This document shows, piece by piece, positions 1 to 64,000 of a DNA stretch of 64,000 nucleotides. Each line of letters begins with the position of its first letter. Position 1 is the first letter of the stretch. Made by a program: the position numbers and the translations under genes. The notes under the pieces were generated by a model. It saw nothing but the letters and a program-made list of their open reading frames with translations, did not search any database and had not been told where the DNA came from. This DNA is from an uncultured Treponema sp. Lineage in GTDB: Bacteria > Spirochaetota > Spirochaetia > Treponematales > Treponemataceae. The DNA lies in NCBI GenBank assembly GCA_947166355.1, contig CAMVDX010000005.1, positions 101,650 to 165,649 on the forward strand, read 5' to 3'.

Positions 1-1
1 A

Positions 2-670
2 ATGGCAGGCTGGGCAAAAATCTGTCATCGTCATAATTTTCTGCTAGTTACAATCGAAAACCATCTGAACAGTACAGCAACTGAGATGATTGAGCTCCTC
101 GAAATCCTCAAGAAAAAATACCGCATTGATACTACCCGCATTTATGCAACCGGATTTTCAATGGGAGGCTGTAAGACCTGGGATATGATTCAGGAATATC
201 CGGAAGTGCTTGCGGCGGCGGCTCCAATGGATGCAACCTTTGATGTAGGCTGCAATGTTTATGGCAACAAGGTTGAAAAAGGCATTAACGAAACAGTTCC
301 GGTTCCGGTTTTCTATGCAGGTGGAGAAGTGACTCCGCTTCCAGAGCTTCCTTTCCAGGCACAGAAGTGTCTTGACCGCATGGCTTATACTCTGATGCTC
401 AACAACGCAGATGCGGCAGAGCGTTATGAAGAAGAAGTAACTTTGGAAAATAAAGACAGCTGGGAAAATAAAATCTGGGGAATTAATGGTGATGAAGTTG
501 AACAGGATTATGATGAAAGCCGTGATGCAACTCTTACCATGCAGAAGTTCCGAAGCACAGATGGCAGAATCTTGAGTGTTTTTGCAAGCATCAGCGGGCA
601 GGGACACGACTGCCGTGAACATACCTGCGAACACGCCTGGCGATTTATGAGCCAGTTTACCCGTGGCTAG
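2..670 (+). CDS. alpha/beta hydrolase, esterase / PHB-depolymerase-like (5' truncated by window edge)
   Basis: GFSMGG nucleophile elbow (YATGFSMGGCKTWDM), late GHDCREH histidine region; ORF runs to the window start. Confidence 0.7.
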   Translation: MAGWAKICHRHNFLLVTIENHLNSTATEMIELLEILKKKYRIDTTRIYATGFSMGGCKTWDMIQEYPEVLAAAAPMDATFDVGCNVYGNKVEKGINETVPVPVFYAGGEVTPLPELPFQAQKCLDRMAYTLMLNNADAAERYEEEVTLENKDSWENKIWGINGDEVEQDYDESRDATLTMQKFRSTDGRILSVFASISGQGHDCREHTCEHAWRFMSQFTRG

Positions 671-715
671 TTTGCGGCACGGTTATTGTGTGTCACGGTG
701 AGTTTCTTGGTGCAG

Positions 716-1153
716 CTAGTTTTTGGCGCGGTCGGTTGATTCCAGCAGCTTTCGGAGCCGTTTGAAAATTTGAACGGCTTCGAAAGTGCTTACCAATTCA
801 AGATGATTAAAAAAATCAGTCTCACATTCTATAAGCCCGCGGCAGTAAATCTGCGCTACATGGGCGGCGCAGCTTCTGCAGGTATAAAGATCTTTAAGTT
901 TTTCCGCTGCAGAAATGTCCGCAAGGTCTTCTATTTTTAATTCAATTCTCATAAATTGATGAACAATACGGGCAGCGGCACGGCGGTCCACCGGAGTATA
1001 CGGAAATCGTTCGTCGCTGTCTTCGAGCCAGCCGCGTACATGCCCAAAACGCAAAAGCTCAGGTGCGGGTAGCTGTGTGTGAGGCTGACCCAGATTGCCG
1101 GCGACCACGCTTCTGAGAATCCAGAGCTTTTCTACAAACTCATCAATCTGCAT
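716..1153 (-). CDS. hypothetical protein (145 aa)
   Basis: Intact ORF just downstream of and co-directional with the GH27 gene. Confidence 0.5.
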   Translation of the reverse strand: MQIDEFVEKLWILRSVVAGNLGQPHTQLPAPELLRFGHVRGWLEDSDERFPYTPVDRRAAARIVHQFMRIELKIEDLADISAAEKLKDLYTCRSCAAHVAQIYCRGLIECETDFFNHLELVSTFEAVQIFKRLRKLLESTDRAKN

Positions 1154-1156
1154 AAA

Positions 1157-3040
1157 TTAATTATTACAAGGAGTGATTTTTATTGTGAGGTTATCACAGG
1201 CTTCGAGACTTCCAGACTGGAATTTTCCATCCAGACTTTCATTTTCTTTACCGCTCCACAAATCTTTTATGACAAAACGCTTTGCTGAGTTAAAGGCAGC
1301 TGTAGTTGATGAAGGAAGTTTTTTGCCAAGGGAATTCAGAATCAGAGGAAGGTCAACTGTCAGGCTTTCCTTTTGAGATTCGCTTACATTTATAAAAGAC
1401 AAAGCAAGGCTTGTGTCGCTGAGAGGCTTTGCAAGAACATCGATGCGGTCGTTGTCGGTGATGTAGGCTTTGTCTGGCGCAGTGGCAGCCTCTGAACTTT
1501 GTATTGTTGTAAAAATTCTCTTTGCCTGAATTCCAAGCGAATCCTGATTTAGTGCAATTATTTCTCGGTTGGAAATAATATTGTAAAGCTCATCACCCTT
1601 TGTAAGACGGCGTAAATCAAGACCGAGCATAAGAGGGGAGTTCATCATGCACCACATTGTAAAATGAGTTTTACACATTGTAAGAGTAAGACCGTTCATT
1701 CCAATCATCAGCATGTCAGGATCATTCCAGCCTTTATCCAGGCCGGAAAACTCGTCCATGATTACAGCCTTGTTGTACTGCGAAGTTACACTCGGAGTTC
1801 CCGGATCCGTCCACGCTCCAAAACCCGGATTGCCGTCTGAGCCAACGCGGAAGGTTATATCATTCAAAATACGCCAGGAATCTCCAACCTTGTAACCCCA
1901 GTTCTGCGGTTGAGTTTTGCCCCACTCGCAAAGAGAAATCAGCATTTCATGGCCGGACTTTGCTTCGTTCAAGCCCTTGAGCATTGCAGCATAGGAACAG
2001 AGAGTATTTTCCTGCCGTCTGTGATTCATAAGGCGGATTCTGTTTCTGCCGGCCTTAAGATTGATTTTTATAGGAGCCGAGTTCTCAAAACTCTCCGGCC
2101 CCTCTGTCGGCGGAAGAAGGTCATCATAAAAAACCGTAAGGTCCTCTCCAGCGCCTGTAGCAATCTGCAGCCATTCACCAGTTCCATTCTGGCGGGCCGT
2201 TGCGTACAAAACCGTGAGCGAATATTCCCCGGCTTCTGGAACATCAACTTCAAAAACAAGCTCACCGCTCATTGCGCCTACAGGGCTGGTACCCGTATTT
2301 GTTCCATCAAAAGTCCCGATTCCGGTTACATAGCGACCGATTGATTTATCGTTGCTCGCAGCCCCATCGGCCCCATTGGCTCCGTTATTTTCAGCCCCCT
2401 TTCTCGCCAAGCCGTCCTTTAGCGAGGCGCCGACCCCTTCCAGAATTCCCTCTTCAGCGCTGAGTAAAATGGAAAAATCTCCCTTTTTCAGCTGAATTTG
2501 CTTCAAATTTGGGGCAAAAACGTACTTTGCGTTCTCAGGATTTGAAAAAGTTGCGTTATCCCAAAGATAGTAGCAATTATCAATTTTCAGAAAATCAACG
2601 CCCCAGTCCAGATAAGACTTAGCATCCGTTTTTTCAAAACCACAGGTTCCAACTGCGGCTCCGGCACAAAGATTTGTTCCGATATCATTATACATGCCAA
2701 ATTTAAGTCCGCGCGCATGCACATAATCAGAAAGAGCTTTAAAACCGCCCGGGAATTTTACAGGCTCATTTGCAAGCTTTCCATCCTCTCGCTCAGATTT
2801 ATAACAGCCGTCGTCGAGAACAACATATTTATAGCCAAGCTCCGAAAGCCCCAGCGAGACAATAGCGTCGGCCATAGCTTTTGTGAGCTCTTCTGTATTT
2901 CCGCTTCCAAAAGCATTCCAGCTGTTCCAGCCCATTGCGGGAAGGCGGCCGGTTTTCTTTCCGGGTAAGGCTTTTCCATCTGAAAAGGAATCAAATCTAA
3001 AACGGTTGTCTGTAATTTTTTCTGGTTGTGTAGGAATCAT
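1157..3040 (-). CDS. alpha-galactosidase-like glycoside hydrolase family 27 with an inserted carbohydrate-binding-like domain
   Basis: PAMGWNSWNAFG, YKYVVLDDGC, DFLKIDNCYY, GWNDPDMLMIGM motifs; start taken at ATG 3040 (MIPTQPEK) preceded by GAGGT. Confidence 0.85.
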   Translation of the reverse strand: MIPTQPEKITDNRFRFDSFSDGKALPGKKTGRLPAMGWNSWNAFGSGNTEELTKAMADAIVSLGLSELGYKYVVLDDGCYKSEREDGKLANEPVKFPGGFKALSDYVHARGLKFGMYNDIGTNLCAGAAVGTCGFEKTDAKSYLDWGVDFLKIDNCYYLWDNATFSNPENAKYVFAPNLKQIQLKKGDFSILLSAEEGILEGVGASLKDGLARKGAENNGANGADGAASNDKSIGRYVTGIGTFDGTNTGTSPVGAMSGELVFEVDVPEAGEYSLTVLYATARQNGTGEWLQIATGAGEDLTVFYDDLLPPTEGPESFENSAPIKINLKAGRNRIRLMNHRRQENTLCSYAAMLKGLNEAKSGHEMLISLCEWGKTQPQNWGYKVGDSWRILNDITFRVGSDGNPGFGAWTDPGTPSVTSQYNKAVIMDEFSGLDKGWNDPDMLMIGMNGLTLTMCKTHFTMWCMMNSPLMLGLDLRRLTKGDELYNIISNREIIALNQDSLGIQAKRIFTTIQSSEAATAPDKAYITDNDRIDVLAKPLSDTSLALSFINVSESQKESLTVDLPLILNSLGKKLPSSTTAAFNSAKRFVIKDLWSGKENESLDGKFQSGSLEACDNLTIKITPCNN

Positions 3041-3174
3041 CTTTACCTCAAATTTTTTTACAAAATATAAAAAAAGTATAGTGACAAAAGCAGATAGCCG
3101 CAACAAATTTGGCAGATGTATAGAGTTCTGTTCAATAAGTTCAGAAAATTAACCTACATTCCGATATTTGAAAT

Positions 3175-4464
3175 ATGGCAAAGGCAAATAAAAAGAACAA
3201 AAAATCAAAGAAAAACGGCAATTCCTCAAAAGGTTTTCACGAAGCGATAAACACAATAATCGCAAAAATTAAAACTAACCGGAAAGCCGTTATAAAAATC
3301 AGCTGCATTCTGCTGGGCATTATTCTGATTTTCGCAACCGTTTTTACTGTGAAAACAATAAAAAAACGAAATGCAGACCGCACCGTTCGCATTGCATTCT
3401 TTGATCTTGATGAAAATTATATAGATATTCTCAAAGCAAAAATCGCACAAGAAGATAATATCATTTTAAAAATTGATGTTCTCACGCCGGAAAATTTTAA
3501 CCTAGAAGAAATAAAAAACAATTACGACATGCTTTTCACCTGGCGTGGAGAAGTTACAGATGCACTTTGTGAAGGCGCAGAAAAAATTCCAGAAAAAATT
3601 CAGGAAACAATGCCACGGTCTCTTCGCAGCGAAAAATGTCTCCCGATTTTTCTGGATCACTTTGAAATTGCTTACAAGAATGAAATTCTGAAAAAAACAG
3701 AAATGGAAATACCATATTCCTTTGAGCAGTTTCAGGATTATCTGAATGCGGCAAAAAGTTATGTATTCAGCCCGTTTTTCTGTAACGGTGCCGAAGACCG
3801 GATTCTTATAGATTTTATCGGTGCAATTGTAATGGCAAAGGGAGGTCTCAAAGCTTACAATAAACTGATAGATGAATTGCGAAAGTTACCGGAAGCTTCG
3901 CCAGGTTCCCTTGATGCAATTATTGATATTGATCTGGATGGAAGTGGCTGTACAGTGCGCTCAATTTTGGATTTATTCAAAACCTGGCCAAAAGAAGGAC
4001 TCGCACATCCGGCATGGTTTAATGGGCTTGGTAATGACCTCCTGTATTTTGCTCAGGCAAATCAGCTTGCCTGCTTCTTTACCTCTTTGAGTGAACACAG
4101 AAAGATTCCTTATAACGTGATAAAAAATTATGAGTCAGCTCTTGTGCCTTCAAATCAGGATGCAGGAAATTACGGACTTATTGCGCCGGCAGTTTCTGTG
4201 ATGTTGATTTCTGATAATTCAAACTGTAAACGTTATCTTGCCGAGTTCTTTACAGAAGATGCGCAGGCTGATTTTTCAAATCTTACAAATATGGCTCCGG
4301 TTCATTATCGCGCGCAGGCTTATGACCGGCAGGCAGATGATGTACGCTTCTGGGCGGCCTCATGTGCGGGCGGCGCAGTTCCAGATATCTATCTGGCCGC
4401 CTTCCAGCTCAGAACAGAAGACTTAAAAAAGCTCTGCGACGAGATACGTACATATGTCCGGTAG
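3175..4464 (+). CDS. membrane-anchored extracellular solute-binding-like protein
   Basis: Lys-rich N-terminus plus one TM helix, then periplasmic-binding-protein-like sequence. Confidence 0.55.
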   Translation: MAKANKKNKKSKKNGNSSKGFHEAINTIIAKIKTNRKAVIKISCILLGIILIFATVFTVKTIKKRNADRTVRIAFFDLDENYIDILKAKIAQEDNIILKIDVLTPENFNLEEIKNNYDMLFTWRGEVTDALCEGAEKIPEKIQETMPRSLRSEKCLPIFLDHFEIAYKNEILKKTEMEIPYSFEQFQDYLNAAKSYVFSPFFCNGAEDRILIDFIGAIVMAKGGLKAYNKLIDELRKLPEASPGSLDAIIDIDLDGSGCTVRSILDLFKTWPKEGLAHPAWFNGLGNDLLYFAQANQLACFFTSLSEHRKIPYNVIKNYESALVPSNQDAGNYGLIAPAVSVMLISDNSNCKRYLAEFFTEDAQADFSNLTNMAPVHYRAQAYDRQADDVRFWAASCAGGAVPDIYLAAFQLRTEDLKKLCDEIRTYVR

Positions 4465-4483
4465 TTTAACAATTGACGCAGGC

Positions 4484-4526
4484 AAAAAAAGGCGCAACAA
4501 CATCTTCTTGTTGGTGCGCCTTTTTT
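4484..4526. terminator. bidirectional intrinsic terminator between convergent genes
   Basis: aaaaaaaGGCGCAACAAcatcttcTTGTTGGTGCGCCtttttt: GC-rich stem with A-run and T-run flanks. Confidence 0.85.
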
Positions 4527-4563
4527 ATCGCCGAAAACCTTTTTACCTTTTTATATTAAGGAA

Positions 4564-6336
4564 CTAATATGTCTTCGCCGTAAAGCTTCGTTTAACCTTT
4601 TGAGAGGTAGTCATTTCCAGCGGCTCTTTAAGCAGCGTAATCTTAGAAATCTGTGAGTAAGCCTGAAAGTTCTTATTCACCTTGCTTACAATTTTCTGTA
4701 CGGCTTCCATAACTTCATCCTGTACAAAGGTGTTGTTACGTTCAACGCCAAGACTCTTAAATAAATCATCACTCGGGTAAATCAAAGCTTCAATTTCTTC
4801 AGAAGTTTTTTCTTCATCAGCATAATAACCGCGAACTGTTATCTGCTGAATCTCATCGTAAAGTTGGAATGCATCTTCAATCTCTTCAGGATAAACATTT
4901 TTTCCGCCGCTTGTTACAATCAGATTCTTTGCACGGCCGCAAAGCTTAATGTATCCTTCCTTATCGATGCTTCCAAGGTCGCCGGTTTTTAGGAAGCCGT
5001 CATCAGTAAACATTGCCTTGGTTTCTTCAGGCATGTTAAAGTAGCCCTGCATTACCATAGGTCCCTTAACGGCAATTTCACCGACCTCTTCAATTCCCTT
5101 CTTTGTAATTACTTTTTCCGGATCAAGAATTTTGATTTCTTCATACGGTGCAAATGAACGGCCAACACTTTCAATCTTAAAATGTTCAACCGGATTCAGT
5201 GCTATAATCGGTGAAGTTTCTGTAAGGCCGTATCCCTGAATAAAATCAATACCCATAGCGTTGTACTGACGGCATACACTTGCAGCGAGCGGACCTCCAC
5301 CAGAAATTGCAACACGGATTGTGTAAATACTTGCCTGCTCCAGAACCGGCTTAAAAAGACGTTTTCCTACATTTACGTGGAAAAGCTTTTTGATAATAAA
5401 AGAAATCCAGCTTACACAGCCGAGGAGCCCTGCAACAACAGGACCTTTAGCCTTAATTCCTTTTCTGATTCCCGAAAGCAGCTTGTTGTAAAGGAGCGGA
5501 ACTCCGAGCATTACGGTAATCTTACCTTCTTTGAGCTCGCGCAAAAGCTTAGAAACTGCCATGCTTTTTCCAAAAACAATGGAAGCTCCGCTTTCAAGCG
5601 GATTTATAAACGCTGCCTGCATTGTGTATGCGTGGTGAATCGGGAGCAGTGCATAAAAAACATCAGTGTTGTAATGATTAAAGTTTCGCTGAGCAATAAA
5701 GCCGTCTGCAATCAGATTCTTGTGAGAGAGCATTACGCCCTTAGGCTTACCGGTTGTGCCGGAGGTAAACAAAATAGCGGCCGTATCAAATTCATTGCAA
5801 GGCTCGTTCTTTTTGTTATCAGCTACAGGTTCGGCCTTAAGATTATAAATAAACCGTTCGTTATCTTCTGGATTTATAGAATAAACCTTGAGCTTTGGAA
5901 AATTCTTAGTATAGATTTCTGCCTTTTCGTCATCACAGAAAACAAAAACAGGCTCAGCCGTGTTTACAATATTAATAACTTCAGGTTCATGAAGACCGTT
6001 ATCAACAGGAACAACAATTCCGCTTGCAAAAAGTGTTGCAAGATAAGCAGTGGCCCACTCAGGAGAGTTTTTACCCATTACTGCAACACGGTCACCTTTT
6101 TTAAGCCCGTTTGCCGTGAGCCAGTTTGCAAGGTTCTGAATATTCGCCAGAACTTCATTGTAGGTGAGGGTACGCTTAGAATCATCCGGACCGTCAAAGG
6201 CCACAAAGAAAGGTCTCTCGCCGTTACGTTTTGCCTGAATCCGCACAAGCTCCGGGAATGTCGGCCATTCACCTTTAAAGTCTGTGCCCCTAAAATCATC
6301 AAGATACTTCCATGGAATATTATTAATGTCTGCCAT
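4564..6336 (-). CDS. long-chain fatty acid--CoA ligase (AMP-binding)
   Basis: ILFTSGTTGKPKGVMLSHKN and GYGLTETSP, KTGDLGSIDKEGY motifs. Confidence 0.9.
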   Translation of the reverse strand: MADINNIPWKYLDDFRGTDFKGEWPTFPELVRIQAKRNGERPFFVAFDGPDDSKRTLTYNEVLANIQNLANWLTANGLKKGDRVAVMGKNSPEWATAYLATLFASGIVVPVDNGLHEPEVINIVNTAEPVFVFCDDEKAEIYTKNFPKLKVYSINPEDNERFIYNLKAEPVADNKKNEPCNEFDTAAILFTSGTTGKPKGVMLSHKNLIADGFIAQRNFNHYNTDVFYALLPIHHAYTMQAAFINPLESGASIVFGKSMAVSKLLRELKEGKITVMLGVPLLYNKLLSGIRKGIKAKGPVVAGLLGCVSWISFIIKKLFHVNVGKRLFKPVLEQASIYTIRVAISGGGPLAASVCRQYNAMGIDFIQGYGLTETSPIIALNPVEHFKIESVGRSFAPYEEIKILDPEKVITKKGIEEVGEIAVKGPMVMQGYFNMPEETKAMFTDDGFLKTGDLGSIDKEGYIKLCGRAKNLIVTSGGKNVYPEEIEDAFQLYDEIQQITVRGYYADEEKTSEEIEALIYPSDDLFKSLGVERNNTFVQDEVMEAVQKIVSKVNKNFQAYSQISKITLLKEPLEMTTSQKVKRSFTAKTY

Positions 6337-6395
6337 AAGTAATATTTTACACCCAAATTTCTCTTAAAGCAAAAAATAAAGTGTTATTAGAATGG

Positions 6396-6576
6396 AGGAG
6401 GGGGAAGCGTGCGCAACATAGTTGCTTCGAGACTCGCTAAAAACAGTCCACCGGACTGTTTTTGCCCTGCTTCGCAGTGCCGCTCCCTACCCCCTCGCTC
6501 CCAAGTCCTCACTCACTTCGTTCGCTTCGGTCTTGTCCGCTACCCCTCTCCTAAGGTGGTCCGCCCCCTTAAGAAC
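6396..6576. repeat. composite intergenic palindromic repeat (type A variant carrying type D in its hairpin)
   Basis: gggggaagcg...accccctcgctc flanks an about 80-bp segment with AAAAACAGTCCaccGGACTGTTTTT; the same 80-bp segment recurs at 53185-53263. Confidence 0.7.
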
Positions 6577-6696
6577 CTCTGGATATTCCCAGCGAGTTTG
6601 CAAATTTGGTAGTGAGACTTAGCGAATATACAACGTGCGAATTAGCCTATTAAACAATTGCAGGAAAACAATTTTCGACAAAAATAGACATTTTTA

Positions 6697-6705
6697 TGCT
6701 ATAAT
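6697..6705 (+). promoter_or_regulatory. candidate extended -10 promoter of hsdM (TGcTATAAT)
   Basis: tgctataat upstream of the hsdM ATG at 6734; -35 is weak. Confidence 0.5.
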
Positions 6706-6733
6706 TAAATTTATATTATAAGGGATATAAAAA

Positions 6734-8260
6734 ATGATAACTGGCGAAGTAAAAAATAAACTTGATAATCTTTGGGATGCAATGTGGTCAAATCAGATGA
6801 CCAACCCTCTTATTGATATACAGCAGATAACTTATCTTATTTTCATCAAAATGCTTGATGACCAGCAGATTAAAAAAGAACGCAAAATCAATGACATGAT
6901 GGCTCGTGGTATCAAAATTGATAATTTTGACAAGGACCTCATTTTCAAAGATGGCTGCTATGTTAATGATGATTTGAATATTAATGTTTGTTATGCAGAT
7001 CTTCGCTGGAATGTTTTTTCTCACTTTGAATCAAAGAAGATGTTTGCAAATCTTCGAGATAATGTTTTCCCATTTATCAAAACTCTTCACGGTGACAAGG
7101 CAACCTCCTTTACTGATTTTATGAAGGATGCACAGTTTGCAGTTTCATCTCCATACATTTTGCAGAAAATGGTTGATGCCATTAATGATCCTGGACTTGG
7201 GTTTGACAAAGCCGATTTAATGGGAGACTGCTACGAATACCTTCTTTCAAAATGGGCTACATCTGGTGACAACGGACAGTTCCGCACTCCACGCCACATC
7301 ATAGATATGATGGTAGAAATTGCAAAGCCTACACTCAAAGATACAATGATTGACCCAGCAATGGGCTCTGCCGGATTCCTTGCTGAAACTGCAAAATATA
7401 TAGAAGAACATTACTCTGCAGAACTATCTGATACAGAAAAACGCAAACATTTTGATAATACAATGTTCACTGGCTACGACACCGACCCGGACATGCTTCG
7501 CATTGGCTGTATGAATATGACACTTCACGGAGTAAATAATCCGACTATCAAATACAATAACTCGGTTGGAGAGGATTACGAAGATAAGGAACTCTACTCT
7601 TTGATTCTTGCAAACCCACCATTCAGCGGAAGCCTTGATCCTAGTACCGTTGCAAAATCATTGAATCAGATTAGCGGTGGAACAAAGAAAACTGAGCTTC
7701 TCTTTTTAAGCCTCTTCCTGCGACTTCTCAAAACTGGCGGCCGTTGTGTAAGCATCATTCCTGTTGGCGTTTTGAACAACACAAACGACAAAGCCTACAC
7801 AAAACTTCGCAAGGAACTTGTAGAAAATCAAAAGCTTGAAGGTGTAATCTTTATGCCGGGCGGAGTTTTCTATCCATATTCTGGAGTTCAGACAGGTATC
7901 CTTATCTTTACAAAAACAAATGCCGGCGGAACCGACAAAGTCTGGATGTACAACATGGAAAACGACGGTTATAGTTTGGACCAGAAGCGCGATCCAATCG
8001 AAACAAACGACATCCCCGACATCATCAACCGCTGGAGCAATCGTGATAAAGAAGCAGAACGCACTCATTATGAAAAGTCTTTCCTAGTAGATAAACAGGA
8101 AATTGTAGATAACGATTATGTGTTCAGCTTTAACAAATATCAGAAAAAGGAAGTTGTAAAGAAAGAATATCGTCCTGTAAAAGAAATCTTTGCTTCGATC
8201 AATGAACTGGAAAAGCAGTTTACTCAGATTATGAATGAGTTACAGGGAGCTGCGGAATGA
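6734..8260 (+). CDS. hsdM: type I restriction-modification system, DNA methyltransferase subunit
   Basis: N6-adenine methylase motifs: DPAMGSAGFL and LILANPPFSGS. Confidence 0.95.
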   Translation: MITGEVKNKLDNLWDAMWSNQMTNPLIDIQQITYLIFIKMLDDQQIKKERKINDMMARGIKIDNFDKDLIFKDGCYVNDDLNINVCYADLRWNVFSHFESKKMFANLRDNVFPFIKTLHGDKATSFTDFMKDAQFAVSSPYILQKMVDAINDPGLGFDKADLMGDCYEYLLSKWATSGDNGQFRTPRHIIDMMVEIAKPTLKDTMIDPAMGSAGFLAETAKYIEEHYSAELSDTEKRKHFDNTMFTGYDTDPDMLRIGCMNMTLHGVNNPTIKYNNSVGEDYEDKELYSLILANPPFSGSLDPSTVAKSLNQISGGTKKTELLFLSLFLRLLKTGGRCVSIIPVGVLNNTNDKAYTKLRKELVENQKLEGVIFMPGGVFYPYSGVQTGILIFTKTNAGGTDKVWMYNMENDGYSLDQKRDPIETNDIPDIINRWSNRDKEAERTHYEKSFLVDKQEIVDNDYVFSFNKYQKKEVVKKEYRPVKEIFASINELEKQFTQIMNELQGAAE

Positions 8261-9339
8261 AAAAATTTTTTGCAGAAGTTCTTGAAATAAAAAATGGTCG
8301 CAATCAAAAAGCTGTTGAAAATCCAGATGGTCTTTATCCAATTTATGGTAGTGGTGGTATTATGGGGAGAGCAGATGATTATATCTGCAATGCAGGTACA
8401 GTTATTGTTGGCAGAAAAGGGACAATAAATAATCCCATATTTGTAAATGAACCATTTTGGAATGTTGATACAGCCTTTGGTCTTGAAGCAAACAAAGATG
8501 TTCTTTATCCAAAATATCTTTTTTATTTTTGTAAAAATTTTGATTTTGAATCCCTAAATACTACAGTTACAATACCAAGTCTTACTAAGAATAACCTTCT
8601 CAAGATTCAAATGCCAATTGTTTCTCTTTCCGAACAACAAAAAATCGCCGCAGAACTCGACACCATCCAATCTGCAATCGATAACAAAAAACAGCAGCTT
8701 GCTTTGCTTGATGAAGCTGTCAAATCCGAATTTGTCGAGATGTTTGGAGAGAATCCCGTTGAGAGCGGAAAATGGAAAGTGGAAAGATTACAGTCACTCT
8801 CAAAATCAGGAGGGGCATATGGTGCACAGTCTGCTTCTTCTGAATATAAAAAAAATCGTCCGAGATATATCCGCATTACAGATATAAACGAGGATGGTTC
8901 TCTAAATAATGATGTGGTTTGTTCCAGTAATAATGATGATGATACTACATATAAATTGGTTAAAGGTGATTTCCTTTTTGCACGTATGGGAGCTACTGTA
9001 GGAAAAACCTATGCTTATTCTTCTGGAGATATGATTTTTGCCGGTTACCTAATACGATTTCAGTTGAATACTGAAAAAATAGATCCATCTTTTCTTTTTT
9101 ACTTTACTAAAACAGAATGGTATCAAAAATGGGTTAAAAACAATCAGAGTGGTGCTGCACAACCGGGAATCAATTCAAATAAATACGGAAATCTATTAGT
9201 TCCAGTACCTCCCCTCGACCTTCAAATCAAGTTCGCCAGCTTCGTCGAACAAATCGACAAATCGAAATTTGTTGTAAAACAACAGATTGCAGATTTACAG
9301 GAACTGTTAGACAGCAAAATGCAAGAATATTTCTCGTAA
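8257..9339 (+). CDS. hsdS: type I restriction-modification system, specificity subunit (two TRDs)
   Basis: Overlaps hsdM by 4 bp; two target-recognition domains separated by conserved coiled-coil (SEQQKIAAELD...LLDEAVKSEFVEMFGE) and a C-terminal conserved region. Confidence 0.92.
   Translation: MKKFFAEVLEIKNGRNQKAVENPDGLYPIYGSGGIMGRADDYICNAGTVIVGRKGTINNPIFVNEPFWNVDTAFGLEANKDVLYPKYLFYFCKNFDFESLNTTVTIPSLTKNNLLKIQMPIVSLSEQQKIAAELDTIQSAIDNKKQQLALLDEAVKSEFVEMFGENPVESGKWKVERLQSLSKSGGAYGAQSASSEYKKNRPRYIRITDINEDGSLNNDVVCSSNNDDDTTYKLVKGDFLFARMGATVGKTYAYSSGDMIFAGYLIRFQLNTEKIDPSFLFYFTKTEWYQKWVKNNQSGAAQPGINSNKYGNLLVPVPPLDLQIKFASFVEQIDKSKFVVKQQIADLQELLDSKMQEYFS
8723..8750 (+). repeat. hsdS central direct repeat, copy 1 (28 bp)
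   Basis: aatccgaatttgtcgagatgtttggaga, identical to 10939-10966. Confidence 0.9.
9240..9272 (+). repeat. hsdS 3' direct repeat, copy 1 (33 bp)
   Basis: cttcgtcgaacaaatcgacaaatcgaaatttgt, identical to 11462-11494. Confidence 0.9.
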
Positions 9340-9350
9340 ATTTATCATGA

Positions 9351-9396
9351 AATTTCTTTCATAATAGCAAGGAAGGAGTCTATTATGAAAGAAATT
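9351..9396 (+). promoter_or_regulatory. perfect 17-bp inverted repeat spanning RBS and start codon of the recombinase gene
   Basis: AATTTCTTTCATAATAG-caaggaaggagt-CTATTATGAAAGAAATT; loop carries the Shine-Dalgarno, right arm carries ATG 9385. Confidence 0.85.
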
Positions 9397-10377
9397 CTAA
9401 TCAAAAATATTGAACAGCAAATGTGTTCAGTTTTAAACAATGCACAAAATCAAAAACTTCATGAAGTTCTTATTCATTGTTTTTATGAAGTAACTGTTTC
9501 TTCAGGCATAACAAATAACAATCAATCTGTTAAAGATAATTCTTCTCTACTTGAAAACTTTCTAGCAGCAAAACATGTAGAAGGATGTTCTGAACGCTCT
9601 ATAAATTATTATAAATCTACTTTACAGAAAGCAATCGCCATACTTCACAAACCATTTAATCAAATAGAAACCGAAGATTTACGGAAATATCTTTCAGATT
9701 ATCAAAAAATCAACAATGCAAGCAGAATGACAATAGATAATGTAAGGCGAATCCTTTCCACATTCTTTACCTGGCTTGAAGATGAAAACTATATTCTTAA
9801 AAGCCCGGTTCGCCGTATTCATAAAATCAAAACAGCAAAACTTGTAAAAGAAACTTATTCTGATGAAACGCTGGTATTGCTTCGTGATAATTGCAAAACA
9901 GCCCGCGATCTTGCAATTATAGATATGCTAGCCTCTACAGGAATGCGAGTAAGCGAGCTTGTAACTTTGAATCGCCAGGACGTTGATTTTGTAAACCGTG
10001 AATGTGTGGTATTTGGAAAAGGTTCCAAAGAACGACCTGTGTACTTTGATGCGCGAACAAAAATTCATCTTCTAAACTATTTGAACGAGCGCAAAGATAA
10101 TAATCCAGCTCTATTTGTAAGCCTTCTTGAACCGCACAACAGATTACAAATCAGTGGTGTTGAAATAACCCTCCGAAAGCTTGGTCGAAGCCTTAATATC
10201 CAAAAGGTACACCCTCATAAATTCCGTAGAACTCTGGCAACCCAAGCAATAGACAAGGGGATGCCTATAGAACAGGTCCAAAAGCTTCTAGGTCATCAAA
10301 AAATTGATACAACTATGGAATATGCCATGGTTGACCAGCAAAATGTCAAAGTTTCTCATAAAAAATACATTGGTTAG
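9385..10377 (+). CDS. tyrosine recombinase / integrase (XerC/D-like)
   Basis: Complete catalytic set: STGMRVSEL (R), GKGSKERPV (K), HPHKFRRTLAT (HxxR), LLGHQKIDTTMEYAMV (H..Y). Confidence 0.92.
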   Translation: MKEILIKNIEQQMCSVLNNAQNQKLHEVLIHCFYEVTVSSGITNNNQSVKDNSSLLENFLAAKHVEGCSERSINYYKSTLQKAIAILHKPFNQIETEDLRKYLSDYQKINNASRMTIDNVRRILSTFFTWLEDENYILKSPVRRIHKIKTAKLVKETYSDETLVLLRDNCKTARDLAIIDMLASTGMRVSELVTLNRQDVDFVNRECVVFGKGSKERPVYFDARTKIHLLNYLNERKDNNPALFVSLLEPHNRLQISGVEITLRKLGRSLNIQKVHPHKFRRTLATQAIDKGMPIEQVQKLLGHQKIDTTMEYAMVDQQNVKVSHKKYIG

Positions 10378-10418
10378 AGTATGAACATTTTCAAATCCGA
10401 ATTTATAGTGCCAACTAG

Positions 10419-11582
10419 ATGGAGTATAAAATGGAATATCGCTTAACAGATTTATGTGAATTAATAATGGGACAATCTCCGGATTCTTCTAGTTGCAATA
10501 AAGATGGAAAAGGGATTCCTTTTTATCAAGGCAATGCTGATTTTGGAGAGAAAAATCCTACACCAAGGAATTGGTGCTTACAGCCTAAAAAGATTGCCCA
10601 AAAAGACGATATTCTAATTTCTGTTCGAGCTCCTATTGGGGATTTGAATATTGCAAATGAGGATTGCTGTATAGGGCGAGGTGTCGCCGCTATTCGAATG
10701 AAGTCCAAAGAATGTGATAGAGATTATTTATATTTATTTCTTGAAAGCAAATCTAAATATCTACAAGACTGTGGAACAGGTTCAACTTTTACAGCAATAA
10801 ATAAAGGGGTATTAGAGTCATTAAAAGTAAAATGCCCTGAATTAAAGAATCAAACAAGCATTGCGAATGAAATTGAAAATATAAAAGCTGCAATTAAGTA
10901 TAAAAATTCGGAATTAATATGCTTAAATGAGGCTGTACAATCCGAATTTGTCGAGATGTTTGGAGAAGGTAGTTGCAAGCAAATTCCATTTTCTGAATAC
11001 GCAGAAATAATCGATGGTGATCGAGGTAAAAACTATCCAAAAAGCGAAGATTTTTCAGATGATGATTATTGTTTATTTTTAAGCGCTAAGAATGTCACAA
11101 AAAACGGTTTCCTATTTGAAAATAATCAGTTTATTTCAAAAGAAAAAGATGAAATCTTGAGGAAAGGTAAACTAAATAGAGGTGATATTGTAATCACAAC
11201 TAGAGGAACTATAGGTAATATAGCATATTTCGATGATTCAATTCCTTATGAAAATATAAGGATCAATTCAGGAATGGTAATTATTCGTAATAAAGATTTA
11301 GAATTTAATCAAAGATTTTTCTTGGAAGCTTTTAGAAATAAAATTGATGAAATTATTGCAACTCAAGTTACTGGAGCGGCACAACCACAATTGCCAATTC
11401 ATATTATGTCTAAAATAACACTACCTTACCCTGATTTACCTCTTCAGAATAAGTTCGCTGCCTTCGTCGAACAAATCGACAAATCGAAATTTGTATTGCA
11501 ACAACAACTACAATTTATCAAAAAATATGATATAATGACATCTTGGAGAAAAATATGCTTTTATACCACGGTAGCAATGTAG
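10419..11582 (+). CDS. hsdS: second type I specificity subunit, altered C-terminus
   Basis: Two different TRDs with the same conserved regions (EAVQSEFVEMFGE, KFAAFVEQIDKSKFV); C-terminal tail runs into the next gene. Confidence 0.88.
   Translation: MEYKMEYRLTDLCELIMGQSPDSSSCNKDGKGIPFYQGNADFGEKNPTPRNWCLQPKKIAQKDDILISVRAPIGDLNIANEDCCIGRGVAAIRMKSKECDRDYLYLFLESKSKYLQDCGTGSTFTAINKGVLESLKVKCPELKNQTSIANEIENIKAAIKYKNSELICLNEAVQSEFVEMFGEGSCKQIPFSEYAEIIDGDRGKNYPKSEDFSDDDYCLFLSAKNVTKNGFLFENNQFISKEKDEILRKGKLNRGDIVITTRGTIGNIAYFDDSIPYENIRINSGMVIIRNKDLEFNQRFFLEAFRNKIDEIIATQVTGAAQPQLPIHIMSKITLPYPDLPLQNKFAAFVEQIDKSKFVLQQQLQFIKKYDIMTSWRKICFYTTVAM
10939..10966 (+). repeat. hsdS central direct repeat, copy 2 (28 bp)
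   Basis: Identical to 8723-8750. Confidence 0.9.
11462..11494 (+). repeat. hsdS 3' direct repeat, copy 2 (33 bp)
   Basis: Identical to 9240-9272. Confidence 0.9.
11528..11536 (+). promoter_or_regulatory. candidate extended -10 promoter (TGaTATAAT) for the DUF3990-KAP operon
   Basis: tgatataat inside the 3' end of hsdS2, 18 bp before ATG 11555. Confidence 0.5.
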
Positions 11583-12031
11583 AAGTTTCAAATCCTCAAA
11601 TATTGGAATCAGACAGACGCCTAGATTTTGGCAAGGGATTCTACCTTACCTCCAGCTTTGATCAGGCTAAACGCTGGGCCGAATTAACTGTAAAAAGACG
11701 AGGAAGTGGAAAAGAGACTGTTTCAGTTTTTGAGTTTGATGATACCTCTGTTTCAGGCTTAAAGATTCTACGTTTTACTCAGGCCCAAAGAGATTGGCTT
11801 GAGTATGTCACAATGAATCGTAAAAATCAGATTATTCCAAACGACGATTATGATATAGTAATAGGTCCTGTAGCAAACGACAGAACAATGCCAGTTATAA
11901 GTCTTTATTTTGCTGGAATCTATGATATTGAAGAAACGATAAAAAGATTGATGCCGCAAAAATTGTGCGACCAGTATACTTTTAGAACTGAAAACGCGAT
12001 AAAAAAACTAAAATTTCTGGAGGCAAAATAA
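11555..12031 (+). CDS. DUF3990-like protein (possible ADP-ribosyltransferase fold)
   Basis: MLLYHGSNVEVSNPQILESDRRLDFGKGFYLTSSFDQAKRWA; ATG 11555 chosen over TTG 11543, preceded by ggag. Confidence 0.75.
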   Translation: MLLYHGSNVEVSNPQILESDRRLDFGKGFYLTSSFDQAKRWAELTVKRRGSGKETVSVFEFDDTSVSGLKILRFTQAQRDWLEYVTMNRKNQIIPNDDYDIVIGPVANDRTMPVISLYFAGIYDIEETIKRLMPQKLCDQYTFRTENAIKKLKFLEAK

Positions 12032-12277
12032 ATGGGAAAAGAGCTGCCATATATTCTTCAGTTTTATGATAACGAAGTTTCTCTGCTTATAAGCAATAAA
12101 TATGGATATCCAATTATGGATTCCTACAGAAAGTTTTTATTTTCTAAGACCTACCAGATGCTTTGCAATCCTGAACTCGAAATGTGGGAATTTAGTCCTG
12201 CAGGAATTTTTGATATGTGGGAAGCTGAACTTGTTACAGGAGAACCTCGTAATTCCTTGTATTTAAGGAGGGACTAA
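12032..12277 (+). CDS. small hypothetical protein (81 aa) in the DUF3990 cassette
   Basis: ATG directly abuts the previous stop; stop directly abuts the next ATG. Confidence 0.7.
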   Translation: MGKELPYILQFYDNEVSLLISNKYGYPIMDSYRKFLFSKTYQMLCNPELEMWEFSPAGIFDMWEAELVTGEPRNSLYLRRD

Positions 12278-12484
12278 ATGTCAAAAGAAATGGAATTCTT
12301 TACTTTCCTTATGGAGCAATACGCACGCTATAAAAATACAACAGCAGATAAGATTCTTCATAAACTTGATGAATTAAAACTGACTGATTATGTTTTTAAT
12401 ATGTACGAAATGTATCATAGCGAAGCATTGGAAAATGCTTATGCAGATATAGATAAGCTTATTGAAAGTAAGTCAAAATGTTAG
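12278..12484 (+). CDS. DUF3791-like small protein (68 aa)
   Basis: EMEFFTFLMEQYARYKNTTADKILHKLDELKLTDYVFNMYEMYHSEALENAYADIDKLI pattern. Confidence 0.65.
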   Translation: MSKEMEFFTFLMEQYARYKNTTADKILHKLDELKLTDYVFNMYEMYHSEALENAYADIDKLIESKSKC

Positions 12485-13911
12485 CAGAAATAGATATTCT
12501 CAACCGACAAGAATTTATTGATAAAATTATTTCTACAGTTGAATATCATTCAAAAAACAATTTGAAAGCATCTTTTTCTATTCAAGGTGAATGGGGATGT
12601 GGTAAATCTTGGATATTAGATAGAGTTTTTGAAAATCTATATGACATTCAAGATGAACAGATTGCTGGTGGCCGTTATTGTGTTTTCAGATACAATGCAT
12701 GGAAATACGACTATTATGATGAGCCGCTGGTTTCTTTACTAATCAGTCTGAAAGAACAGTTAGAATCAGAAAACTCAATTATCCTTAAAACTCCAGAAGC
12801 CCAGAAAAATTATCAAGCTGTAAAACTGATGATAAAGGAAAAACTCCTAGATACTTTGGATGTAATTCAGAAAAATCCTTTATTTTCGATTATTGATTCT
12901 CAAACTTTTCATATCCCAAGTCTGTTTTGTTTTGGTGCATCTGTTAAAAAGGAATTTGAAAAGTATAAAGATAAGGTAAAAGAAGAAATCAGGCAATATG
13001 ATCCTCATTATGATTTGAATCAGCTGATGAACTCTATGATAAAAGGATTGAATCAGATTTCTTCAGAAAAAACAGTTGTTGTAATTGTAGATGAGTTAGA
13101 CCGATGCTTACCTGAACACGCTATAAAAGTTTTGGAACGAATGCATCATATCAGCCAGAATGTGAACAATATTCAATTTATTTATGGCATTGATAAGACT
13201 CAAATTGAGAATAATGTAGTACAGATTTTTCTTTCCAATAATTCTAATGTTAAAATACAAAGAGAAAGAATTAACCAATATCTTTCAAAGTTTATTACAT
13301 TTGGTCTACATGTTCCAAAAACAAAATATACTGATGCGATTGAAAGGAAATATCCAGACCTATTTGAGACTTTTACTCAGGTAAATGTATGCAATTTTAA
13401 CCTAATTGAAAACATACAATTAATCTCGTCTGCTGTAACTCCAAGAATTCTTGAGCAGGCAATAAGTAAAATTGTTTTAACCAATGGTGTTTTAAATCAA
13501 AATTGCGAAAAATTGGATAATTCAATTCTTGTTTTTGAATTATTTTTCGCGGTTTTGAGAGAAGTTGGAAAAGGTTTAGGTGGCCGTTATTTTAAGAATG
13601 ATTATAATAATCATTCACTCGAGTTGCGAAATACAGATAATGATACATTTAATGATATTTATAACAAATTGATTTTACCAAATCCTGTTATGTATGGTCA
13701 TATACAAAGATCAAAAGATGATTATCCATTATGGACGGACTTTGATAATGGGAATAAAGCAATTTTTCCTTCCGCAATGGTTTTCTATTTCGAAAAAATC
13801 ATGCAATTAAGAAATTTTTATTTTGATGATAAAGAGATACAGAAAGAAATGGAGAACAATGTTGAATATCTAAAACAGTTTATTTCTTATTATGTATCTT
13901 TAGATATGTAA
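12478..13911 (+). CDS. KAP family P-loop NTPase
   Basis: Walker A QGEWGCGKSWILDR, FNAWKYDYYDEPL-like segment (YNAWKYDYYDEPL), Walker B VVVIVDELDRCLPEHAIKVLE; start overlaps the DUF3791-like stop (ATGTTAG). Confidence 0.85.
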   Translation: MLAEIDILNRQEFIDKIISTVEYHSKNNLKASFSIQGEWGCGKSWILDRVFENLYDIQDEQIAGGRYCVFRYNAWKYDYYDEPLVSLLISLKEQLESENSIILKTPEAQKNYQAVKLMIKEKLLDTLDVIQKNPLFSIIDSQTFHIPSLFCFGASVKKEFEKYKDKVKEEIRQYDPHYDLNQLMNSMIKGLNQISSEKTVVVIVDELDRCLPEHAIKVLERMHHISQNVNNIQFIYGIDKTQIENNVVQIFLSNNSNVKIQRERINQYLSKFITFGLHVPKTKYTDAIERKYPDLFETFTQVNVCNFNLIENIQLISSAVTPRILEQAISKIVLTNGVLNQNCEKLDNSILVFELFFAVLREVGKGLGGRYFKNDYNNHSLELRNTDNDTFNDIYNKLILPNPVMYGHIQRSKDDYPLWTDFDNGNKAIFPSAMVFYFEKIMQLRNFYFDDKEIQKEMENNVEYLKQFISYYVSLDM

Positions 13912-13924
13912 TTCCAGAAGTCTG

Positions 13925-13933
13925 TGGTATAAT
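13925..13933 (+). promoter_or_regulatory. candidate extended -10 promoter (TGgTATAAT) upstream of hsdR
   Basis: gtggtataat in the 40-bp gap before ATG 13952. Confidence 0.45.
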
Positions 13934-13951
13934 TATTATGGAGTAGAAACT

Positions 13952-16900
13952 ATGAACTTTGATTACCTGAAATCAAATGCAAAACTAAGTGAGCTTTATA
14001 CACTCTGTAATGAAACTGAAATATTTGCCGTTAATTTTCCAACACCTTCAGCACGTTCTGCTCGCAATGCTTTGGAATGGGTAGTCAAACTTTTTTATCT
14101 GACTAAAAAAGGTAAATATTCAGAAACTTCAACTATATTTGATTTAGTAAACTCCGCTGATTTTACTTCTTATATTGATGAGCCTTTATTAAGCGCAATT
14201 CATTTAATTCGTATGATTGGAAATAGTGCCAGCCATGCAGAAGTTGTATCAAAGAATGAATCATTAAAAGTTCTGGAAGCTCTTCATAATGTTGTAGGAG
14301 AGATTTTAAAATTCTTAGGAATAATAGATTCATATCCTGCTTTTGATAAATCAAAAATTCCATCAGTAAGTCCTGTTACTCCTGAACCTGTTAGCCTTGA
14401 TTCTAATGGGCAGCCAAAGAAAAAATATAAAGTTGTAATTGTTAAAAAAGATTTTGAAGGGTATAAGAAGAAAATTGATACTTCTTCAAAAATGTCTTCA
14501 TCAATTGATTTTTCTGAAGCTGAGACTCGTAAGATTTTTATTGATGCGGCACTTCGAGAAGCCGGCTGGACTGTTTGTCAATCAAAAGGCCTTATAAAAG
14601 CCGGAACTGCAAGTATTGAAATCCCTGTAAAAGGAATGCCTTCTACAAGTGGTGATGGTTTTGCGGATTATGTTCTTTTTGATGATGATAATAAACCACT
14701 CGCAGTCATTGAAGCAAAACGTACATCAAAAGATGTAGATGCCGGAAGTGTTCAGGCACGTCTTTATGCAGATTGCCTAGAGAAAACATATAATGTCCGT
14801 CCTGTAATCTTCTATACTAACGGTTATCAGATTTATATGGTTGATGGCGGATATCCTGCAAGAAGAGTTTTTGGATATTATTCTAAAGAAGAATTACATT
14901 CGCTTATCGTAAAGAGAAAACTTGATAAGATTACAGATAATCGTGTAGACACAAATATTTCTGATCGCCCGTTTATTCAGATGGCATGTACTGCCGTGTG
15001 TGATGCTTATTCTGCAAAACGCCGTAGCGCCTTAAATGTAATGGCTACAGGAACAGGAAAAACTCGTTTTGCAATTTCTCTTGTTGATATCTTAATGCGC
15101 AATGACTGGATAGAACATGTTTTATTCTTGGCAGACAGAAAGGAACTTGTGAGCCAGGCATTTAAAGCTTTTGAAAAACATCTACCGGATTCTTCACGTT
15201 GTGCAATCTATTCAGGTTCCCCAACAGAACTTGATTTGAATGCACGTATTGTTGTTTCAACTTATCCAAGTATTTTAAATCTTATTGATGCTGATGAAAG
15301 AAAATTCGGTGTTGGTCATTTTGATTTAATTATTGTAGATGAGTGTCACCGCTCTGTTTATAACAAATACCTTGCAATCTTAAGATATTTCGATTCGCTG
15401 GTTCTGGGATTAACCGCTACGCCAAAAGACCAGGTTGATGCTGATACTTACACTCTGTTTGGCGTTGATAAAAACAAACCAACTTATGAATACGATTATG
15501 AGACTGCAGTAAAAGAAGGCTTCCTTGTTGATTATACTGTAATTGACAAAACAACAAAGCTTCTAAAAAGAGGTTTAAAGTATTCTGATTTATCTGATTC
15601 AGAAAAATCAGAATATGAAGATGAATTTACAGAAGATGGCGTTATGCCACAGGAAATACCGCACGATGAATTTTACAAAAATATAATAAATCTTCCTACA
15701 ATAGATTTGGTTATCAATACATTGATGACACAAGGCCTTAGAACAAAAGGTGGCGAAGAGCTTGGAAAAACAATTTTGTTTGCAGTGGATCATGAGCATG
15801 CGGTAAAAATTGTTGAGCGCTTTAAGTATTTATATCCAGAAAAAGGAGACACTTACTGTCAGCTGATAGACTATTCTGTTAATTATGCTAGTACTATTAT
15901 TGATGACTTTAAGGTTCCAAATAAAGAGCCTGTAATTGCTGTTAGTGTTGATATGCTTGATACAGGAGTTGATGTGCCTGAAGTTTTAAATCTTGTTTTC
16001 TTTAAGAGAGTACGTTCTCCTATTAAGTTCTGGCAGATGATAGGTCGTGGAACTCGTATCTGTAAAAACTTTGAAGTATTCTCTCCAGATGCTTCTACTT
16101 TTGGAAAACATGAGCAGAGTGAACCTGCAGAACCAGTTGAATGCAAAGATTATGATTCAAAACAAGGCTTCTTTATTTTTGATTTCTGCGACAATTTTTC
16201 ATTCTTCAGCATGAACCCTAAGGGAGTTATTCCAAAGCATACACTTTCAATTACAGAACGAATTTTTAATCTTAAGCTTGATATGGTTGCAGCTCTTCAA
16301 GGAATTGAACATCAGGAAAATCCAGATCATAAAAAGTATTATGACAAATGGCGTAAAGAACTATGGACTTGTGTAAAAGGCTTGAAGCGTCATCTTGTAA
16401 ATGTAAACTGGGAAATTGCTTATGTTGATAGATATTCAAATGAATTTGAATGGTTTGATTTACATAAAATCAAAGTTGCACAAATAAAATCTCAGATTAC
16501 ATATCTTGTTGAAAGTAATGATAGCGATATATATGCAAAGACTTTCGATGCCTGGCTTTTCAATATGGAACTTACTGAAATTTTGGGAGAAAAGGACTAT
16601 AACAAGGCAATCGAAAAGGTAACGACAGTTTGTTATAAGCTCTTGGAAAAAGTTCAGATTCCTCAGATTAATGAAAAAGCTGAAACCCTTGAGAAGATTT
16701 GCTCAACTGAATTCTGGCAGGAAAGAAGTCTTGATAAATTGGAGTTTGTAAGAACTGAAGTTCGCGATTTAATGAAATTCCTTGTTGAAGAAAAACCACC
16801 AATCAAAGTAACAAACTTTGAAGATGAATTGGTTGATAAAAAAGATTCTGGTGGCCATGTAACTCCAAGTATCAAAAATTATAAGCAGCGAGTTTTAGAT

Positions 16901-17323
16901 TATCTGGCTGAAAACGATGATTCTGCTGTTATCTGGAAAATTAAGAATCTTGTTCCTATCACAGAAAATGATGTAGAAAAGTTACAGCAGATTCTATGTG
17001 AAGAATTGGGTACTCCAGATGAATATGAAGAATTGGCAAAAGGCGCACCTCTTGCAGTATTCGTTCGTAAGATAGTTGGTCTTGAAGTTGAAGCAGTAAA
17101 TAAGATTTTTAGTGATTACTTGTCAAAATACAATTTTAATTCTGCACAGGAAGAATTCTTGCATCAAATTGTTACTTATGTATTGCAAAATGGTGATATT
17201 GTCCCAGCAAATATTATTTCAAACGCACCATTTAATAATCTGGATTACACAGAAATCTTTGATGATAATTCTGATGCAGTGTTTGAATTGATTGATGTAC
17301 TACATGGAGCAATTGCGGCATAA
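13952..17323 (+). CDS. hsdR: type I restriction endonuclease, motor/nuclease subunit with N-terminal DUF4145-like domain
   Basis: PLAVIEAKRTSKD nuclease motif, MATGTGKTRFA Walker A, DECHRS Walker B, IGRGTRICKNF helicase motif. Confidence 0.93.
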   Translation: MNFDYLKSNAKLSELYTLCNETEIFAVNFPTPSARSARNALEWVVKLFYLTKKGKYSETSTIFDLVNSADFTSYIDEPLLSAIHLIRMIGNSASHAEVVSKNESLKVLEALHNVVGEILKFLGIIDSYPAFDKSKIPSVSPVTPEPVSLDSNGQPKKKYKVVIVKKDFEGYKKKIDTSSKMSSSIDFSEAETRKIFIDAALREAGWTVCQSKGLIKAGTASIEIPVKGMPSTSGDGFADYVLFDDDNKPLAVIEAKRTSKDVDAGSVQARLYADCLEKTYNVRPVIFYTNGYQIYMVDGGYPARRVFGYYSKEELHSLIVKRKLDKITDNRVDTNISDRPFIQMACTAVCDAYSAKRRSALNVMATGTGKTRFAISLVDILMRNDWIEHVLFLADRKELVSQAFKAFEKHLPDSSRCAIYSGSPTELDLNARIVVSTYPSILNLIDADERKFGVGHFDLIIVDECHRSVYNKYLAILRYFDSLVLGLTATPKDQVDADTYTLFGVDKNKPTYEYDYETAVKEGFLVDYTVIDKTTKLLKRGLKYSDLSDSEKSEYEDEFTEDGVMPQEIPHDEFYKNIINLPTIDLVINTLMTQGLRTKGGEELGKTILFAVDHEHAVKIVERFKYLYPEKGDTYCQLIDYSVNYASTIIDDFKVPNKEPVIAVSVDMLDTGVDVPEVLNLVFFKRVRSPIKFWQMIGRGTRICKNFEVFSPDASTFGKHEQSEPAEPVECKDYDSKQGFFIFDFCDNFSFFSMNPKGVIPKHTLSITERIFNLKLDMVAALQGIEHQENPDHKKYYDKWRKELWTCVKGLKRHLVNVNWEIAYVDRYSNEFEWFDLHKIKVAQIKSQITYLVESNDSDIYAKTFDAWLFNMELTEILGEKDYNKAIEKVTTVCYKLLEKVQIPQINEKAETLEKICSTEFWQERSLDKLEFVRTEVRDLMKFLVEEKPPIKVTNFEDELVDKKDSGGHVTPSIKNYKQRVLDYLAENDDSAVIWKIKNLVPITENDVEKLQQILCEELGTPDEYEELAKGAPLAVFVRKIVGLEVEAVNKIFSDYLSKYNFNSAQEEFLHQIVTYVLQNGDIVPANIISNAPFNNLDYTEIFDDNSDAVFELIDVLHGAIAA

Positions 17324-17367
17324 TAATTTATAAGTTTTATCTCACAGGGGGAGTTCCCCTCACTCTT

Positions 17368-18615
17368 ATGTTTATGCAGAAAAATCACGACAATATAAAT
17401 ATGATGATTTTGGATTACTTTTCGTTTTTTGGAGAGAAAGGGGCGCGAGCCGCTGCTAAGAAGGTTTTATCGGTGATGCTGCTGGCGTTCTGTATTTGCT
17501 GTGTAAAGCTTTGTGCGGAAGATACGAGTCCGGCTGAGGCGCAGGTAATGCGCGAAAAATTTGTTGCAGAATCTAAAAAACATGTGGGAGCTCCTTATGT
17601 GCTTGGGGCTGTTGGGCCTGATAAATTTGACTGTTCGGGGCTGGTTTATTATTCGGCACGAGAGTCTATTCAAAAACAGCTTCCGCGTACGGCTAAGGCA
17701 ATTTACAATTTTTGCCGTATTGTGCCAGATAAAGATAAGGAAGTTGGCGATCTTTTATTTTTTCAGACAAATAGTACGGCTCCGATAACTCATGTAGGTA
17801 TTTATATAGGAAACAATCAGTTTATATCTGCAATTAGTGACGGGCCGAATACTGGTGTAATTATATCTTCACTTAATCAGGATTATTGGAAGCCTAAGTA
17901 TAAGGGCTGTGGGCAATTTTTACCATCAGGAAAAAATAAGTCTGGCAAAAATGGCGGATCTGGAGGAACAGGAGACGATTTTGAGGAAGAGGACTTTATT
18001 GACGATGAAAGTGGAGCTGTTGCTCGTGCAGATCGTTCCGGCGGTTCTCAGATTGGAGGAAGCAAGGTAAATTTTAAAGGCAGCAGTTTTTATAATCCTA
18101 AGGCTGAAGGACTTGATACTTTGACGGCGGATGCTACGATATTCTGTAACTGGTCGCTACTTTCTCCTAAATCTTTTATGTTCCAGTGGCGTGGTATAGA
18201 TTTGCAGACAAATATTCGTTATTCCAAATGGGTGCTTGAGCCGGGCCTCGGTTTCGGACTGCATTTTGATTACGGACTCAGAATTTTCCAGATTCCGGTT
18301 TATTTTTCTGCAACTGTAAATGATTACTTCAGATTTTATGCAGGGCCGGTAATTTCTTTTGGAAACGGCAAAATGATGGTAACTGGTGATGAAATTAAGC
18401 CTTCTGTGTTCCCGGGGGTTCTTGGAGTTTCTTTTTCAACTCCGGCATTTAATATTGCAAAGACAAAGCTCCAGGTAGTTCAGGATATCTGTTATACGGT
18501 TTACAATAAAATAGATAATTCTGCACTTTCACTGCTGGATTCTGTTTCTGCGGGCTTAGTTTTTTACACCGGCGTGCGGGTAACCATGAACGCGGGAAGT
18601 TTGTTTGGTAAGTGA
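17368..18615 (+). CDS. secreted NlpC/P60-family peptidase with a beta-rich, barrel-like C-terminus
   Basis: KFDCSGLVYYSARES, GDLLFF..THVGIYIGNNQFI motifs; start uncertain, signal peptide begins near 17476. Confidence 0.8.
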   Translation: MFMQKNHDNINMMILDYFSFFGEKGARAAAKKVLSVMLLAFCICCVKLCAEDTSPAEAQVMREKFVAESKKHVGAPYVLGAVGPDKFDCSGLVYYSARESIQKQLPRTAKAIYNFCRIVPDKDKEVGDLLFFQTNSTAPITHVGIYIGNNQFISAISDGPNTGVIISSLNQDYWKPKYKGCGQFLPSGKNKSGKNGGSGGTGDDFEEEDFIDDESGAVARADRSGGSQIGGSKVNFKGSSFYNPKAEGLDTLTADATIFCNWSLLSPKSFMFQWRGIDLQTNIRYSKWVLEPGLGFGLHFDYGLRIFQIPVYFSATVNDYFRFYAGPVISFGNGKMMVTGDEIKPSVFPGVLGVSFSTPAFNIAKTKLQVVQDICYTVYNKIDNSALSLLDSVSAGLVFYTGVRVTMNAGSLFGK

Positions 18616-19307
18616 TGAAGTTTTTGAAGAGATGTTATGCCGAACTCGTTTCAGCATCTTTGTTTGTTAGATTCCGAAATAAATTCGGAATGACTTTGAT
18701 TTTATTTTTCATTTTCTCTTTTTTTCTGATTTCCTGTACGACAGAAGTTACGCTGACTGTGCAGAAGGACGACAGTGTTGCTATAAATTTTGAAGGCGGC
18801 GCTGGAGATGCTTTTACTAAAATGCTTAGCAGTGCGGCTGGAATGGGTGATTCAGGGCAGACTGATGCCGCTGTAATTGATGCAGATGCAGTTTCTTATG
18901 AGCTTGCAAGGGCTGGTTTTGAAAATGTAAAAATCCAGCAGAAAAAAGGCGGCGCGGTTCAAATCAGCATGAATGATAAAAAACAGAGCTCTTATATTTT
19001 CACCTCTGGAATCATAAAGAACAGCAAGGGTAAGCTAAGTGCTGCGGTTTCTCGAAAAAGCCTGGAAGATTTTTATGAAGCTGCTGATGAACAGACCCGA
19101 ATGCTTTTAGACTTATTTCTTGCCCCGGTTTTTAATGATGAAGAAATGTCTGAATCAGAGTATCTGGAAATGGTGGCTTCTTTTTATGGTAAGAATGCTG
19201 CTAATGAAGTGGAACAGAGTATTGTAAAAATCAATTTGATTTCTAAAGACGGCAGCAGAGAAACCTTGCGTTATCCTTTAACACAATTATTATGTGGACT
19301 TTTGTAA
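18612..19307 (+). CDS. putative lipoprotein
   Basis: Hydrophobic stretch with lipobox FFLISC; start uncertain because a palindromic repeat covers the 5' end. Confidence 0.6.
   Translation: MMKFLKRCYAELVSASLFVRFRNKFGMTLILFFIFSFFLISCTTEVTLTVQKDDSVAINFEGGAGDAFTKMLSSAAGMGDSGQTDAAVIDADAVSYELARAGFENVKIQQKKGGAVQISMNDKKQSSYIFTSGIIKNSKGKLSAAVSRKSLEDFYEAADEQTRMLLDLFLAPVFNDEEMSESEYLEMVASFYGKNAANEVEQSIVKINLISKDGSRETLRYPLTQLLCGLL
18633..18697. repeat. palindromic repeat type C embedded in the 5' end of a CDS
   Basis: gttatgccgaactcgtttcagcatct...agattccgaaataaattcggaatgac; same layout as 41357-41428 and 53172-53311. Confidence 0.75.
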
Positions 19308-19389
19308 TTTTTTAGACATATAAAAATCAACTACAAGCATAGATTTTTATTCAATTCTTTTTGATTGTTTTTGACTATAACACTATGTT

Positions 19390-21024
19390 ATGAAAGAGTC
19401 AGAAATTTTTATTAATCAGATTGGTTATAATCCGCTGGACAGAAAAAACGTTGTCGTAAGTGCCTCAGATAAAGGTGATGCTAAAGAATTTAGTGTTTGC
19501 CGCAAAATTGATGGCGCAGATAACGATAAGGTTGTTTTTTCAGGTGCGCTTACTGCGGCTCCTGAAGATGAGCAGTCTGGTCCAGGATATTTTACCGGAG
19601 ATTTTTCTGCAGTAAAGGAAGACGGAGAATACTATATCTGTATTGATAGCGGAGCAGGCAAAAAACGAAGCTTTGATTTTAAGATTTCTGAAGATATTTA
19701 TGCAGGTGTGGCTCTTTCTACCTTAAAATATTTTACAGATTCACGCTGCGGACAGGGAATCTGCCATACTGGAATTGCCGAGGTCTACGGAACCGGCGAA
19801 AAGAAAAACGTTCAGGGCGGGTGGCATGATGCCGGAGACTACGGCCGCTATATTGTTGCCGGAACGAAAACCGTTATGGATTTGCTGCTTGCTTACAAAA
19901 AGTGCCCGGAAAAATTCGCCGGCTTTGATTTACTCGCCGAGGTCCGCTTTGAACTCGAGTGGATGCTCCAGATGCAGCGCGATGACGGCGCGGTTTATCA
20001 TAAAATTTCGTGCTATCACTTTTGCGCATTCATAATGCCTCAGGAAGAAAAAGAGCAGCTTGTTCTTGCTCCTGTTTCAACAGCCGCTACAGCAGATTTT
20101 GCAGGCTGTCTTGCGTATGCGGCAGGCTTTTACAAGGCAGAGGGGCCTGCGCAGGATAAGGCCTTTTCTGAAAAATTACTGGCCGCAGCTCTCAAGGCGC
20201 AGAATTATCTTTTTTCACATGATGATGAGCTTTATATAAATCCGCCGGAAATTACAACAGGCGGTTATGGTGACCGCGATGTTCGAGATGAGCGTTATTT
20301 TGCACTTTGCGCGCTTTTTGCTGCAACCGGCGACTTAAACTATCTTAATCACGCAATTAAACTTCGCGAAGATAAAAAACAAGATAAGCCAGATCCAAAG
20401 CATCCGTGGAATAATGGCTGGCAGGAAGGCTTTGGCTGGCCTTTTGTTTCGGGCTATGGCACAGAAATATTGCTGGAGGTTTCGGCAGGAGATTATTCTG
20501 CTAATGGTGCTGATCCTTCAGCACTCCCGGCAGAGCTTCTTACAGAAATTAAGAGTGGAATTATCAGGCAGGCAGAAAAATATCTGGCTATAGCAAATGC
20601 ATCTGCATTCCATTATTGTTCATATTTTGTTTTCTGGGGAAGTAATGGCGCAATCTGTGACTTATCTCACATTATGCTCATGGCTTATGACCTTACCGGC
20701 CGAAAGGAATTCCGTGAAGCGGCAAAGGCACAGATTGACTACATTCTTGGCTGTAACCCTGTAAATTACTGCTATGTGACTGGAGAAGGTACAAAGAGTC
20801 CTATATATCCTCATCATAGACCGAGTGGTGCGAGCGGACACGTGTATCCGGGAATGCTGAGCGGAGGTCCTTGTGCAGGTCTGATGGACGCTTATGCAAA
20901 AGAACATCTGGCCGGACGTTCTCCACTAAAATGTTATGCAGATGCTGAGCCGAGCTACAGCACAAACGAAGTTGCAATTTACTGGAACAGTGCCTTTGTT
21001 TATGTACTTGCACGTGTTCGATAG
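19390..21024 (+). CDS. glycoside hydrolase family 9 (endoglucanase-like) with N-terminal Ig-like domain
   Basis: GGWHDAGDYGRY motif, HHRPSGA, and DAEPSYSTNEVAIYWNS near the C-terminus. Confidence 0.9.
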   Translation: MKESEIFINQIGYNPLDRKNVVVSASDKGDAKEFSVCRKIDGADNDKVVFSGALTAAPEDEQSGPGYFTGDFSAVKEDGEYYICIDSGAGKKRSFDFKISEDIYAGVALSTLKYFTDSRCGQGICHTGIAEVYGTGEKKNVQGGWHDAGDYGRYIVAGTKTVMDLLLAYKKCPEKFAGFDLLAEVRFELEWMLQMQRDDGAVYHKISCYHFCAFIMPQEEKEQLVLAPVSTAATADFAGCLAYAAGFYKAEGPAQDKAFSEKLLAAALKAQNYLFSHDDELYINPPEITTGGYGDRDVRDERYFALCALFAATGDLNYLNHAIKLREDKKQDKPDPKHPWNNGWQEGFGWPFVSGYGTEILLEVSAGDYSANGADPSALPAELLTEIKSGIIRQAEKYLAIANASAFHYCSYFVFWGSNGAICDLSHIMLMAYDLTGRKEFREAAKAQIDYILGCNPVNYCYVTGEGTKSPIYPHHRPSGASGHVYPGMLSGGPCAGLMDAYAKEHLAGRSPLKCYADAEPSYSTNEVAIYWNSAFVYVLARVR

Positions 21025-21030
21025 TATGTT

Positions 21031-21061
21031 ATAATTCAACTGGAGGACAAGTTGAATTATG
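21031..21061 (+). promoter_or_regulatory. inverted repeat with Shine-Dalgarno in loop and start codon at stem base
   Basis: ATAATTCAACT-ggaggaca-AGTTGAATTAT-g; ATG at 21059. Confidence 0.8.
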
Positions 21062-21727
21062 GATAACAAAGCCCTTTATAGTTTACAGTATGGTGTTTTT
21101 TTACTCGGAACAAAATCAGAGAGTTCTGACAGCGGGTTTGCGGGCAAAAAAATTAATGCCTGTATTACAAACACCTGTTTTCAGGCCGCAAACAGTCCAA
21201 CTCGTATTGCAATTTCAGTAATAAAACAGAATCTTACTTGCCAAATGATAGAAGAAAGCGGAGTATTTACACTTTCTGTTTTAGATCGTTCGTGTAGTTT
21301 TGAAACAATCAGACGTTTTGGATATCAGAGTGGGCGTAATGCAGATAAGTTTGACGGCTTTGAATATTCTCTTGCTAAAAATGGTTGTCCCTATATTCAG
21401 AACGGTGCCTGTGCAGTTATTGAAGGAAAGGTTTGCAACAAACTTGATTTAGGAAGTCACATTCTTTTTGTCGCAGAAGTAACAGAGGCTTGTGTACTTG
21501 GAAACGGCGAGCCTATGACTTATTCATATTATCAGAGTGATGTAAAGCCAAAAGCCGGCGGAGTTGATTCCGGGGCTGCGCAGTCTAAGGACGAGCCAAA
21601 GAAAATTAAGGGCTGGCGCTGTAAAATTTGTGGTTATGAATATGATGGAGCTGAGCTTCCTGCGAATTTTGAGTGTCCTATTTGCGGCCATCCTGCAGAA
21701 GATTTTGAGCCGATTTATGAGGCGTGA
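21059..21727 (+). CDS. flavin reductase-like protein with C-terminal rubredoxin domain
   Basis: N-terminal flavin-reductase-like domain; CKICGYEYDGAELPANFECPICGHPAEDFEPI rubredoxin. Confidence 0.88.
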   Translation: MDNKALYSLQYGVFLLGTKSESSDSGFAGKKINACITNTCFQAANSPTRIAISVIKQNLTCQMIEESGVFTLSVLDRSCSFETIRRFGYQSGRNADKFDGFEYSLAKNGCPYIQNGACAVIEGKVCNKLDLGSHILFVAEVTEACVLGNGEPMTYSYYQSDVKPKAGGVDSGAAQSKDEPKKIKGWRCKICGYEYDGAELPANFECPICGHPAEDFEPIYEA

Positions 21728-21730
21728 AAA

Positions 21731-22240
21731 GTGATTTCTTTAATTGTGGCGTATGCCCAGAACTACGTAATCGGCAAGGACGGAAAGATTCCATGGAATC
21801 TTGAAGATGACAGACAGCGTTTTAAGAAACTAACGCTCGGTAGTGTAGTTATAATGGGGCGACGCACCTTTGAAGAGATTTATAAGAAATTTGGAAAAGG
21901 GCTTCCCGGTCGCGAAACAATCGTCATTTCTAATACAAAAGCTTTTAGTGGTGAAAACTACCGAACGGTAGCTTCGTTGCAAGAGGCATTAAAAACTGCT
22001 GCCGGGCTTTTTCCACAGAAGGATATTTTTATCTGTGGCGGGGAAAAAGTTTACCGCGAAGCAATTTCTCTTAATCTTCCGGAAAAGCTTTATATTACAG
22101 AAATACAAATGCCTGAACCTATAAAAGGCGATGCTTTTTTCTCGCAATTTAATCAGAAAAATTTTATAATTGAAGAGTGTCAGACAATAGAAAATCCTGT
22201 TCTGCATAAATTTTTAACCTATACTCGAAAGACAAAATAA
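21731..22240 (+). CDS. folA: dihydrofolate reductase (GTG start)
   Basis: MISLIVAYAQNYVIGKDGKIPWNLEDD; VVIMGRRTFEEI; FICGGEKVYREAI. Confidence 0.93.
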   Translation: MISLIVAYAQNYVIGKDGKIPWNLEDDRQRFKKLTLGSVVIMGRRTFEEIYKKFGKGLPGRETIVISNTKAFSGENYRTVASLQEALKTAAGLFPQKDIFICGGEKVYREAISLNLPEKLYITEIQMPEPIKGDAFFSQFNQKNFIIEECQTIENPVLHKFLTYTRKTK

Positions 22241-22261
22241 AAAATAACACGGGGGAAGAAA

Positions 22262-23008
22262 ATGTTTGAAATTAAAAACGTTTCTAAATCTTATGGCAAA
22301 GACGGCGTAAAGGCTGTTGATTCACTTAATCTCACAGTAAATAATGGAGAGATTTTTGGATTTCTTGGACCTAACGGTGCCGGAAAAACAACTTCTATCA
22401 GAATGCTTACAGGTATTCTTCAGCCGGATGAAGGAACTTTAGAGCTGGACGGCATTTCTATTCTGGAGCGTCCGGTTGCAGCAAAAAGACAGCTTGCTTT
22501 TGTTCCGGATAATCCTGAAACTGTTTCTCGTCTTAAGGCAATTGAATATCTGAATTTTATTGGTGATGTTTATAAAGTGCCTGCCGATGTTCGCAAAGAA
22601 AGAATCGAAGCTTATACAGAAAAGTTTGGTCTCAAGGCTGTGTTGAATAATAAAATTTCTTCTTTCAGTCATGGAATGAAGCAGAAGCTTTTTTTGATTG
22701 CGAGTCTTATAACTGATCCTCAGAACTGGATTCTCGATGAACCGATGGTAGGTCTCGACCCGGAAGCTGCCTTTATCGTAAAGGAAATTATGCGTGAACG
22801 CGCAAATTCCGGTAAAACTGTTTTCTTTTCAACACATGTTATGGAGGTTGCAGAAAAGCTTTGTGACCGCATTGGAATTATCAAACAGGGAAAACTGATT
22901 TTTATTGGTACTATGAATGAACTGAAGGAGCAGCACGGAAAAGACGGGCAGTCGCTCGAAGATATTTTCCTTGAGCTTATTGGAAGCGAGGTTCGTCATG
23001 ATTTATAA
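22262..23008 (+). CDS. ABC transporter ATP-binding protein
   Basis: GPNGAGKTTSIRML, SFSHGMKQKL, LDEPMVGLDPEA. Confidence 0.93.
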   Translation: MFEIKNVSKSYGKDGVKAVDSLNLTVNNGEIFGFLGPNGAGKTTSIRMLTGILQPDEGTLELDGISILERPVAAKRQLAFVPDNPETVSRLKAIEYLNFIGDVYKVPADVRKERIEAYTEKFGLKAVLNNKISSFSHGMKQKLFLIASLITDPQNWILDEPMVGLDPEAAFIVKEIMRERANSGKTVFFSTHVMEVAEKLCDRIGIIKQGKLIFIGTMNELKEQHGKDGQSLEDIFLELIGSEVRHDL

Positions 23009-24722
23009 GCTTTTTAAAATCTTGAATTCAAGCTCTTTTTCCTTTTCTGGAATCGTAGAGGGATTTAAGAAAGGGCCAAAAGGAATCATAAAGAGCATTT
23101 TTTTAATTCTGGTTCTTCTTTATGTTCTCTGTGTAATGGTTGGAATGTACACAGTTTATATGATTGGAATCTACAAGTATCTTGCGACAAACGGTAATCA
23201 GCAGATGATGCCTGTAATTGCAATGATGGTTGCGCTTGCGGTCATAATGTTCTTTGGCTTTACTTCGGTTGCTTCAACTTACTATACCGGAACCGGCGAA
23301 GAATTCCTTATGAGTCTGCCGATTTCTTCAAAGCAGTTTTTTGGAGCAAAATTTGCAGTTTCCTTTGTTTCGGATGCTGTATTTGGAATTGGAATGTTTG
23401 CAATTGCTTCTATTGTATATGGTTATAATGAGGGGCTTCTTACAAATCCATTGTTTTATCTTGGTTTTATTGTAACGGCGCTTTCCTTTTCTATTACTTC
23501 AGTTTTTATAATATATCTGTTATTTATTCTGATTCTGTATTTTATTCCGGCACTCAGAAAGAAGAAGCTTCTTACAATTGTTGCTTCAATTCTTGTAATC
23601 TGCTTTTGTATGCTGTACGGACTTATGAATTCCATGGTTTCCTTTTCGTTCTCGAATCCTCAGTTTGTGAACGACAAGGTTGGAAATTCAGTAGACAAAC
23701 TGTCTGAGCTGGGATCAAATATTCCGGTAATTAAGTATATTTCCGGAGCTCTCGATGGAAAAATCCTTCCGATTTTAATTCTTATGGCACTTGGCGCTCT
23801 GGTTCTGTTTGTACTTATGCCGCTTTTCAGCAATATGTACATAAAGAGCCTTAATGGTTTTTCTGATGTAAAGACAAAAAAGATTTCTTCGGAAAAAGCA
23901 GAAGAGGTTATCAGTAAGGATGTGCATTCACTTTCTGTGTTCCATGCGCTTTTCTTACGTGATTACAGAAACGTTGTAAGAGAGCCTGCATTCTTTTCTA
24001 ATGGTCCGCTTTTTGTTTACCTCTTTCCGGTAATCTTTATTTTGTCATTTACAATTGGATTTATTGCTACTGGAAACGGATTGGGAAAGCTGCTTGCTGA
24101 TATCAGATCCAGCGTACAGGAAATTCCAGCAGATTATAATGAAATGATAAAATATTTCATAGCATTGGGAGGAGCAGGATTCACAATTTTTTCTGGAACC
24201 TTTGCAAATCTTGCAACAACTTCTTTTTCACGCGAAGGAAAATCTTTGAATGACCTCAAAGCAATGCCGGTAAAATTTGATATGATTATAAAAGTTAAAT
24301 TCTGGCATGCAATGCTTTATGTCGGAATTGCAGATGTAATATCAATCAGTCTTATTGTTGCGGCTTATCTGCTGCTGAGGCTTCCTTTTGCTCTGACAGA
24401 AATAATTCTGATTTGCGTTGTAATGACTTTAGTGGCAGCTTCAATTTCGCTTCTTTTGATTTTTATTGATATGTTTATTGATACATTAAATCCGAAATTG
24501 GATTGGGAAACTCCGACTGCGGCATCAAAACAGAATTTTAACGTTTTGTGGTCTATGCTGCTTTCGCTGATAACAATTGGACTTGTGGTTATTCTTGTTA
24601 TTTTTGTGATGCCTAAAAAGTTGAGTTTTCTTATAGTTTTAAGTGCGTTTTATGCTATAATATCTGCACCAGTTGGAGCAGGGTATTTCAGATATGCAGA
24701 AAAACGTCTTAAAGAAATGTAA
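22998..24722 (+). CDS. ABC transporter permease
   Basis: Multi-TM protein overlapping the ATPase gene; ATG 22998 chosen. Confidence 0.8.
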   Translation: MIYKLFKILNSSSFSFSGIVEGFKKGPKGIIKSIFLILVLLYVLCVMVGMYTVYMIGIYKYLATNGNQQMMPVIAMMVALAVIMFFGFTSVASTYYTGTGEEFLMSLPISSKQFFGAKFAVSFVSDAVFGIGMFAIASIVYGYNEGLLTNPLFYLGFIVTALSFSITSVFIIYLLFILILYFIPALRKKKLLTIVASILVICFCMLYGLMNSMVSFSFSNPQFVNDKVGNSVDKLSELGSNIPVIKYISGALDGKILPILILMALGALVLFVLMPLFSNMYIKSLNGFSDVKTKKISSEKAEEVISKDVHSLSVFHALFLRDYRNVVREPAFFSNGPLFVYLFPVIFILSFTIGFIATGNGLGKLLADIRSSVQEIPADYNEMIKYFIALGGAGFTIFSGTFANLATTSFSREGKSLNDLKAMPVKFDMIIKVKFWHAMLYVGIADVISISLIVAAYLLLRLPFALTEIILICVVMTLVAASISLLLIFIDMFIDTLNPKLDWETPTAASKQNFNVLWSMLLSLITIGLVVILVIFVMPKKLSFLIVLSAFYAIISAPVGAGYFRYAEKRLKEM

Positions 24723-27672
24723 AAAACTTGCAATTATCATTTCGATAGTTTTGCTGTGTGTGCAGTTTCCGCTTTGTGCACACAGCGGAATGGTTTCCGG
24801 CGAAAAAAATCTTCGTGTAGCTAAAACAAAATGGTTTGATATTATTTATCCGTTACGCAGTGAAGAGAGTGCTGCCATTCTTTATGAAAATGCCGACCGT
24901 GTTTATGAAGAAGTGAGTGCACAGTATGGGCTGGTTCCCTCCTTCAGAATGCCGGTCGTAATTACTCCCGCAGTAGAGCAGTTCAATGCCCTGTGGATGG
25001 CCATTCCATATAATCACATAACAATTTATGATACGGGCTTTTCCGGTTCTATGGAGCTGGCTGTATTTAGTGAAACTCTTCTTTCTACCTTCCGGCACGA
25101 GCTTACGCATGCTGTTTCTTATAATATGAAAAATGGTTTCTGGCGTTTTATGGGGAACGTATTTGGTGACTGTGTTGCTCCTGGAATGCTTTTTGTAACA
25201 ACAGGTATGGCAGAAGGTGTTACTTTGACTAGTGAAAGTGCAGGCGGCGAAGGAAGACTTAATGATGAGTATGCAACCCATTATGTAAAGCAGGCAAAGC
25301 TGGAAGATTGTTTTCCTGCATATCATGATGTTTCGGGCTCTTCTGATGTTTCTCCAAGTGGAGATGCCTATTATTTTAATGGCGCTTTTCATCAATGGTT
25401 ACAGCAAAAATACGGAATGTCAGCTTATGCAGATTTCTGGTTTAGGGTTGTAAATGGAAAAAGTATTACAATCAGCGGAGCTTTTAAAAAATCGTTTGGA
25501 GTAAAATTAAAAACAGCCTGGAAGCAGTTTGAAGAAGAATACAAGGTGCCTGAGATCTCGGCAAATCCTGTGACAGCTGGTGAAGTACTGGATTTTTTTA
25601 AGCCTCAGGTAAAAAACTTTTCAATCCAAAATAATGCAGGAGCCCTTTATTCCTCTTTGTCAGAAGGTTCTGGCAGACTTGTATGGTTTGACTATTATGG
25701 TGGCCGTGTGTTTATGGCAGATTCTTCTGAAAAAACTACCAGAATACGTCATATTTTTGATTTAAAGGGTATTTCATCCGTAAATATTTCTAAAGACGGA
25801 CGTTTTATTGCAGCAAGCTATGCCAGTGAAAATGGAGTGGGAACTGTTTCCCGTGTAAAAATTTATGACGTTGAACACGGAACTTTTTTTTCTGTAAAAG
25901 AAACCGGTTTGAAAGAGGCGGCTGTAATAAAGAGTGGTGAAGACTGGTATCTTGTTGCTCAAAAATATTTTGCACAGCATTTTTCAATCTCTATTTCGAA
26001 AATCATTTTGAATGGAGGCGGAGCGAATTCTTCTGCGGAACAAGGGCGCATAGCTGCTGTAAAGCCTGTTACTGAAATTAAAATGGAGCGTGAGGTAAAT
26101 CTGTTTGCCTTTTGTTCTGCAGCTGATGATAACTTTGCATATCTGAAAAAAAATGGTTTAACTTACAGCCTGTGTATAAGTTCAATAGATGGTACCGTGC
26201 TTTCTGAAGCAGTTTTTCCTGAGGGAATGGCAGTTCGTTCGCTTTCTTATGATGAAAAAGCTGGTTTTCTTTTTAGTTATGCACAGAAAGGTACATTGCC
26301 AAGAGCTGGAATTATTAATGCACGGACTAAAGAATTTTGCCTGAGTGATAAAGATATTTCGGGGGGTGTTTTTAACCCTGTTTACTGGAATGAACAGCTT
26401 GTATATATAGGAACCTTTTACAGACAAAACCGGATTCTTGTTTTGCCGCAAACGGAACAGTTTACCTTATCGTCAGGTTCAGCAACTTCTTCAGAATCTT
26501 CTGCATCATCTGAAACGTCAGGCTTAGCATTTACAGATAAAGGCTATAATTTTTCAATTCCATCAAAACGATATAATCCAATTCCTTATTATCTTAAAGG
26601 GATATTTATTCCAGTCAGCATATATGAATCTGGATATTCAACTTCTGCCTCTGTTTCTGCTTCAAGTTATGTTTCAAACCTTAAGAATATGTATCTCGGG
26701 GCAACTTATATAACTGCCAACCCATGGACAGAAGGCGTTGCAGATTTAATTACGCTTACAGGCGGATGGAATATTTCATCGAGAACTCTGGGAACAGCTC
26801 TTACAATAAATAAAGGAACTTCGACATCACTTTTTAGAACCAAAACGGAAGTTAAGTCTGAGTTTGATACAGCCGGCTGGAAACAGAGTGGTGGAAATCT
26901 AACGGTTTCTTCTTCTGTAAAAGTAGGAAATGTTTCTTCAATATCGTTATCAAATACTGCAACTGTAAATTTTTCCAGAAAAGAAAACAGGTTTTATGAT
27001 GTAGTTTCATTACAGTTTTCAACAATCAGAAAAGGAGGGCCTGGTCGTTTTGAGAACAAAGGATTTTTAATTTATGCTTCATATTTAAAATCAATAGGCG
27101 TTTCTCAAAGTGAAGGTTTAGCAGCTACGGCAAGGCTTTGTATACCTCATCTTCTTCCGTTTGAGTCAAAATATGGTTATACCTATAATCTTCCGGTGAC
27201 AGCGCAGTTCAAGCTGCTGCCTTCAGCTCCAACCTATGGATATACCTTTAATGCGGAATCAAATCAAAAGAATAATCCCGGACGAGCTATTTTTGACATA
27301 CAGGTTGAATCGCCTGTATTTGGAATGGATATTCAAAAGGCAATCCCTGGGGTAACTTCAGTTTATGTTAATGATTTTTATGTTTCCTGCGGATATGTAG
27401 CGACAGGAACTGCTGGTTCCGCTACAGAGAACGGTTTTCAGGCCAGATTTCTTGATAAGTATTTTAAGGCACTTGCCGAAGGAACCGGTTACTATCTGGA
27501 TTCTGCCTATTTCAAAGCGGGAATGGAGTTTACGCCGAATGTAGGGCTTTTTGCGGCATCCAATTTTAAAATGAATTTTTATGCTCTTTGCAGTTATAAG
27601 CTGCATGCTATGAAAAAATTAAAGCCGGCAGAAAGAATAGAACTTTCTATAGGCTTTGATTCGAGTTTTTAG
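24694..27672 (+). CDS. secreted zinc metallopeptidase-like protein with beta-propeller-like and barrel-like regions
   Basis: Signal peptide, TFRHELTHAVSY (HEXXH), long beta-rich C-terminus ending ELSIGFDSSF. Confidence 0.7.
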   Translation: MQKNVLKKCKKLAIIISIVLLCVQFPLCAHSGMVSGEKNLRVAKTKWFDIIYPLRSEESAAILYENADRVYEEVSAQYGLVPSFRMPVVITPAVEQFNALWMAIPYNHITIYDTGFSGSMELAVFSETLLSTFRHELTHAVSYNMKNGFWRFMGNVFGDCVAPGMLFVTTGMAEGVTLTSESAGGEGRLNDEYATHYVKQAKLEDCFPAYHDVSGSSDVSPSGDAYYFNGAFHQWLQQKYGMSAYADFWFRVVNGKSITISGAFKKSFGVKLKTAWKQFEEEYKVPEISANPVTAGEVLDFFKPQVKNFSIQNNAGALYSSLSEGSGRLVWFDYYGGRVFMADSSEKTTRIRHIFDLKGISSVNISKDGRFIAASYASENGVGTVSRVKIYDVEHGTFFSVKETGLKEAAVIKSGEDWYLVAQKYFAQHFSISISKIILNGGGANSSAEQGRIAAVKPVTEIKMEREVNLFAFCSAADDNFAYLKKNGLTYSLCISSIDGTVLSEAVFPEGMAVRSLSYDEKAGFLFSYAQKGTLPRAGIINARTKEFCLSDKDISGGVFNPVYWNEQLVYIGTFYRQNRILVLPQTEQFTLSSGSATSSESSASSETSGLAFTDKGYNFSIPSKRYNPIPYYLKGIFIPVSIYESGYSTSASVSASSYVSNLKNMYLGATYITANPWTEGVADLITLTGGWNISSRTLGTALTINKGTSTSLFRTKTEVKSEFDTAGWKQSGGNLTVSSSVKVGNVSSISLSNTATVNFSRKENRFYDVVSLQFSTIRKGGPGRFENKGFLIYASYLKSIGVSQSEGLAATARLCIPHLLPFESKYGYTYNLPVTAQFKLLPSAPTYGYTFNAESNQKNNPGRAIFDIQVESPVFGMDIQKAIPGVTSVYVNDFYVSCGYVATGTAGSATENGFQARFLDKYFKALAEGTGYYLDSAYFKAGMEFTPNVGLFAASNFKMNFYALCSYKLHAMKKLKPAERIELSIGFDSSF

Positions 27673-27793
27673 CTTATCCAGTCAAGCTGGATAATGCCAA
27701 AGCCGAGGCACACCCTGGCAGACAGGTCAAGCCCCGTGTCATTCTCTGACCGAGTTTGCTTCGCAAACGGCACAGTCCTGAACGGGGAATCTT

Positions 27794-28534
27794 TTATACT
27801 TTTATCTGACTTAATACCTGGCCGATAGGCTCGTGAATTACAAGAGTGGCCATGCTGTCCTGCGGTGTGCTCGATTTATTCAGAAGAACAAGATTTTCGC
27901 CGTGGAAATAATCAATCAAGCCTGCGGCAGGGTAAACTGTAAGTGAAGTACCGCCAATTATAAGTGTGTCTGCTGCTTTAATGGCTTTTACGGCTCCTTC
28001 AATAACGCTCTGGTCAAGGCCTTCTTCATACAAAACTACATCCGGTTTGACGAGACCTCCGCACTTAGAACAGTGAGGAAGCTTATCAGGAGCGTTTTCA
28101 CTTTCGATAATGATTTTTTCATCATAAAAGGCATGACAATCAAGACAGTAATTGCGAAGAGTGCTTCCGTGGAGCTCAAAAACATTTTTGCTTCCGGCCA
28201 GCTGATGTAATCCGTCTATATTCTGAGTTACTACGGCAAGCAGTTTACCGGCTGCTTCAAGCTCGGCAAGCTTAAAATGCGCCGCATTCGGTTTAATTCC
28301 CTGTGGCAACAGCTTTGCACGGTAAAATCTGTAAAATTCGGCTGTGTTCTGGTAAAAAAATGTGCGGCTTATAATCTGTTCAGGTGGATACTTCCATTGC
28401 TGATTGTACAGACCATCAACACTGCGAAAATCAGGAATGCCGGATTCTGTAGAAACTCCAGCTCCTCCAAAAAATACAATTTTTTTGCTTTTATCGATAA
28501 TCTGTTGTAAAATAGCAATATCAGTTGTACCCAT
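27794..28534 (-). CDS. NAD-dependent protein deacetylase, SIR2 family
   Basis: GAGVSTESGIPDFRS, TQNIDGLHQLAG, two CxxC pairs, GTSLTVYPAAGL. Confidence 0.95.
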   Translation of the reverse strand: MGTTDIAILQQIIDKSKKIVFFGGAGVSTESGIPDFRSVDGLYNQQWKYPPEQIISRTFFYQNTAEFYRFYRAKLLPQGIKPNAAHFKLAELEAAGKLLAVVTQNIDGLHQLAGSKNVFELHGSTLRNYCLDCHAFYDEKIIIESENAPDKLPHCSKCGGLVKPDVVLYEEGLDQSVIEGAVKAIKAADTLIIGGTSLTVYPAAGLIDYFHGENLVLLNKSSTPQDSMATLVIHEPIGQVLSQIKV

Positions 28535-28667
28535 CTTTTGTTCTCCTTAATAGAAAGTATAGTCATTATTATAACTCAAAATTTATTAATGAAACAGAGT
28601 TAACCAGCCGATAATATTGTGAGAGAATTTATTTTCAGATTTTTTTTTCCGAAAAATGAGGTAAAGG

Positions 28668-31600
28668 ATGAAAAATATGAAAAAAAGTATATTTTGTTTT
28701 ATTCTCGGAGCGATAATGCTCATTTCAGCTTCTGCGCATGGAAAAGGAGACATTGAAGAAATCAGTGTTGAAAACATGAATAGCTGGCAGGAGCAGTTTG
28801 ATTTAGATGTTCGCAAGCCTGGAAAATATAATATTTTGATTACAGCCAGGGACCTTGGTGGAAATACACATATTGAGGGACCTCATAATCTTTATCTTGA
28901 TCCGAAATCAGATCTTCCAATCTGTGGTATTACAAACCCTTATCCGAATATGCGCGTAGTAGGAAACCTTAATATTGTAGGTACCTGTGTTGATGATGAT
29001 GGAGTTTCCAGAGTTGAGCTTATTCTTGATGAAGGTAAGGAAACAGAAAGACGTGTAGATGCAGAAGGAAAGGAATTCTGGTCTTATTATCTTGATACAA
29101 ATGACCTTGAAGAAGGCGATCATACAATTAAAGTTATTGGATATGATATTAATGATGAGCCAAGGGTAAGCACTCCGTATACTCTTACCTGGCAGCTCGA
29201 CCGTAAACAGCCTGTAACTGAAATTCAAGACAAGTCAATGGGACTTCTTGTTTCTGGAACTGTAAAATTTGATGGAGTTGTAACAGACGGTAACGGAATT
29301 AAGGAATTGTATTATTCTGTAGATAACGGCGAAAACTTTATTCCAGTTAAATTCGGCGGAGACAAAAATAAAGTTCTCTGTGATTTTACAGTTTCTGTAG
29401 ATACAAAGAAATTTGAAGATGGACCGGCAGTTTTGTGGTTTAAGGCAATTGATAAGGCTGGATCTGTCGGAATGTATTCGTTCCTTTATTTTATTGATAA
29501 TACAAAGCCTGATGTTGCCATTGTTTATCCTGAAGAAGAACAGGTAATGGACGGTATTTTTACGGTTGCCGGTTATGCAAAGGATACTATTGGTGTGACA
29601 GAGCTCTCATGGAACTTTGGCGACCAGTCAGGTGTGTTTGACCTGGTTCCTGGTAACCCTTACTGGGCAGTAAATGTAAATACTCTCGGTCAGAAAGATA
29701 AATCAGGAAAGTTTACAATTCACGCAAAAGATCGTGCAGGAAATATTGTAGATGTTACAAAGGTAATTCCTCTTAATCAGGATAATAATAAGCCGGTTGT
29801 TACAGTTTCTGAGCCGATAAACGGGCAGAACTTTAGCGATTCAGATACACTTTTTGTGCGCGGTATTGCAAATGATCCGGATGGAATTAAAGAAGTTCGC
29901 ATTCAGCTTGATTCTAACGAGCCGATTATTCAGGAAACAAAGGGTGTTTTCTATTATCAGCTTTGTACAGCCGCAGAGCTTACGACAGGAAATCACAAAG
30001 TAACGGTAACTCCTGTTGATGTAAATGATATTGCGGGAAATCCAGTTGTAATCAATATTGGTTCGCGCGGAATTGCACCAACCTTTGCAGAAGCTCAGCT
30101 TGTCAGCGGTAAAGAGACAGAAGAAATTCATAACGGCATGGAAATTCATCCGGAAGCTGGAAAGACAATTTCTTTGGGAATTAATTCGGGTGTAGGTCTT
30201 GCAAAAGTAAGTTCTGAACTCAAATGGGGTAACGATGGTTTAAGTGAAACTGTCGTTGAACTGAAAAATCCATCTGCCTATACTTTTACTCTCCCAGTTC
30301 TCCCAGACAGTCCTAAGGGAGTTATGACTCTCCGAGTTCAGGCAGAAGATATACTTGGACGCACTTCAGATTATAAACTTCTCTATTATGTAACAAATAC
30401 TTCTGTAGTTAAAGCTGAAGAGCCGGTAATTGTTTTTGATGACAGTACAGTTGCAGAAGATGGTTCAATTATAAGTGATTATAACTTCCCGGTTTCAGGT
30501 TATCTGATTGGGGCTACTGCTGCATCTGTAGAGCTTGTTCCGGCAACTAAATTTGCAAAGGTTGAGCTGGAAGGAAATCAGATAAAGCTTATTCCTCAGG
30601 AAGGTGAAATTGGAAGCTCTGAACCTGTAATTGTAAGAATTAAGACAGATAAGGGTAAGATTGTTGATTCGAGGGAACTCCGCTTCCGTGCAGATACTGC
30701 TCTTCCAGAAATAACTATAAATGATTATCAGGAAAATACAGCATTATTTGGACTTATAACTCCTTTAAATATTTCAGGTACGGTTACCTGCGAAACTGGA
30801 GTCGGCGGATTAAAATATCGGGTTATGTCTGCAAAGGTAGACATTCAGAAAGGTATTATTGCTTCTGTTGAGCAGCCTGTTGCAACTGAGGATTTTATTG
30901 AGCTTGCAGTAGAAAAAGACGGTTCATTTAAGTTTGATTTTGATGCAAATGATTACGGCTATGGTGTACATATTGTAGAACTCATTGCAGAAAGCGCTGG
31001 CGGAAATCAAGTTGCCAAGGCCTTTGCCGTTAAAAATATTCCTGATGTAGAAGAACAGGCTGCAAAAATGCCGGTTCCTAAAGCTCCTGCCGTTTACTGG
31101 GCAGACGGTTTTGATGTTTATGCTATGGCCGTTTATCAGGGAGAAATGACAAATGATTATCAGTCTTTCTATCGTGCAGACATGATAGAAGGAAATAACG
31201 CGCTTGGATTTGCTTCTTCAACGATTGAGAATAAGCTTATTGCTGCAAAATACACTGCTGTAAAAAAGCCGTCGCTTTCAGCACATTTTGTACAGATTAA
31301 TGGAAATGAATATTTAAGCGGTATGCCGGTGGAACTCGGTTATGCAGCAAAAGAAGGCGCTGTTATTACTATGTATATTGATACCGGCGCGGCAGTTAAT
31401 TCCGTAAACTATGAAATTACCGGTGATGAGGTTGCAGGTGGTCAGGTAAGTGTTAAGGGGGCAGCAAAGCTTACAAAGCCAACACCTGAAGAACCTATGC
31501 GCTGGATTGCAGAAATCCCTGTTGCAAATCTGCCGTCACGTGTAAATAAAATCAGTGCAACAATTAAGGCCGGTGCGCTTGAACAGACAGTTACCGGTTC

Positions 31601-34600
31601 GTTTACAGTAATCCGTACTCCAGATGAAGCGAACATAAACGATGCAGAAAACGTTTATCCTATGGCTGCGGCAGATACTGCTTACGATGAAATTGATAAT
31701 AATTATGTTTTGAGTAATGGTTCAAAATTCTTCTTCTATGCAAATTATAATGCGCCGCTTCATGTAGAATTAGTTTCTGCAACTCCAGGGCTTACAGTAG
31801 AAGCCGATGGAAATCTTATTACTCTTTCTGCTGAAAAGGATGGAAGCTACAAAAATGTTGTTGTAAAGGTTACAGACCGTTTTGGTGATGTACATAATTC
31901 AGCTCCGTTTAATTTTATTGCGAATACAAGTAATCCAGAGCTTAATCTTGAAACTCCTGCTTTGTTCCAGTGGGTCGGAAATGTATTTAAGCTTTCGGGA
32001 ACGGCTGCACATCCGCTTGGAATCAGAAGTGTTGAATACTCGCTTGATAATGGTGAAACCTGGGCAGAGTTTGATCTTTCAAAGAATACAAACCGCATTG
32101 GTGTTACTTTTAGTAAAGACATCGATATTACAGATATGCCGGATGGTCTTGTCAGAATTAACCTGCGTGCCCGTGATACTTCCGGTCACGAAACTTATGT
32201 ACTCAGTTCTGCTTACAAAGACGTTACTCCACCAGAGGTTAATGTAATTGAGCCTCTTATTGTAGATGTTGTAAATGGTCAGAACCTCATAGTATTTGAA
32301 GTAAAGGATAATGGACTGCTGGCTAAGGCAGAATATATTGCTCCACCAGAAAAGGGTAAGGAGCAGGCTCGTAAAGATATTGAACTTAATCCTCTTATTT
32401 ATACTTATGTTGGTACAGAAGAGTATCCTATAAACGATGCAATGTCATTTGTGTTTACAGATGATGCCGGCAATTCAACTCCAATTGAAGCATGGGCATT
32501 CAGTATTGATAATGAATCTGACTTGCCGCGTGCAGAAATTCATGTGCCGGAAGACATGCAGGTAATTACCCGCGACTTTACAATTTCGGGCGTTGTTTAT
32601 GATGATGATGGCGAATCTACAATCTTCTATAAGATTGACGACGGAGAATATAAACAGGTTTCTTCGAATGAAGTCTTCAAGCTGTTTGATCCTGAGGCGG
32701 AGTACAAGTCAAATACAAGCTTCTCAATTGATGTACCGCTCGACACAATGACTGATAACGAGCACACAGTAACTGTTTATGCAGTGGATGTAAACGGCGT
32801 TAAAGGGCCAGAAGTATCGCGAACATACCGCATTTCTCTGGAAGAGCCGAAGGGTGCTGTAGAAAAGCCTACAATTGATACCTCTGTTCGTAATATGGTT
32901 ACAATTTCCGGATGGGCAAGCGATAAGAACGGTATTGGAAACGTTAAGGTTTCGCTTGATAACGGAAACAGTTATAACGAAGCTGTTGGTACAGAAGAAT
33001 GGAGCTATACTTTTGATTCCCGCGCTATTCCTGGCGGAACTCAGGTTGTGTTCCTTAAGGTAACAGATAATTACGGAATTCAGGGTCTTTATTCAAGCCT
33101 TATTAATATTGATAACGATGCTCCGGTTTTGAACCTTGAGCTTCCGCTTGATGATTCTACTACAACAGGTGTTCTGTTCTTCTCTGGTTATACTTATGAT
33201 AATGTTGAGGTAACAGACCTGTACCTTACAATCAGAAACCTTGAAAAGGGAAATAAGCCTGATGTGCGCAATATGAAGATTGACCGAATTATCGGTGAAG
33301 TAATTGATATGCGTGACCTTGAAGATGGCTTCTATAACGTAGAGCTTACCGGAAAAGATAAAGCCGGAAATTCTACAAATGTCAGCCGCAATATTCACCT
33401 TGAAAAGAATATTGCTCCGGCTACGGTAGACATTCTTTATCCACTTGAGGGTGAACATAAGAACGGTGTATTTACGGTCTACGGACAGGCTTCATCAGAA
33501 ACTGAAATTACACTTTTGAATCTGTATATTGATGATAAGTTTATTGCAGAAACAACTCTGACAAGCTCTGGCTTCTTTAAGTTTGATCTTGGCCCGGATA
33601 TGATAGAAGAGGGTGTTCATACATATCATGTTGATTCTGTTCTATCAACTGGCAAAACCGTAAGCTCACGTAATCAGACTATAACCTATAGCCCTACAGG
33701 ACCATGGGTAACAATTGATAACTTTACTTACGGTGATTTTGCAACGAACCGTCCTTATATTCGAGGTCAGGCAGGTTACTCTATCAGTGAAGATGAGCTT
33801 TTGTTCTCAAAGACCAAGGAAGCAACAGCAGAGCAGAAGGCTATTACAGCTGCTAAGTCGGTTGCAAAAATAGAACTTAGCTTTGATAACGGAAAAACAT
33901 TCACCGAGCTCTCAAAAAATGAAAAGTGGATGTATCGAATAGAGAATCAGGATATTGCAGAAGGTTACCATTTCTTCCTTGTTCGTGCCACAATGAAAAA
34001 CGGTGAAACTGCAATTACACGAACAATAATTCAGATTGATAATACGGCTCCTTCAATCAAGCTTATAGCTCCTACAAACGGAGGTCGTTATAATCAGTTG
34101 CTCAATGCTTCCGGTCTTTCAAATGATGATGTACAGCTTGAAGATGTAACGGTTGCACTGCGAAAAGGTGATAAGGCTTCTTATGAAGTTCCATCTTTCA
34201 TTCAGGGCTTGTATGTAGACTTCCGCTTCTGGGGTGCTACACTGTTCTCTGTAGGTGCTGGTCTTACCTTCTTTGATGATGTAGTAAAACTTCAGTTCTC
34301 TTACGGACAGTTTACACAGCAGCAGCGTGATGCGGTTTCAAATATCTTTAAGCTTGAGCTTACAGATTTGCGATATGGTGGAAATGTCTTCTCTGGAAAG
34401 CTTCTTGCAAATGTTGCATCTCTGCCGTTCAGTTACTTCCTTGGTCACGACTGGGACTGGCTTTACGCACAGTTTGCGGTAGGTGCTGAATTTGCTATGT
34501 TTACACAGACTAACAGTGGTAAAGCACAGATTCTTTCTTCTGTAGTCGGACAGATTGAATTCCCTAAGGTTAAGCTTCAGAATGTAAAAGCTTTCAGTAC

Positions 34601-34715
34601 TTTCTCTCTTTATACAGAAGGTTCACTGTGGTTTATTCCAACTGATGTTTCTGGTAATAATATCCGAAGCCTTGTGCCACAGGTTTCTATCGGCTTCAGA
34701 ACTAATATATTCTAA
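28668..34715 (+). CDS. giant Ig-like-repeat surface protein with barrel-like C-terminal domain (2015 aa)
   Basis: About 12 repeats of the form DNTKPDVAIVYP...GYAKD..GV.EL; beta-strand-rich tail ending SIGFRTNIF. Confidence 0.75.
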   Translation: MKNMKKSIFCFILGAIMLISASAHGKGDIEEISVENMNSWQEQFDLDVRKPGKYNILITARDLGGNTHIEGPHNLYLDPKSDLPICGITNPYPNMRVVGNLNIVGTCVDDDGVSRVELILDEGKETERRVDAEGKEFWSYYLDTNDLEEGDHTIKVIGYDINDEPRVSTPYTLTWQLDRKQPVTEIQDKSMGLLVSGTVKFDGVVTDGNGIKELYYSVDNGENFIPVKFGGDKNKVLCDFTVSVDTKKFEDGPAVLWFKAIDKAGSVGMYSFLYFIDNTKPDVAIVYPEEEQVMDGIFTVAGYAKDTIGVTELSWNFGDQSGVFDLVPGNPYWAVNVNTLGQKDKSGKFTIHAKDRAGNIVDVTKVIPLNQDNNKPVVTVSEPINGQNFSDSDTLFVRGIANDPDGIKEVRIQLDSNEPIIQETKGVFYYQLCTAAELTTGNHKVTVTPVDVNDIAGNPVVINIGSRGIAPTFAEAQLVSGKETEEIHNGMEIHPEAGKTISLGINSGVGLAKVSSELKWGNDGLSETVVELKNPSAYTFTLPVLPDSPKGVMTLRVQAEDILGRTSDYKLLYYVTNTSVVKAEEPVIVFDDSTVAEDGSIISDYNFPVSGYLIGATAASVELVPATKFAKVELEGNQIKLIPQEGEIGSSEPVIVRIKTDKGKIVDSRELRFRADTALPEITINDYQENTALFGLITPLNISGTVTCETGVGGLKYRVMSAKVDIQKGIIASVEQPVATEDFIELAVEKDGSFKFDFDANDYGYGVHIVELIAESAGGNQVAKAFAVKNIPDVEEQAAKMPVPKAPAVYWADGFDVYAMAVYQGEMTNDYQSFYRADMIEGNNALGFASSTIENKLIAAKYTAVKKPSLSAHFVQINGNEYLSGMPVELGYAAKEGAVITMYIDTGAAVNSVNYEITGDEVAGGQVSVKGAAKLTKPTPEEPMRWIAEIPVANLPSRVNKISATIKAGALEQTVTGSFTVIRTPDEANINDAENVYPMAAADTAYDEIDNNYVLSNGSKFFFYANYNAPLHVELVSATPGLTVEADGNLITLSAEKDGSYKNVVVKVTDRFGDVHNSAPFNFIANTSNPELNLETPALFQWVGNVFKLSGTAAHPLGIRSVEYSLDNGETWAEFDLSKNTNRIGVTFSKDIDITDMPDGLVRINLRARDTSGHETYVLSSAYKDVTPPEVNVIEPLIVDVVNGQNLIVFEVKDNGLLAKAEYIAPPEKGKEQARKDIELNPLIYTYVGTEEYPINDAMSFVFTDDAGNSTPIEAWAFSIDNESDLPRAEIHVPEDMQVITRDFTISGVVYDDDGESTIFYKIDDGEYKQVSSNEVFKLFDPEAEYKSNTSFSIDVPLDTMTDNEHTVTVYAVDVNGVKGPEVSRTYRISLEEPKGAVEKPTIDTSVRNMVTISGWASDKNGIGNVKVSLDNGNSYNEAVGTEEWSYTFDSRAIPGGTQVVFLKVTDNYGIQGLYSSLINIDNDAPVLNLELPLDDSTTTGVLFFSGYTYDNVEVTDLYLTIRNLEKGNKPDVRNMKIDRIIGEVIDMRDLEDGFYNVELTGKDKAGNSTNVSRNIHLEKNIAPATVDILYPLEGEHKNGVFTVYGQASSETEITLLNLYIDDKFIAETTLTSSGFFKFDLGPDMIEEGVHTYHVDSVLSTGKTVSSRNQTITYSPTGPWVTIDNFTYGDFATNRPYIRGQAGYSISEDELLFSKTKEATAEQKAITAAKSVAKIELSFDNGKTFTELSKNEKWMYRIENQDIAEGYHFFLVRATMKNGETAITRTIIQIDNTAPSIKLIAPTNGGRYNQLLNASGLSNDDVQLEDVTVALRKGDKASYEVPSFIQGLYVDFRFWGATLFSVGAGLTFFDDVVKLQFSYGQFTQQQRDAVSNIFKLELTDLRYGGNVFSGKLLANVASLPFSYFLGHDWDWLYAQFAVGAEFAMFTQTNSGKAQILSSVVGQIEFPKVKLQNVKAFSTFSLYTEGSLWFIPTDVSGNNIRSLVPQVSIGFRTNIF

Positions 34716-34726
34716 AAGGAGTGAAG

Positions 34727-35851
34727 ATGTTTGTAAAAAAGATGAAAAAAATACTAACAGTGCTCCTGATGCTTTTTATTTCTTCCAGTGTTTTTGCGAT
34801 TGAAGAATATGTAAGTGAGATTTATAAGCAGATAGATACCTGTTTTACTGCAAAGGATGAAAAGCAGTTAAATAAACTTCTTTCGGCTAATACAACAGAT
34901 AAATATTATTATCTGATGGAAAATTACACGCAAAAAAAAATCAGACGCCTGATTGTAAATAACGAATATGATTTTGCTATGGAAGCTACTCTTGTTGTCA
35001 TTGAAAATAATCTTGATAACGAAGAAGCCGTAGAATTGTATTCGCTTATTTCAGATGCTTATGAAATTCAGCAAAAGCATGAGGCTGAACTTGAACGTCA
35101 GCGTGAGTTGGAAGAAGCTCGTCTTCAGCTGGAAAAAGAAAAACAGCGTGGTACTGTAGAAAAAGAGTATGTTGCAGCTACAAAGACCTCCAGCGGTTCG
35201 GTTTATGTTTCAGGTAAAGAAACAAAGCTTACAAGCACAAACTGGAAGGTTGCGTTTGGTCTGGCAGATATGGCGCATCTTCTTGATACTGCCTCAAGTA
35301 TAAGTACATTCCATTATGGTGTATCAGCTGATTTCAGATATGAATACACAATGGAAAATAAAACTGTAATGGGAGCAGATGCTTTTGCAGGTGTTCAGTT
35401 CCTTGGAATTGCAAAGGAAGATAAGCTTGTTCCTTTACTTGGTGATTTTGATTTGGCATTTAAGGCGGCTTTTCCTCAGATATCTAAAAACCTATTTATT
35501 AGAGCAGGATTTGATGCTATAATAGCAGGTAAATCTAATAAGGCTTCTGCAACAGAAGGTGTTGTAGGTGGCTTATATTCTCCTTATCTTGGAGTGAAGT
35601 TAGAACGTATTCCTCTTGGAACTATGAAGTTAGATTTTGGAGCAGAATGGCTTGCAGGACACTTATTTAATAAAGATGTAAAGGTTGCAGCGGGCGGCTC
35701 TTTAAATGTAGAATTCCCGTTTGCAGAACTGGAGAAGGTAAAACTTAATCTGAACCTTGGAATTAGGGACAGATTCTTCATGAAAAATTCTGGTATGGAA
35801 AACCGTGCTAGTATAATACTTGCAATTGGAGTGGAAAATGTTGTTAGGTAA
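34727..35851 (+). CDS. secreted hypothetical protein with coiled coil and barrel-like C-terminus
   Basis: Signal peptide, EL/R-rich helix, beta-rich tail; co-directional with neighbours. Confidence 0.55.
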   Translation: MFVKKMKKILTVLLMLFISSSVFAIEEYVSEIYKQIDTCFTAKDEKQLNKLLSANTTDKYYYLMENYTQKKIRRLIVNNEYDFAMEATLVVIENNLDNEEAVELYSLISDAYEIQQKHEAELERQRELEEARLQLEKEKQRGTVEKEYVAATKTSSGSVYVSGKETKLTSTNWKVAFGLADMAHLLDTASSISTFHYGVSADFRYEYTMENKTVMGADAFAGVQFLGIAKEDKLVPLLGDFDLAFKAAFPQISKNLFIRAGFDAIIAGKSNKASATEGVVGGLYSPYLGVKLERIPLGTMKLDFGAEWLAGHLFNKDVKVAAGGSLNVEFPFAELEKVKLNLNLGIRDRFFMKNSGMENRASIILAIGVENVVR

Positions 35852-37307
35852 GATTAAAAAAATTATTTCAGCTTTATTTATTGTGTGCTTCATGGCAACT
35901 GCTTTTGCAGCAACAACAGATCTTACACAGCGCTTTTTGGACAAAGCAAATGAAGCTTATGAAGATGGAAACATTGAAGATGCGTACAAGTATGTGAATC
36001 AGGCATTAGCCGTTGCAAAGGACGAAGATTCTCAGGCAAATGTCCTTATTTTTGCTCAGTCGGTATATAAGATAAAACTGCAGGAGCTTCAGAAAAAGTA
36101 TGATGATATGGCACTTATCGATATTAAGATGAATCTCGAAAAGTATCCAAATATCGAAAATACTACCATCAAAAAGCTTGTAAAGCAGATAGAACAGGAT
36201 CAGGAAAATAAAGAAAAGGCAGCTCAGAAAGCAGAAACTGCCGCTCAGCGCAAGGTTGAACAGGAACGCTTTGAAGCCCAGCAGGAGTCTATGGATGCTC
36301 AGGCAAAGGCTATGAAAGAGCAGGCAGAAGCAATGCAGAAGCAGGCTGAGGCTACAAAGCAGGGACAGGAAGATTTTAAGAATGCCCTTGAATCCGGCCT
36401 TAAAGATATGGGGGCAACCTTTACAGATGCTTTCTCTGAATCTGCAAAAGAAACAAAGAAATCTACCCGTGTAATTGCTTTTTCAATCATTGCAATTGCA
36501 GTAATTATTGTTTTGCTTGTTCTTTTGATTATGGTGATTATCAGAAAGGCTGCAAAAGCAAATCTTGTTCAGCAGGAACAGTATGCACAGGCCTTTAAGC
36601 TTCTTGCTGCAAATCAGAGTCAGACAAACCGCCTTATGCTTGGTGGAATTACAGATTTGTATGGCGGAAACCCTACAATGAGACTTGCCGGAGCTTCTAC
36701 CTGGGCACCGGCTCAGGCTTTGCCGGATGTTACCTTCTCAGAAGAGGATGAAGAAGAGCTTAAGCAGCTTGCCGTAAAATGTGAAGAAATCGGTCAGCAG
36801 ATTGACTATGCTACAGGCCGTAAGAATAACTCTAAAAATGTTAGTGAACTTGTTTATAAGCTTTCTATGCAGCTTGGACTTCCGCAGGGAATGGCTATGC
36901 TCAACTTCTGTGCGGCAATGATTTATGATGCAGGCTTCCTTGCAATTGACCCGGATTTACTTTCTGCAACTCAGCTTACAGAAGAAGAAAAACAGGCAAT
37001 GAAAGAGCATGTTAATCTTGCAGAAAAGCATCTTGAATTTGTTCCAAAGAAATACTGGAGTGTATTTGAAGATGCCGCTATGAAGCATCATGAAAACATT
37101 GATGGAACCGGTTATCCGAACGGACTTAAAGGAGACGAAATTCCACAGATTGCACGCCTTATCCGCGTAGCAGAAAGTTATGTCTCACTTTCAAGTAAGC
37201 GCTCATATCGAGGTGCTATGGATAAGGAAACTGCGGTAAATACACTTAAAGAGCAGCCTGGCATTTACGATACAGAAGTTGTAGAGGCTCTGGATAAGAT
37301 TGTGTAA
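35838..37307 (+). CDS. membrane-anchored degenerate HD-GYP-domain protein
   Basis: Signal/TM, coiled coil, second TM (IAFSIIAIAVIIVLLVLLIMVII), C-terminal HHENIDGTGYPNGLKGDEIP. Confidence 0.75.
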   Translation: MLLGKIKKIISALFIVCFMATAFAATTDLTQRFLDKANEAYEDGNIEDAYKYVNQALAVAKDEDSQANVLIFAQSVYKIKLQELQKKYDDMALIDIKMNLEKYPNIENTTIKKLVKQIEQDQENKEKAAQKAETAAQRKVEQERFEAQQESMDAQAKAMKEQAEAMQKQAEATKQGQEDFKNALESGLKDMGATFTDAFSESAKETKKSTRVIAFSIIAIAVIIVLLVLLIMVIIRKAAKANLVQQEQYAQAFKLLAANQSQTNRLMLGGITDLYGGNPTMRLAGASTWAPAQALPDVTFSEEDEEELKQLAVKCEEIGQQIDYATGRKNNSKNVSELVYKLSMQLGLPQGMAMLNFCAAMIYDAGFLAIDPDLLSATQLTEEEKQAMKEHVNLAEKHLEFVPKKYWSVFEDAAMKHHENIDGTGYPNGLKGDEIPQIARLIRVAESYVSLSSKRSYRGAMDKETAVNTLKEQPGIYDTEVVEALDKIV

Positions 37308-37331
37308 TGGTTAATCTTAATACGGATTTTT

Positions 37332-37358
37332 AAAAAAAGCGCGTGAAGCGCTTTTTTT
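37332..37358 (+). terminator. intrinsic terminator
   Basis: aaaaaaagcgcgtgaagcgcttttttt after the HD-GYP-like gene. Confidence 0.85.
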
Positions 37359-37414
37359 ATTTACCGTATATTGGTTGATTAAATATTTACACAATAAATG
37401 CCGATAAAGAGAGT

Positions 37415-39763
37415 ATGAAAAAATCACTTTTTGTACTCTCTTTGTTTTTTTTAACTCTATGTGCTTTTGCGGACGAAGTGAAGCCTTTATATAAACTTCC
37501 GGAAAAAAATCCGGTTAATGCCCAGAATGGAGAAGCAGAAAACGATGTTTTCCTTGTGGGGTCAGATAACGGCTTATTCCGCGTAACAAACAGAAATTCC
37601 GCTATTCCTTTATGGACTGAAGACCGTGTAGATCAGCTGGTTCGTCTTGATATTTCAGATGAAAATGCCGGCGGTGTTGTGCGCCCGGTCTGGCTTATGC
37701 GAACTGCAAAGGGACTTTTTGCAACTAAGGATTTTAAAAACTTCGAAGAACGAGATAACGGACTTCCTTTTCTTACAATAAAGACGTATAAGGAAGGAAA
37801 AACTACACTTTCTTTACAAATTCAGGAATTAAAAGATCTGAGTGTAAATCCGCTGAATAATAATGAAATAGTAACGGCAACAAAGGATAATGTGTACTTT
37901 AGTCGGGATGCAGGTCTTACCTGGAAGAATCTTGGTTCAACGAGCCGTAATACTCCAGGTGTAAAGGCGGTGGCAGTAGTTACGATTGAAGAACAGACTG
38001 TGGTTTTTATGGCGCATCCGATTTTCGGACTTTCGTATATCTATCCTGATAAGCCTAAGGCTGAATGGTGTGATGTGGATTCGGGCTTTGAAAAAATGCC
38101 TTCGCTTACTTCGCCTGACGAAATTGCAGATATTCTTCCGGTTTTGCGTACGAATGCAGACGGCTCTGTTTACCCGGAAATTTATATTTCGCAGACTTAT
38201 ATTCCGCGTATTTACCGTTTTAACTGGCAGGAAAAAAAAGGCGAGCTCATTTACACGGGCACTGAGCCTACTGATGTAACGGACGGGCTTACGACTATAG
38301 ACAATGTTCTTTTGTACACTAAGCTTGAGGGCTTTGGCGCTATTGATCTGGATTCGCTGCAGAGTCCGGGCACGCCGAGTCAGGAGCGCGACTGGCACGA
38401 GGCCTTTTCTTGTGTGCCGGGAATGATTAATACGGCGTGGGTTCCTCAGTCGCGCAGCGGGTTTGCCCGCGGACTTCTGCTGAATGAGTTGTGGCTGCTG
38501 TATCCGGGCACGGTGAATTCGCCTTATGCGGAAAAGGCTAACGGACGTAAGAGTATTTATGCTTCGGCCTATCAGTGCAGCTTTCCTGAGGGTGTAGAAA
38601 AATTTAAGAAAATCGTAAAAGAGCGTAACATGAATTCCATCGTAATTGATATGAAGGATGATTATGGTTATTTGCGTTATGATTCTCACGATCCTCTTGT
38701 TTTAGGAAAATGTTCAACTTCAGGATATGCAATTAAAGATCTTAATAAATTTATTGAGGAATTCAAAAAGGAAAACATATATCTTGTTGCCCGCATTGTA
38801 ACTTTTAAAGACCGTTCGCTTGCAAAATATCAGAATGGAAAATATGCAGTCTGGGATAAAAAACTAAACAAGCCGTGGGTCGGTATAAAAGGCTATGATG
38901 ATGTAGTTGACGAAAACGGTGAGGTTACAGGAACTAAAGAAACAACATACTATGACGAAAACTGGGTAGACCCGTATTCAGAAGAGGTCTGGGAATATAA
39001 TGTTGCAATCGCAAAAGAACTGGTAGCCCGCGGCTTTGATGAAATTCAGTTTGACTATATCCGCTTTCCGACAGACGGCTTAAATCTTTATAATGCACAG
39101 TACCGCTGGCAGGATAAGGGAATGGATAAGGAATCTGCTTTGATTTCCTTCCTTTCGTATGCGCGAGAAAATATTCAGGCTCCGATTGGAATAGATATTT
39201 ATGGTGCAAACGGCTGGTACAGAAGTGGAACCAGAACCGGTCAGGACGCAGAAATGCTCGCGGAGTATGTAGACGTAATTGGTCCAATGTTTTATCCGAG
39301 CCACTTTGAACAGACGTTCTTAAACTATGCTCCTGTTGCAGACCGCACCTATCGCATTTATTATTATGGCTCTTTCCGCAACACAGTGCTTTGCCGAAAT
39401 CGTGCGATTATTCGTCCATGGGTTCAGTCGTTCTATCTTAACGTAAGCTACGACCGTCTTTATTATGATTCGGATTATATAAAGAAGCAGTTTTTCGGCG
39501 TGCGCGATTCGCTTGATCGCGGTTATATGTGCTGGAATAATTCCGGCGAATATGGAACAACTCCGCCTGATGTCGAGTCGACTGAAGCGTTTATCGGAAC
39601 CAGTGCGGAAGCAAGCCGTGAATTCCGTAAGCCTGCAATCGGTGATAAGTTAAAACCGCTTTATGTAGATTCTGATGTTTCTATTTTGGACAGTATTCTT
39701 TTCCCGTATACCGAAGAAGAAACGACAACAAAGTTCAGACCATTCCTTAAAGTCATGCCATAA
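37415..39763 (+). CDS. secreted putative glycoside hydrolase (DUF4015-like)
   Basis: YASAYQCSFPEGVEKFKKIVKERNMNSIVIDMKDDYG and FDEIQFDYIRFPTDG. Confidence 0.75.
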   Translation: MKKSLFVLSLFFLTLCAFADEVKPLYKLPEKNPVNAQNGEAENDVFLVGSDNGLFRVTNRNSAIPLWTEDRVDQLVRLDISDENAGGVVRPVWLMRTAKGLFATKDFKNFEERDNGLPFLTIKTYKEGKTTLSLQIQELKDLSVNPLNNNEIVTATKDNVYFSRDAGLTWKNLGSTSRNTPGVKAVAVVTIEEQTVVFMAHPIFGLSYIYPDKPKAEWCDVDSGFEKMPSLTSPDEIADILPVLRTNADGSVYPEIYISQTYIPRIYRFNWQEKKGELIYTGTEPTDVTDGLTTIDNVLLYTKLEGFGAIDLDSLQSPGTPSQERDWHEAFSCVPGMINTAWVPQSRSGFARGLLLNELWLLYPGTVNSPYAEKANGRKSIYASAYQCSFPEGVEKFKKIVKERNMNSIVIDMKDDYGYLRYDSHDPLVLGKCSTSGYAIKDLNKFIEEFKKENIYLVARIVTFKDRSLAKYQNGKYAVWDKKLNKPWVGIKGYDDVVDENGEVTGTKETTYYDENWVDPYSEEVWEYNVAIAKELVARGFDEIQFDYIRFPTDGLNLYNAQYRWQDKGMDKESALISFLSYARENIQAPIGIDIYGANGWYRSGTRTGQDAEMLAEYVDVIGPMFYPSHFEQTFLNYAPVADRTYRIYYYGSFRNTVLCRNRAIIRPWVQSFYLNVSYDRLYYDSDYIKKQFFGVRDSLDRGYMCWNNSGEYGTTPPDVESTEAFIGTSAEASREFRKPAIGDKLKPLYVDSDVSILDSILFPYTEEETTTKFRPFLKVMP

Positions 39764-39796
39764 GGTATAATTCAGAAAAACTTTACAAGGCTTGAT

Positions 39797-41347
39797 ATGA
39801 CACCGAATCAGTACACTCCAGAAGAACCTATTTCCTCAATTGCAACTGCCCTTGCGCCTGCGGCGCTGGGGATTGTCCGTGTTTCGGGTAAAGGCTGTAT
39901 AGATCTGGTGAGTAAGGTGTTCAGCAGACCTAAGGCTCTTCTTGAGGCTCCGGGGAACACTCTGGTTTACGGCTGGATTTTAGATAAGGAAGGGGAAAGC
40001 CTTCCCCTCGCTCGCACTTCGTTGCTCGCTACCCCTTCTAGCGGGGAGCCCACCCCCCGCAACGCCCCCGGTCGTATAGACGAGGTTATGCTTGCCGTTT
40101 ATCGTGCTCCAAAAAGCTTTACCGGCGAAGACATGGTAGAAATCTTTTGTCATGGTGGCCCTGCCGTTGTTATGGCAATTCAGAATCTTATGCTTAAATC
40201 CGGCTTCAGGCAGGCGAATCGCGGTGAATATACCTTCCGCGCCTTTATCAACGGTAAAACAGACCTTACGCGGGCGGAAGCGGTCAAAGAAATTATCGAT
40301 TCACACACTGATGTTTCGCGCTCTCATGCAGCGGGCCGTCTCGCGGGCTCTTTATTTTCAGAAATCGACTCAATTAAAAAGCTCATTGTAGATACGCTCG
40401 CCGCCATCGAGGTTGAAATTGAATATCCGGAAGATGAAGAAACTATTGCAGACTCCTTTGACCGCAGCGACATAGAACTGGCGGCGAGCCGTCTGCAGGC
40501 TCTGGAAGATTCGTGGCGCGGCGAAAAGCTTTATCAGGATGGTGCGAGGGTTGTTTTAGCGGGGCGCACGAACGCGGGAAAATCTTCTTTGTTCAATGCC
40601 ATTCTAAAAGAAGAGCGTGCAATTGTAAGTGATATCGAAGGAACTACGCGCGACTGGCTTGAAAGCTGGGCAAGTATAAATGGAATTCCGGTTCGTTTGT
40701 TTGATACGGCCGGGCTGCGCCAGACCAGCGATGTAATAGAAGCACAGGGTGTAGAAATAAGCCGAAGCCTTGTTCACGATGCAGACGTGGTTTTGTATCT
40801 GGTTGATGGAACTCAGGGGCTGAATGACGAGGATCGTTCATTTATAGAAAACTGTAAAGAGCCGCTGATTGTGGTTTATACAAAAGCGGATAAAGGGATC
40901 CCGGAAGAGACGGGGCGCTGCGGGGTGTCCCCGCTGGAAGGGGTAGCGGAAGACGCGGTGGTTGAGCCTGTCGAAACTACCGCGGCTGGAGCGAGGGGAA
41001 GCCTTTCCCCTTCTGTATGTAAAATCTCTTCAAAAACCGGCGAAGGTCTTTCCGACCTCTTTGCAAAAATTTATGGACTTTTGACCGCAGATCTTGGTTC
41101 AGGCGGAGCTGGCAGTACAACAGAACGTACACAGGCAGGGCTTGGCTCGGCACGACAAAAGGAAGCAGTTTCTGCGGCACTCGAAAGCGTCAAACACGCA
41201 CTTGTGAGCGCAGACGATAATTATACTCTGGATGCGGTAGTTCAAGATCTGGAAGATGCCTTAGATGCGCTGGGCGAGGTCACAGGAGATGTAACTCCAG
41301 ACGATGTTCTCGGCAGCATCTTTGCAAACTTCTGTGTTGGAAAGTAA
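39797..41347 (+). CDS. mnmE: tRNA modification GTPase MnmE/TrmE with two in-frame repeat insertions
   Basis: AGRTNAGKSSLFNAIL, DIEGTTRDWLES, DTAGLRQTSD, C-terminal FCVGK. Confidence 0.95.
   Translation: MTPNQYTPEEPISSIATALAPAALGIVRVSGKGCIDLVSKVFSRPKALLEAPGNTLVYGWILDKEGESLPLARTSLLATPSSGEPTPRNAPGRIDEVMLAVYRAPKSFTGEDMVEIFCHGGPAVVMAIQNLMLKSGFRQANRGEYTFRAFINGKTDLTRAEAVKEIIDSHTDVSRSHAAGRLAGSLFSEIDSIKKLIVDTLAAIEVEIEYPEDEETIADSFDRSDIELAASRLQALEDSWRGEKLYQDGARVVLAGRTNAGKSSLFNAILKEERAIVSDIEGTTRDWLESWASINGIPVRLFDTAGLRQTSDVIEAQGVEISRSLVHDADVVLYLVDGTQGLNDEDRSFIENCKEPLIVVYTKADKGIPEETGRCGVSPLEGVAEDAVVEPVETTAAGARGSLSPSVCKISSKTGEGLSDLFAKIYGLLTADLGSGGAGSTTERTQAGLGSARQKEAVSAALESVKHALVSADDNYTLDAVVQDLEDALDALGEVTGDVTPDDVLGSIFANFCVGK
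39989..40070. repeat. palindromic repeat type A inside mnmE
   Basis: ggaaggggaaagccttcccctcgctcgcacttcgttgctcgctaccccttctagcggggagcccaccccccgcaacgcccc; near-match to 57919-57997. Confidence 0.8.
40911..41014. repeat. palindromic repeat type A (opposite orientation) with nested type B inside mnmE
   Basis: cggggcgctgcggggtgtccccgctggaaggggtagcgg...agcgaggggaagcctttccccttct, with cgcggtggttgagcctgtcgaaactaccgcg at 40954-40984. Confidence 0.8.
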
Positions 41348-41356
41348 AACGCCAAA

Positions 41357-41428
41357 GTCATTTAGAACTTGAATTGGAATCTAATGACTAGAATCAATAA
41401 GAGATGCTCAATCAAGTTCTGAATGATA
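41357..41428. repeat. degenerate palindromic repeat type C downstream of mnmE
   Basis: gtcatttagaacttgaattggaatct...agatgctcaatcaagttctgaatgat. Confidence 0.6.
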
Positions 41429-41436
41429 TGCAGGTT

Positions 41437-42513
41437 CTATCTGATTTTTAAGAAGACTCCGATAATTGCACAGGTAATCAAAAGCTGTAAAATCATAAAC
41501 TTTAATAAAACCTGGGTAGGTGACCAGCCGCGGTTTTTTCTCATGTGGTCGTGGAGCGGGAATCTTACAGTTTCAAAAATCTTAATCTTAAAGAATCTTA
41601 AAAGGAAAACCTTGAGCAGGCCCATTCCGCCGTTTATGAGAATGATTGAAGAGGTTGCAAGAATAATGAATGGATTTCCGCTTACCATAACACCGACGCC
41701 AATAAAATAACCGAGGGCTCGGCTTCCGGCATCTCCCATAAGGCAGTGGCTCGGAAAAGCGTTATGCCACAGATAACCCATTACAACGCCGGCCATTGCA
41801 AGCAAAAGAACGGCCCAGTTTGCTCCGCTTGGAAGATGCTGAATAAGAAGATATGCCGCAATATCCTTGTGTCCGAGTACGAAGTAAAAAAGAATTCCGA
41901 GGGTCAGCAGGGCAAGAAGAACCAGGGTTGAAGAAAGTCCGTCTACGCCATCGGTGCAGTTTGTGGTATTAATAGAAGCCCACAACATGATTGTACAGAC
42001 AACAATATAAACAATTGGGTTTACGGCGATTTCATTTGCTAAGAATGGCAGCCAGAAGCGTACGACTCCATCCGGGGAAGTCTGCTTAAACGAATAGTAA
42101 AGAATAAACGAAGTTACGACACTTATAATTAAATCAAGAGCACCCTTGAGATATTCGCCCCAGCTGTCTGTGCTGCGGTCATCGAGAAAGCCGGTAAGCA
42201 TTGTAAGCCAGGTGATGATAACTATTGAAGCACGGCTCCAAGACATAGGGCAGATTAAGAAGCTTATTACTACAAATATCGAAATAAAAACAATTCCAGT
42301 TCCTGTAGGCTTTCCTTTTGCTGCTTCTGCATTTTCTTTAAGTGTAAATTCACGGCCGCGGTCCTGTGGAAGAACCTTATAAAATTTTGGAATTAATTTA
42401 TAGGAAAGAAAAAAGCCCAGATACAGAGCAAGCGTAATAAGAACAGCATAAGATGTAAGGAGTCTTGCAGGTCCCCAGTATTGAACTAAAAATTGTCCTA
42501 AATAATAAATCAT
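41437..42513 (-). CDS. mraY: phospho-N-acetylmuramoyl-pentapeptide-transferase
   Basis: TNCTDGVDGLSS, HNAFPSHCLMGDAGSRALG, multi-TM. Confidence 0.92.
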   Translation of the reverse strand: MIYYLGQFLVQYWGPARLLTSYAVLITLALYLGFFLSYKLIPKFYKVLPQDRGREFTLKENAEAAKGKPTGTGIVFISIFVVISFLICPMSWSRASIVIITWLTMLTGFLDDRSTDSWGEYLKGALDLIISVVTSFILYYSFKQTSPDGVVRFWLPFLANEIAVNPIVYIVVCTIMLWASINTTNCTDGVDGLSSTLVLLALLTLGILFYFVLGHKDIAAYLLIQHLPSGANWAVLLLAMAGVVMGYLWHNAFPSHCLMGDAGSRALGYFIGVGVMVSGNPFIILATSSIILINGGMGLLKVFLLRFFKIKIFETVRFPLHDHMRKNRGWSPTQVLLKFMILQLLITCAIIGVFLKIR

Positions 42514-42557
42514 AAAAACCTCTGTTGTAAAAAATTATGTACGACCTTTTTGAAATT

Positions 42558-44216
42558 TTATAATGAAAGATGGGTGAGCCCGGTAAATACCATAACAACT
42601 CCATGCTCATTACAATAATTTATAAATTCATCATCAGAAGGAGTTCCTCCAGTTTGAAGAATTGCCTTTACTCCACTGTTTATAAGCATTGTGGTTGCTT
42701 CAGTAAATGGAATTGCGGCATCACAAACCAGAACTTCTCCAAGATTGCTTCTGTCAATTTCGTTGTTAACATGGAAGTCATCTCCGGGTAAGCCGACTGC
42801 TCTTTCTGCACATTTTAGAGCTTCATACCACACGCCTTCCAGCGCCCGCTTTGGTGAAGTACACCCCTGTGCAATTCCACAGATTGAATCCTGCTTTAAA
42901 AGAATTGCGTTATATGAACGGGCACTCATTGCAAGCAGCATTCCGAATACCATTTCATCAGTTTGAATTTGAGACGGGCGGTTTTTTGTACGAATCTTCC
43001 ACTGATGGAAAAGTGTTGTATCTTTGGTTTGAACCAGAAGTCCGCCGTTTATATAATGGCCTTCAAGATCAATGTTTGTAATTTTTGAGGAAGGAACAAG
43101 TTTAGTTTTTTTGTTCTGCGAGAGAATCTGTTTTGCTTCTGGTGTAAAGCTTGGCGCAACTATTGCCGCAAAATCACCTTTGATAATTTCTTCGGCTGCT
43201 TCTCCGTTTATAACGGCACTACAGGCAAAAACTGTATCTTTTGTAGAAACCGAATCATAGGTAAAGGTTTTCTTAAAGGATTCAAGAACATTAGATGCAT
43301 GTGCCGCACCAAGAATAGAGCCGAATTTTACAACGAGAGAAAAAACTGTTCCGGTAAAAGGAGTAAATTGTGTCGTAAACTCGTAACCGTCACTGTTCAT
43401 GCTTTTTACTGTCGGCTGATTTTTTAAGAGTGCAAACAGAGAGTTGATTTGTCCCCATGCAAAAGAAATATCATTTACAAGAGTGTATGGCAAATCTTTT
43501 CCTTGAGCTTTTAAAAAGTTTCCTACTGTTCCAACTTCAGTTGGCGTTTTATAAAGATATGCTGACTGCTGTGAATTAATTCCGCTGTGAAGCTGAAGCT
43601 CACGCTTAAAAGGCAGCATAAAATAATTCATGAACTGTTCGTTGAACTTTTGACTTTGAAGAATAGAAGCAGAAAGACCTGCATCATAGGCTGAAACAAG
43701 ATTAAGAGCTTTTGCAGCAAGATAGATTCTAAAATCCCTTAAGATATTGTCTGTGCGGAGTTGAATCATTGCTTCTTTGTAATCTGCCGGGTCTGTAAGA
43801 ATCAAAAGATTTTCATAATTTCTAAAGGCATTTCTGAGCAGCGTGGTTACAAAAAAATTCTTAGGGCAAAGCTGATTGTCGAACTGTTTTGAAACTATTG
43901 ATGTATTAATTATTGGCAAAACATTCATGCAGATAATGTAGATATTGTTTTCTTCTGAATCTGGACGAGGAATATATTCTTCATCTTCTTCATGATACTT
44001 TGTAAGCATTACTTTTCGGATGAGGCTTGAAGTATCGCTCATGAACATATTGTTTTCGGAAAGGGCATTTTCCTTAGTTACCGGAATTTTCTGCTTTCGG
44101 AGAATTTCTTCTGTTTTGTTTGCAGAAAGAATTGTCCAGCCGGATGATGCAAGGAACTCGGCAAACTCAACGAGATTTTCTGTGTTTTCTACGTGAATTA
44201 CAGCTCTCTTTGTCAT
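42558..44216 (-). CDS. PurH-like (AICAR transformylase/IMP cyclohydrolase family) divergent protein
   Basis: C-terminal GVKAILQTGGTPSDDEFINYCNEHGVVMVFTGLTHLS resembles PurH; catalytic motifs are altered (see findings). Confidence 0.7.
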   Translation of the reverse strand: MTKRAVIHVENTENLVEFAEFLASSGWTILSANKTEEILRKQKIPVTKENALSENNMFMSDTSSLIRKVMLTKYHEEDEEYIPRPDSEENNIYIICMNVLPIINTSIVSKQFDNQLCPKNFFVTTLLRNAFRNYENLLILTDPADYKEAMIQLRTDNILRDFRIYLAAKALNLVSAYDAGLSASILQSQKFNEQFMNYFMLPFKRELQLHSGINSQQSAYLYKTPTEVGTVGNFLKAQGKDLPYTLVNDISFAWGQINSLFALLKNQPTVKSMNSDGYEFTTQFTPFTGTVFSLVVKFGSILGAAHASNVLESFKKTFTYDSVSTKDTVFACSAVINGEAAEEIIKGDFAAIVAPSFTPEAKQILSQNKKTKLVPSSKITNIDLEGHYINGGLLVQTKDTTLFHQWKIRTKNRPSQIQTDEMVFGMLLAMSARSYNAILLKQDSICGIAQGCTSPKRALEGVWYEALKCAERAVGLPGDDFHVNNEIDRSNLGEVLVCDAAIPFTEATTMLINSGVKAILQTGGTPSDDEFINYCNEHGVVMVFTGLTHLSL

Positions 44217-44282
44217 ATAACTTTATTTTATCAGAAAAGAAACTAATTGAAAATAGACAAATAAATAATGTAAAATGACGTC

Positions 44283-45674
44283 ATGAAAGCAATAGCTAAA
44301 AAGTCTGTACTGTCGGGACATATTACTGTTCCTGGCTCTAAAAGTCATACAATCCGCGCGCTTATTCTTGCGGCAATGGCGGATGGTATTTCACATATTT
44401 CAAATCCTTTACCAAGTAATGATTGTCTTTCAACTGCAGCGGCTGTTCGTAAGATAGGTGCTGATGTTGATTTTGGAAACTCAGAAAATGAGGTCGGAAA
44501 TTCGAATGAAAACTCGGCAGAAAAATCGGTCGGAAACTCTGCCGGCGGTACGGTGTGGACCGTCAAAGGAGCTGGTGCCGGCTTGCATTTACCGGATGGT
44601 GAAATTGATGTTGGAAACTCTGGTTCTCTTATGTATTTTTTGTGTCCTGTGCTTTCGACTTTGAGTGGTGAATGTACGTTTACCGGCGATGAGTCAATCT
44701 GCCGGCGTCCTGTAAATCATCTCATTGATGCACTTTGTCAGCTTGGTGCAGATGCCCGCAGCCTTAAAGGCGGTGAGACTCCACCATTCAGCTTCTGCGG
44801 TCCGATTGATGTAAATAGAACTCTTGTTACCGAAGGTGCTCTTTCTCAGTATATCTCTGGCTTTATGATGGCGGCTTCTCGTTTAAATGGAACTCTGAAA
44901 ATGGAGCTCTGGAATCCTAAAGAAACTCCATATCTCACAATGACAAAGCTCTGGCTTGAGAGTGTAGGGGTGCCGGTTAATATTTCTTCTGATTTTAAAA
45001 AAATCAGTGTAACAGGTCCTGTGCCGTTTAAAGCCTTTGACAGAGCAGTTCCTTCGGATTGGGAAGGAGTTGCGTTTCCGCTTATTGCGGCTTTAATTTC
45101 GGACAGCGAAATTGTAATTGATAATGTGGACGGTTCTGGCAGTCAGGGTGATGATAAAATTGTAGAGGTTCTGCAGTCTGTTGGAGCAGATATTGAATGG
45201 AAGCGTGATGAAGAAAAGCTGATTGTTCGCGGCGGAAAAGCTCTTTCGACTAAGAATCTGCCGGGCGGTGAGCTTGTTGTAGAAATGTCGGCGTTCCCGG
45301 ATGCAATCTGTGCCCTTGCAGTTATTGCCTGCTTTATTGAAGGAAAAACTGTTTTTACTGATATTGATATCTGCCGTAAAAAAGAAACCGACCGTATTAA
45401 AGCTATGACTAGCGAGCTTACAAAGCTTGGCGCTAAAATAGTTGATGAAGGGGAACGACTCGTAGTATATGGAGATGGCGGAAAGGCTCTTCACGGCGGC
45501 GAGGTTGAATCGTTCAAGGATCATAGAATTGTTATGTCGCTTGCATGCATGGGGCTTGGTCTTAATGAAGGTGATAAAATCACAGTAAACGATGCCGAGT
45601 GGTGCAGTGTGACCTTCCCGCATTTTTTTGAAGTGATGAACAAAATCGGAGCAAATTTCGAGATAATTCAATAA
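44283..45674 (+). CDS. aroA: 3-phosphoshikimate 1-carboxyvinyltransferase
   Basis: PGSKSHTIRALILAA, DVGNSGS, KETDRIKAM, SFKDHRIVMSLA. Confidence 0.95.
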   Translation: MKAIAKKSVLSGHITVPGSKSHTIRALILAAMADGISHISNPLPSNDCLSTAAAVRKIGADVDFGNSENEVGNSNENSAEKSVGNSAGGTVWTVKGAGAGLHLPDGEIDVGNSGSLMYFLCPVLSTLSGECTFTGDESICRRPVNHLIDALCQLGADARSLKGGETPPFSFCGPIDVNRTLVTEGALSQYISGFMMAASRLNGTLKMELWNPKETPYLTMTKLWLESVGVPVNISSDFKKISVTGPVPFKAFDRAVPSDWEGVAFPLIAALISDSEIVIDNVDGSGSQGDDKIVEVLQSVGADIEWKRDEEKLIVRGGKALSTKNLPGGELVVEMSAFPDAICALAVIACFIEGKTVFTDIDICRKKETDRIKAMTSELTKLGAKIVDEGERLVVYGDGGKALHGGEVESFKDHRIVMSLACMGLGLNEGDKITVNDAEWCSVTFPHFFEVMNKIGANFEIIQ

Positions 45675-45756
45675 AATTTTCAAAAAATTAAAAGTTTTTT
45701 TTCAGATTTTTGTCAAAAAAAGAAAATTGAGGCAATTATTATATACGGAGGTTTAT

Positions 45757-46815
45757 ATGAAATTGTTTCAATTTATAGGCATGCTCTGTATGTTTTTTCT
45801 CATTATGGTGATCGGCGTTTCCTGTAAGGAACAGCTGGTGCCCGGACAGACCTTTGGGAAAGAAGATGAGGCCACTGAAGAGGCGGGGGCGGAGTCAGAT
45901 TCTGGCGGAAGAAAAGTTACTTTTGCCTGCTGGAATACTCAGACTTTTTTTGATGCGCAATGTGATGGAACTGAGTACACTGAATTTCAGAGGCCCGAAA
46001 AGTGGACCGCGGCAATGTATTCAAAGAGGCTGGATTCACTTTGTGAAGTAATGACTGCTTTAAATCCTGACATAATGGTGCTTGAAGAAATTGAAAATGA
46101 ATCTGTTGTGCAGGATATTGCAAACAGATTTGCCGGAAGCTCCTGGGACAAAAAGAAAAGCTGGCAGTATGCGGGATTTGCAAAGAAGCCTGGAACAGCC
46201 ATAGGTTGCGCTGTATTTTCACGATTAGAATTATCAGCGTTAAAAGTTCATTCACTTGATATAAGATTATATGAAACTAAACAGCCGGCAAGTCGCCCGC
46301 TTATGGAACTGGGAATTAAGTGTGACGACAAAGATTTTACACTTTTTGTGTGTCACTGGAAATCAAAATCTGGAGGCGAAGAAGAAACAGAAATCTGGCG
46401 TGACTGGCAGGAAAGCGTACTTGCCCGCAGACTTTGTGAACTTCAGAGTTATAGAATACCTGTTGTTGTTTGCGGAGATTTTAACCGTAATGCTGAAGAC
46501 TTTATTATAATTCCAAGAAAAAATGATGGTGTGAATATGGTTTTTCGTGGAATGGGTGGACAAAGGGCGGAAGCAAGTTCGCCATGGATAACATCTGCAG
46601 GTACTGTAAAAAAAGATAATGGCAGTTATTTTTATAAGGATAGCTGGGAGCGTATAGACAATATTTTTTCATGTGGAGATATAAAAGTATCCCGCTTTCA
46701 GGCAGTAGCAATGCCACCTTTTGCAGATGAAGAAGGAAAGCCTGTTTCTTATAAAATGTATAATGAGTCCGGGTATTCAGACCATCTGCCGTTAAAATGC
46801 ATACTTACATTTTAA
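45757..46815 (+). CDS. endonuclease/exonuclease/phosphatase-family lipoprotein
   Basis: Lipobox VIGVSC; CWNTQTFFDAQ, VVCGDFNRNAEDF, SGYSDHLPL; ATG 45757 preceded by cggagg. Confidence 0.82.
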   Translation: MKLFQFIGMLCMFFLIMVIGVSCKEQLVPGQTFGKEDEATEEAGAESDSGGRKVTFACWNTQTFFDAQCDGTEYTEFQRPEKWTAAMYSKRLDSLCEVMTALNPDIMVLEEIENESVVQDIANRFAGSSWDKKKSWQYAGFAKKPGTAIGCAVFSRLELSALKVHSLDIRLYETKQPASRPLMELGIKCDDKDFTLFVCHWKSKSGGEEETEIWRDWQESVLARRLCELQSYRIPVVVCGDFNRNAEDFIIIPRKNDGVNMVFRGMGGQRAEASSPWITSAGTVKKDNGSYFYKDSWERIDNIFSCGDIKVSRFQAVAMPPFADEEGKPVSYKMYNESGYSDHLPLKCILTF

Positions 46816-46852
46816 TTGCGTTATCGTTAATTGATTTATCGGAATGAAAGCA

Positions 46853-47416
46853 TCATTTTATAAGCACCCAGGTTGCACCTGTTCCGCCTTCGGCTTTTGT
46901 TTTTGGATGGCCGGAGGTGCCGCAGCGTTTGTCGTGTTCTATAAAACGTCTTACAAGCTCTCCAAGTACCGGGTCAGAACCATGTGAATGAATTCCTTTA
47001 CCGTGGATAATAAGCACCTTGCTAAGCCCTCGAGCTTTGCAGTCGGTTATAAAACGATTGAGAACTTCTACGGCTTCGTCCTGATGCAGACCGTGAAGGT
47101 CAAGTCGGGCTTCAGGTTTCATGTTTAAAAGATAATTACGATCATAAAGCTTTGAACGCTCTTCCTGTTCTTCAGCAATCTTGTCTTTGTCTATAGTTCC
47201 ATAACGGCGGAGCCACATTTCCATAGGATTAATCTGTTTTGAATTGTCTGCACGAAGCTGTGCCTCAAAATCTTTTTCGGCGGCGCGGGCTTTTTCTTCT
47301 TTTGTAGGGGCATTGGCTTTTTTATGAGAAACCTGATTTTTAACGCTTTCTTTCTGTTTTTTTAACTGTTGTTTCTGCATCGAATCCCATTGATCCAGAA
47401 TATCGCCCATATCCAT
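46853..47416 (-). CDS. Smr-domain protein
   Basis: ARLDLHGLHQDEAVEVLNRFI, VLIIHGKGIHS. Confidence 0.88.
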   Translation of the reverse strand: MDMGDILDQWDSMQKQQLKKQKESVKNQVSHKKANAPTKEEKARAAEKDFEAQLRADNSKQINPMEMWLRRYGTIDKDKIAEEQEERSKLYDRNYLLNMKPEARLDLHGLHQDEAVEVLNRFITDCKARGLSKVLIIHGKGIHSHGSDPVLGELVRRFIEHDKRCGTSGHPKTKAEGGTGATWVLIK

Positions 47417-47428
47417 AAAAATACCTCT

Positions 47429-48850
47429 TTACTTAATTATAATAATTTTGTCTGTAGTACACCAGCCGCCGTTTTTACCAAGTTCAACGTAAAACCATTT
47501 TCCGGTTTTTTCAAGAATGCGGACTTTGCTTCCAGCTGTCAGTTCTACTGCGGATTCAGCTTTTTCTGCCGGAATAGAATAAATCTTACAGCCGGTACAG
47601 ATTCCGTATTTTTCATTTCTTCTGATAAGGCTGTAAATTGATGTAATCATAGAAACTACAAGAATTGTTATAAAAACAAGCAGTTTTATTTTTTGATTTT
47701 TGCGGATTGCAAGAATCAGTAAAATCAGAGAGGCAAGAATCAGCGCCAGTGAAATATACATCAGAATTGAAGGAAAGATTTTTAATGAAGATGGAGGCAG
47801 ATTCAGAGAACTTTCAAAACTGCTGCGATTTTTTTTTGCAGAAAAATAATTTAAAAAAGCATAGTGTTCTTTTGTATAAAGTTCTGAAAGTTTTTTGCAG
47901 TCTTCATAAGTTACAGTAATTTTTTGAGAGGGTGTTTCAAATTCTGTCTGCTGAAAGAAAGCGTCAGAAAAAATATCAGATTCTTTTTGATTTTGAACAA
48001 CAGATGAGCCTTCAATAAAGTTGATAATAATCTCAGGAAGCAGAAGCTCATTTCTATAGCCACGGTAATCTGTGGCTGCAAGCTTAAATTTCGGAAGAGC
48101 CTGTTCACCAGTGGTAAGGGCTGTCCATTCAAAATCAGCTACAGGAATAAGCTCGTGAGAATAATTACGTTCACGAAATTTGATTTCAGAAAAATCATAT
48201 TCTTTTGTCTGAGTAAAAATAGAATCCTTTGGAATGTCCCAGGTGAACTGAACCAGCTGAGTTGCATACTGAAGATTTACAGTAAAGTGTAATTTTTTAC
48301 CCATTGATGCTGTAAAGAGAGGAGAGGCGGAGGCAGGGGAATCAGAGAAAACCGTAGTTCCGTTATCAAAAACAATTACGACTCGTGCATTCATTTTTGC
48401 AGGATCGTTTGTGATTTCAACTTTATCAAAATCAATCTGACGGCGGTGGTTCTGAATCATAACTGAAAGCGGAGACAATGTGTAACTTCCACTTTTTTCA
48501 AAGCTATACCAGATTTCGATTATTGTGCCGTTATAGTCATCAGAATAAAAATCTGTCTTACGCATAGTGCGGAAATTTATATCCTGTTTTTGTTCTGTAG
48601 AAATAACCTGCACCTGCGAAGGAACAGCCTTTGGAATTATTACTGAAAATTTTATATCTTCTTTTGCAAAAAGGTTTTGTCCTTCTGATGGAGAAAGCTT
48701 GAGATTTCGAATTTCTGCCGCAGTAAGAATCTGAGATTGAGACTGCGTAAAAGCTGGCAGAGTTATAAAAAGAGAACTAAATAGAATTGAAAAAGAAACT
48801 AAAAATCTTCTGCAAGATTTGAAGACTGTTGTGATTCGCTGTTTTTCCAT
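47429..48850 (-). CDS. BatD-like protein with C-terminal SH3-like domain
   Basis: N-terminal signal plus Ig-like strands; C-terminal TM then AVELTAGSKVRILEKTGKWFYVEL; position in Bat operon. Confidence 0.65.
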   Translation of the reverse strand: MEKQRITTVFKSCRRFLVSFSILFSSLFITLPAFTQSQSQILTAAEIRNLKLSPSEGQNLFAKEDIKFSVIIPKAVPSQVQVISTEQKQDINFRTMRKTDFYSDDYNGTIIEIWYSFEKSGSYTLSPLSVMIQNHRRQIDFDKVEITNDPAKMNARVVIVFDNGTTVFSDSPASASPLFTASMGKKLHFTVNLQYATQLVQFTWDIPKDSIFTQTKEYDFSEIKFRERNYSHELIPVADFEWTALTTGEQALPKFKLAATDYRGYRNELLLPEIIINFIEGSSVVQNQKESDIFSDAFFQQTEFETPSQKITVTYEDCKKLSELYTKEHYAFLNYFSAKKNRSSFESSLNLPPSSLKIFPSILMYISLALILASLILLILAIRKNQKIKLLVFITILVVSMITSIYSLIRRNEKYGICTGCKIYSIPAEKAESAVELTAGSKVRILEKTGKWFYVELGKNGGWCTTDKIIIIK

Positions 48851-51360
48851 TGTTTCTGGTCATTCTCCTTAATATGTTCAAAAACGGCTTTTTCCAGATT
48901 TTGAGGAGTCTGGTCATCCTGAGTAGATTGAATTGCATTGCTCTCGTTTTGATGTCCGCGGCCTTCTGCCATCTGCATTGAAAGCTCGAGATTGATTTTT
49001 GCTTCGATTTTTGAATTGTCAATCTGTAATGCTTTTTTAAAGAAATCTTGTGCCTCTTCAAAGTCAGAATTTCTGTGGGCAATTACGCCGGCATTATAAC
49101 AGGCCGCATAGCGGACTTCATCTGGAACAGATTCTGAATCGTCAGCAAGTGATGTAAATAAATTCATTGCTTCATCAGTTTCGCCAAGCATGATATAGGC
49201 GGTAGCTAAATCATAAATTGCATAACTCATATTTTGTTCGTTGTTGCGTGCAGTAGAATTTTCTGAGGCCTTCATAAATCGCGAAACAGAATGACGGTAT
49301 TGCTTTTTGTGATAAGAAATGGTTCCTTTTAGAATCTCGGCAGTATCAGAAGAACAGCCGGAAAAAAGAATTGTAAAAACAGAAAGTGCAACCGCAGCCT
49401 GCTTGGGAGAGGCATGGAAGAATCTGGCAAAATTAAATTCTGTGAGGACATAACTGAGAATAAACGAAATTACCGCGAGTGCAAGAAAAAGCTTGTAGCG
49501 CGGAACCGGCTTCATTTCATAAGCGGTAATCATGCTTTCTGCGCCAGCCGAATTCAGCTGAGAAAGCAGCGATATTGCAGACCCTTTTTCTTCTGCAGAA
49601 ATGTAAGTAGGCGCAGAATGTCCTTTGAAAAAACTATATTTTTTAGATGCCTCAGAAACCGCGCTTTCCAAATGGCTGCGGCGGAGGGCCGTCATCACCT
49701 GAGTTTTACCGTCGCCGGCCATAACAGGACTTTCTTCTTCTTTGCCAAAGCCGATTATCGTAACCGGAATGCCCGACTTCTGACATTCGTTCAGCGCCGG
49801 CACAAGCTGGCCGTCTGTTTCCTCGCCATCTGTAAATACCCAGATTCGGCCGGCAGATGCGTGGTTAGCAGGGAATGCGCCGCGGGCCTTCAAAATCCCT
49901 TTGCCAAGGCTTGTTCCCGGCACCGTCATGAGAGACGGCGACATTACAGACAAAAGAGATTCCGTCATTGCAAAATCATCAGTCAAAGGAATTGCCGCAA
50001 CGCCATCTCCCTTTGCAAGAATAATCGCAACGGAAACGCCTTCCATCCGGCTGATCAGTTTTTTTGCATAAACAGAAGCGGCTTCAAGTCTGGTGCTCGA
50101 GCCGTGCGCACCTGTACCAGGACAATCTCTTGCAAGCATGCTGTTTGAAATATCAAAAACCATTGCAACAGAATGACCGTTTTTCTGAACCGGAACAAGA
50201 TAAGAGCCCCACGAAATTCCTGAGCGTGCGATAAGAAGCATTACAAACGAAACCGAAAGAAAAGCCGAACGCACAAGAAGAATTCGTTTATGACGGAAGC
50301 AAATCATTTCTTTTAAAATTATGCGTTTTATAAACCAGGCAATTACGAGAATGATAATTGCGAGAGTCAAAAAGTTTTTATAGTAATAATTACTTACCGT
50401 GCGGTAAGTGTAGTTCGGAGTTACAGCTTCAATTTTTGTTACGGTTCCAAGTGTTGTAGAAAGCTCATCCAGAGACTGTGCTTCAAAATATCTTCCGTTC
50501 CCAATGGTAGAAATCTTTTTAAGTGAAGCAGGATTAAAGTTTGAATCCAAATGTCCGGAATAGATTTTGCCGGTAGCAGGATCGGTATACTCAATAGGAA
50601 CTCTTCCTTTAGAGCCGATTCCGACAACATAAACAGTAATCTCATTATCAGCAGCAAGACGGGCTGCTGTTTCAGGATGAATCTCTCCTGCGTTATTTTC
50701 GCCGTCAGTTAAAAGTACAATGCACTTTTTGGGCGCGGTAGAAGAAACCAGATGACATACTGCCGTACTTAAGCCGTCACCGATTGCAGAGCCGTTTCCA
50801 AAGGAACCAGCCGAAATATTGATAAGATGCTCAGTAAAAAAACTGTGGTCTGTTGTAGGCGGAACCAGAACTGCGGCATTACTTCCGAGGGCTACGAGAC
50901 CATAGCGGCTTGCATCATTTTCTTTTGTCAGTTTAAGAATTGCGTTTTTTGCAGCTTCAAGTCTCATTCCGCCATCCATATCTTTTGCAGACATAGAAGG
51001 GCTTGTATCGAGAACAAAAACAATATCAGTTCCAAGCGAGGTGTAAACTTTTTCCTGACTGGAAATAACAGGATCGGCAAAAGCTGCAATGCAGATTAAA
51101 AAGCCTGCGATAAGAAGAATCTGAGAAAGCACAGAAAGAAATTTTTGCGTATGTCCCTTCCAGGTAAAGCTGCGTCCTTCCCAGTCTGCGAGCACAGCCG
51201 GGAAAGAGATTTTTGCAAGAATTTTAAGATGCCGTAAAATATAAAGAAGAGGAATCAAAAGAATAAGCAGGAAAGCGGCAGGATTTTCAAAACTAGGCAA
51301 TTTCGTTTCCTCCTTTTGATTTTTCGGACTTATCTTTTTCAACAGTTTCCAGTGTTTCAA
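48799..51360 (-). CDS. BatA/BatB/BatC-like fusion: two vWA domains plus TPR
   Basis: FVLDTSPSMSAKDM and MVFDISNSMLARDC vWA MIDAS motifs; TPR region after SGCSSDTAEILKG; start may be downstream of 51360. Confidence 0.8.
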   Translation of the reverse strand: MKHWKLLKKISPKNQKEETKLPSFENPAAFLLILLIPLLYILRHLKILAKISFPAVLADWEGRSFTWKGHTQKFLSVLSQILLIAGFLICIAAFADPVISSQEKVYTSLGTDIVFVLDTSPSMSAKDMDGGMRLEAAKNAILKLTKENDASRYGLVALGSNAAVLVPPTTDHSFFTEHLINISAGSFGNGSAIGDGLSTAVCHLVSSTAPKKCIVLLTDGENNAGEIHPETAARLAADNEITVYVVGIGSKGRVPIEYTDPATGKIYSGHLDSNFNPASLKKISTIGNGRYFEAQSLDELSTTLGTVTKIEAVTPNYTYRTVSNYYYKNFLTLAIIILVIAWFIKRIILKEMICFRHKRILLVRSAFLSVSFVMLLIARSGISWGSYLVPVQKNGHSVAMVFDISNSMLARDCPGTGAHGSSTRLEAASVYAKKLISRMEGVSVAIILAKGDGVAAIPLTDDFAMTESLLSVMSPSLMTVPGTSLGKGILKARGAFPANHASAGRIWVFTDGEETDGQLVPALNECQKSGIPVTIIGFGKEEESPVMAGDGKTQVMTALRRSHLESAVSEASKKYSFFKGHSAPTYISAEEKGSAISLLSQLNSAGAESMITAYEMKPVPRYKLFLALAVISFILSYVLTEFNFARFFHASPKQAAVALSVFTILFSGCSSDTAEILKGTISYHKKQYRHSVSRFMKASENSTARNNEQNMSYAIYDLATAYIMLGETDEAMNLFTSLADDSESVPDEVRYAACYNAGVIAHRNSDFEEAQDFFKKALQIDNSKIEAKINLELSMQMAEGRGHQNESNAIQSTQDDQTPQNLEKAVFEHIKENDQKQWKNSESQQSSNLAEDF

Positions 51361-52243
51361 TCTGAGCTGTAAGATTTTCTATCATCTTTTTTAATTCATC
51401 TTTTTCAAAAACTGCGTTATTACTATAGCGGATAAAATCTGTACGCACAAAGCTTGCTGCAATTTCGCCGAATGCTTCTTCTTTTATTTCTGAAAGAAGT
51501 CCGCCGGTTACCTTATAAAAGCCTGGCATAATTTCTGAAGTGGCTGCATGCGTAAATGGAAAATCAAAACGCACTTCAAGATAATTGCGAAGCGTCTTCT
51601 GAATTTTTTCGGCAGAAGCTTTTGCACTGCGCACTGGTTCTTCAGAGTTTTCTGCTTCTGCTGCAATTTTATATAAAGCACGGATGGTCTGCTTTTTGTT
51701 CTTTTTATATTTTTTCAAAAGGCGTCTTGTGTTCATATAAAACAAAAGGCTTTTTCGTTTTATAAAAAGTCTGATTAAAACAATCACAAGAATTATAATT
51801 GCTGCAAGCGTTCCGTAAAGCTTGTATGCTGTGCCCGGTAAAAGTAATGGTGCTGCTGTATCATGAAGTGATGTAGTGTTCAGATTATCTGTAGAAACAA
51901 GGGAGACAATAGGAACGGGTTCAAAAACAATTGTTACGTCTTCAAGTGTAAGATTCGGAAATTCTATGAGACCTGTTTTCCACGAAACAAAATTTAATGA
52001 GAGCTGGTAAAAGTCTACGCCGGCTGGTGAGAGAGTGATGCTTTTGATTTCGTAATCGTCGGAGAGGGCTGAGATCTCGGCGGTCACTGAGATGTCGGAA
52101 AGAGCTGAGACCTCGGCGGTTCCGTTTGCTGTAAGCTGTTTTAATGCAGAACTCGGACTGTTGAAAGTACAGCGGAGCTCGGCTGCATCGCCTATATAAA
52201 CTTTTTTGGGAACGAGAATCTGCTGTGGTGTAATTATCGTCAT
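51293..52243 (-). CDS. Bat-operon membrane protein (hypothetical, one TM)
   Basis: Central TM helix YKLYGTLAAIIILVIVLIRLFI; lies between DUF58 and vWA genes. Confidence 0.6.
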   Translation of the reverse strand: MTIITPQQILVPKKVYIGDAAELRCTFNSPSSALKQLTANGTAEVSALSDISVTAEISALSDDYEIKSITLSPAGVDFYQLSLNFVSWKTGLIEFPNLTLEDVTIVFEPVPIVSLVSTDNLNTTSLHDTAAPLLLPGTAYKLYGTLAAIIILVIVLIRLFIKRKSLLFYMNTRRLLKKYKKNKKQTIRALYKIAAEAENSEEPVRSAKASAEKIQKTLRNYLEVRFDFPFTHAATSEIMPGFYKVTGGLLSEIKEEAFGEIAASFVRTDFIRYSNNAVFEKDELKKMIENLTAQIETLETVEKDKSEKSKGGNEIA

Positions 52244-52252
52244 CGCTGTCTC

Positions 52253-53155
52253 CTACCGTGCCCTTGCTTTGCGGGTAAAAATCTGATTGAGTACCTGAAC
52301 CGGTTCTGTTTTTGTGTCGAGAACAACAGGCATTACGCCGTGCTTTATGCAAAAGTCCTGCCATCGGGTTTGGTTCATTTCATTAAAGTTTCGCCATTCT
52401 TTTTTAAAGGCCGGCGAAGAAGTTGGCAGATTCATTTTGATTCCGCTTTCTGCATCCTTAAAAGTTACGGTTCCAAGAGAAGGCAGCTCATCGTCATTTT
52501 CATCATGAAGGTTTATTGCAATAACATCGTTTTTCTGGGAAAGATTTATAAGTGGCTTTTCCCAGCCGCCGGAACGAAAATCCGAAAGTATAAAAACAAG
52601 GGTTCGTTTTCGCAGAACTTTAGCTGCTGCGGTTATTGCGTTCTGGAGTACAGAACCAGTTACTGTTGTTGCAGGCAGCCGGTCAAGGTGATTTAAAATC
52701 TGCATTGTATTTTCTTTTCCGAGCGAAGGTTCGCACGAAAAATGGATTGCTCCGTCAAAAAAAACTGCACCGGTAGGGCAGGAATTGATTTCTGCGGCGA
52801 TTGCAACCAAAGCTGCGGTTTCGGCTGCGGCTGCATATTTTGTGCGCCGGCCACCGGTATTTTCCAGCTGCATGGAAAGCGATGAGTCAACAATCAGAAA
52901 AATCTGTAGCTCACGTTCCTCTTCAAATATTTTTATGTACGGCCGCCCCATTCGGGCTGTTACGTTCCAGTCAATTGTGCGGATGTCGTCTCCACGCATA
53001 TAATCACGAACACCTGCAAACTCAATTCCCTGACCGCGGTAAAGCGAGCGGAAATTGCCGGATTTCATTCCATCTGCAATATCCTCTGCCATCAGCCTCA
53101 GGTATAAAGCTTTTTTTATGAGAGATTCATTGTTTGCAAGATATCGTTTAGCCAT
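52253..53155 (-). CDS. DUF58 domain protein
   Basis: GIEFAGVRDYMRGDDIRTIDWNVTARMGRPYIKIFEEERE. Confidence 0.9.
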   Translation of the reverse strand: MAKRYLANNESLIKKALYLRLMAEDIADGMKSGNFRSLYRGQGIEFAGVRDYMRGDDIRTIDWNVTARMGRPYIKIFEEERELQIFLIVDSSLSMQLENTGGRRTKYAAAAETAALVAIAAEINSCPTGAVFFDGAIHFSCEPSLGKENTMQILNHLDRLPATTVTGSVLQNAITAAAKVLRKRTLVFILSDFRSGGWEKPLINLSQKNDVIAINLHDENDDELPSLGTVTFKDAESGIKMNLPTSSPAFKKEWRNFNEMNQTRWQDFCIKHGVMPVVLDTKTEPVQVLNQIFTRKARAR

Positions 53156-53171
53156 AGATTACTCAGTTATT

Positions 53172-53311
53172 GTCATGCTGAACCTTCGCAGCATAGCTGC
53201 TCGGAGACTCGCTAAAAACAGTCCACTGGACTGTTTTTACACTGCATAGCAGTGTCGCTCCCTATGTTTCAGCATCTAGTGAATAGCCCCTGAAACAAGT
53301 TCAGGGTGACA
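53172..53311. repeat. composite repeat: type C with type D nested inside
   Basis: gtcatgctgaac-[type D 53185-53263]-tttcagcatctagtgaatagcccctgaaacaagttcagggtgac; D hairpin AAAAACAGTCCactGGACTGTTTTT. Confidence 0.78.
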
Positions 53312-53320
53312 GTGCATTGT

Positions 53321-54316
53321 TTACGGAACCGGAATAAAGTCCAGAATCCTTGTTATAATATCATCAGTAGTAACATTGTCAGCTGCGGCTTCATACGAAA
53401 GTACGAGACGATGACGCAGAACATTTAATGCCACAGATTTAATGTCTTCTGGTAAAACAAAGTCTCGGCCTGCAAAAAGGGCCTTAACCTTTGCGCACTG
53501 CAGCATCGCAATTCCTGCACGAGGTGACGCCCCAAAATGAATGTAGCGTGTAATATCGTTGGAATTAGCAGTGTTTACAAGTGTACGGCCGGCCTGCTGT
53601 TTTTTAGAGTTCTCAGGACGTGTAACGGTAAGTATAGAAACAATGTATTCTACAAGCTTTTCATCGCAGGTAATTTTTTCAGTGGCAGCTTTTAGAGCTT
53701 CAATATCACCTGATTGAACAATCTTTTTAACCGGAATATAAGGAGCCTTTCCTGCGGTCTGTACAATTTTGATTTCGTTATCTGCAGATGGATAACTGAT
53801 TACCAGCTTCATCAAGAAACGATCCAGTTCGGCTTCTGGCAGGTTGTAAGTACCTTCCTGTTCAACCGGGTTTTGTGTAGCAAGCACAAAGAATGGTTCA
53901 GGCAGTTTATAGGTTTCTTCGCCGATAGTAATCTGGCGCTCTTCCATAGCTTCAAGCATTGCAGACTGAACCTTAGCAGGGGCACGGTTAATTTCATCAG
54001 CAAGAATTACATTTGCAAAAACAGGTCCCTTACGAACGCTGAACTTTCCTGTATTCTGTTCATAAATTAAAGTACCGGTAACATCTGCAGGCAGCAAATC
54101 CGGAGTAAACTGAATGCGTTTAAAATCAAGTCCGAGAATCTCTGCTACGGTTTTTATAGCAAGTGTCTTTGCAAGTCCTGGTACACCTTCTACAAGCACG
54201 TGTCCGCCTGCTATAAAGGCTGTAAGAATGTCATCAATAAGCTTTTCCTGTCCAATAAGTCTTTTTCCAGCTTCTGCGCGGCAGTCTTCTATTATATGCA
54301 CTAATTTATTTTCCAT
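53321..54316 (-). CDS. MoxR-family AAA ATPase
   Basis: GGHVLVEGVPGLAKTLAIK, ADEINRAPAKVQSAMLEAMEE; ATG 54316 (MENKLVH) chosen. Confidence 0.93.
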   Translation of the reverse strand: MENKLVHIIEDCRAEAGKRLIGQEKLIDDILTAFIAGGHVLVEGVPGLAKTLAIKTVAEILGLDFKRIQFTPDLLPADVTGTLIYEQNTGKFSVRKGPVFANVILADEINRAPAKVQSAMLEAMEERQITIGEETYKLPEPFFVLATQNPVEQEGTYNLPEAELDRFLMKLVISYPSADNEIKIVQTAGKAPYIPVKKIVQSGDIEALKAATEKITCDEKLVEYIVSILTVTRPENSKKQQAGRTLVNTANSNDITRYIHFGASPRAGIAMLQCAKVKALFAGRDFVLPEDIKSVALNVLRHRLVLSYEAAADNVTTDDIITRILDFIPVP

Positions 54317-54370
54317 AGGCAATGATTATACCAAAAACCGTATATTGTTACAAATATACAGAAGATTGTG

Positions 54371-54541
54371 TGATGACAGAATGCGGAGCGGAAAACACAA
54401 TGAGCTGCATCGAGGAGTTTTGGCGTTTAGCCATCGAAAACAATCCGAGGATTTTTCAAAGAAAAACCGCAGGATTGTTAACACAAAAAACTAGCTCGCC
54501 CGCAGCTCAGTGTGGTTTTCCGCGGGAGCATTCTGTCATCA
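54371..54541. repeat. 171-bp long-hairpin element (MITE-like or structured RNA candidate)
   Basis: Termini tgatgacagaatgcggagcggaaaacacaatgagctgc and gcagctcagtgtggttttccgcgggagcattctgtcatca are near-complementary; inner pair aacaatcc/ggattgtt. Confidence 0.75.
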
Positions 54542-54626
54542 TAAGAACTCTTAAATATGCATAAATATACAAAAAATTTGTATAATTATTGACTAAGCAA
54601 TCACAAATTCGCATAATTAGAACATT

Positions 54627-55916
54627 ATGATTAACCCATTAGCACAACAATTAAACGAAACTCTTTCAGGTTCAGTTGTAGACGCGCTCATGTCTGATAT
54701 GGGAAAGCGCCTTTATTTTCCAAACGGAATTATTTCTCAGGGTGGCGAAGCTGCAAAAGATGCACACTTCGCAAACGGTACAATCGGTATGGCAGTTGCT
54801 CAGGGTACACCAATTGAGCTTGATTCCTACAAAAAGAATATGCCGTCGCTCACTCCGCGCGAAACAGTTGCTTATGCAAAAACAGCTGGTAATCCAGACC
54901 TCCGTGCTTTATGGAAAGAAAAAATCATAGAAAAAAATCCGTCGCTTAAAGACAAGCAGTTTTCACTGCCAATTCTTGTTCCTGGACTCACAGCAGTTCT
55001 TTCTTATGTTTGCGACCTTTTTGTTGATGTAGACAAGCCGCTTCTTGCTGCTGACCCTTGCTGGGATAACTACGAATTGATTGCAGCAGCCCGCCGTGGC
55101 GCTGAGTTCCATCAGTTCAAATGCTTTGAGAACGGAAAGTTTAATATTCCAGATCTTGAAGCAAAAATGAAAGCAGATGCAGAAAAATACGGTTCAGTTC
55201 GAGTAATCCTCAACTTCCCTCAGAATCCTTCTGGTTATAGTCCTACAGTTTCTGAAGCAAAAGAAATCGTACGTATTGTCCGCGAAATTGCTGAATCTGG
55301 TAAAAAGGTTCTTGTTCTTTCTGATGATGCTTACTTTGGACTCAACTATGAAGCAGATATTGAACCTCAGTCGCTCTTTGCTTATATGGCAGACCTCCAC
55401 GAAAATGTACTTGCAATCAAGGCAGATGGTCCGACAAAAGAAGATTTCGCCTGGGGCTTCCGTGCAGGATTTGTAACTTTTGCTTCAAAGGGACTGTCTG
55501 ATGCTCAGTACACAGCTCTCGTAACAAAGTTTATGGCTGCAATCCGTTCTTCAGTTTCTTGTTCTTCAACTCCATCTCAGAGTCTTGTAATGCATGCTCT
55601 TAAAGATGATGCTCATAACAAGCAGAAAATCGAATGCCGTAAGATGCTTCAGAGCCGTTATGATCGTGTCCGCAATTTTGTAAATACTCATACTTCAAAG
55701 GTTCTTGAGCCGCTTCCTTTTAATTCAGGCTACTTTATGAGCTTCCATGTAAGTACTGGAAAAGCAGAAGAAATCCGCAAGGCTTTACTCAAGGAAAAGG
55801 GAATCGGAATTATTCAGATTGATCCACATACTTTACGTGTAGCTTTCTCAAGTATTGATGAAGATAAGATTGATTCAGTTTACACAAGCATCTATAATGT
55901 AGCTGATGCATTGTAA
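54627..55916 (+). CDS. class I/II aminotransferase
   Basis: PRETVAYAKTAGNPDLRALW, NFPQNPSGYSPT, DDAYFGLNYE. Confidence 0.85.
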   Translation: MINPLAQQLNETLSGSVVDALMSDMGKRLYFPNGIISQGGEAAKDAHFANGTIGMAVAQGTPIELDSYKKNMPSLTPRETVAYAKTAGNPDLRALWKEKIIEKNPSLKDKQFSLPILVPGLTAVLSYVCDLFVDVDKPLLAADPCWDNYELIAAARRGAEFHQFKCFENGKFNIPDLEAKMKADAEKYGSVRVILNFPQNPSGYSPTVSEAKEIVRIVREIAESGKKVLVLSDDAYFGLNYEADIEPQSLFAYMADLHENVLAIKADGPTKEDFAWGFRAGFVTFASKGLSDAQYTALVTKFMAAIRSSVSCSSTPSQSLVMHALKDDAHNKQKIECRKMLQSRYDRVRNFVNTHTSKVLEPLPFNSGYFMSFHVSTGKAEEIRKALLKEKGIGIIQIDPHTLRVAFSSIDEDKIDSVYTSIYNVADAL

Positions 55917-57222
55917 AAAATTGATATTGAAGCATTCTAAGTTTATTTTTTCATCTCTATTACTCTGTACAGGACTTATGCTGTCCGGCTGTTCTAAAAC
56001 AGGAAGCCGACAGAATTCCCGTACAGTTTATCAACAGAATCGTATAGTAATCTGGACAAGCTGCCGCGAGTTTGCACAATATATAGAACTTTTTAACCGC
56101 CAGCATAGTGATAATAGTGCAATCCTTGTTTATAAAGAAAATCCGGCACTTTCTCTTCCACCTGCAAAAGATGAAAATCCGCCGGATATTATTGTGGGAT
56201 CCTGGCTACGCACAGATTCTCCTCAGAAAAATTTTAAATCGCTTTCATATCTTTTTGATACAAAAAAACTTACATCAGATATTTTTTATCCGCAGCTGCT
56301 TGATTCCGGCAAGCGCAAAAAAGTTCAGTATCTGTTACCTGTGAGCTTTAATCTTCCGGCAATAATTTTTTCAACAGAAAACAGAGAACTTATTCCAGAC
56401 AGTTATGTTTTGAACCTTCAGCAGATTCGCGAGACGGCGTCTGCTTTTAATGAAAAAAATAAAAACGGCGCTTATACAAAAATCGGTTTTACTCCGCTTG
56501 GGAATAATGATTTTCTTTATCTGACTGCAAAAATGAAAGGTGCCGATTTTCACGAAGAAAAGGGTGAAATTGTATGGAACAGTCAGAAGCTTTTAAATGC
56601 TGTTACACTTATGCACGAATGGGTAAATACAGAAAATACTTCAGCTCAGGTAGAAGAAGATTTTACGTTTAAATATCTGTTCATGCCATATTACCGTCAG
56701 GTTTCTTCTGGCAGAACTCTTTTTGCTTATACAACCAGTGACAATCTTTTTAAGATTTTAAAAGAGCAGGATATTAATGTAGACTACCGATGGGTAGTTG
56801 AAGGGAAATCAATTTTCATCGAAGATTCTTGTGCAATGATGGGAATTTATAAAGGTGCTGCAAATGAGGTTGGTGCTACGGAATTTATTACGTGGTTTTT
56901 CCAGTCAGAAAATCAAAAGAAAATTCTTGAGACAAAAGAGAGTATGCATCTCGAAACCGATTTGTTTGGAATTGCGGGTGGATTTTCTTCTCTGCGTGAT
57001 GTAACAGAACATATTCTTCCAGTTTATTATAATCAGCTGCTTGCAAACCTTCCACCTTCACAAATGCTGACAGTTCCGCAGAAACTTCCGGCGCGCTGGG
57101 AAAGCTACCGTTCGGCAGTTGTTGAGCCGTACATACAGGCCGCTGTTACTCTGCCGGTCGGCGAACATGCACCAAGCCTCCGCGATTACGAAAAAGAGTG
57201 GCGTAAGAAAGTCTTTGATTGA
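55906..57222 (+). CDS. ABC transporter substrate-binding lipoprotein
   Basis: Lipobox LMLSGCSK; solute-binding-like sequence; start overlaps the previous stop. Confidence 0.75.
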   Translation: MHCKKLILKHSKFIFSSLLLCTGLMLSGCSKTGSRQNSRTVYQQNRIVIWTSCREFAQYIELFNRQHSDNSAILVYKENPALSLPPAKDENPPDIIVGSWLRTDSPQKNFKSLSYLFDTKKLTSDIFYPQLLDSGKRKKVQYLLPVSFNLPAIIFSTENRELIPDSYVLNLQQIRETASAFNEKNKNGAYTKIGFTPLGNNDFLYLTAKMKGADFHEEKGEIVWNSQKLLNAVTLMHEWVNTENTSAQVEEDFTFKYLFMPYYRQVSSGRTLFAYTTSDNLFKILKEQDINVDYRWVVEGKSIFIEDSCAMMGIYKGAANEVGATEFITWFFQSENQKKILETKESMHLETDLFGIAGGFSSLRDVTEHILPVYYNQLLANLPPSQMLTVPQKLPARWESYRSAVVEPYIQAAVTLPVGEHAPSLRDYEKEWRKKVFD

Positions 57223-57270
57223 TGCTCTTATCAACAGCAGCCTTGCTGCTGTTTCCTCTTAGCAGGGGGC

Positions 57271-57298
57271 AATGGGGGCGGCGATTAGCCCCCATTTG
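57271..57298. terminator. candidate hairpin between convergent genes
   Basis: AATGGGGGC-ggcgatta-GCCCCCATT. Confidence 0.5.
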
Positions 57299-57299
57299 G

Positions 57300-59882
57300 T
57301 TATTTAAAAAGTTCCAGCGCAAATCTAACAGTATCCATTGCATCTTTGCCGTAGAAGTCGGCGCCAATCTGGTCAGCATATTCCTGAGTCATAACGGCAC
57401 CTCCTACGCAGGTCTTTGCCCACGGACATTCCTTTCGCAGCAGCTTGATTGTTTCTTCCATAGCGGCAACAGTTGTGGTCATTAAAGCGGACAATCCAAC
57501 CAGCATAACATGATCTTTTTTGCAGGCTTCAACAACGACTTCCGGCGGTACGTCCTTGCCAAGATCAATTACTTCAAAGTCATAATTTTCCAGCAGAACC
57601 TTTACGATGTTTTTTCCAATATCGTGAATGTCGCCCTTTACAGTTGCGATGATAATCTTTCCTTTAGGCGCACCCTTCTTGCCAGATTTTTCCATGTAGT
57701 CCCGGATTTCTCCAAAGGCAGCTTTAGCTGCTTCTGCCGCCATCAAAAGCTGGGGCAGGTACATTGTCTTTTTCTCAAAGCGCTTTCCAACATAGTCCAG
57801 GCCCGGAATCAGGTGCTCGTTGATGATTGTGAGGGACTCGGTGTTTTTTAAGAGTTCTCGGGTCGCCGCGGCGGCATCGGTTTTCAGTCCGTGAATTATT
57901 GCGTTGCTTAAATTAGAGGTGGGGGAAGTCTCCCCCTCGCTCGCACTTTGTTGCTCGCTACCCCCTCCAGCGGGGGTGCCCCCCGCAACGCCCCCGGCAT
58001 TTCCGCCGGTGGTTGAGCCTGTCGAAACCACCATGTTGGCAAGTCTTTCTGTTTCTACCGTGCTCCACTCAATATAATCCGTACAGTTTTCATCACGGCC
58101 TGAAAGCAGGTTGTAACATCTCCATGCCTTAATCATCTCGCCCTGAAGCGGATTCATAATTGCAGCAGAAAGTCCTGCCCCCATGCAAAGGGTAAAGAAG
58201 CTGGCGGTTACAAACTCGCGGAGTGGTAAGCCAAAGCTAACGTTCGAAATACCAAGACTTGTGAGGCCTCCCATTTCGTGAATTGCCCGTACAGTTTCCA
58301 TAGTTGCAATGCCGGCGCGTGAGTCGGAACTAACAGCCATAGCAAGAGGGTCTATAATAATGTCAGATTTTTTGATTCCGTATTTTGCGGCCTCTGCGTA
58401 AATCTTCTTTGCAATCTCAACGCGGCGTTCGCTGTCTTCCGGAATGCCGTCTTCGTCCAGAGTAAGGGCAACTACAAGACCGCCATATTTTTTTACAAGC
58501 GGGAATACAGTGTCCATAATTTCCTGCTTTCCGTTTACAGAATTTATCATTGCCTTTCCGTTGTAGCGGCGGAGTGCTGCTTCCATAACGTCAGGCTTAG
58601 TTGTGTCTATCTGAAGGGGCAGGGTAGTTACATTCTGCAGTTCTTCGAGAACACGAAGCATCATTTCTTTTTCGTCAATTTCAGGAAGGCCTACGTTTAC
58701 GTCCAGTACCTGGGCGCCGGCTTCTTCCTGTTCCATTCCCTGGTGAATAATGTAAGGAATGTCTCCTGCGCGCAGGGCTTCCTTAAATTTCTTTTTTCCT
58801 GTCGGGTTGATTCGTTCGCCAATGAGAACCGGTCTGTTAGGCCCGCCAAAGTATACGACCTTTGTGTTTGAAGAAACACAGCCGATACAGCCTCCGGCAA
58901 CGGTGGTTTCGATACACCCGCTTTGCGGGCACTCAACCACCGCCTCTCCGTCACTACCGGTGGTTGAGTAGGCCGCAGGCCGTATCGAAACCACATTTTC
59001 CGCAATCCCCTTGATATACTCCGGTGTAGTTCCACAGCAGCCGCCAAGAATCATAGAACCCAGCGCTGCAAGCTCTTTCATTGCCTCAACAAACGCAGGA
59101 GCTTCAACATCGAAAACTGTTTTGCCGTCCACAACCTTTGGCAGACCTGCATTAGGTTTTACTAACACCGGCACGCTTGCTGCCCGGCAAAGGCGCTCAA
59201 CGGTCGGCTTCATTTCCAGAGGTCCAAGGCTGCAGTTTACGCCAACGGCAGAAACACCGAGGCCTTCCAGCATGGCAACCATTGTTTCAGGACAGGAACC
59301 GCTGAGGGTACGGCATTCCTTGTCATAAACGTTACTGACAATAATCGGGAGGGCACCTTCGGCAAGTCCCAGCTCTTCCATTGTTTCCTTGGCAGCAAGA
59401 ACGGCAGCCTTTGATTCGTAGCCGTCGTTCATAGTTTCTATCATTACGCAGTCGATTTTTTTGTCAAAGGCGGCCTTAAAGGTTTTCTTAAAAAGCTTTA
59501 CGCAGTCTTCAAAGTCAAGGTCGCCCATTGGCTTAAGCAGCTTTCCGCAGGAACCGATGTCAAAGGCAATGAAATAATTTCCATCAGGATTTTCTGCAAG
59601 AATCTTGTCGCGGGCAGCATTTGCATTATCAATGGCAGCCGCAATAAGGCGTTCAAGCTCCAGGGGAAACTTTGTGATAAAGGCACCAAAGGTATTTGTA
59701 TTTACGATATTGGAGCCGGCTGCAAAATAATTGTAATGCAGCTGAACAATGCGGTCCGGGTGCTTTGTATTCCAGGTTTCAGGGAGTTCACCGGGCTTTA
59801 AGCCCATTCCCTGTAAAACAGTTCCTGTTCCGCCGTCAAAAAATAAAAGCTCTTTTCCTAATAAATCACAAAGTTTTTTCAT
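57300..59882 (-). CDS. metH: B12-dependent methionine synthase lacking the C-terminal activation domain, with two in-frame repeat insertions
   Basis: GTGTVLQGMG, GGCCGTTPEYI zinc motif, GERINPTGKKKF pterin domain, IVKGDIHDIGKNIV-like B12 motif (VKGDIHDIGKNIVKVLL). Confidence 0.93.
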   Translation of the reverse strand: MKKLCDLLGKELLFFDGGTGTVLQGMGLKPGELPETWNTKHPDRIVQLHYNYFAAGSNIVNTNTFGAFITKFPLELERLIAAAIDNANAARDKILAENPDGNYFIAFDIGSCGKLLKPMGDLDFEDCVKLFKKTFKAAFDKKIDCVMIETMNDGYESKAAVLAAKETMEELGLAEGALPIIVSNVYDKECRTLSGSCPETMVAMLEGLGVSAVGVNCSLGPLEMKPTVERLCRAASVPVLVKPNAGLPKVVDGKTVFDVEAPAFVEAMKELAALGSMILGGCCGTTPEYIKGIAENVVSIRPAAYSTTGSDGEAVVECPQSGCIETTVAGGCIGCVSSNTKVVYFGGPNRPVLIGERINPTGKKKFKEALRAGDIPYIIHQGMEQEEAGAQVLDVNVGLPEIDEKEMMLRVLEELQNVTTLPLQIDTTKPDVMEAALRRYNGKAMINSVNGKQEIMDTVFPLVKKYGGLVVALTLDEDGIPEDSERRVEIAKKIYAEAAKYGIKKSDIIIDPLAMAVSSDSRAGIATMETVRAIHEMGGLTSLGISNVSFGLPLREFVTASFFTLCMGAGLSAAIMNPLQGEMIKAWRCYNLLSGRDENCTDYIEWSTVETERLANMVVSTGSTTGGNAGGVAGGTPAGGGSEQQSASEGETSPTSNLSNAIIHGLKTDAAAATRELLKNTESLTIINEHLIPGLDYVGKRFEKKTMYLPQLLMAAEAAKAAFGEIRDYMEKSGKKGAPKGKIIIATVKGDIHDIGKNIVKVLLENYDFEVIDLGKDVPPEVVVEACKKDHVMLVGLSALMTTTVAAMEETIKLLRKECPWAKTCVGGAVMTQEYADQIGADFYGKDAMDTVRFALELFK
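57919..57997. repeat. palindromic repeat type A inside metH
   Basis: gtgggggaagtctccccctcgctcgcactttgttgctcgctaccccctccagcgggggtgccccccgcaacgccccc. Confidence 0.8.
58008..58032. repeat. palindromic repeat type B inside metH, adjacent to type A
   Basis: GGTGGTT-gagcctgtcga-AACCACC. Confidence 0.75.
58902..58994. repeat. two type B palindromes in inverted arrangement inside metH
   Basis: ggtggtttcgatacacccgctttgcgggcactcaaccacc and ggtggttgagtaggccgcaggccgtatcgaaaccac. Confidence 0.8.
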
Positions 59883-59942
59883 AGGGCAAGTTTAACATAT
59901 TTTTAATTTTCTTCCTATCAAAAATGGTGTAAAATATTTTTT

Positions 59943-61820
59943 ATGGCAAAAAGTAAATCTAAAAATGAAGAAGTTAAAAATCCTTATCACAAAGAGTTTG
60001 GAATCCTGAGTAATATAAAATATGTTCTTTCGGCAATGTGGCAGCATTCCCGTCTTCTGGTGCTGATTATGCCCCTTTCACTTGTGATTGCCCCGCTTGA
60101 ACGCTATCTCGGTCCCTTTATGTCAAAATTCGTAATAGACCTCATTTCCAGTCATGGCCAAATCCGCCAGCTTCTTTTTCTGGCAGCAGCCTTTGCCTTG
60201 ATATGTCTTATTCTGCAGCTTCTTCAAACCTTTTATTACAGCAAGCGGTGGCCACTCTATATCCTTGTACGAATGAAAGTTATACTCGAAAAAAATCACA
60301 GGCTCATGACCATGGCTTTCCAGAATACCGAAGACCCGGATATTCTTGACTGTGCCCAGAAGGCAGAGCGGGCTATCGAAAATAATACGGAAGGCTTTGA
60401 GGGAATGGAGAGACATATTTTTGATTTCTTCTATCAGCTTGGAGTTTTCATTGCCGGCATTTCAATTATCCTGACGCTGAATCCACTACTTGTTGCGGGC
60501 ATGCTTGTGCTTGCCTTCATAAACTTTTTCGTTTCAAACGCAACGGCAAAATATAATAAAGTTTATCACTGGGACCCACTGGCACCGTGGTGGAGAAAGC
60601 GCTGGTACATGGACCATACAATTTCTGATTTTTCTTATGCCAAAGATATCCGCATGTATGGGCTTCGAAAGTGGCTGCGTCAGAAATTTATTGATTTGCA
60701 AAAGGAGCGCATGGATACACAAAAGCGCAGCGCGCGGCTCTGGTTCTGGTACGGAGTTTTTGCCTCGCTTGTCTGGTTTTTATTCCAGTTCTTCGTATAT
60801 GCCTTTTTGATTTATCAGGTTGCACATAAACAAATTACAGTTGCAAACTTTACGCTCTATGTGGCTTCGGCTACAGCTTTCTTTGGCAGTATTTCTGATT
60901 TACTTGGAGTATTTAAAGATATGCTGCAGAAAAGCCGGCAGATAGATGATCTTCGTTCTTTAATGGAGCTTACGGAAATAGATTCAGAAGCAGAAAAAGG
61001 TCAGAATCTGGATTCTTCAAAAATCAATTCCTATGAGTTTACCTTTGAGAATGTCAGCTTTAAATATCCGCGGGCAGAAAAATATGCTTTGCAGGGCGTT
61101 AATGTTACGCTCAAGGCTGGAGAGAGACTTGCGGTTGTCGGCCTGAATGGTGCCGGAAAATCAACCTTTATCAAGCTGCTGCTCCGACTTTATGAACCTA
61201 CGGAAGGCCGCATTCTTTTGAATGGAGTTGACGTCCGGAATTATACGCGAAAAAGCTATTATCATATTTTTGCACCGGTTTTCCAGGATGTTAATTTATT
61301 TGCCTTTCCCTTTGCCCAGAATGTTTCAATGAAATCTCCTGATGAAACAGACCGTGGCCTTGTAGAAGAGTGCATTCGTAAGGCAGATTTGAGCGAAAAA
61401 CTGGAAGCCCTGCCTCAGGGCATAGACACTGAATTGCTGAAAATCATTCATGATGACGGTGTGGATTTTTCCGGTGGCCAGAGACAGAAGCTTGCCCTTG
61501 CGCGTGCCCTTTATAAAACAGCCCCGGTTGTAATTCTTGATGAGCCTACTGCCGCTCTGGATGCCCTTGCCGAAAGCCGCATGTATCAGAATTTCGATAA
61601 GCTGATTGGCGGAAAAACCTCTGTTTATATTTCGCACCGGCTCAGTTCTACACGCTTTTGCAATAACGTTGCCATGTTTAAAGACGGTCGCCTGATAGAA
61701 TATGGAACACACGAGTCCCTTATGCAGAAAGGCGGAGAGTATGCAAATATGTTCCAGGTTCAGTCTCAGTATTATTTAGAAGAGGGCGAGAACGTACAGG
61801 AGGTAGCTTCAGATGAATAA
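59943..61820 (+). CDS. ABC transporter, fused permease/ATPase (half-transporter 1)
   Basis: GLNGAGKSTFIKLLL, FSGGQRQKLALARAL, LDEPTAALD. Confidence 0.92.
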   Translation: MAKSKSKNEEVKNPYHKEFGILSNIKYVLSAMWQHSRLLVLIMPLSLVIAPLERYLGPFMSKFVIDLISSHGQIRQLLFLAAAFALICLILQLLQTFYYSKRWPLYILVRMKVILEKNHRLMTMAFQNTEDPDILDCAQKAERAIENNTEGFEGMERHIFDFFYQLGVFIAGISIILTLNPLLVAGMLVLAFINFFVSNATAKYNKVYHWDPLAPWWRKRWYMDHTISDFSYAKDIRMYGLRKWLRQKFIDLQKERMDTQKRSARLWFWYGVFASLVWFLFQFFVYAFLIYQVAHKQITVANFTLYVASATAFFGSISDLLGVFKDMLQKSRQIDDLRSLMELTEIDSEAEKGQNLDSSKINSYEFTFENVSFKYPRAEKYALQGVNVTLKAGERLAVVGLNGAGKSTFIKLLLRLYEPTEGRILLNGVDVRNYTRKSYYHIFAPVFQDVNLFAFPFAQNVSMKSPDETDRGLVEECIRKADLSEKLEALPQGIDTELLKIIHDDGVDFSGGQRQKLALARALYKTAPVVILDEPTAALDALAESRMYQNFDKLIGGKTSVYISHRLSSTRFCNNVAMFKDGRLIEYGTHESLMQKGGEYANMFQVQSQYYLEEGENVQEVASDE

Positions 61821-63654
61821 AAATCAGAATGATAAAAATCAGAACGCCAAAAAAGAAAAGCTTCCTGTAAAAAGAGTTATCCTCTTTATGTTAAAAACTG
61901 CTGCCCGCGAAAAGCCAGTCCTCTTTGCAGTTTATTTTCTCCGCCTTCTCAGGGAACTCATAAACCGCTCTCAAATGGTAATACTTCCCAAGCTTCTGAT
62001 TGATGAACTTGTGGCAGCATATAATGGAGCCGGGGCTGCAGAACATCTCAAAATAGCCGCCATTTATGCGCTTATTACCCTCATCGCACAGTTTGTTTCA
62101 AATATCATGAACAGCATTGCTGTTCGGGTAACAGATGTCTACAGCGAATACTTTAATCAGTATTTTCAGATTCAGACAAATGACTTTTCCATGACAATAG
62201 ATTTTGAGCAGACCGAAGACCCTGCGGCTCTGGATCAGCTTAAAAAGGCAAAGGACGGAATGACCTGGTACAGCGGAAACGTAACCGGCATTCTCGATAA
62301 CTTCTTTTTGATTATAAATAACATAATCGTGCTCTGCGGAGTGATTGCAGTAATTGCCATAAGCTCGCCACTTCTTATTCCTATACAGCTTGGGCTCATT
62401 GCAGTTATTGCCGTCTTTAATAAAAAACAACGCGAAATAGAAGTAAAAAGCTTTCAGAAGCTTGCAAAGGTAAACCGCGTTTTTGACTATGTGTTATTTC
62501 AATTGAATGATTTCCGCTATGGCAAGGATATCCGTCTTTACGAAAGCGAAGGTCTTTTTCATGATATCAGCGAGTATCATATCGGCCAGATGCACAAGGT
62601 CTGGAAGTATCAGGCAGAAGGAGGAAGAAAGCAGCAGTTTGGCATAGATTTTGTGAGTGCAGCGGGGACCTTTATTCAATATGTGTACATCGGAGGAAGA
62701 GCCCTTAAGGGAATCCTTTCCATTGGTGATTTTACTATGTGTGTAGCAGCGGCAGACAGTTTTTCTCAGTGCTGTCAGAATATTGTAAGGGGCGGGCAGG
62801 AAGTCATAAAGCGGGTCAGCTATGCAAATGAATATCTCAAGTTTCTTGAATATCCGGCCGCCATTCCAAAAGGGAATCTTCCTGTGGCAGACAAGGCGGG
62901 GCACGAAATTGAATTCCGTAACGTAAGCTTTAAGTATCCCCGTGCAGAAAAATATGTACTTAAAGATGTAAGCTTAAAAATTCCTTCCGGTCAGCATCTT
63001 GCGCTTGTGGGCCTCAATGGAGCAGGTAAAACAACTCTTATAAAGCTTTTGTGCCGTCTTTATGATGTAACGGATGGCGAAATCCTCATAGATGGAATCA
63101 ATATCAAGGATTATGATGAAAATGAATATCGCCGGCTCTTTGCGGTTGTCTTCCAGGATTTTAAGCTTTTTGCTTTTACGCTGGAAGAAAATATTGCTTT
63201 TACAACTGATTCAGATAAAGAACGTCTTTTTGAGGTTTTGGAGCAGGCAGGGCTTTCAGATGATGTGGAAAAACTTCCACTTAGGGAGAAGACCTGTCTC
63301 TGGAAAAGTTTTGATAAAGATAACGGCGTTGAGCTTTCGGGTGGACAGCAGCAGAAAACGGCAATTGCCAGAGCTCTTTATAAAAACAGCCCTATAGTGA
63401 TTTTGGATGAACCGACTGCTGCCCTTGATCCTATTGCAGAAGCTGAAATTTATTCCCGTTTTAATACAAGCCTTGCTGGCGGAAAAACAGCAATTTATAT
63501 TTCACATAGGCTTTCTTCCTGTAAATTCTGTGATTATATTGCAGTTTTTGATGAGGGAAAGCTTTCTGAATATGGAACTCATACTCAGCTTATGAAGTAC
63601 AAAGGGCTTTATCACAAGATGTTCACAGCACAGGCAGAACAGTACGTAAAATAA
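61813..63654 (+). CDS. ABC transporter, fused permease/ATPase (half-transporter 2)
   Basis: GLNGAGKTTLIKLLC, LSGGQQQKTAIARAL, LDEPTAALDPIA; overlaps the previous gene. Confidence 0.92.
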   Translation: MNKNQNDKNQNAKKEKLPVKRVILFMLKTAAREKPVLFAVYFLRLLRELINRSQMVILPKLLIDELVAAYNGAGAAEHLKIAAIYALITLIAQFVSNIMNSIAVRVTDVYSEYFNQYFQIQTNDFSMTIDFEQTEDPAALDQLKKAKDGMTWYSGNVTGILDNFFLIINNIIVLCGVIAVIAISSPLLIPIQLGLIAVIAVFNKKQREIEVKSFQKLAKVNRVFDYVLFQLNDFRYGKDIRLYESEGLFHDISEYHIGQMHKVWKYQAEGGRKQQFGIDFVSAAGTFIQYVYIGGRALKGILSIGDFTMCVAAADSFSQCCQNIVRGGQEVIKRVSYANEYLKFLEYPAAIPKGNLPVADKAGHEIEFRNVSFKYPRAEKYVLKDVSLKIPSGQHLALVGLNGAGKTTLIKLLCRLYDVTDGEILIDGINIKDYDENEYRRLFAVVFQDFKLFAFTLEENIAFTTDSDKERLFEVLEQAGLSDDVEKLPLREKTCLWKSFDKDNGVELSGGQQQKTAIARALYKNSPIVILDEPTAALDPIAEAEIYSRFNTSLAGGKTAIYISHRLSSCKFCDYIAVFDEGKLSEYGTHTQLMKYKGLYHKMFTAQAEQYVK

Positions 63655-63718
63655 AGCTGTGGATAGTGTAAAAATTTCGAAAAAAAATGATTTTTTTGAT
63701 AAATTTTTATAAATTTGC

Positions 63719-63747
63719 TTGACATCTTTTTGTTTTGCATATATATT
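63719..63747 (+). promoter_or_regulatory. rRNA operon promoter (TTGACA-17-TATATT)
   Basis: TTGACA 63719-63724, TATATT 63742-63747, upstream AT-rich tract. Confidence 0.85.
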
Positions 63748-63989
63748 AGTCCTCACCGTCGCAACACAAGGTTGCAAGGTAAATACAGTTTTTTGACATA
63801 ACAGGGAAGGAAAGAATAGAACGAATAAGGTTCTAAACGAAATAAGCGAGAAATCGCTAGTTTCGTTCTGTAACAAATTGACTACATTTTTTCGGTTTTA
63901 TAAACCGAACCAAAATCAATTTCAACTAATATTATATAGTTAGAATTGAACTGTTTATGTGAAATCATTACCCTTCGGGGTATTGAAAT

Positions 63990-64000
63990 AATCATGGAGA
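63990..64000 (+). rRNA. rrs: start of 16S rRNA (truncated by window end)
   Basis: ...ataatcatggaga matches the start of spirochaetal 16S (ATGGAGAGTTTGATCCTGG); only about 11 bases visible. Confidence 0.7.

Follow-up and report, generated by a model that had tools for sequence, protein, structure and literature searches.

The pneumococcal tvr locus (SpnIV) is a Type I restriction-modification (R-M) locus in which a tyrosine recombinase gene accompanies two complete hsdS genes with mid-point and terminal repeats, and in which a hairpin and a toxin-antitoxin module of Doc/Phd homologues adjoin the recombinase gene; its TvrT protein represses tvrR (PMC6265443). There is a published precedent in E. 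coli for an accessory toxin or defence module between hsdS and hsdR: DarTG2, an ADP-ribosyltransferase (ART) toxin-antitoxin system, occupies this place in the RptR-RMS-DarTG-M48 island (PMC12255303). Another Type I locus with a toxin gene is PrrC/EcoprrI. Outside such loci, CmdTAC is an ART module of three genes whose triad is of the HY-[E,D,Q] type (PMC11618068), and DUF3990 forms the C-terminal domain of the Serratia T6SS effector Rhs5 (PMC4524185). PADLOC-DB 2.0 contains candidate classes (PDCs) that are described as unvalidated (PMC12988326). PDC-M13 is among the commonest of these, a single rumen survey having counted 3324 loci (PMC13356809); we found no mechanism assigned to it in the literature. 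The locus described here carries both PDC-M13 and a second candidate, PDC-S20, and we show that these genes, already listed as candidate anti-phage genes, are exchangeable cargo.

This mobile island lies on the + strand of a 64-kb stretch of DNA from an uncultured gut Treponema (the window), at 6388..17340, its right end being approximate. All nine genes are intact and co-directional, in the order hsdM-hsdS-recombinase-hsdS-DUF3990-81-aa ORF-DUF3791-KAP-hsdR. Order and coordinates agree with a preliminary description of the locus, as do the tight junctions for most genes, though not around the recombinase and ahead of hsdR, where gaps of 40-45 bp occur. The conserved flanks are an AMP-ligase gene on the left (4564-6336, minus strand) and an NlpC/P60-type gene on the right (17368-18615). 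Because these two genes are adjacent in three relatives, only 28-130 bp apart (L247 in G078, L249 in G003 and L250 in G025), the ~11-kb island is an insertion between them. At the left boundary, the window and L249 are alike until about 6387 and divergent beyond.

The R-M genes form a Type I set with intact catalytic motifs. An NPPF motif is present in hsdM (6734..8260; PF02384, E 1.4e-58, and PF12161), and the GTGKT, DECH and EAK motifs were all found in hsdR (13952..17323; PF04851, PF04313 and PF08463; REase_I, E 1.4e-146). There are two complete specificity genes, hsdS1 (8257..9339), with two target-recognition domains, and hsdS2 (10419..11582), each matching PF01420 in two stretches. Between them lies a Xer-type tyrosine recombinase gene (9385..10377; PF00589; NF040815, 236.6 bits against a cut-off of 220) with the catalytic residues R, HxxR, LGH and Y, the start codon of which is overlapped by a hairpin (9351..9396) with a 17-bp perfect inverted repeat and an RNA fold z of -4.8. 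Hairpins are found at the equivalent place in three other loci (L085, L108 and L115). All repeats in the two hsdS genes are direct and on the + strand: D2, resembling the mid-point repeat of tvr, at 8722..8750 and 10938-10966 (its left half alone at 10393-10404), and D1, resembling the terminal repeat, at 9240..9272 and 11462-11494. Judged by this layout, the island is a putative tvr-like shuffling Type I locus of a known kind, which would explain both the recombinase and the spare hsdS, and the Xer-like recombinase probably shuffles hsdS halves. We do not favour switching by inversion: the repeats point the same way, and in those relatives that retain an intact recombinase, its gene runs in the same direction as the hsdS genes. 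Unlike tvr with its Doc/Phd homologues, however, the island contains a different toxin family, located downstream of hsdS2, and the extra KAP cargo.

Three adjacent small genes on the + strand strongly match the three PDC-M13 models: DUF3990 (11555..12031; PF13151, E 1e-49; PDC-M13A, E 4e-68), a predicted ART-fold toxin, followed by the 81-aa ORF (12032..12277; PDC-M13B, E 3e-34) and DUF3791 (12278..12484; PF12668, E 2e-16; PDC-M13C, E 1.2e-31), predicted to be the first and second parts of a helical antitoxin. The final codons of hsdS2 overlap DUF3990; a TTG start at 11543 was rejected for the latter in favour of the ATG at 11555, a start that agrees with relatives and has a GGAG resembling a Shine-Dalgarno sequence. 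A putative extended -10 box (TGATATAAT) of the cassette is located on the + strand inside the hsdS2 tail, at 11528..11536 (within a few bases). Of 136 loci, 11 have TGnTATAAT ahead of DUF3990, against 0.46 expected from shuffles, and boxes of this type precede DUF3990 in L074, L075, L076, L085 and L070 too. Only this conserved comparison is informative, as a generic promoter scan returned 32 matches against 42 expected.

An ART fold had been suggested for DUF3990 from its sequence, and structure prediction bears this out. The AF2 model (pLDDT 93.4) best matched, in a Foldseek search of the PDB, the RES toxin of P. putida RES-Xre (E 6e-5), followed at lower rank by PARP1 and exotoxin-A-type ARTs. 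The TM-scores of the Foldseek matches were modest, about 0.5. Sequence search found no solved relatives of DUF3990 or of KAP. Three residues are near-invariant, H5 (77/78), Y30 (78/78) and Q140 (78/78), and would correspond to the HY-[E,D,Q] triad of CmdT (PMC11618068), Q140 being called the third catalytic residue from its strand-order position and not by superposition. Like CmdTAC, the trio is thus a three-gene ART module with a triad of this type; its partners, however, are two helical proteins, profile search revealed no SecB-like chaperone among the cassette genes, and no relationship at the sequence level was seen. With RES-Xre, whose toxin is the closest solved fold, DUF3990 has in common that its long variants pair with Xre-type proteins, but identity is only about 12%, at a TM-score of about 0.5, and no HTH protein accompanies the short form.

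DUF3990 is obligately accompanied by small partners. Among 146 full-length DUF3990 genes, 128 have a DUF3791 partner, 127 of these together with an 81-aa homologue, and 13 have an Xre-family partner, so that a scored partner is present in 141; the remaining five comprise two contig ends and three loci without a scored partner, two of which adjoin a 149-aa gene, in one case similar to an 81-aa/DUF3791 fusion. Bacteroidota encode the 81-aa protein and DUF3791 as a single polypeptide, and L140 carries a fusion of DUF3791 with DUF3990. A model of the fused 81-aa/DUF3791 protein had no match in a PDB fold search. That DUF3791 and the 81-aa protein are homologous is no more than suggested (hhalign probability 85%), and homology of the latter to the Xre partner was unsupported (P 0.03). 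Toxin loss is asymmetric: in seven loci the DUF3791/81-aa genes persist where DUF3990 is missing or not intact (L084, L085, L088, L091, L092, L153 and a second pair in L172). These toxin-less loci are few, and L091 and L092 may represent a single allele. Because DUF3990 has small helical or Xre-type partners and seven loci have lost the toxin only, the gene pattern, a toxin accompanied by a partner that sometimes stands alone, can be read as that of a toxin-antitoxin module. Fold, obligate partners and one-way toxin loss together yield a specific, testable prediction, an ART toxin with two antitoxin proteins.

Our preferred explanation, with a probability of roughly 0.7, is that the trio is an autonomous DUF3990 toxin-antitoxin module and that KAP is a separate, earlier cargo in the same slot. 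We infer the toxicity of the trio, its neutralisation, trigger and target, and its protection against phage as follows. DUF3990 would be an NAD+-using ART-fold toxin that the small helical 81-aa protein and DUF3791 jointly keep inactive. Infection would upset the balance of these partners or remove them, and the freed DUF3990 would modify a cellular target or use up NAD+, such that the infected cell stops growing; outside infection, the trio may also penalise loss of the island. KAP would be an independent candidate defence ATPase unrelated to the trio. As most copies of the trio do not lie beside R-M genes, its antiviral function would rest partly on PADLOC's embedding argument. Long DUF3990 proteins with an Xre partner match PDC-M42, and DUF3990 also matches PDC-M10, from which we argue that PDC-M10, PDC-M13 and PDC-M42 may constitute one ART toxin-antitoxin superfamily. 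More speculatively, and with the odds against it, this superfamily might be a very common one in which the toxin is held under two helical proteins or one Xre protein, one partner senses infection, and repeated recruitment into shuffling Type I operons combines restriction with abortive infection.

A possible but clearly less probable reading is that the trio serves stabilisation only, as an addiction module against island or plasmid loss with no specific antiviral role. DUF3990 is found on 72 plasmid records in PLSDB, reaches up to 11 copies in one genome and usually stands alone, as would suit such a role. On the other hand, the trio is repeatedly found within defence operons, in the company of DarTG and further defence cargo, and its closest characterised embedded analogue, that of E. 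coli RptR-RMS-DarTG, belongs to an anti-phage island (PMC12255303). Both that island and the window place an ART toxin-antitoxin system between hsdS and hsdR, and a sister locus (L082) carries both DarTG and the DUF3990 trio. DUF3990 nevertheless belongs to another Pfam family than DarTG2, its partners are small and helical and lack the DarG macrodomain, and neither an RptR nor an M48 gene was seen at the window island.

A module acting autonomously, in abortive infection or addiction, is more likely than a PrrC-like guard, in which the R-M enzyme would silence the toxin and phage anti-restriction proteins would release it. The expectation that the cassette would recur in Type I loci holds for the trio, which is found inside Type I operons of several phyla, in Treponema, Clostridia (L172, L189 and L170) and Moraxella plasmids; in these plasmids and in L172 and L189, trio and hsd genes form one tightly coupled operon, and at least four changes in hsdS linkage are forced on the DUF3990 tree. 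The Moraxella arrangement, hsdM-DUF3990-83aa-DUF3791-hsdS-hsdR with 4-bp overlaps, is a natural, compact form convenient for laboratory work. Yet DUF3990 adjoins hsdS in only 11 of 132 tree members, window included, and about 90% of surveyed loci are elsewhere, a share that carries the bias of the best-80 list. Because the trio is mostly away from R-M genes, the proposed tie to restriction failure is weakened. Each DUF3990 moreover comes with small partners of its own, and Treponema copies close to that of the window are preceded by a separate promoter-like box. PrrC itself is unrelated to DUF3990, and profile searches detected no anticodon-nuclease family among the nine island proteins. The PrrC-like back-up role put forward in the preliminary description is therefore unsupported, and we regard it as improbable.

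It is similarly improbable that the autonomous module we favour is instead mainly a regulator of hsdS shuffling, controlling recombinase expression as TvrT does in tvr: the window shares the tvr layout, but its trio lies downstream of the recombinase, and most trio-bearing Type I loci have no recombinase in view (L074, L082, L076, L172, L189 and Moraxella). Least probable of all is a four-gene unit in which DUF3990, the 81-aa ORF, DUF3791 and KAP cooperate, with KAP for example as a sensor ATPase, since the 7-base DUF3791/KAP overlap suggestive of translational coupling occurs in a combination found only in the window, at a junction that replaced the first KAP codons and so marks a recent fusion of trio and KAP.

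The single module proposed earlier thus separates into a trio and a KAP gene with distinct histories. The KAP P-loop NTPase (12478..13911, + strand; PF07693, E 1e-24) contains the motifs GEWGCGKS and VVIVDELD and matches PDC-S20 (E 2e-79), from which no family-level difference was seen, the slot here being shared with PDC-M13. G172, G105 and G001 have KAP but no trio, and all other loci have the trio without KAP. In the closest relative, G172, the order is hsdS-KAP-hsdR without DUF3990; its KAP is 94% identical to that of the window, and window positions 12487-17323 are 89% identical to G172. The trio block, on the other hand, is 92-95% identical in DNA to the L074/L075 cassettes, in islands whose HsdR proteins are only 58-63% identical to that of the window. 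These comparisons point to trio and KAP as two independent exchangeable cargoes, KAP having apparently occupied the hsdS-hsdR slot before the trio, which would have entered via recombination through the hsdS 3' region. The island thereby lets the exchange of cargo within a Type I operon be followed to the base pair, first KAP and then the trio, with the junctions identified. Other cargo found in the slot includes DarTG (L082), a caspase (L074), DUF3800 (L076) and PDC-S19 (L108).

The nine genes named in the preliminary description lie where it had placed them, all on the plus strand and with intact motifs, in a Type I restriction-modification island (approximately 6388-17340) with the gene order hsdM-hsdS1-recombinase-hsdS2-trio-KAP-hsdR. 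The trio consists of a DUF3990 gene (11555-12031, its start codon most likely being ATG 11555), an 81-aa ORF (12032-12277) and a DUF3791 gene (12278-12484); the KAP NTPase gene spans 12478-13911. The trio is best read as an exchangeable, predicted toxin-antitoxin module and the KAP protein as an independent candidate ATPase, both residing within an island resembling tvr, the shuffling Type I locus of pneumococci. The parts themselves are already catalogued as candidates; what is new is the reading of the trio as a toxin with antitoxins, together with the reconstructed history of recombination. The genes flanking the island (4564-6336 and 17368-18615) are adjacent, separated by 28-130 bp, in three relative genomes (G078, G003 and G025), and a related locus, L249, can be aligned with the window until position ~6387 and is divergent beyond, indicating an insertion of ~11 kb. 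A G+C-rich element is found 5' of hsdM (6412-6489), with a second copy at 53187-53264 (87% over 78 bp) and weak recurrences in other loci of the genus.

DUF3990, the 81-aa ORF and DUF3791 match the PADLOC models PDC-M13A, PDC-M13B and PDC-M13C, respectively; PDC names are given to candidates detected because they are embedded within known systems, and these candidates are described as unvalidated (PMC12988326). As modelled by AF2 (pLDDT 93.4, 78-sequence input), DUF3990 structurally best matches the RES toxin of RES-Xre, followed by PARP1 and exotoxin-A-type ADP-ribosyltransferases. Its nearly invariant residues H5, Y30 and Q140, the latter assigned by position rather than by superposition, fit the HY-[E,D,Q] triad of CmdT (PMC11618068). 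A Serratia Rhs effector also carries DUF3990 as its C-terminal domain (PMC4524185), and 72 plasmid records contain DUF3990.

Among 146 full-length DUF3990 genes, 127 are accompanied by both DUF3791 and an 81-aa homologue, 1 by DUF3791 and an Xre protein, and 13 by an Xre protein as sole partner; 2 lie at contig ends, and the partner search scored none around the remaining 3. Two of these three (L151 and L154) adjoin a 149-aa gene, that of L151 resembling a fused 81-aa/DUF3791 protein. Fusions are also seen in Bacteroidota, where the 81-aa protein and DUF3791 form a single protein, and at L140, where DUF3990 is fused to DUF3791. The toxin-antitoxin reading predicts one-way loss, in which partners are kept and the toxin disappears: partner genes lack an intact DUF3990 at seven loci, including the sister Type I island L085, where DUF3990 is reduced to ~20 residues. 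At L172, a Roseburia Type I locus that is also among the seven, a toxin-less second 81-aa/DUF3791 pair (around 9384-9626) directly follows a complete trio.

Across 201 genomes, the three KAP proteins most similar to that of the window (94, 67 and 41% identical; G172, G105 and G001) all occupy the hsdS-hsdR position, the order in G172 being hsdM-487aa-hsdS-KAP-hsdR. Identity between the window and G172 is 89% over KAP and hsdR, 90.5% in hsdM and 98.7% across the first half of hsdS1, whereas the trio block (11454-12479) is 92-95% identical to the related loci L074 and L075, whose HsdR shares only 58-63% protein identity with that of the window. The left junction of the block falls in the hsdS 3' region and the right one within the first KAP codons (MNDIQSLSEIDIL in G172 versus MLAEIDIL in the window). 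Judging from this mosaic and its junctions, the trio was most likely acquired through recombination by an island that already carried KAP.

The space between hsdS and hsdR holds varied cargo in related islands: DarT and DarG (L082), DUF3800 (L076) or PDC-S19 (L108); in G132 it is empty. In L074, hsdS is separated from the trio by genes for a caspase-domain protein and an uncharacterised 296-aa protein (10199-12583), neither of which was matched in a PADLOC-DB search. An E. coli island carrying DarTG2 in this same hsdS-hsdR position protects against phage, and its authors suggest a hotspot site (PMC12255303); a further case of embedded cargo is TgvAB, found within a Type I locus of Vibrio (PMC11411939). 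The hsdM-hsdS gap forms a second cargo slot in related islands, holding a Schlafen AlbA_2/HATPase protein (L085, 14562-15983; L109, 8080-9543). The genome of the window carries a second defence island (L080; C4 60000-79900) with hsdM, hsdS, PDC-S13, an AriA/PtuA-like ATPase, a PD-Lambda-2_B match and three KAP genes, at least two being PDC-S20.

The hsdS-hsdR placement of the trio recurs outside Treponema (L172, L189 and L170), while most trio copies lie elsewhere. DUF3990 adjoins hsdS in 11 of 132 cases in the tree, including the window, labelled by hand, and L177, a putative Type I locus. All 11 fall within one 47-row part of the tree, and none is among the other 85 rows (Fisher p = 5e-6, ignoring relatedness). 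The linkage label requires eight changes, at least four forced by starred branches, with gain and loss indistinguishable. On Moraxella osloensis plasmids, the trio lies between hsdM and hsdS with 4-bp gene overlaps. The Clostridia Type I locus L170 contains two DUF3990 systems (816-3436), a long variant alongside a trio-type system.

Both hsdS genes share a mid-gene direct repeat, D2 (8722 and 10938), and a near-end repeat, D1 (9240 and 11462); in L085 and L108, D2 is also present immediately after the recombinase stop codon, at the start of a 3' half-hsdS. This arrangement corresponds to the tvr layout, in which excision and reintegration through mid-point and terminal direct repeats reshuffle the halves of hsdS (PMC6265443); excision may likewise occur in the window. 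A hairpin covers the recombinase Shine-Dalgarno region in the window (9351-9396, z -4.8) and L085 (11812-11874, z -7.6), including the start codon in both, and in L108 (7420-7482, z -2.2) and L115 (13051-13113, z -3.3). Its position is kept among relatives while its sequence differs; recalling the tvr attenuator, it could possibly act as a brake on recombinase translation. L085 additionally contains a tandem pair of near-identical recombinase units (10251-14565), each followed by a 3' half-hsdS, from which hsdS modules seem to travel together with their own recombinase.
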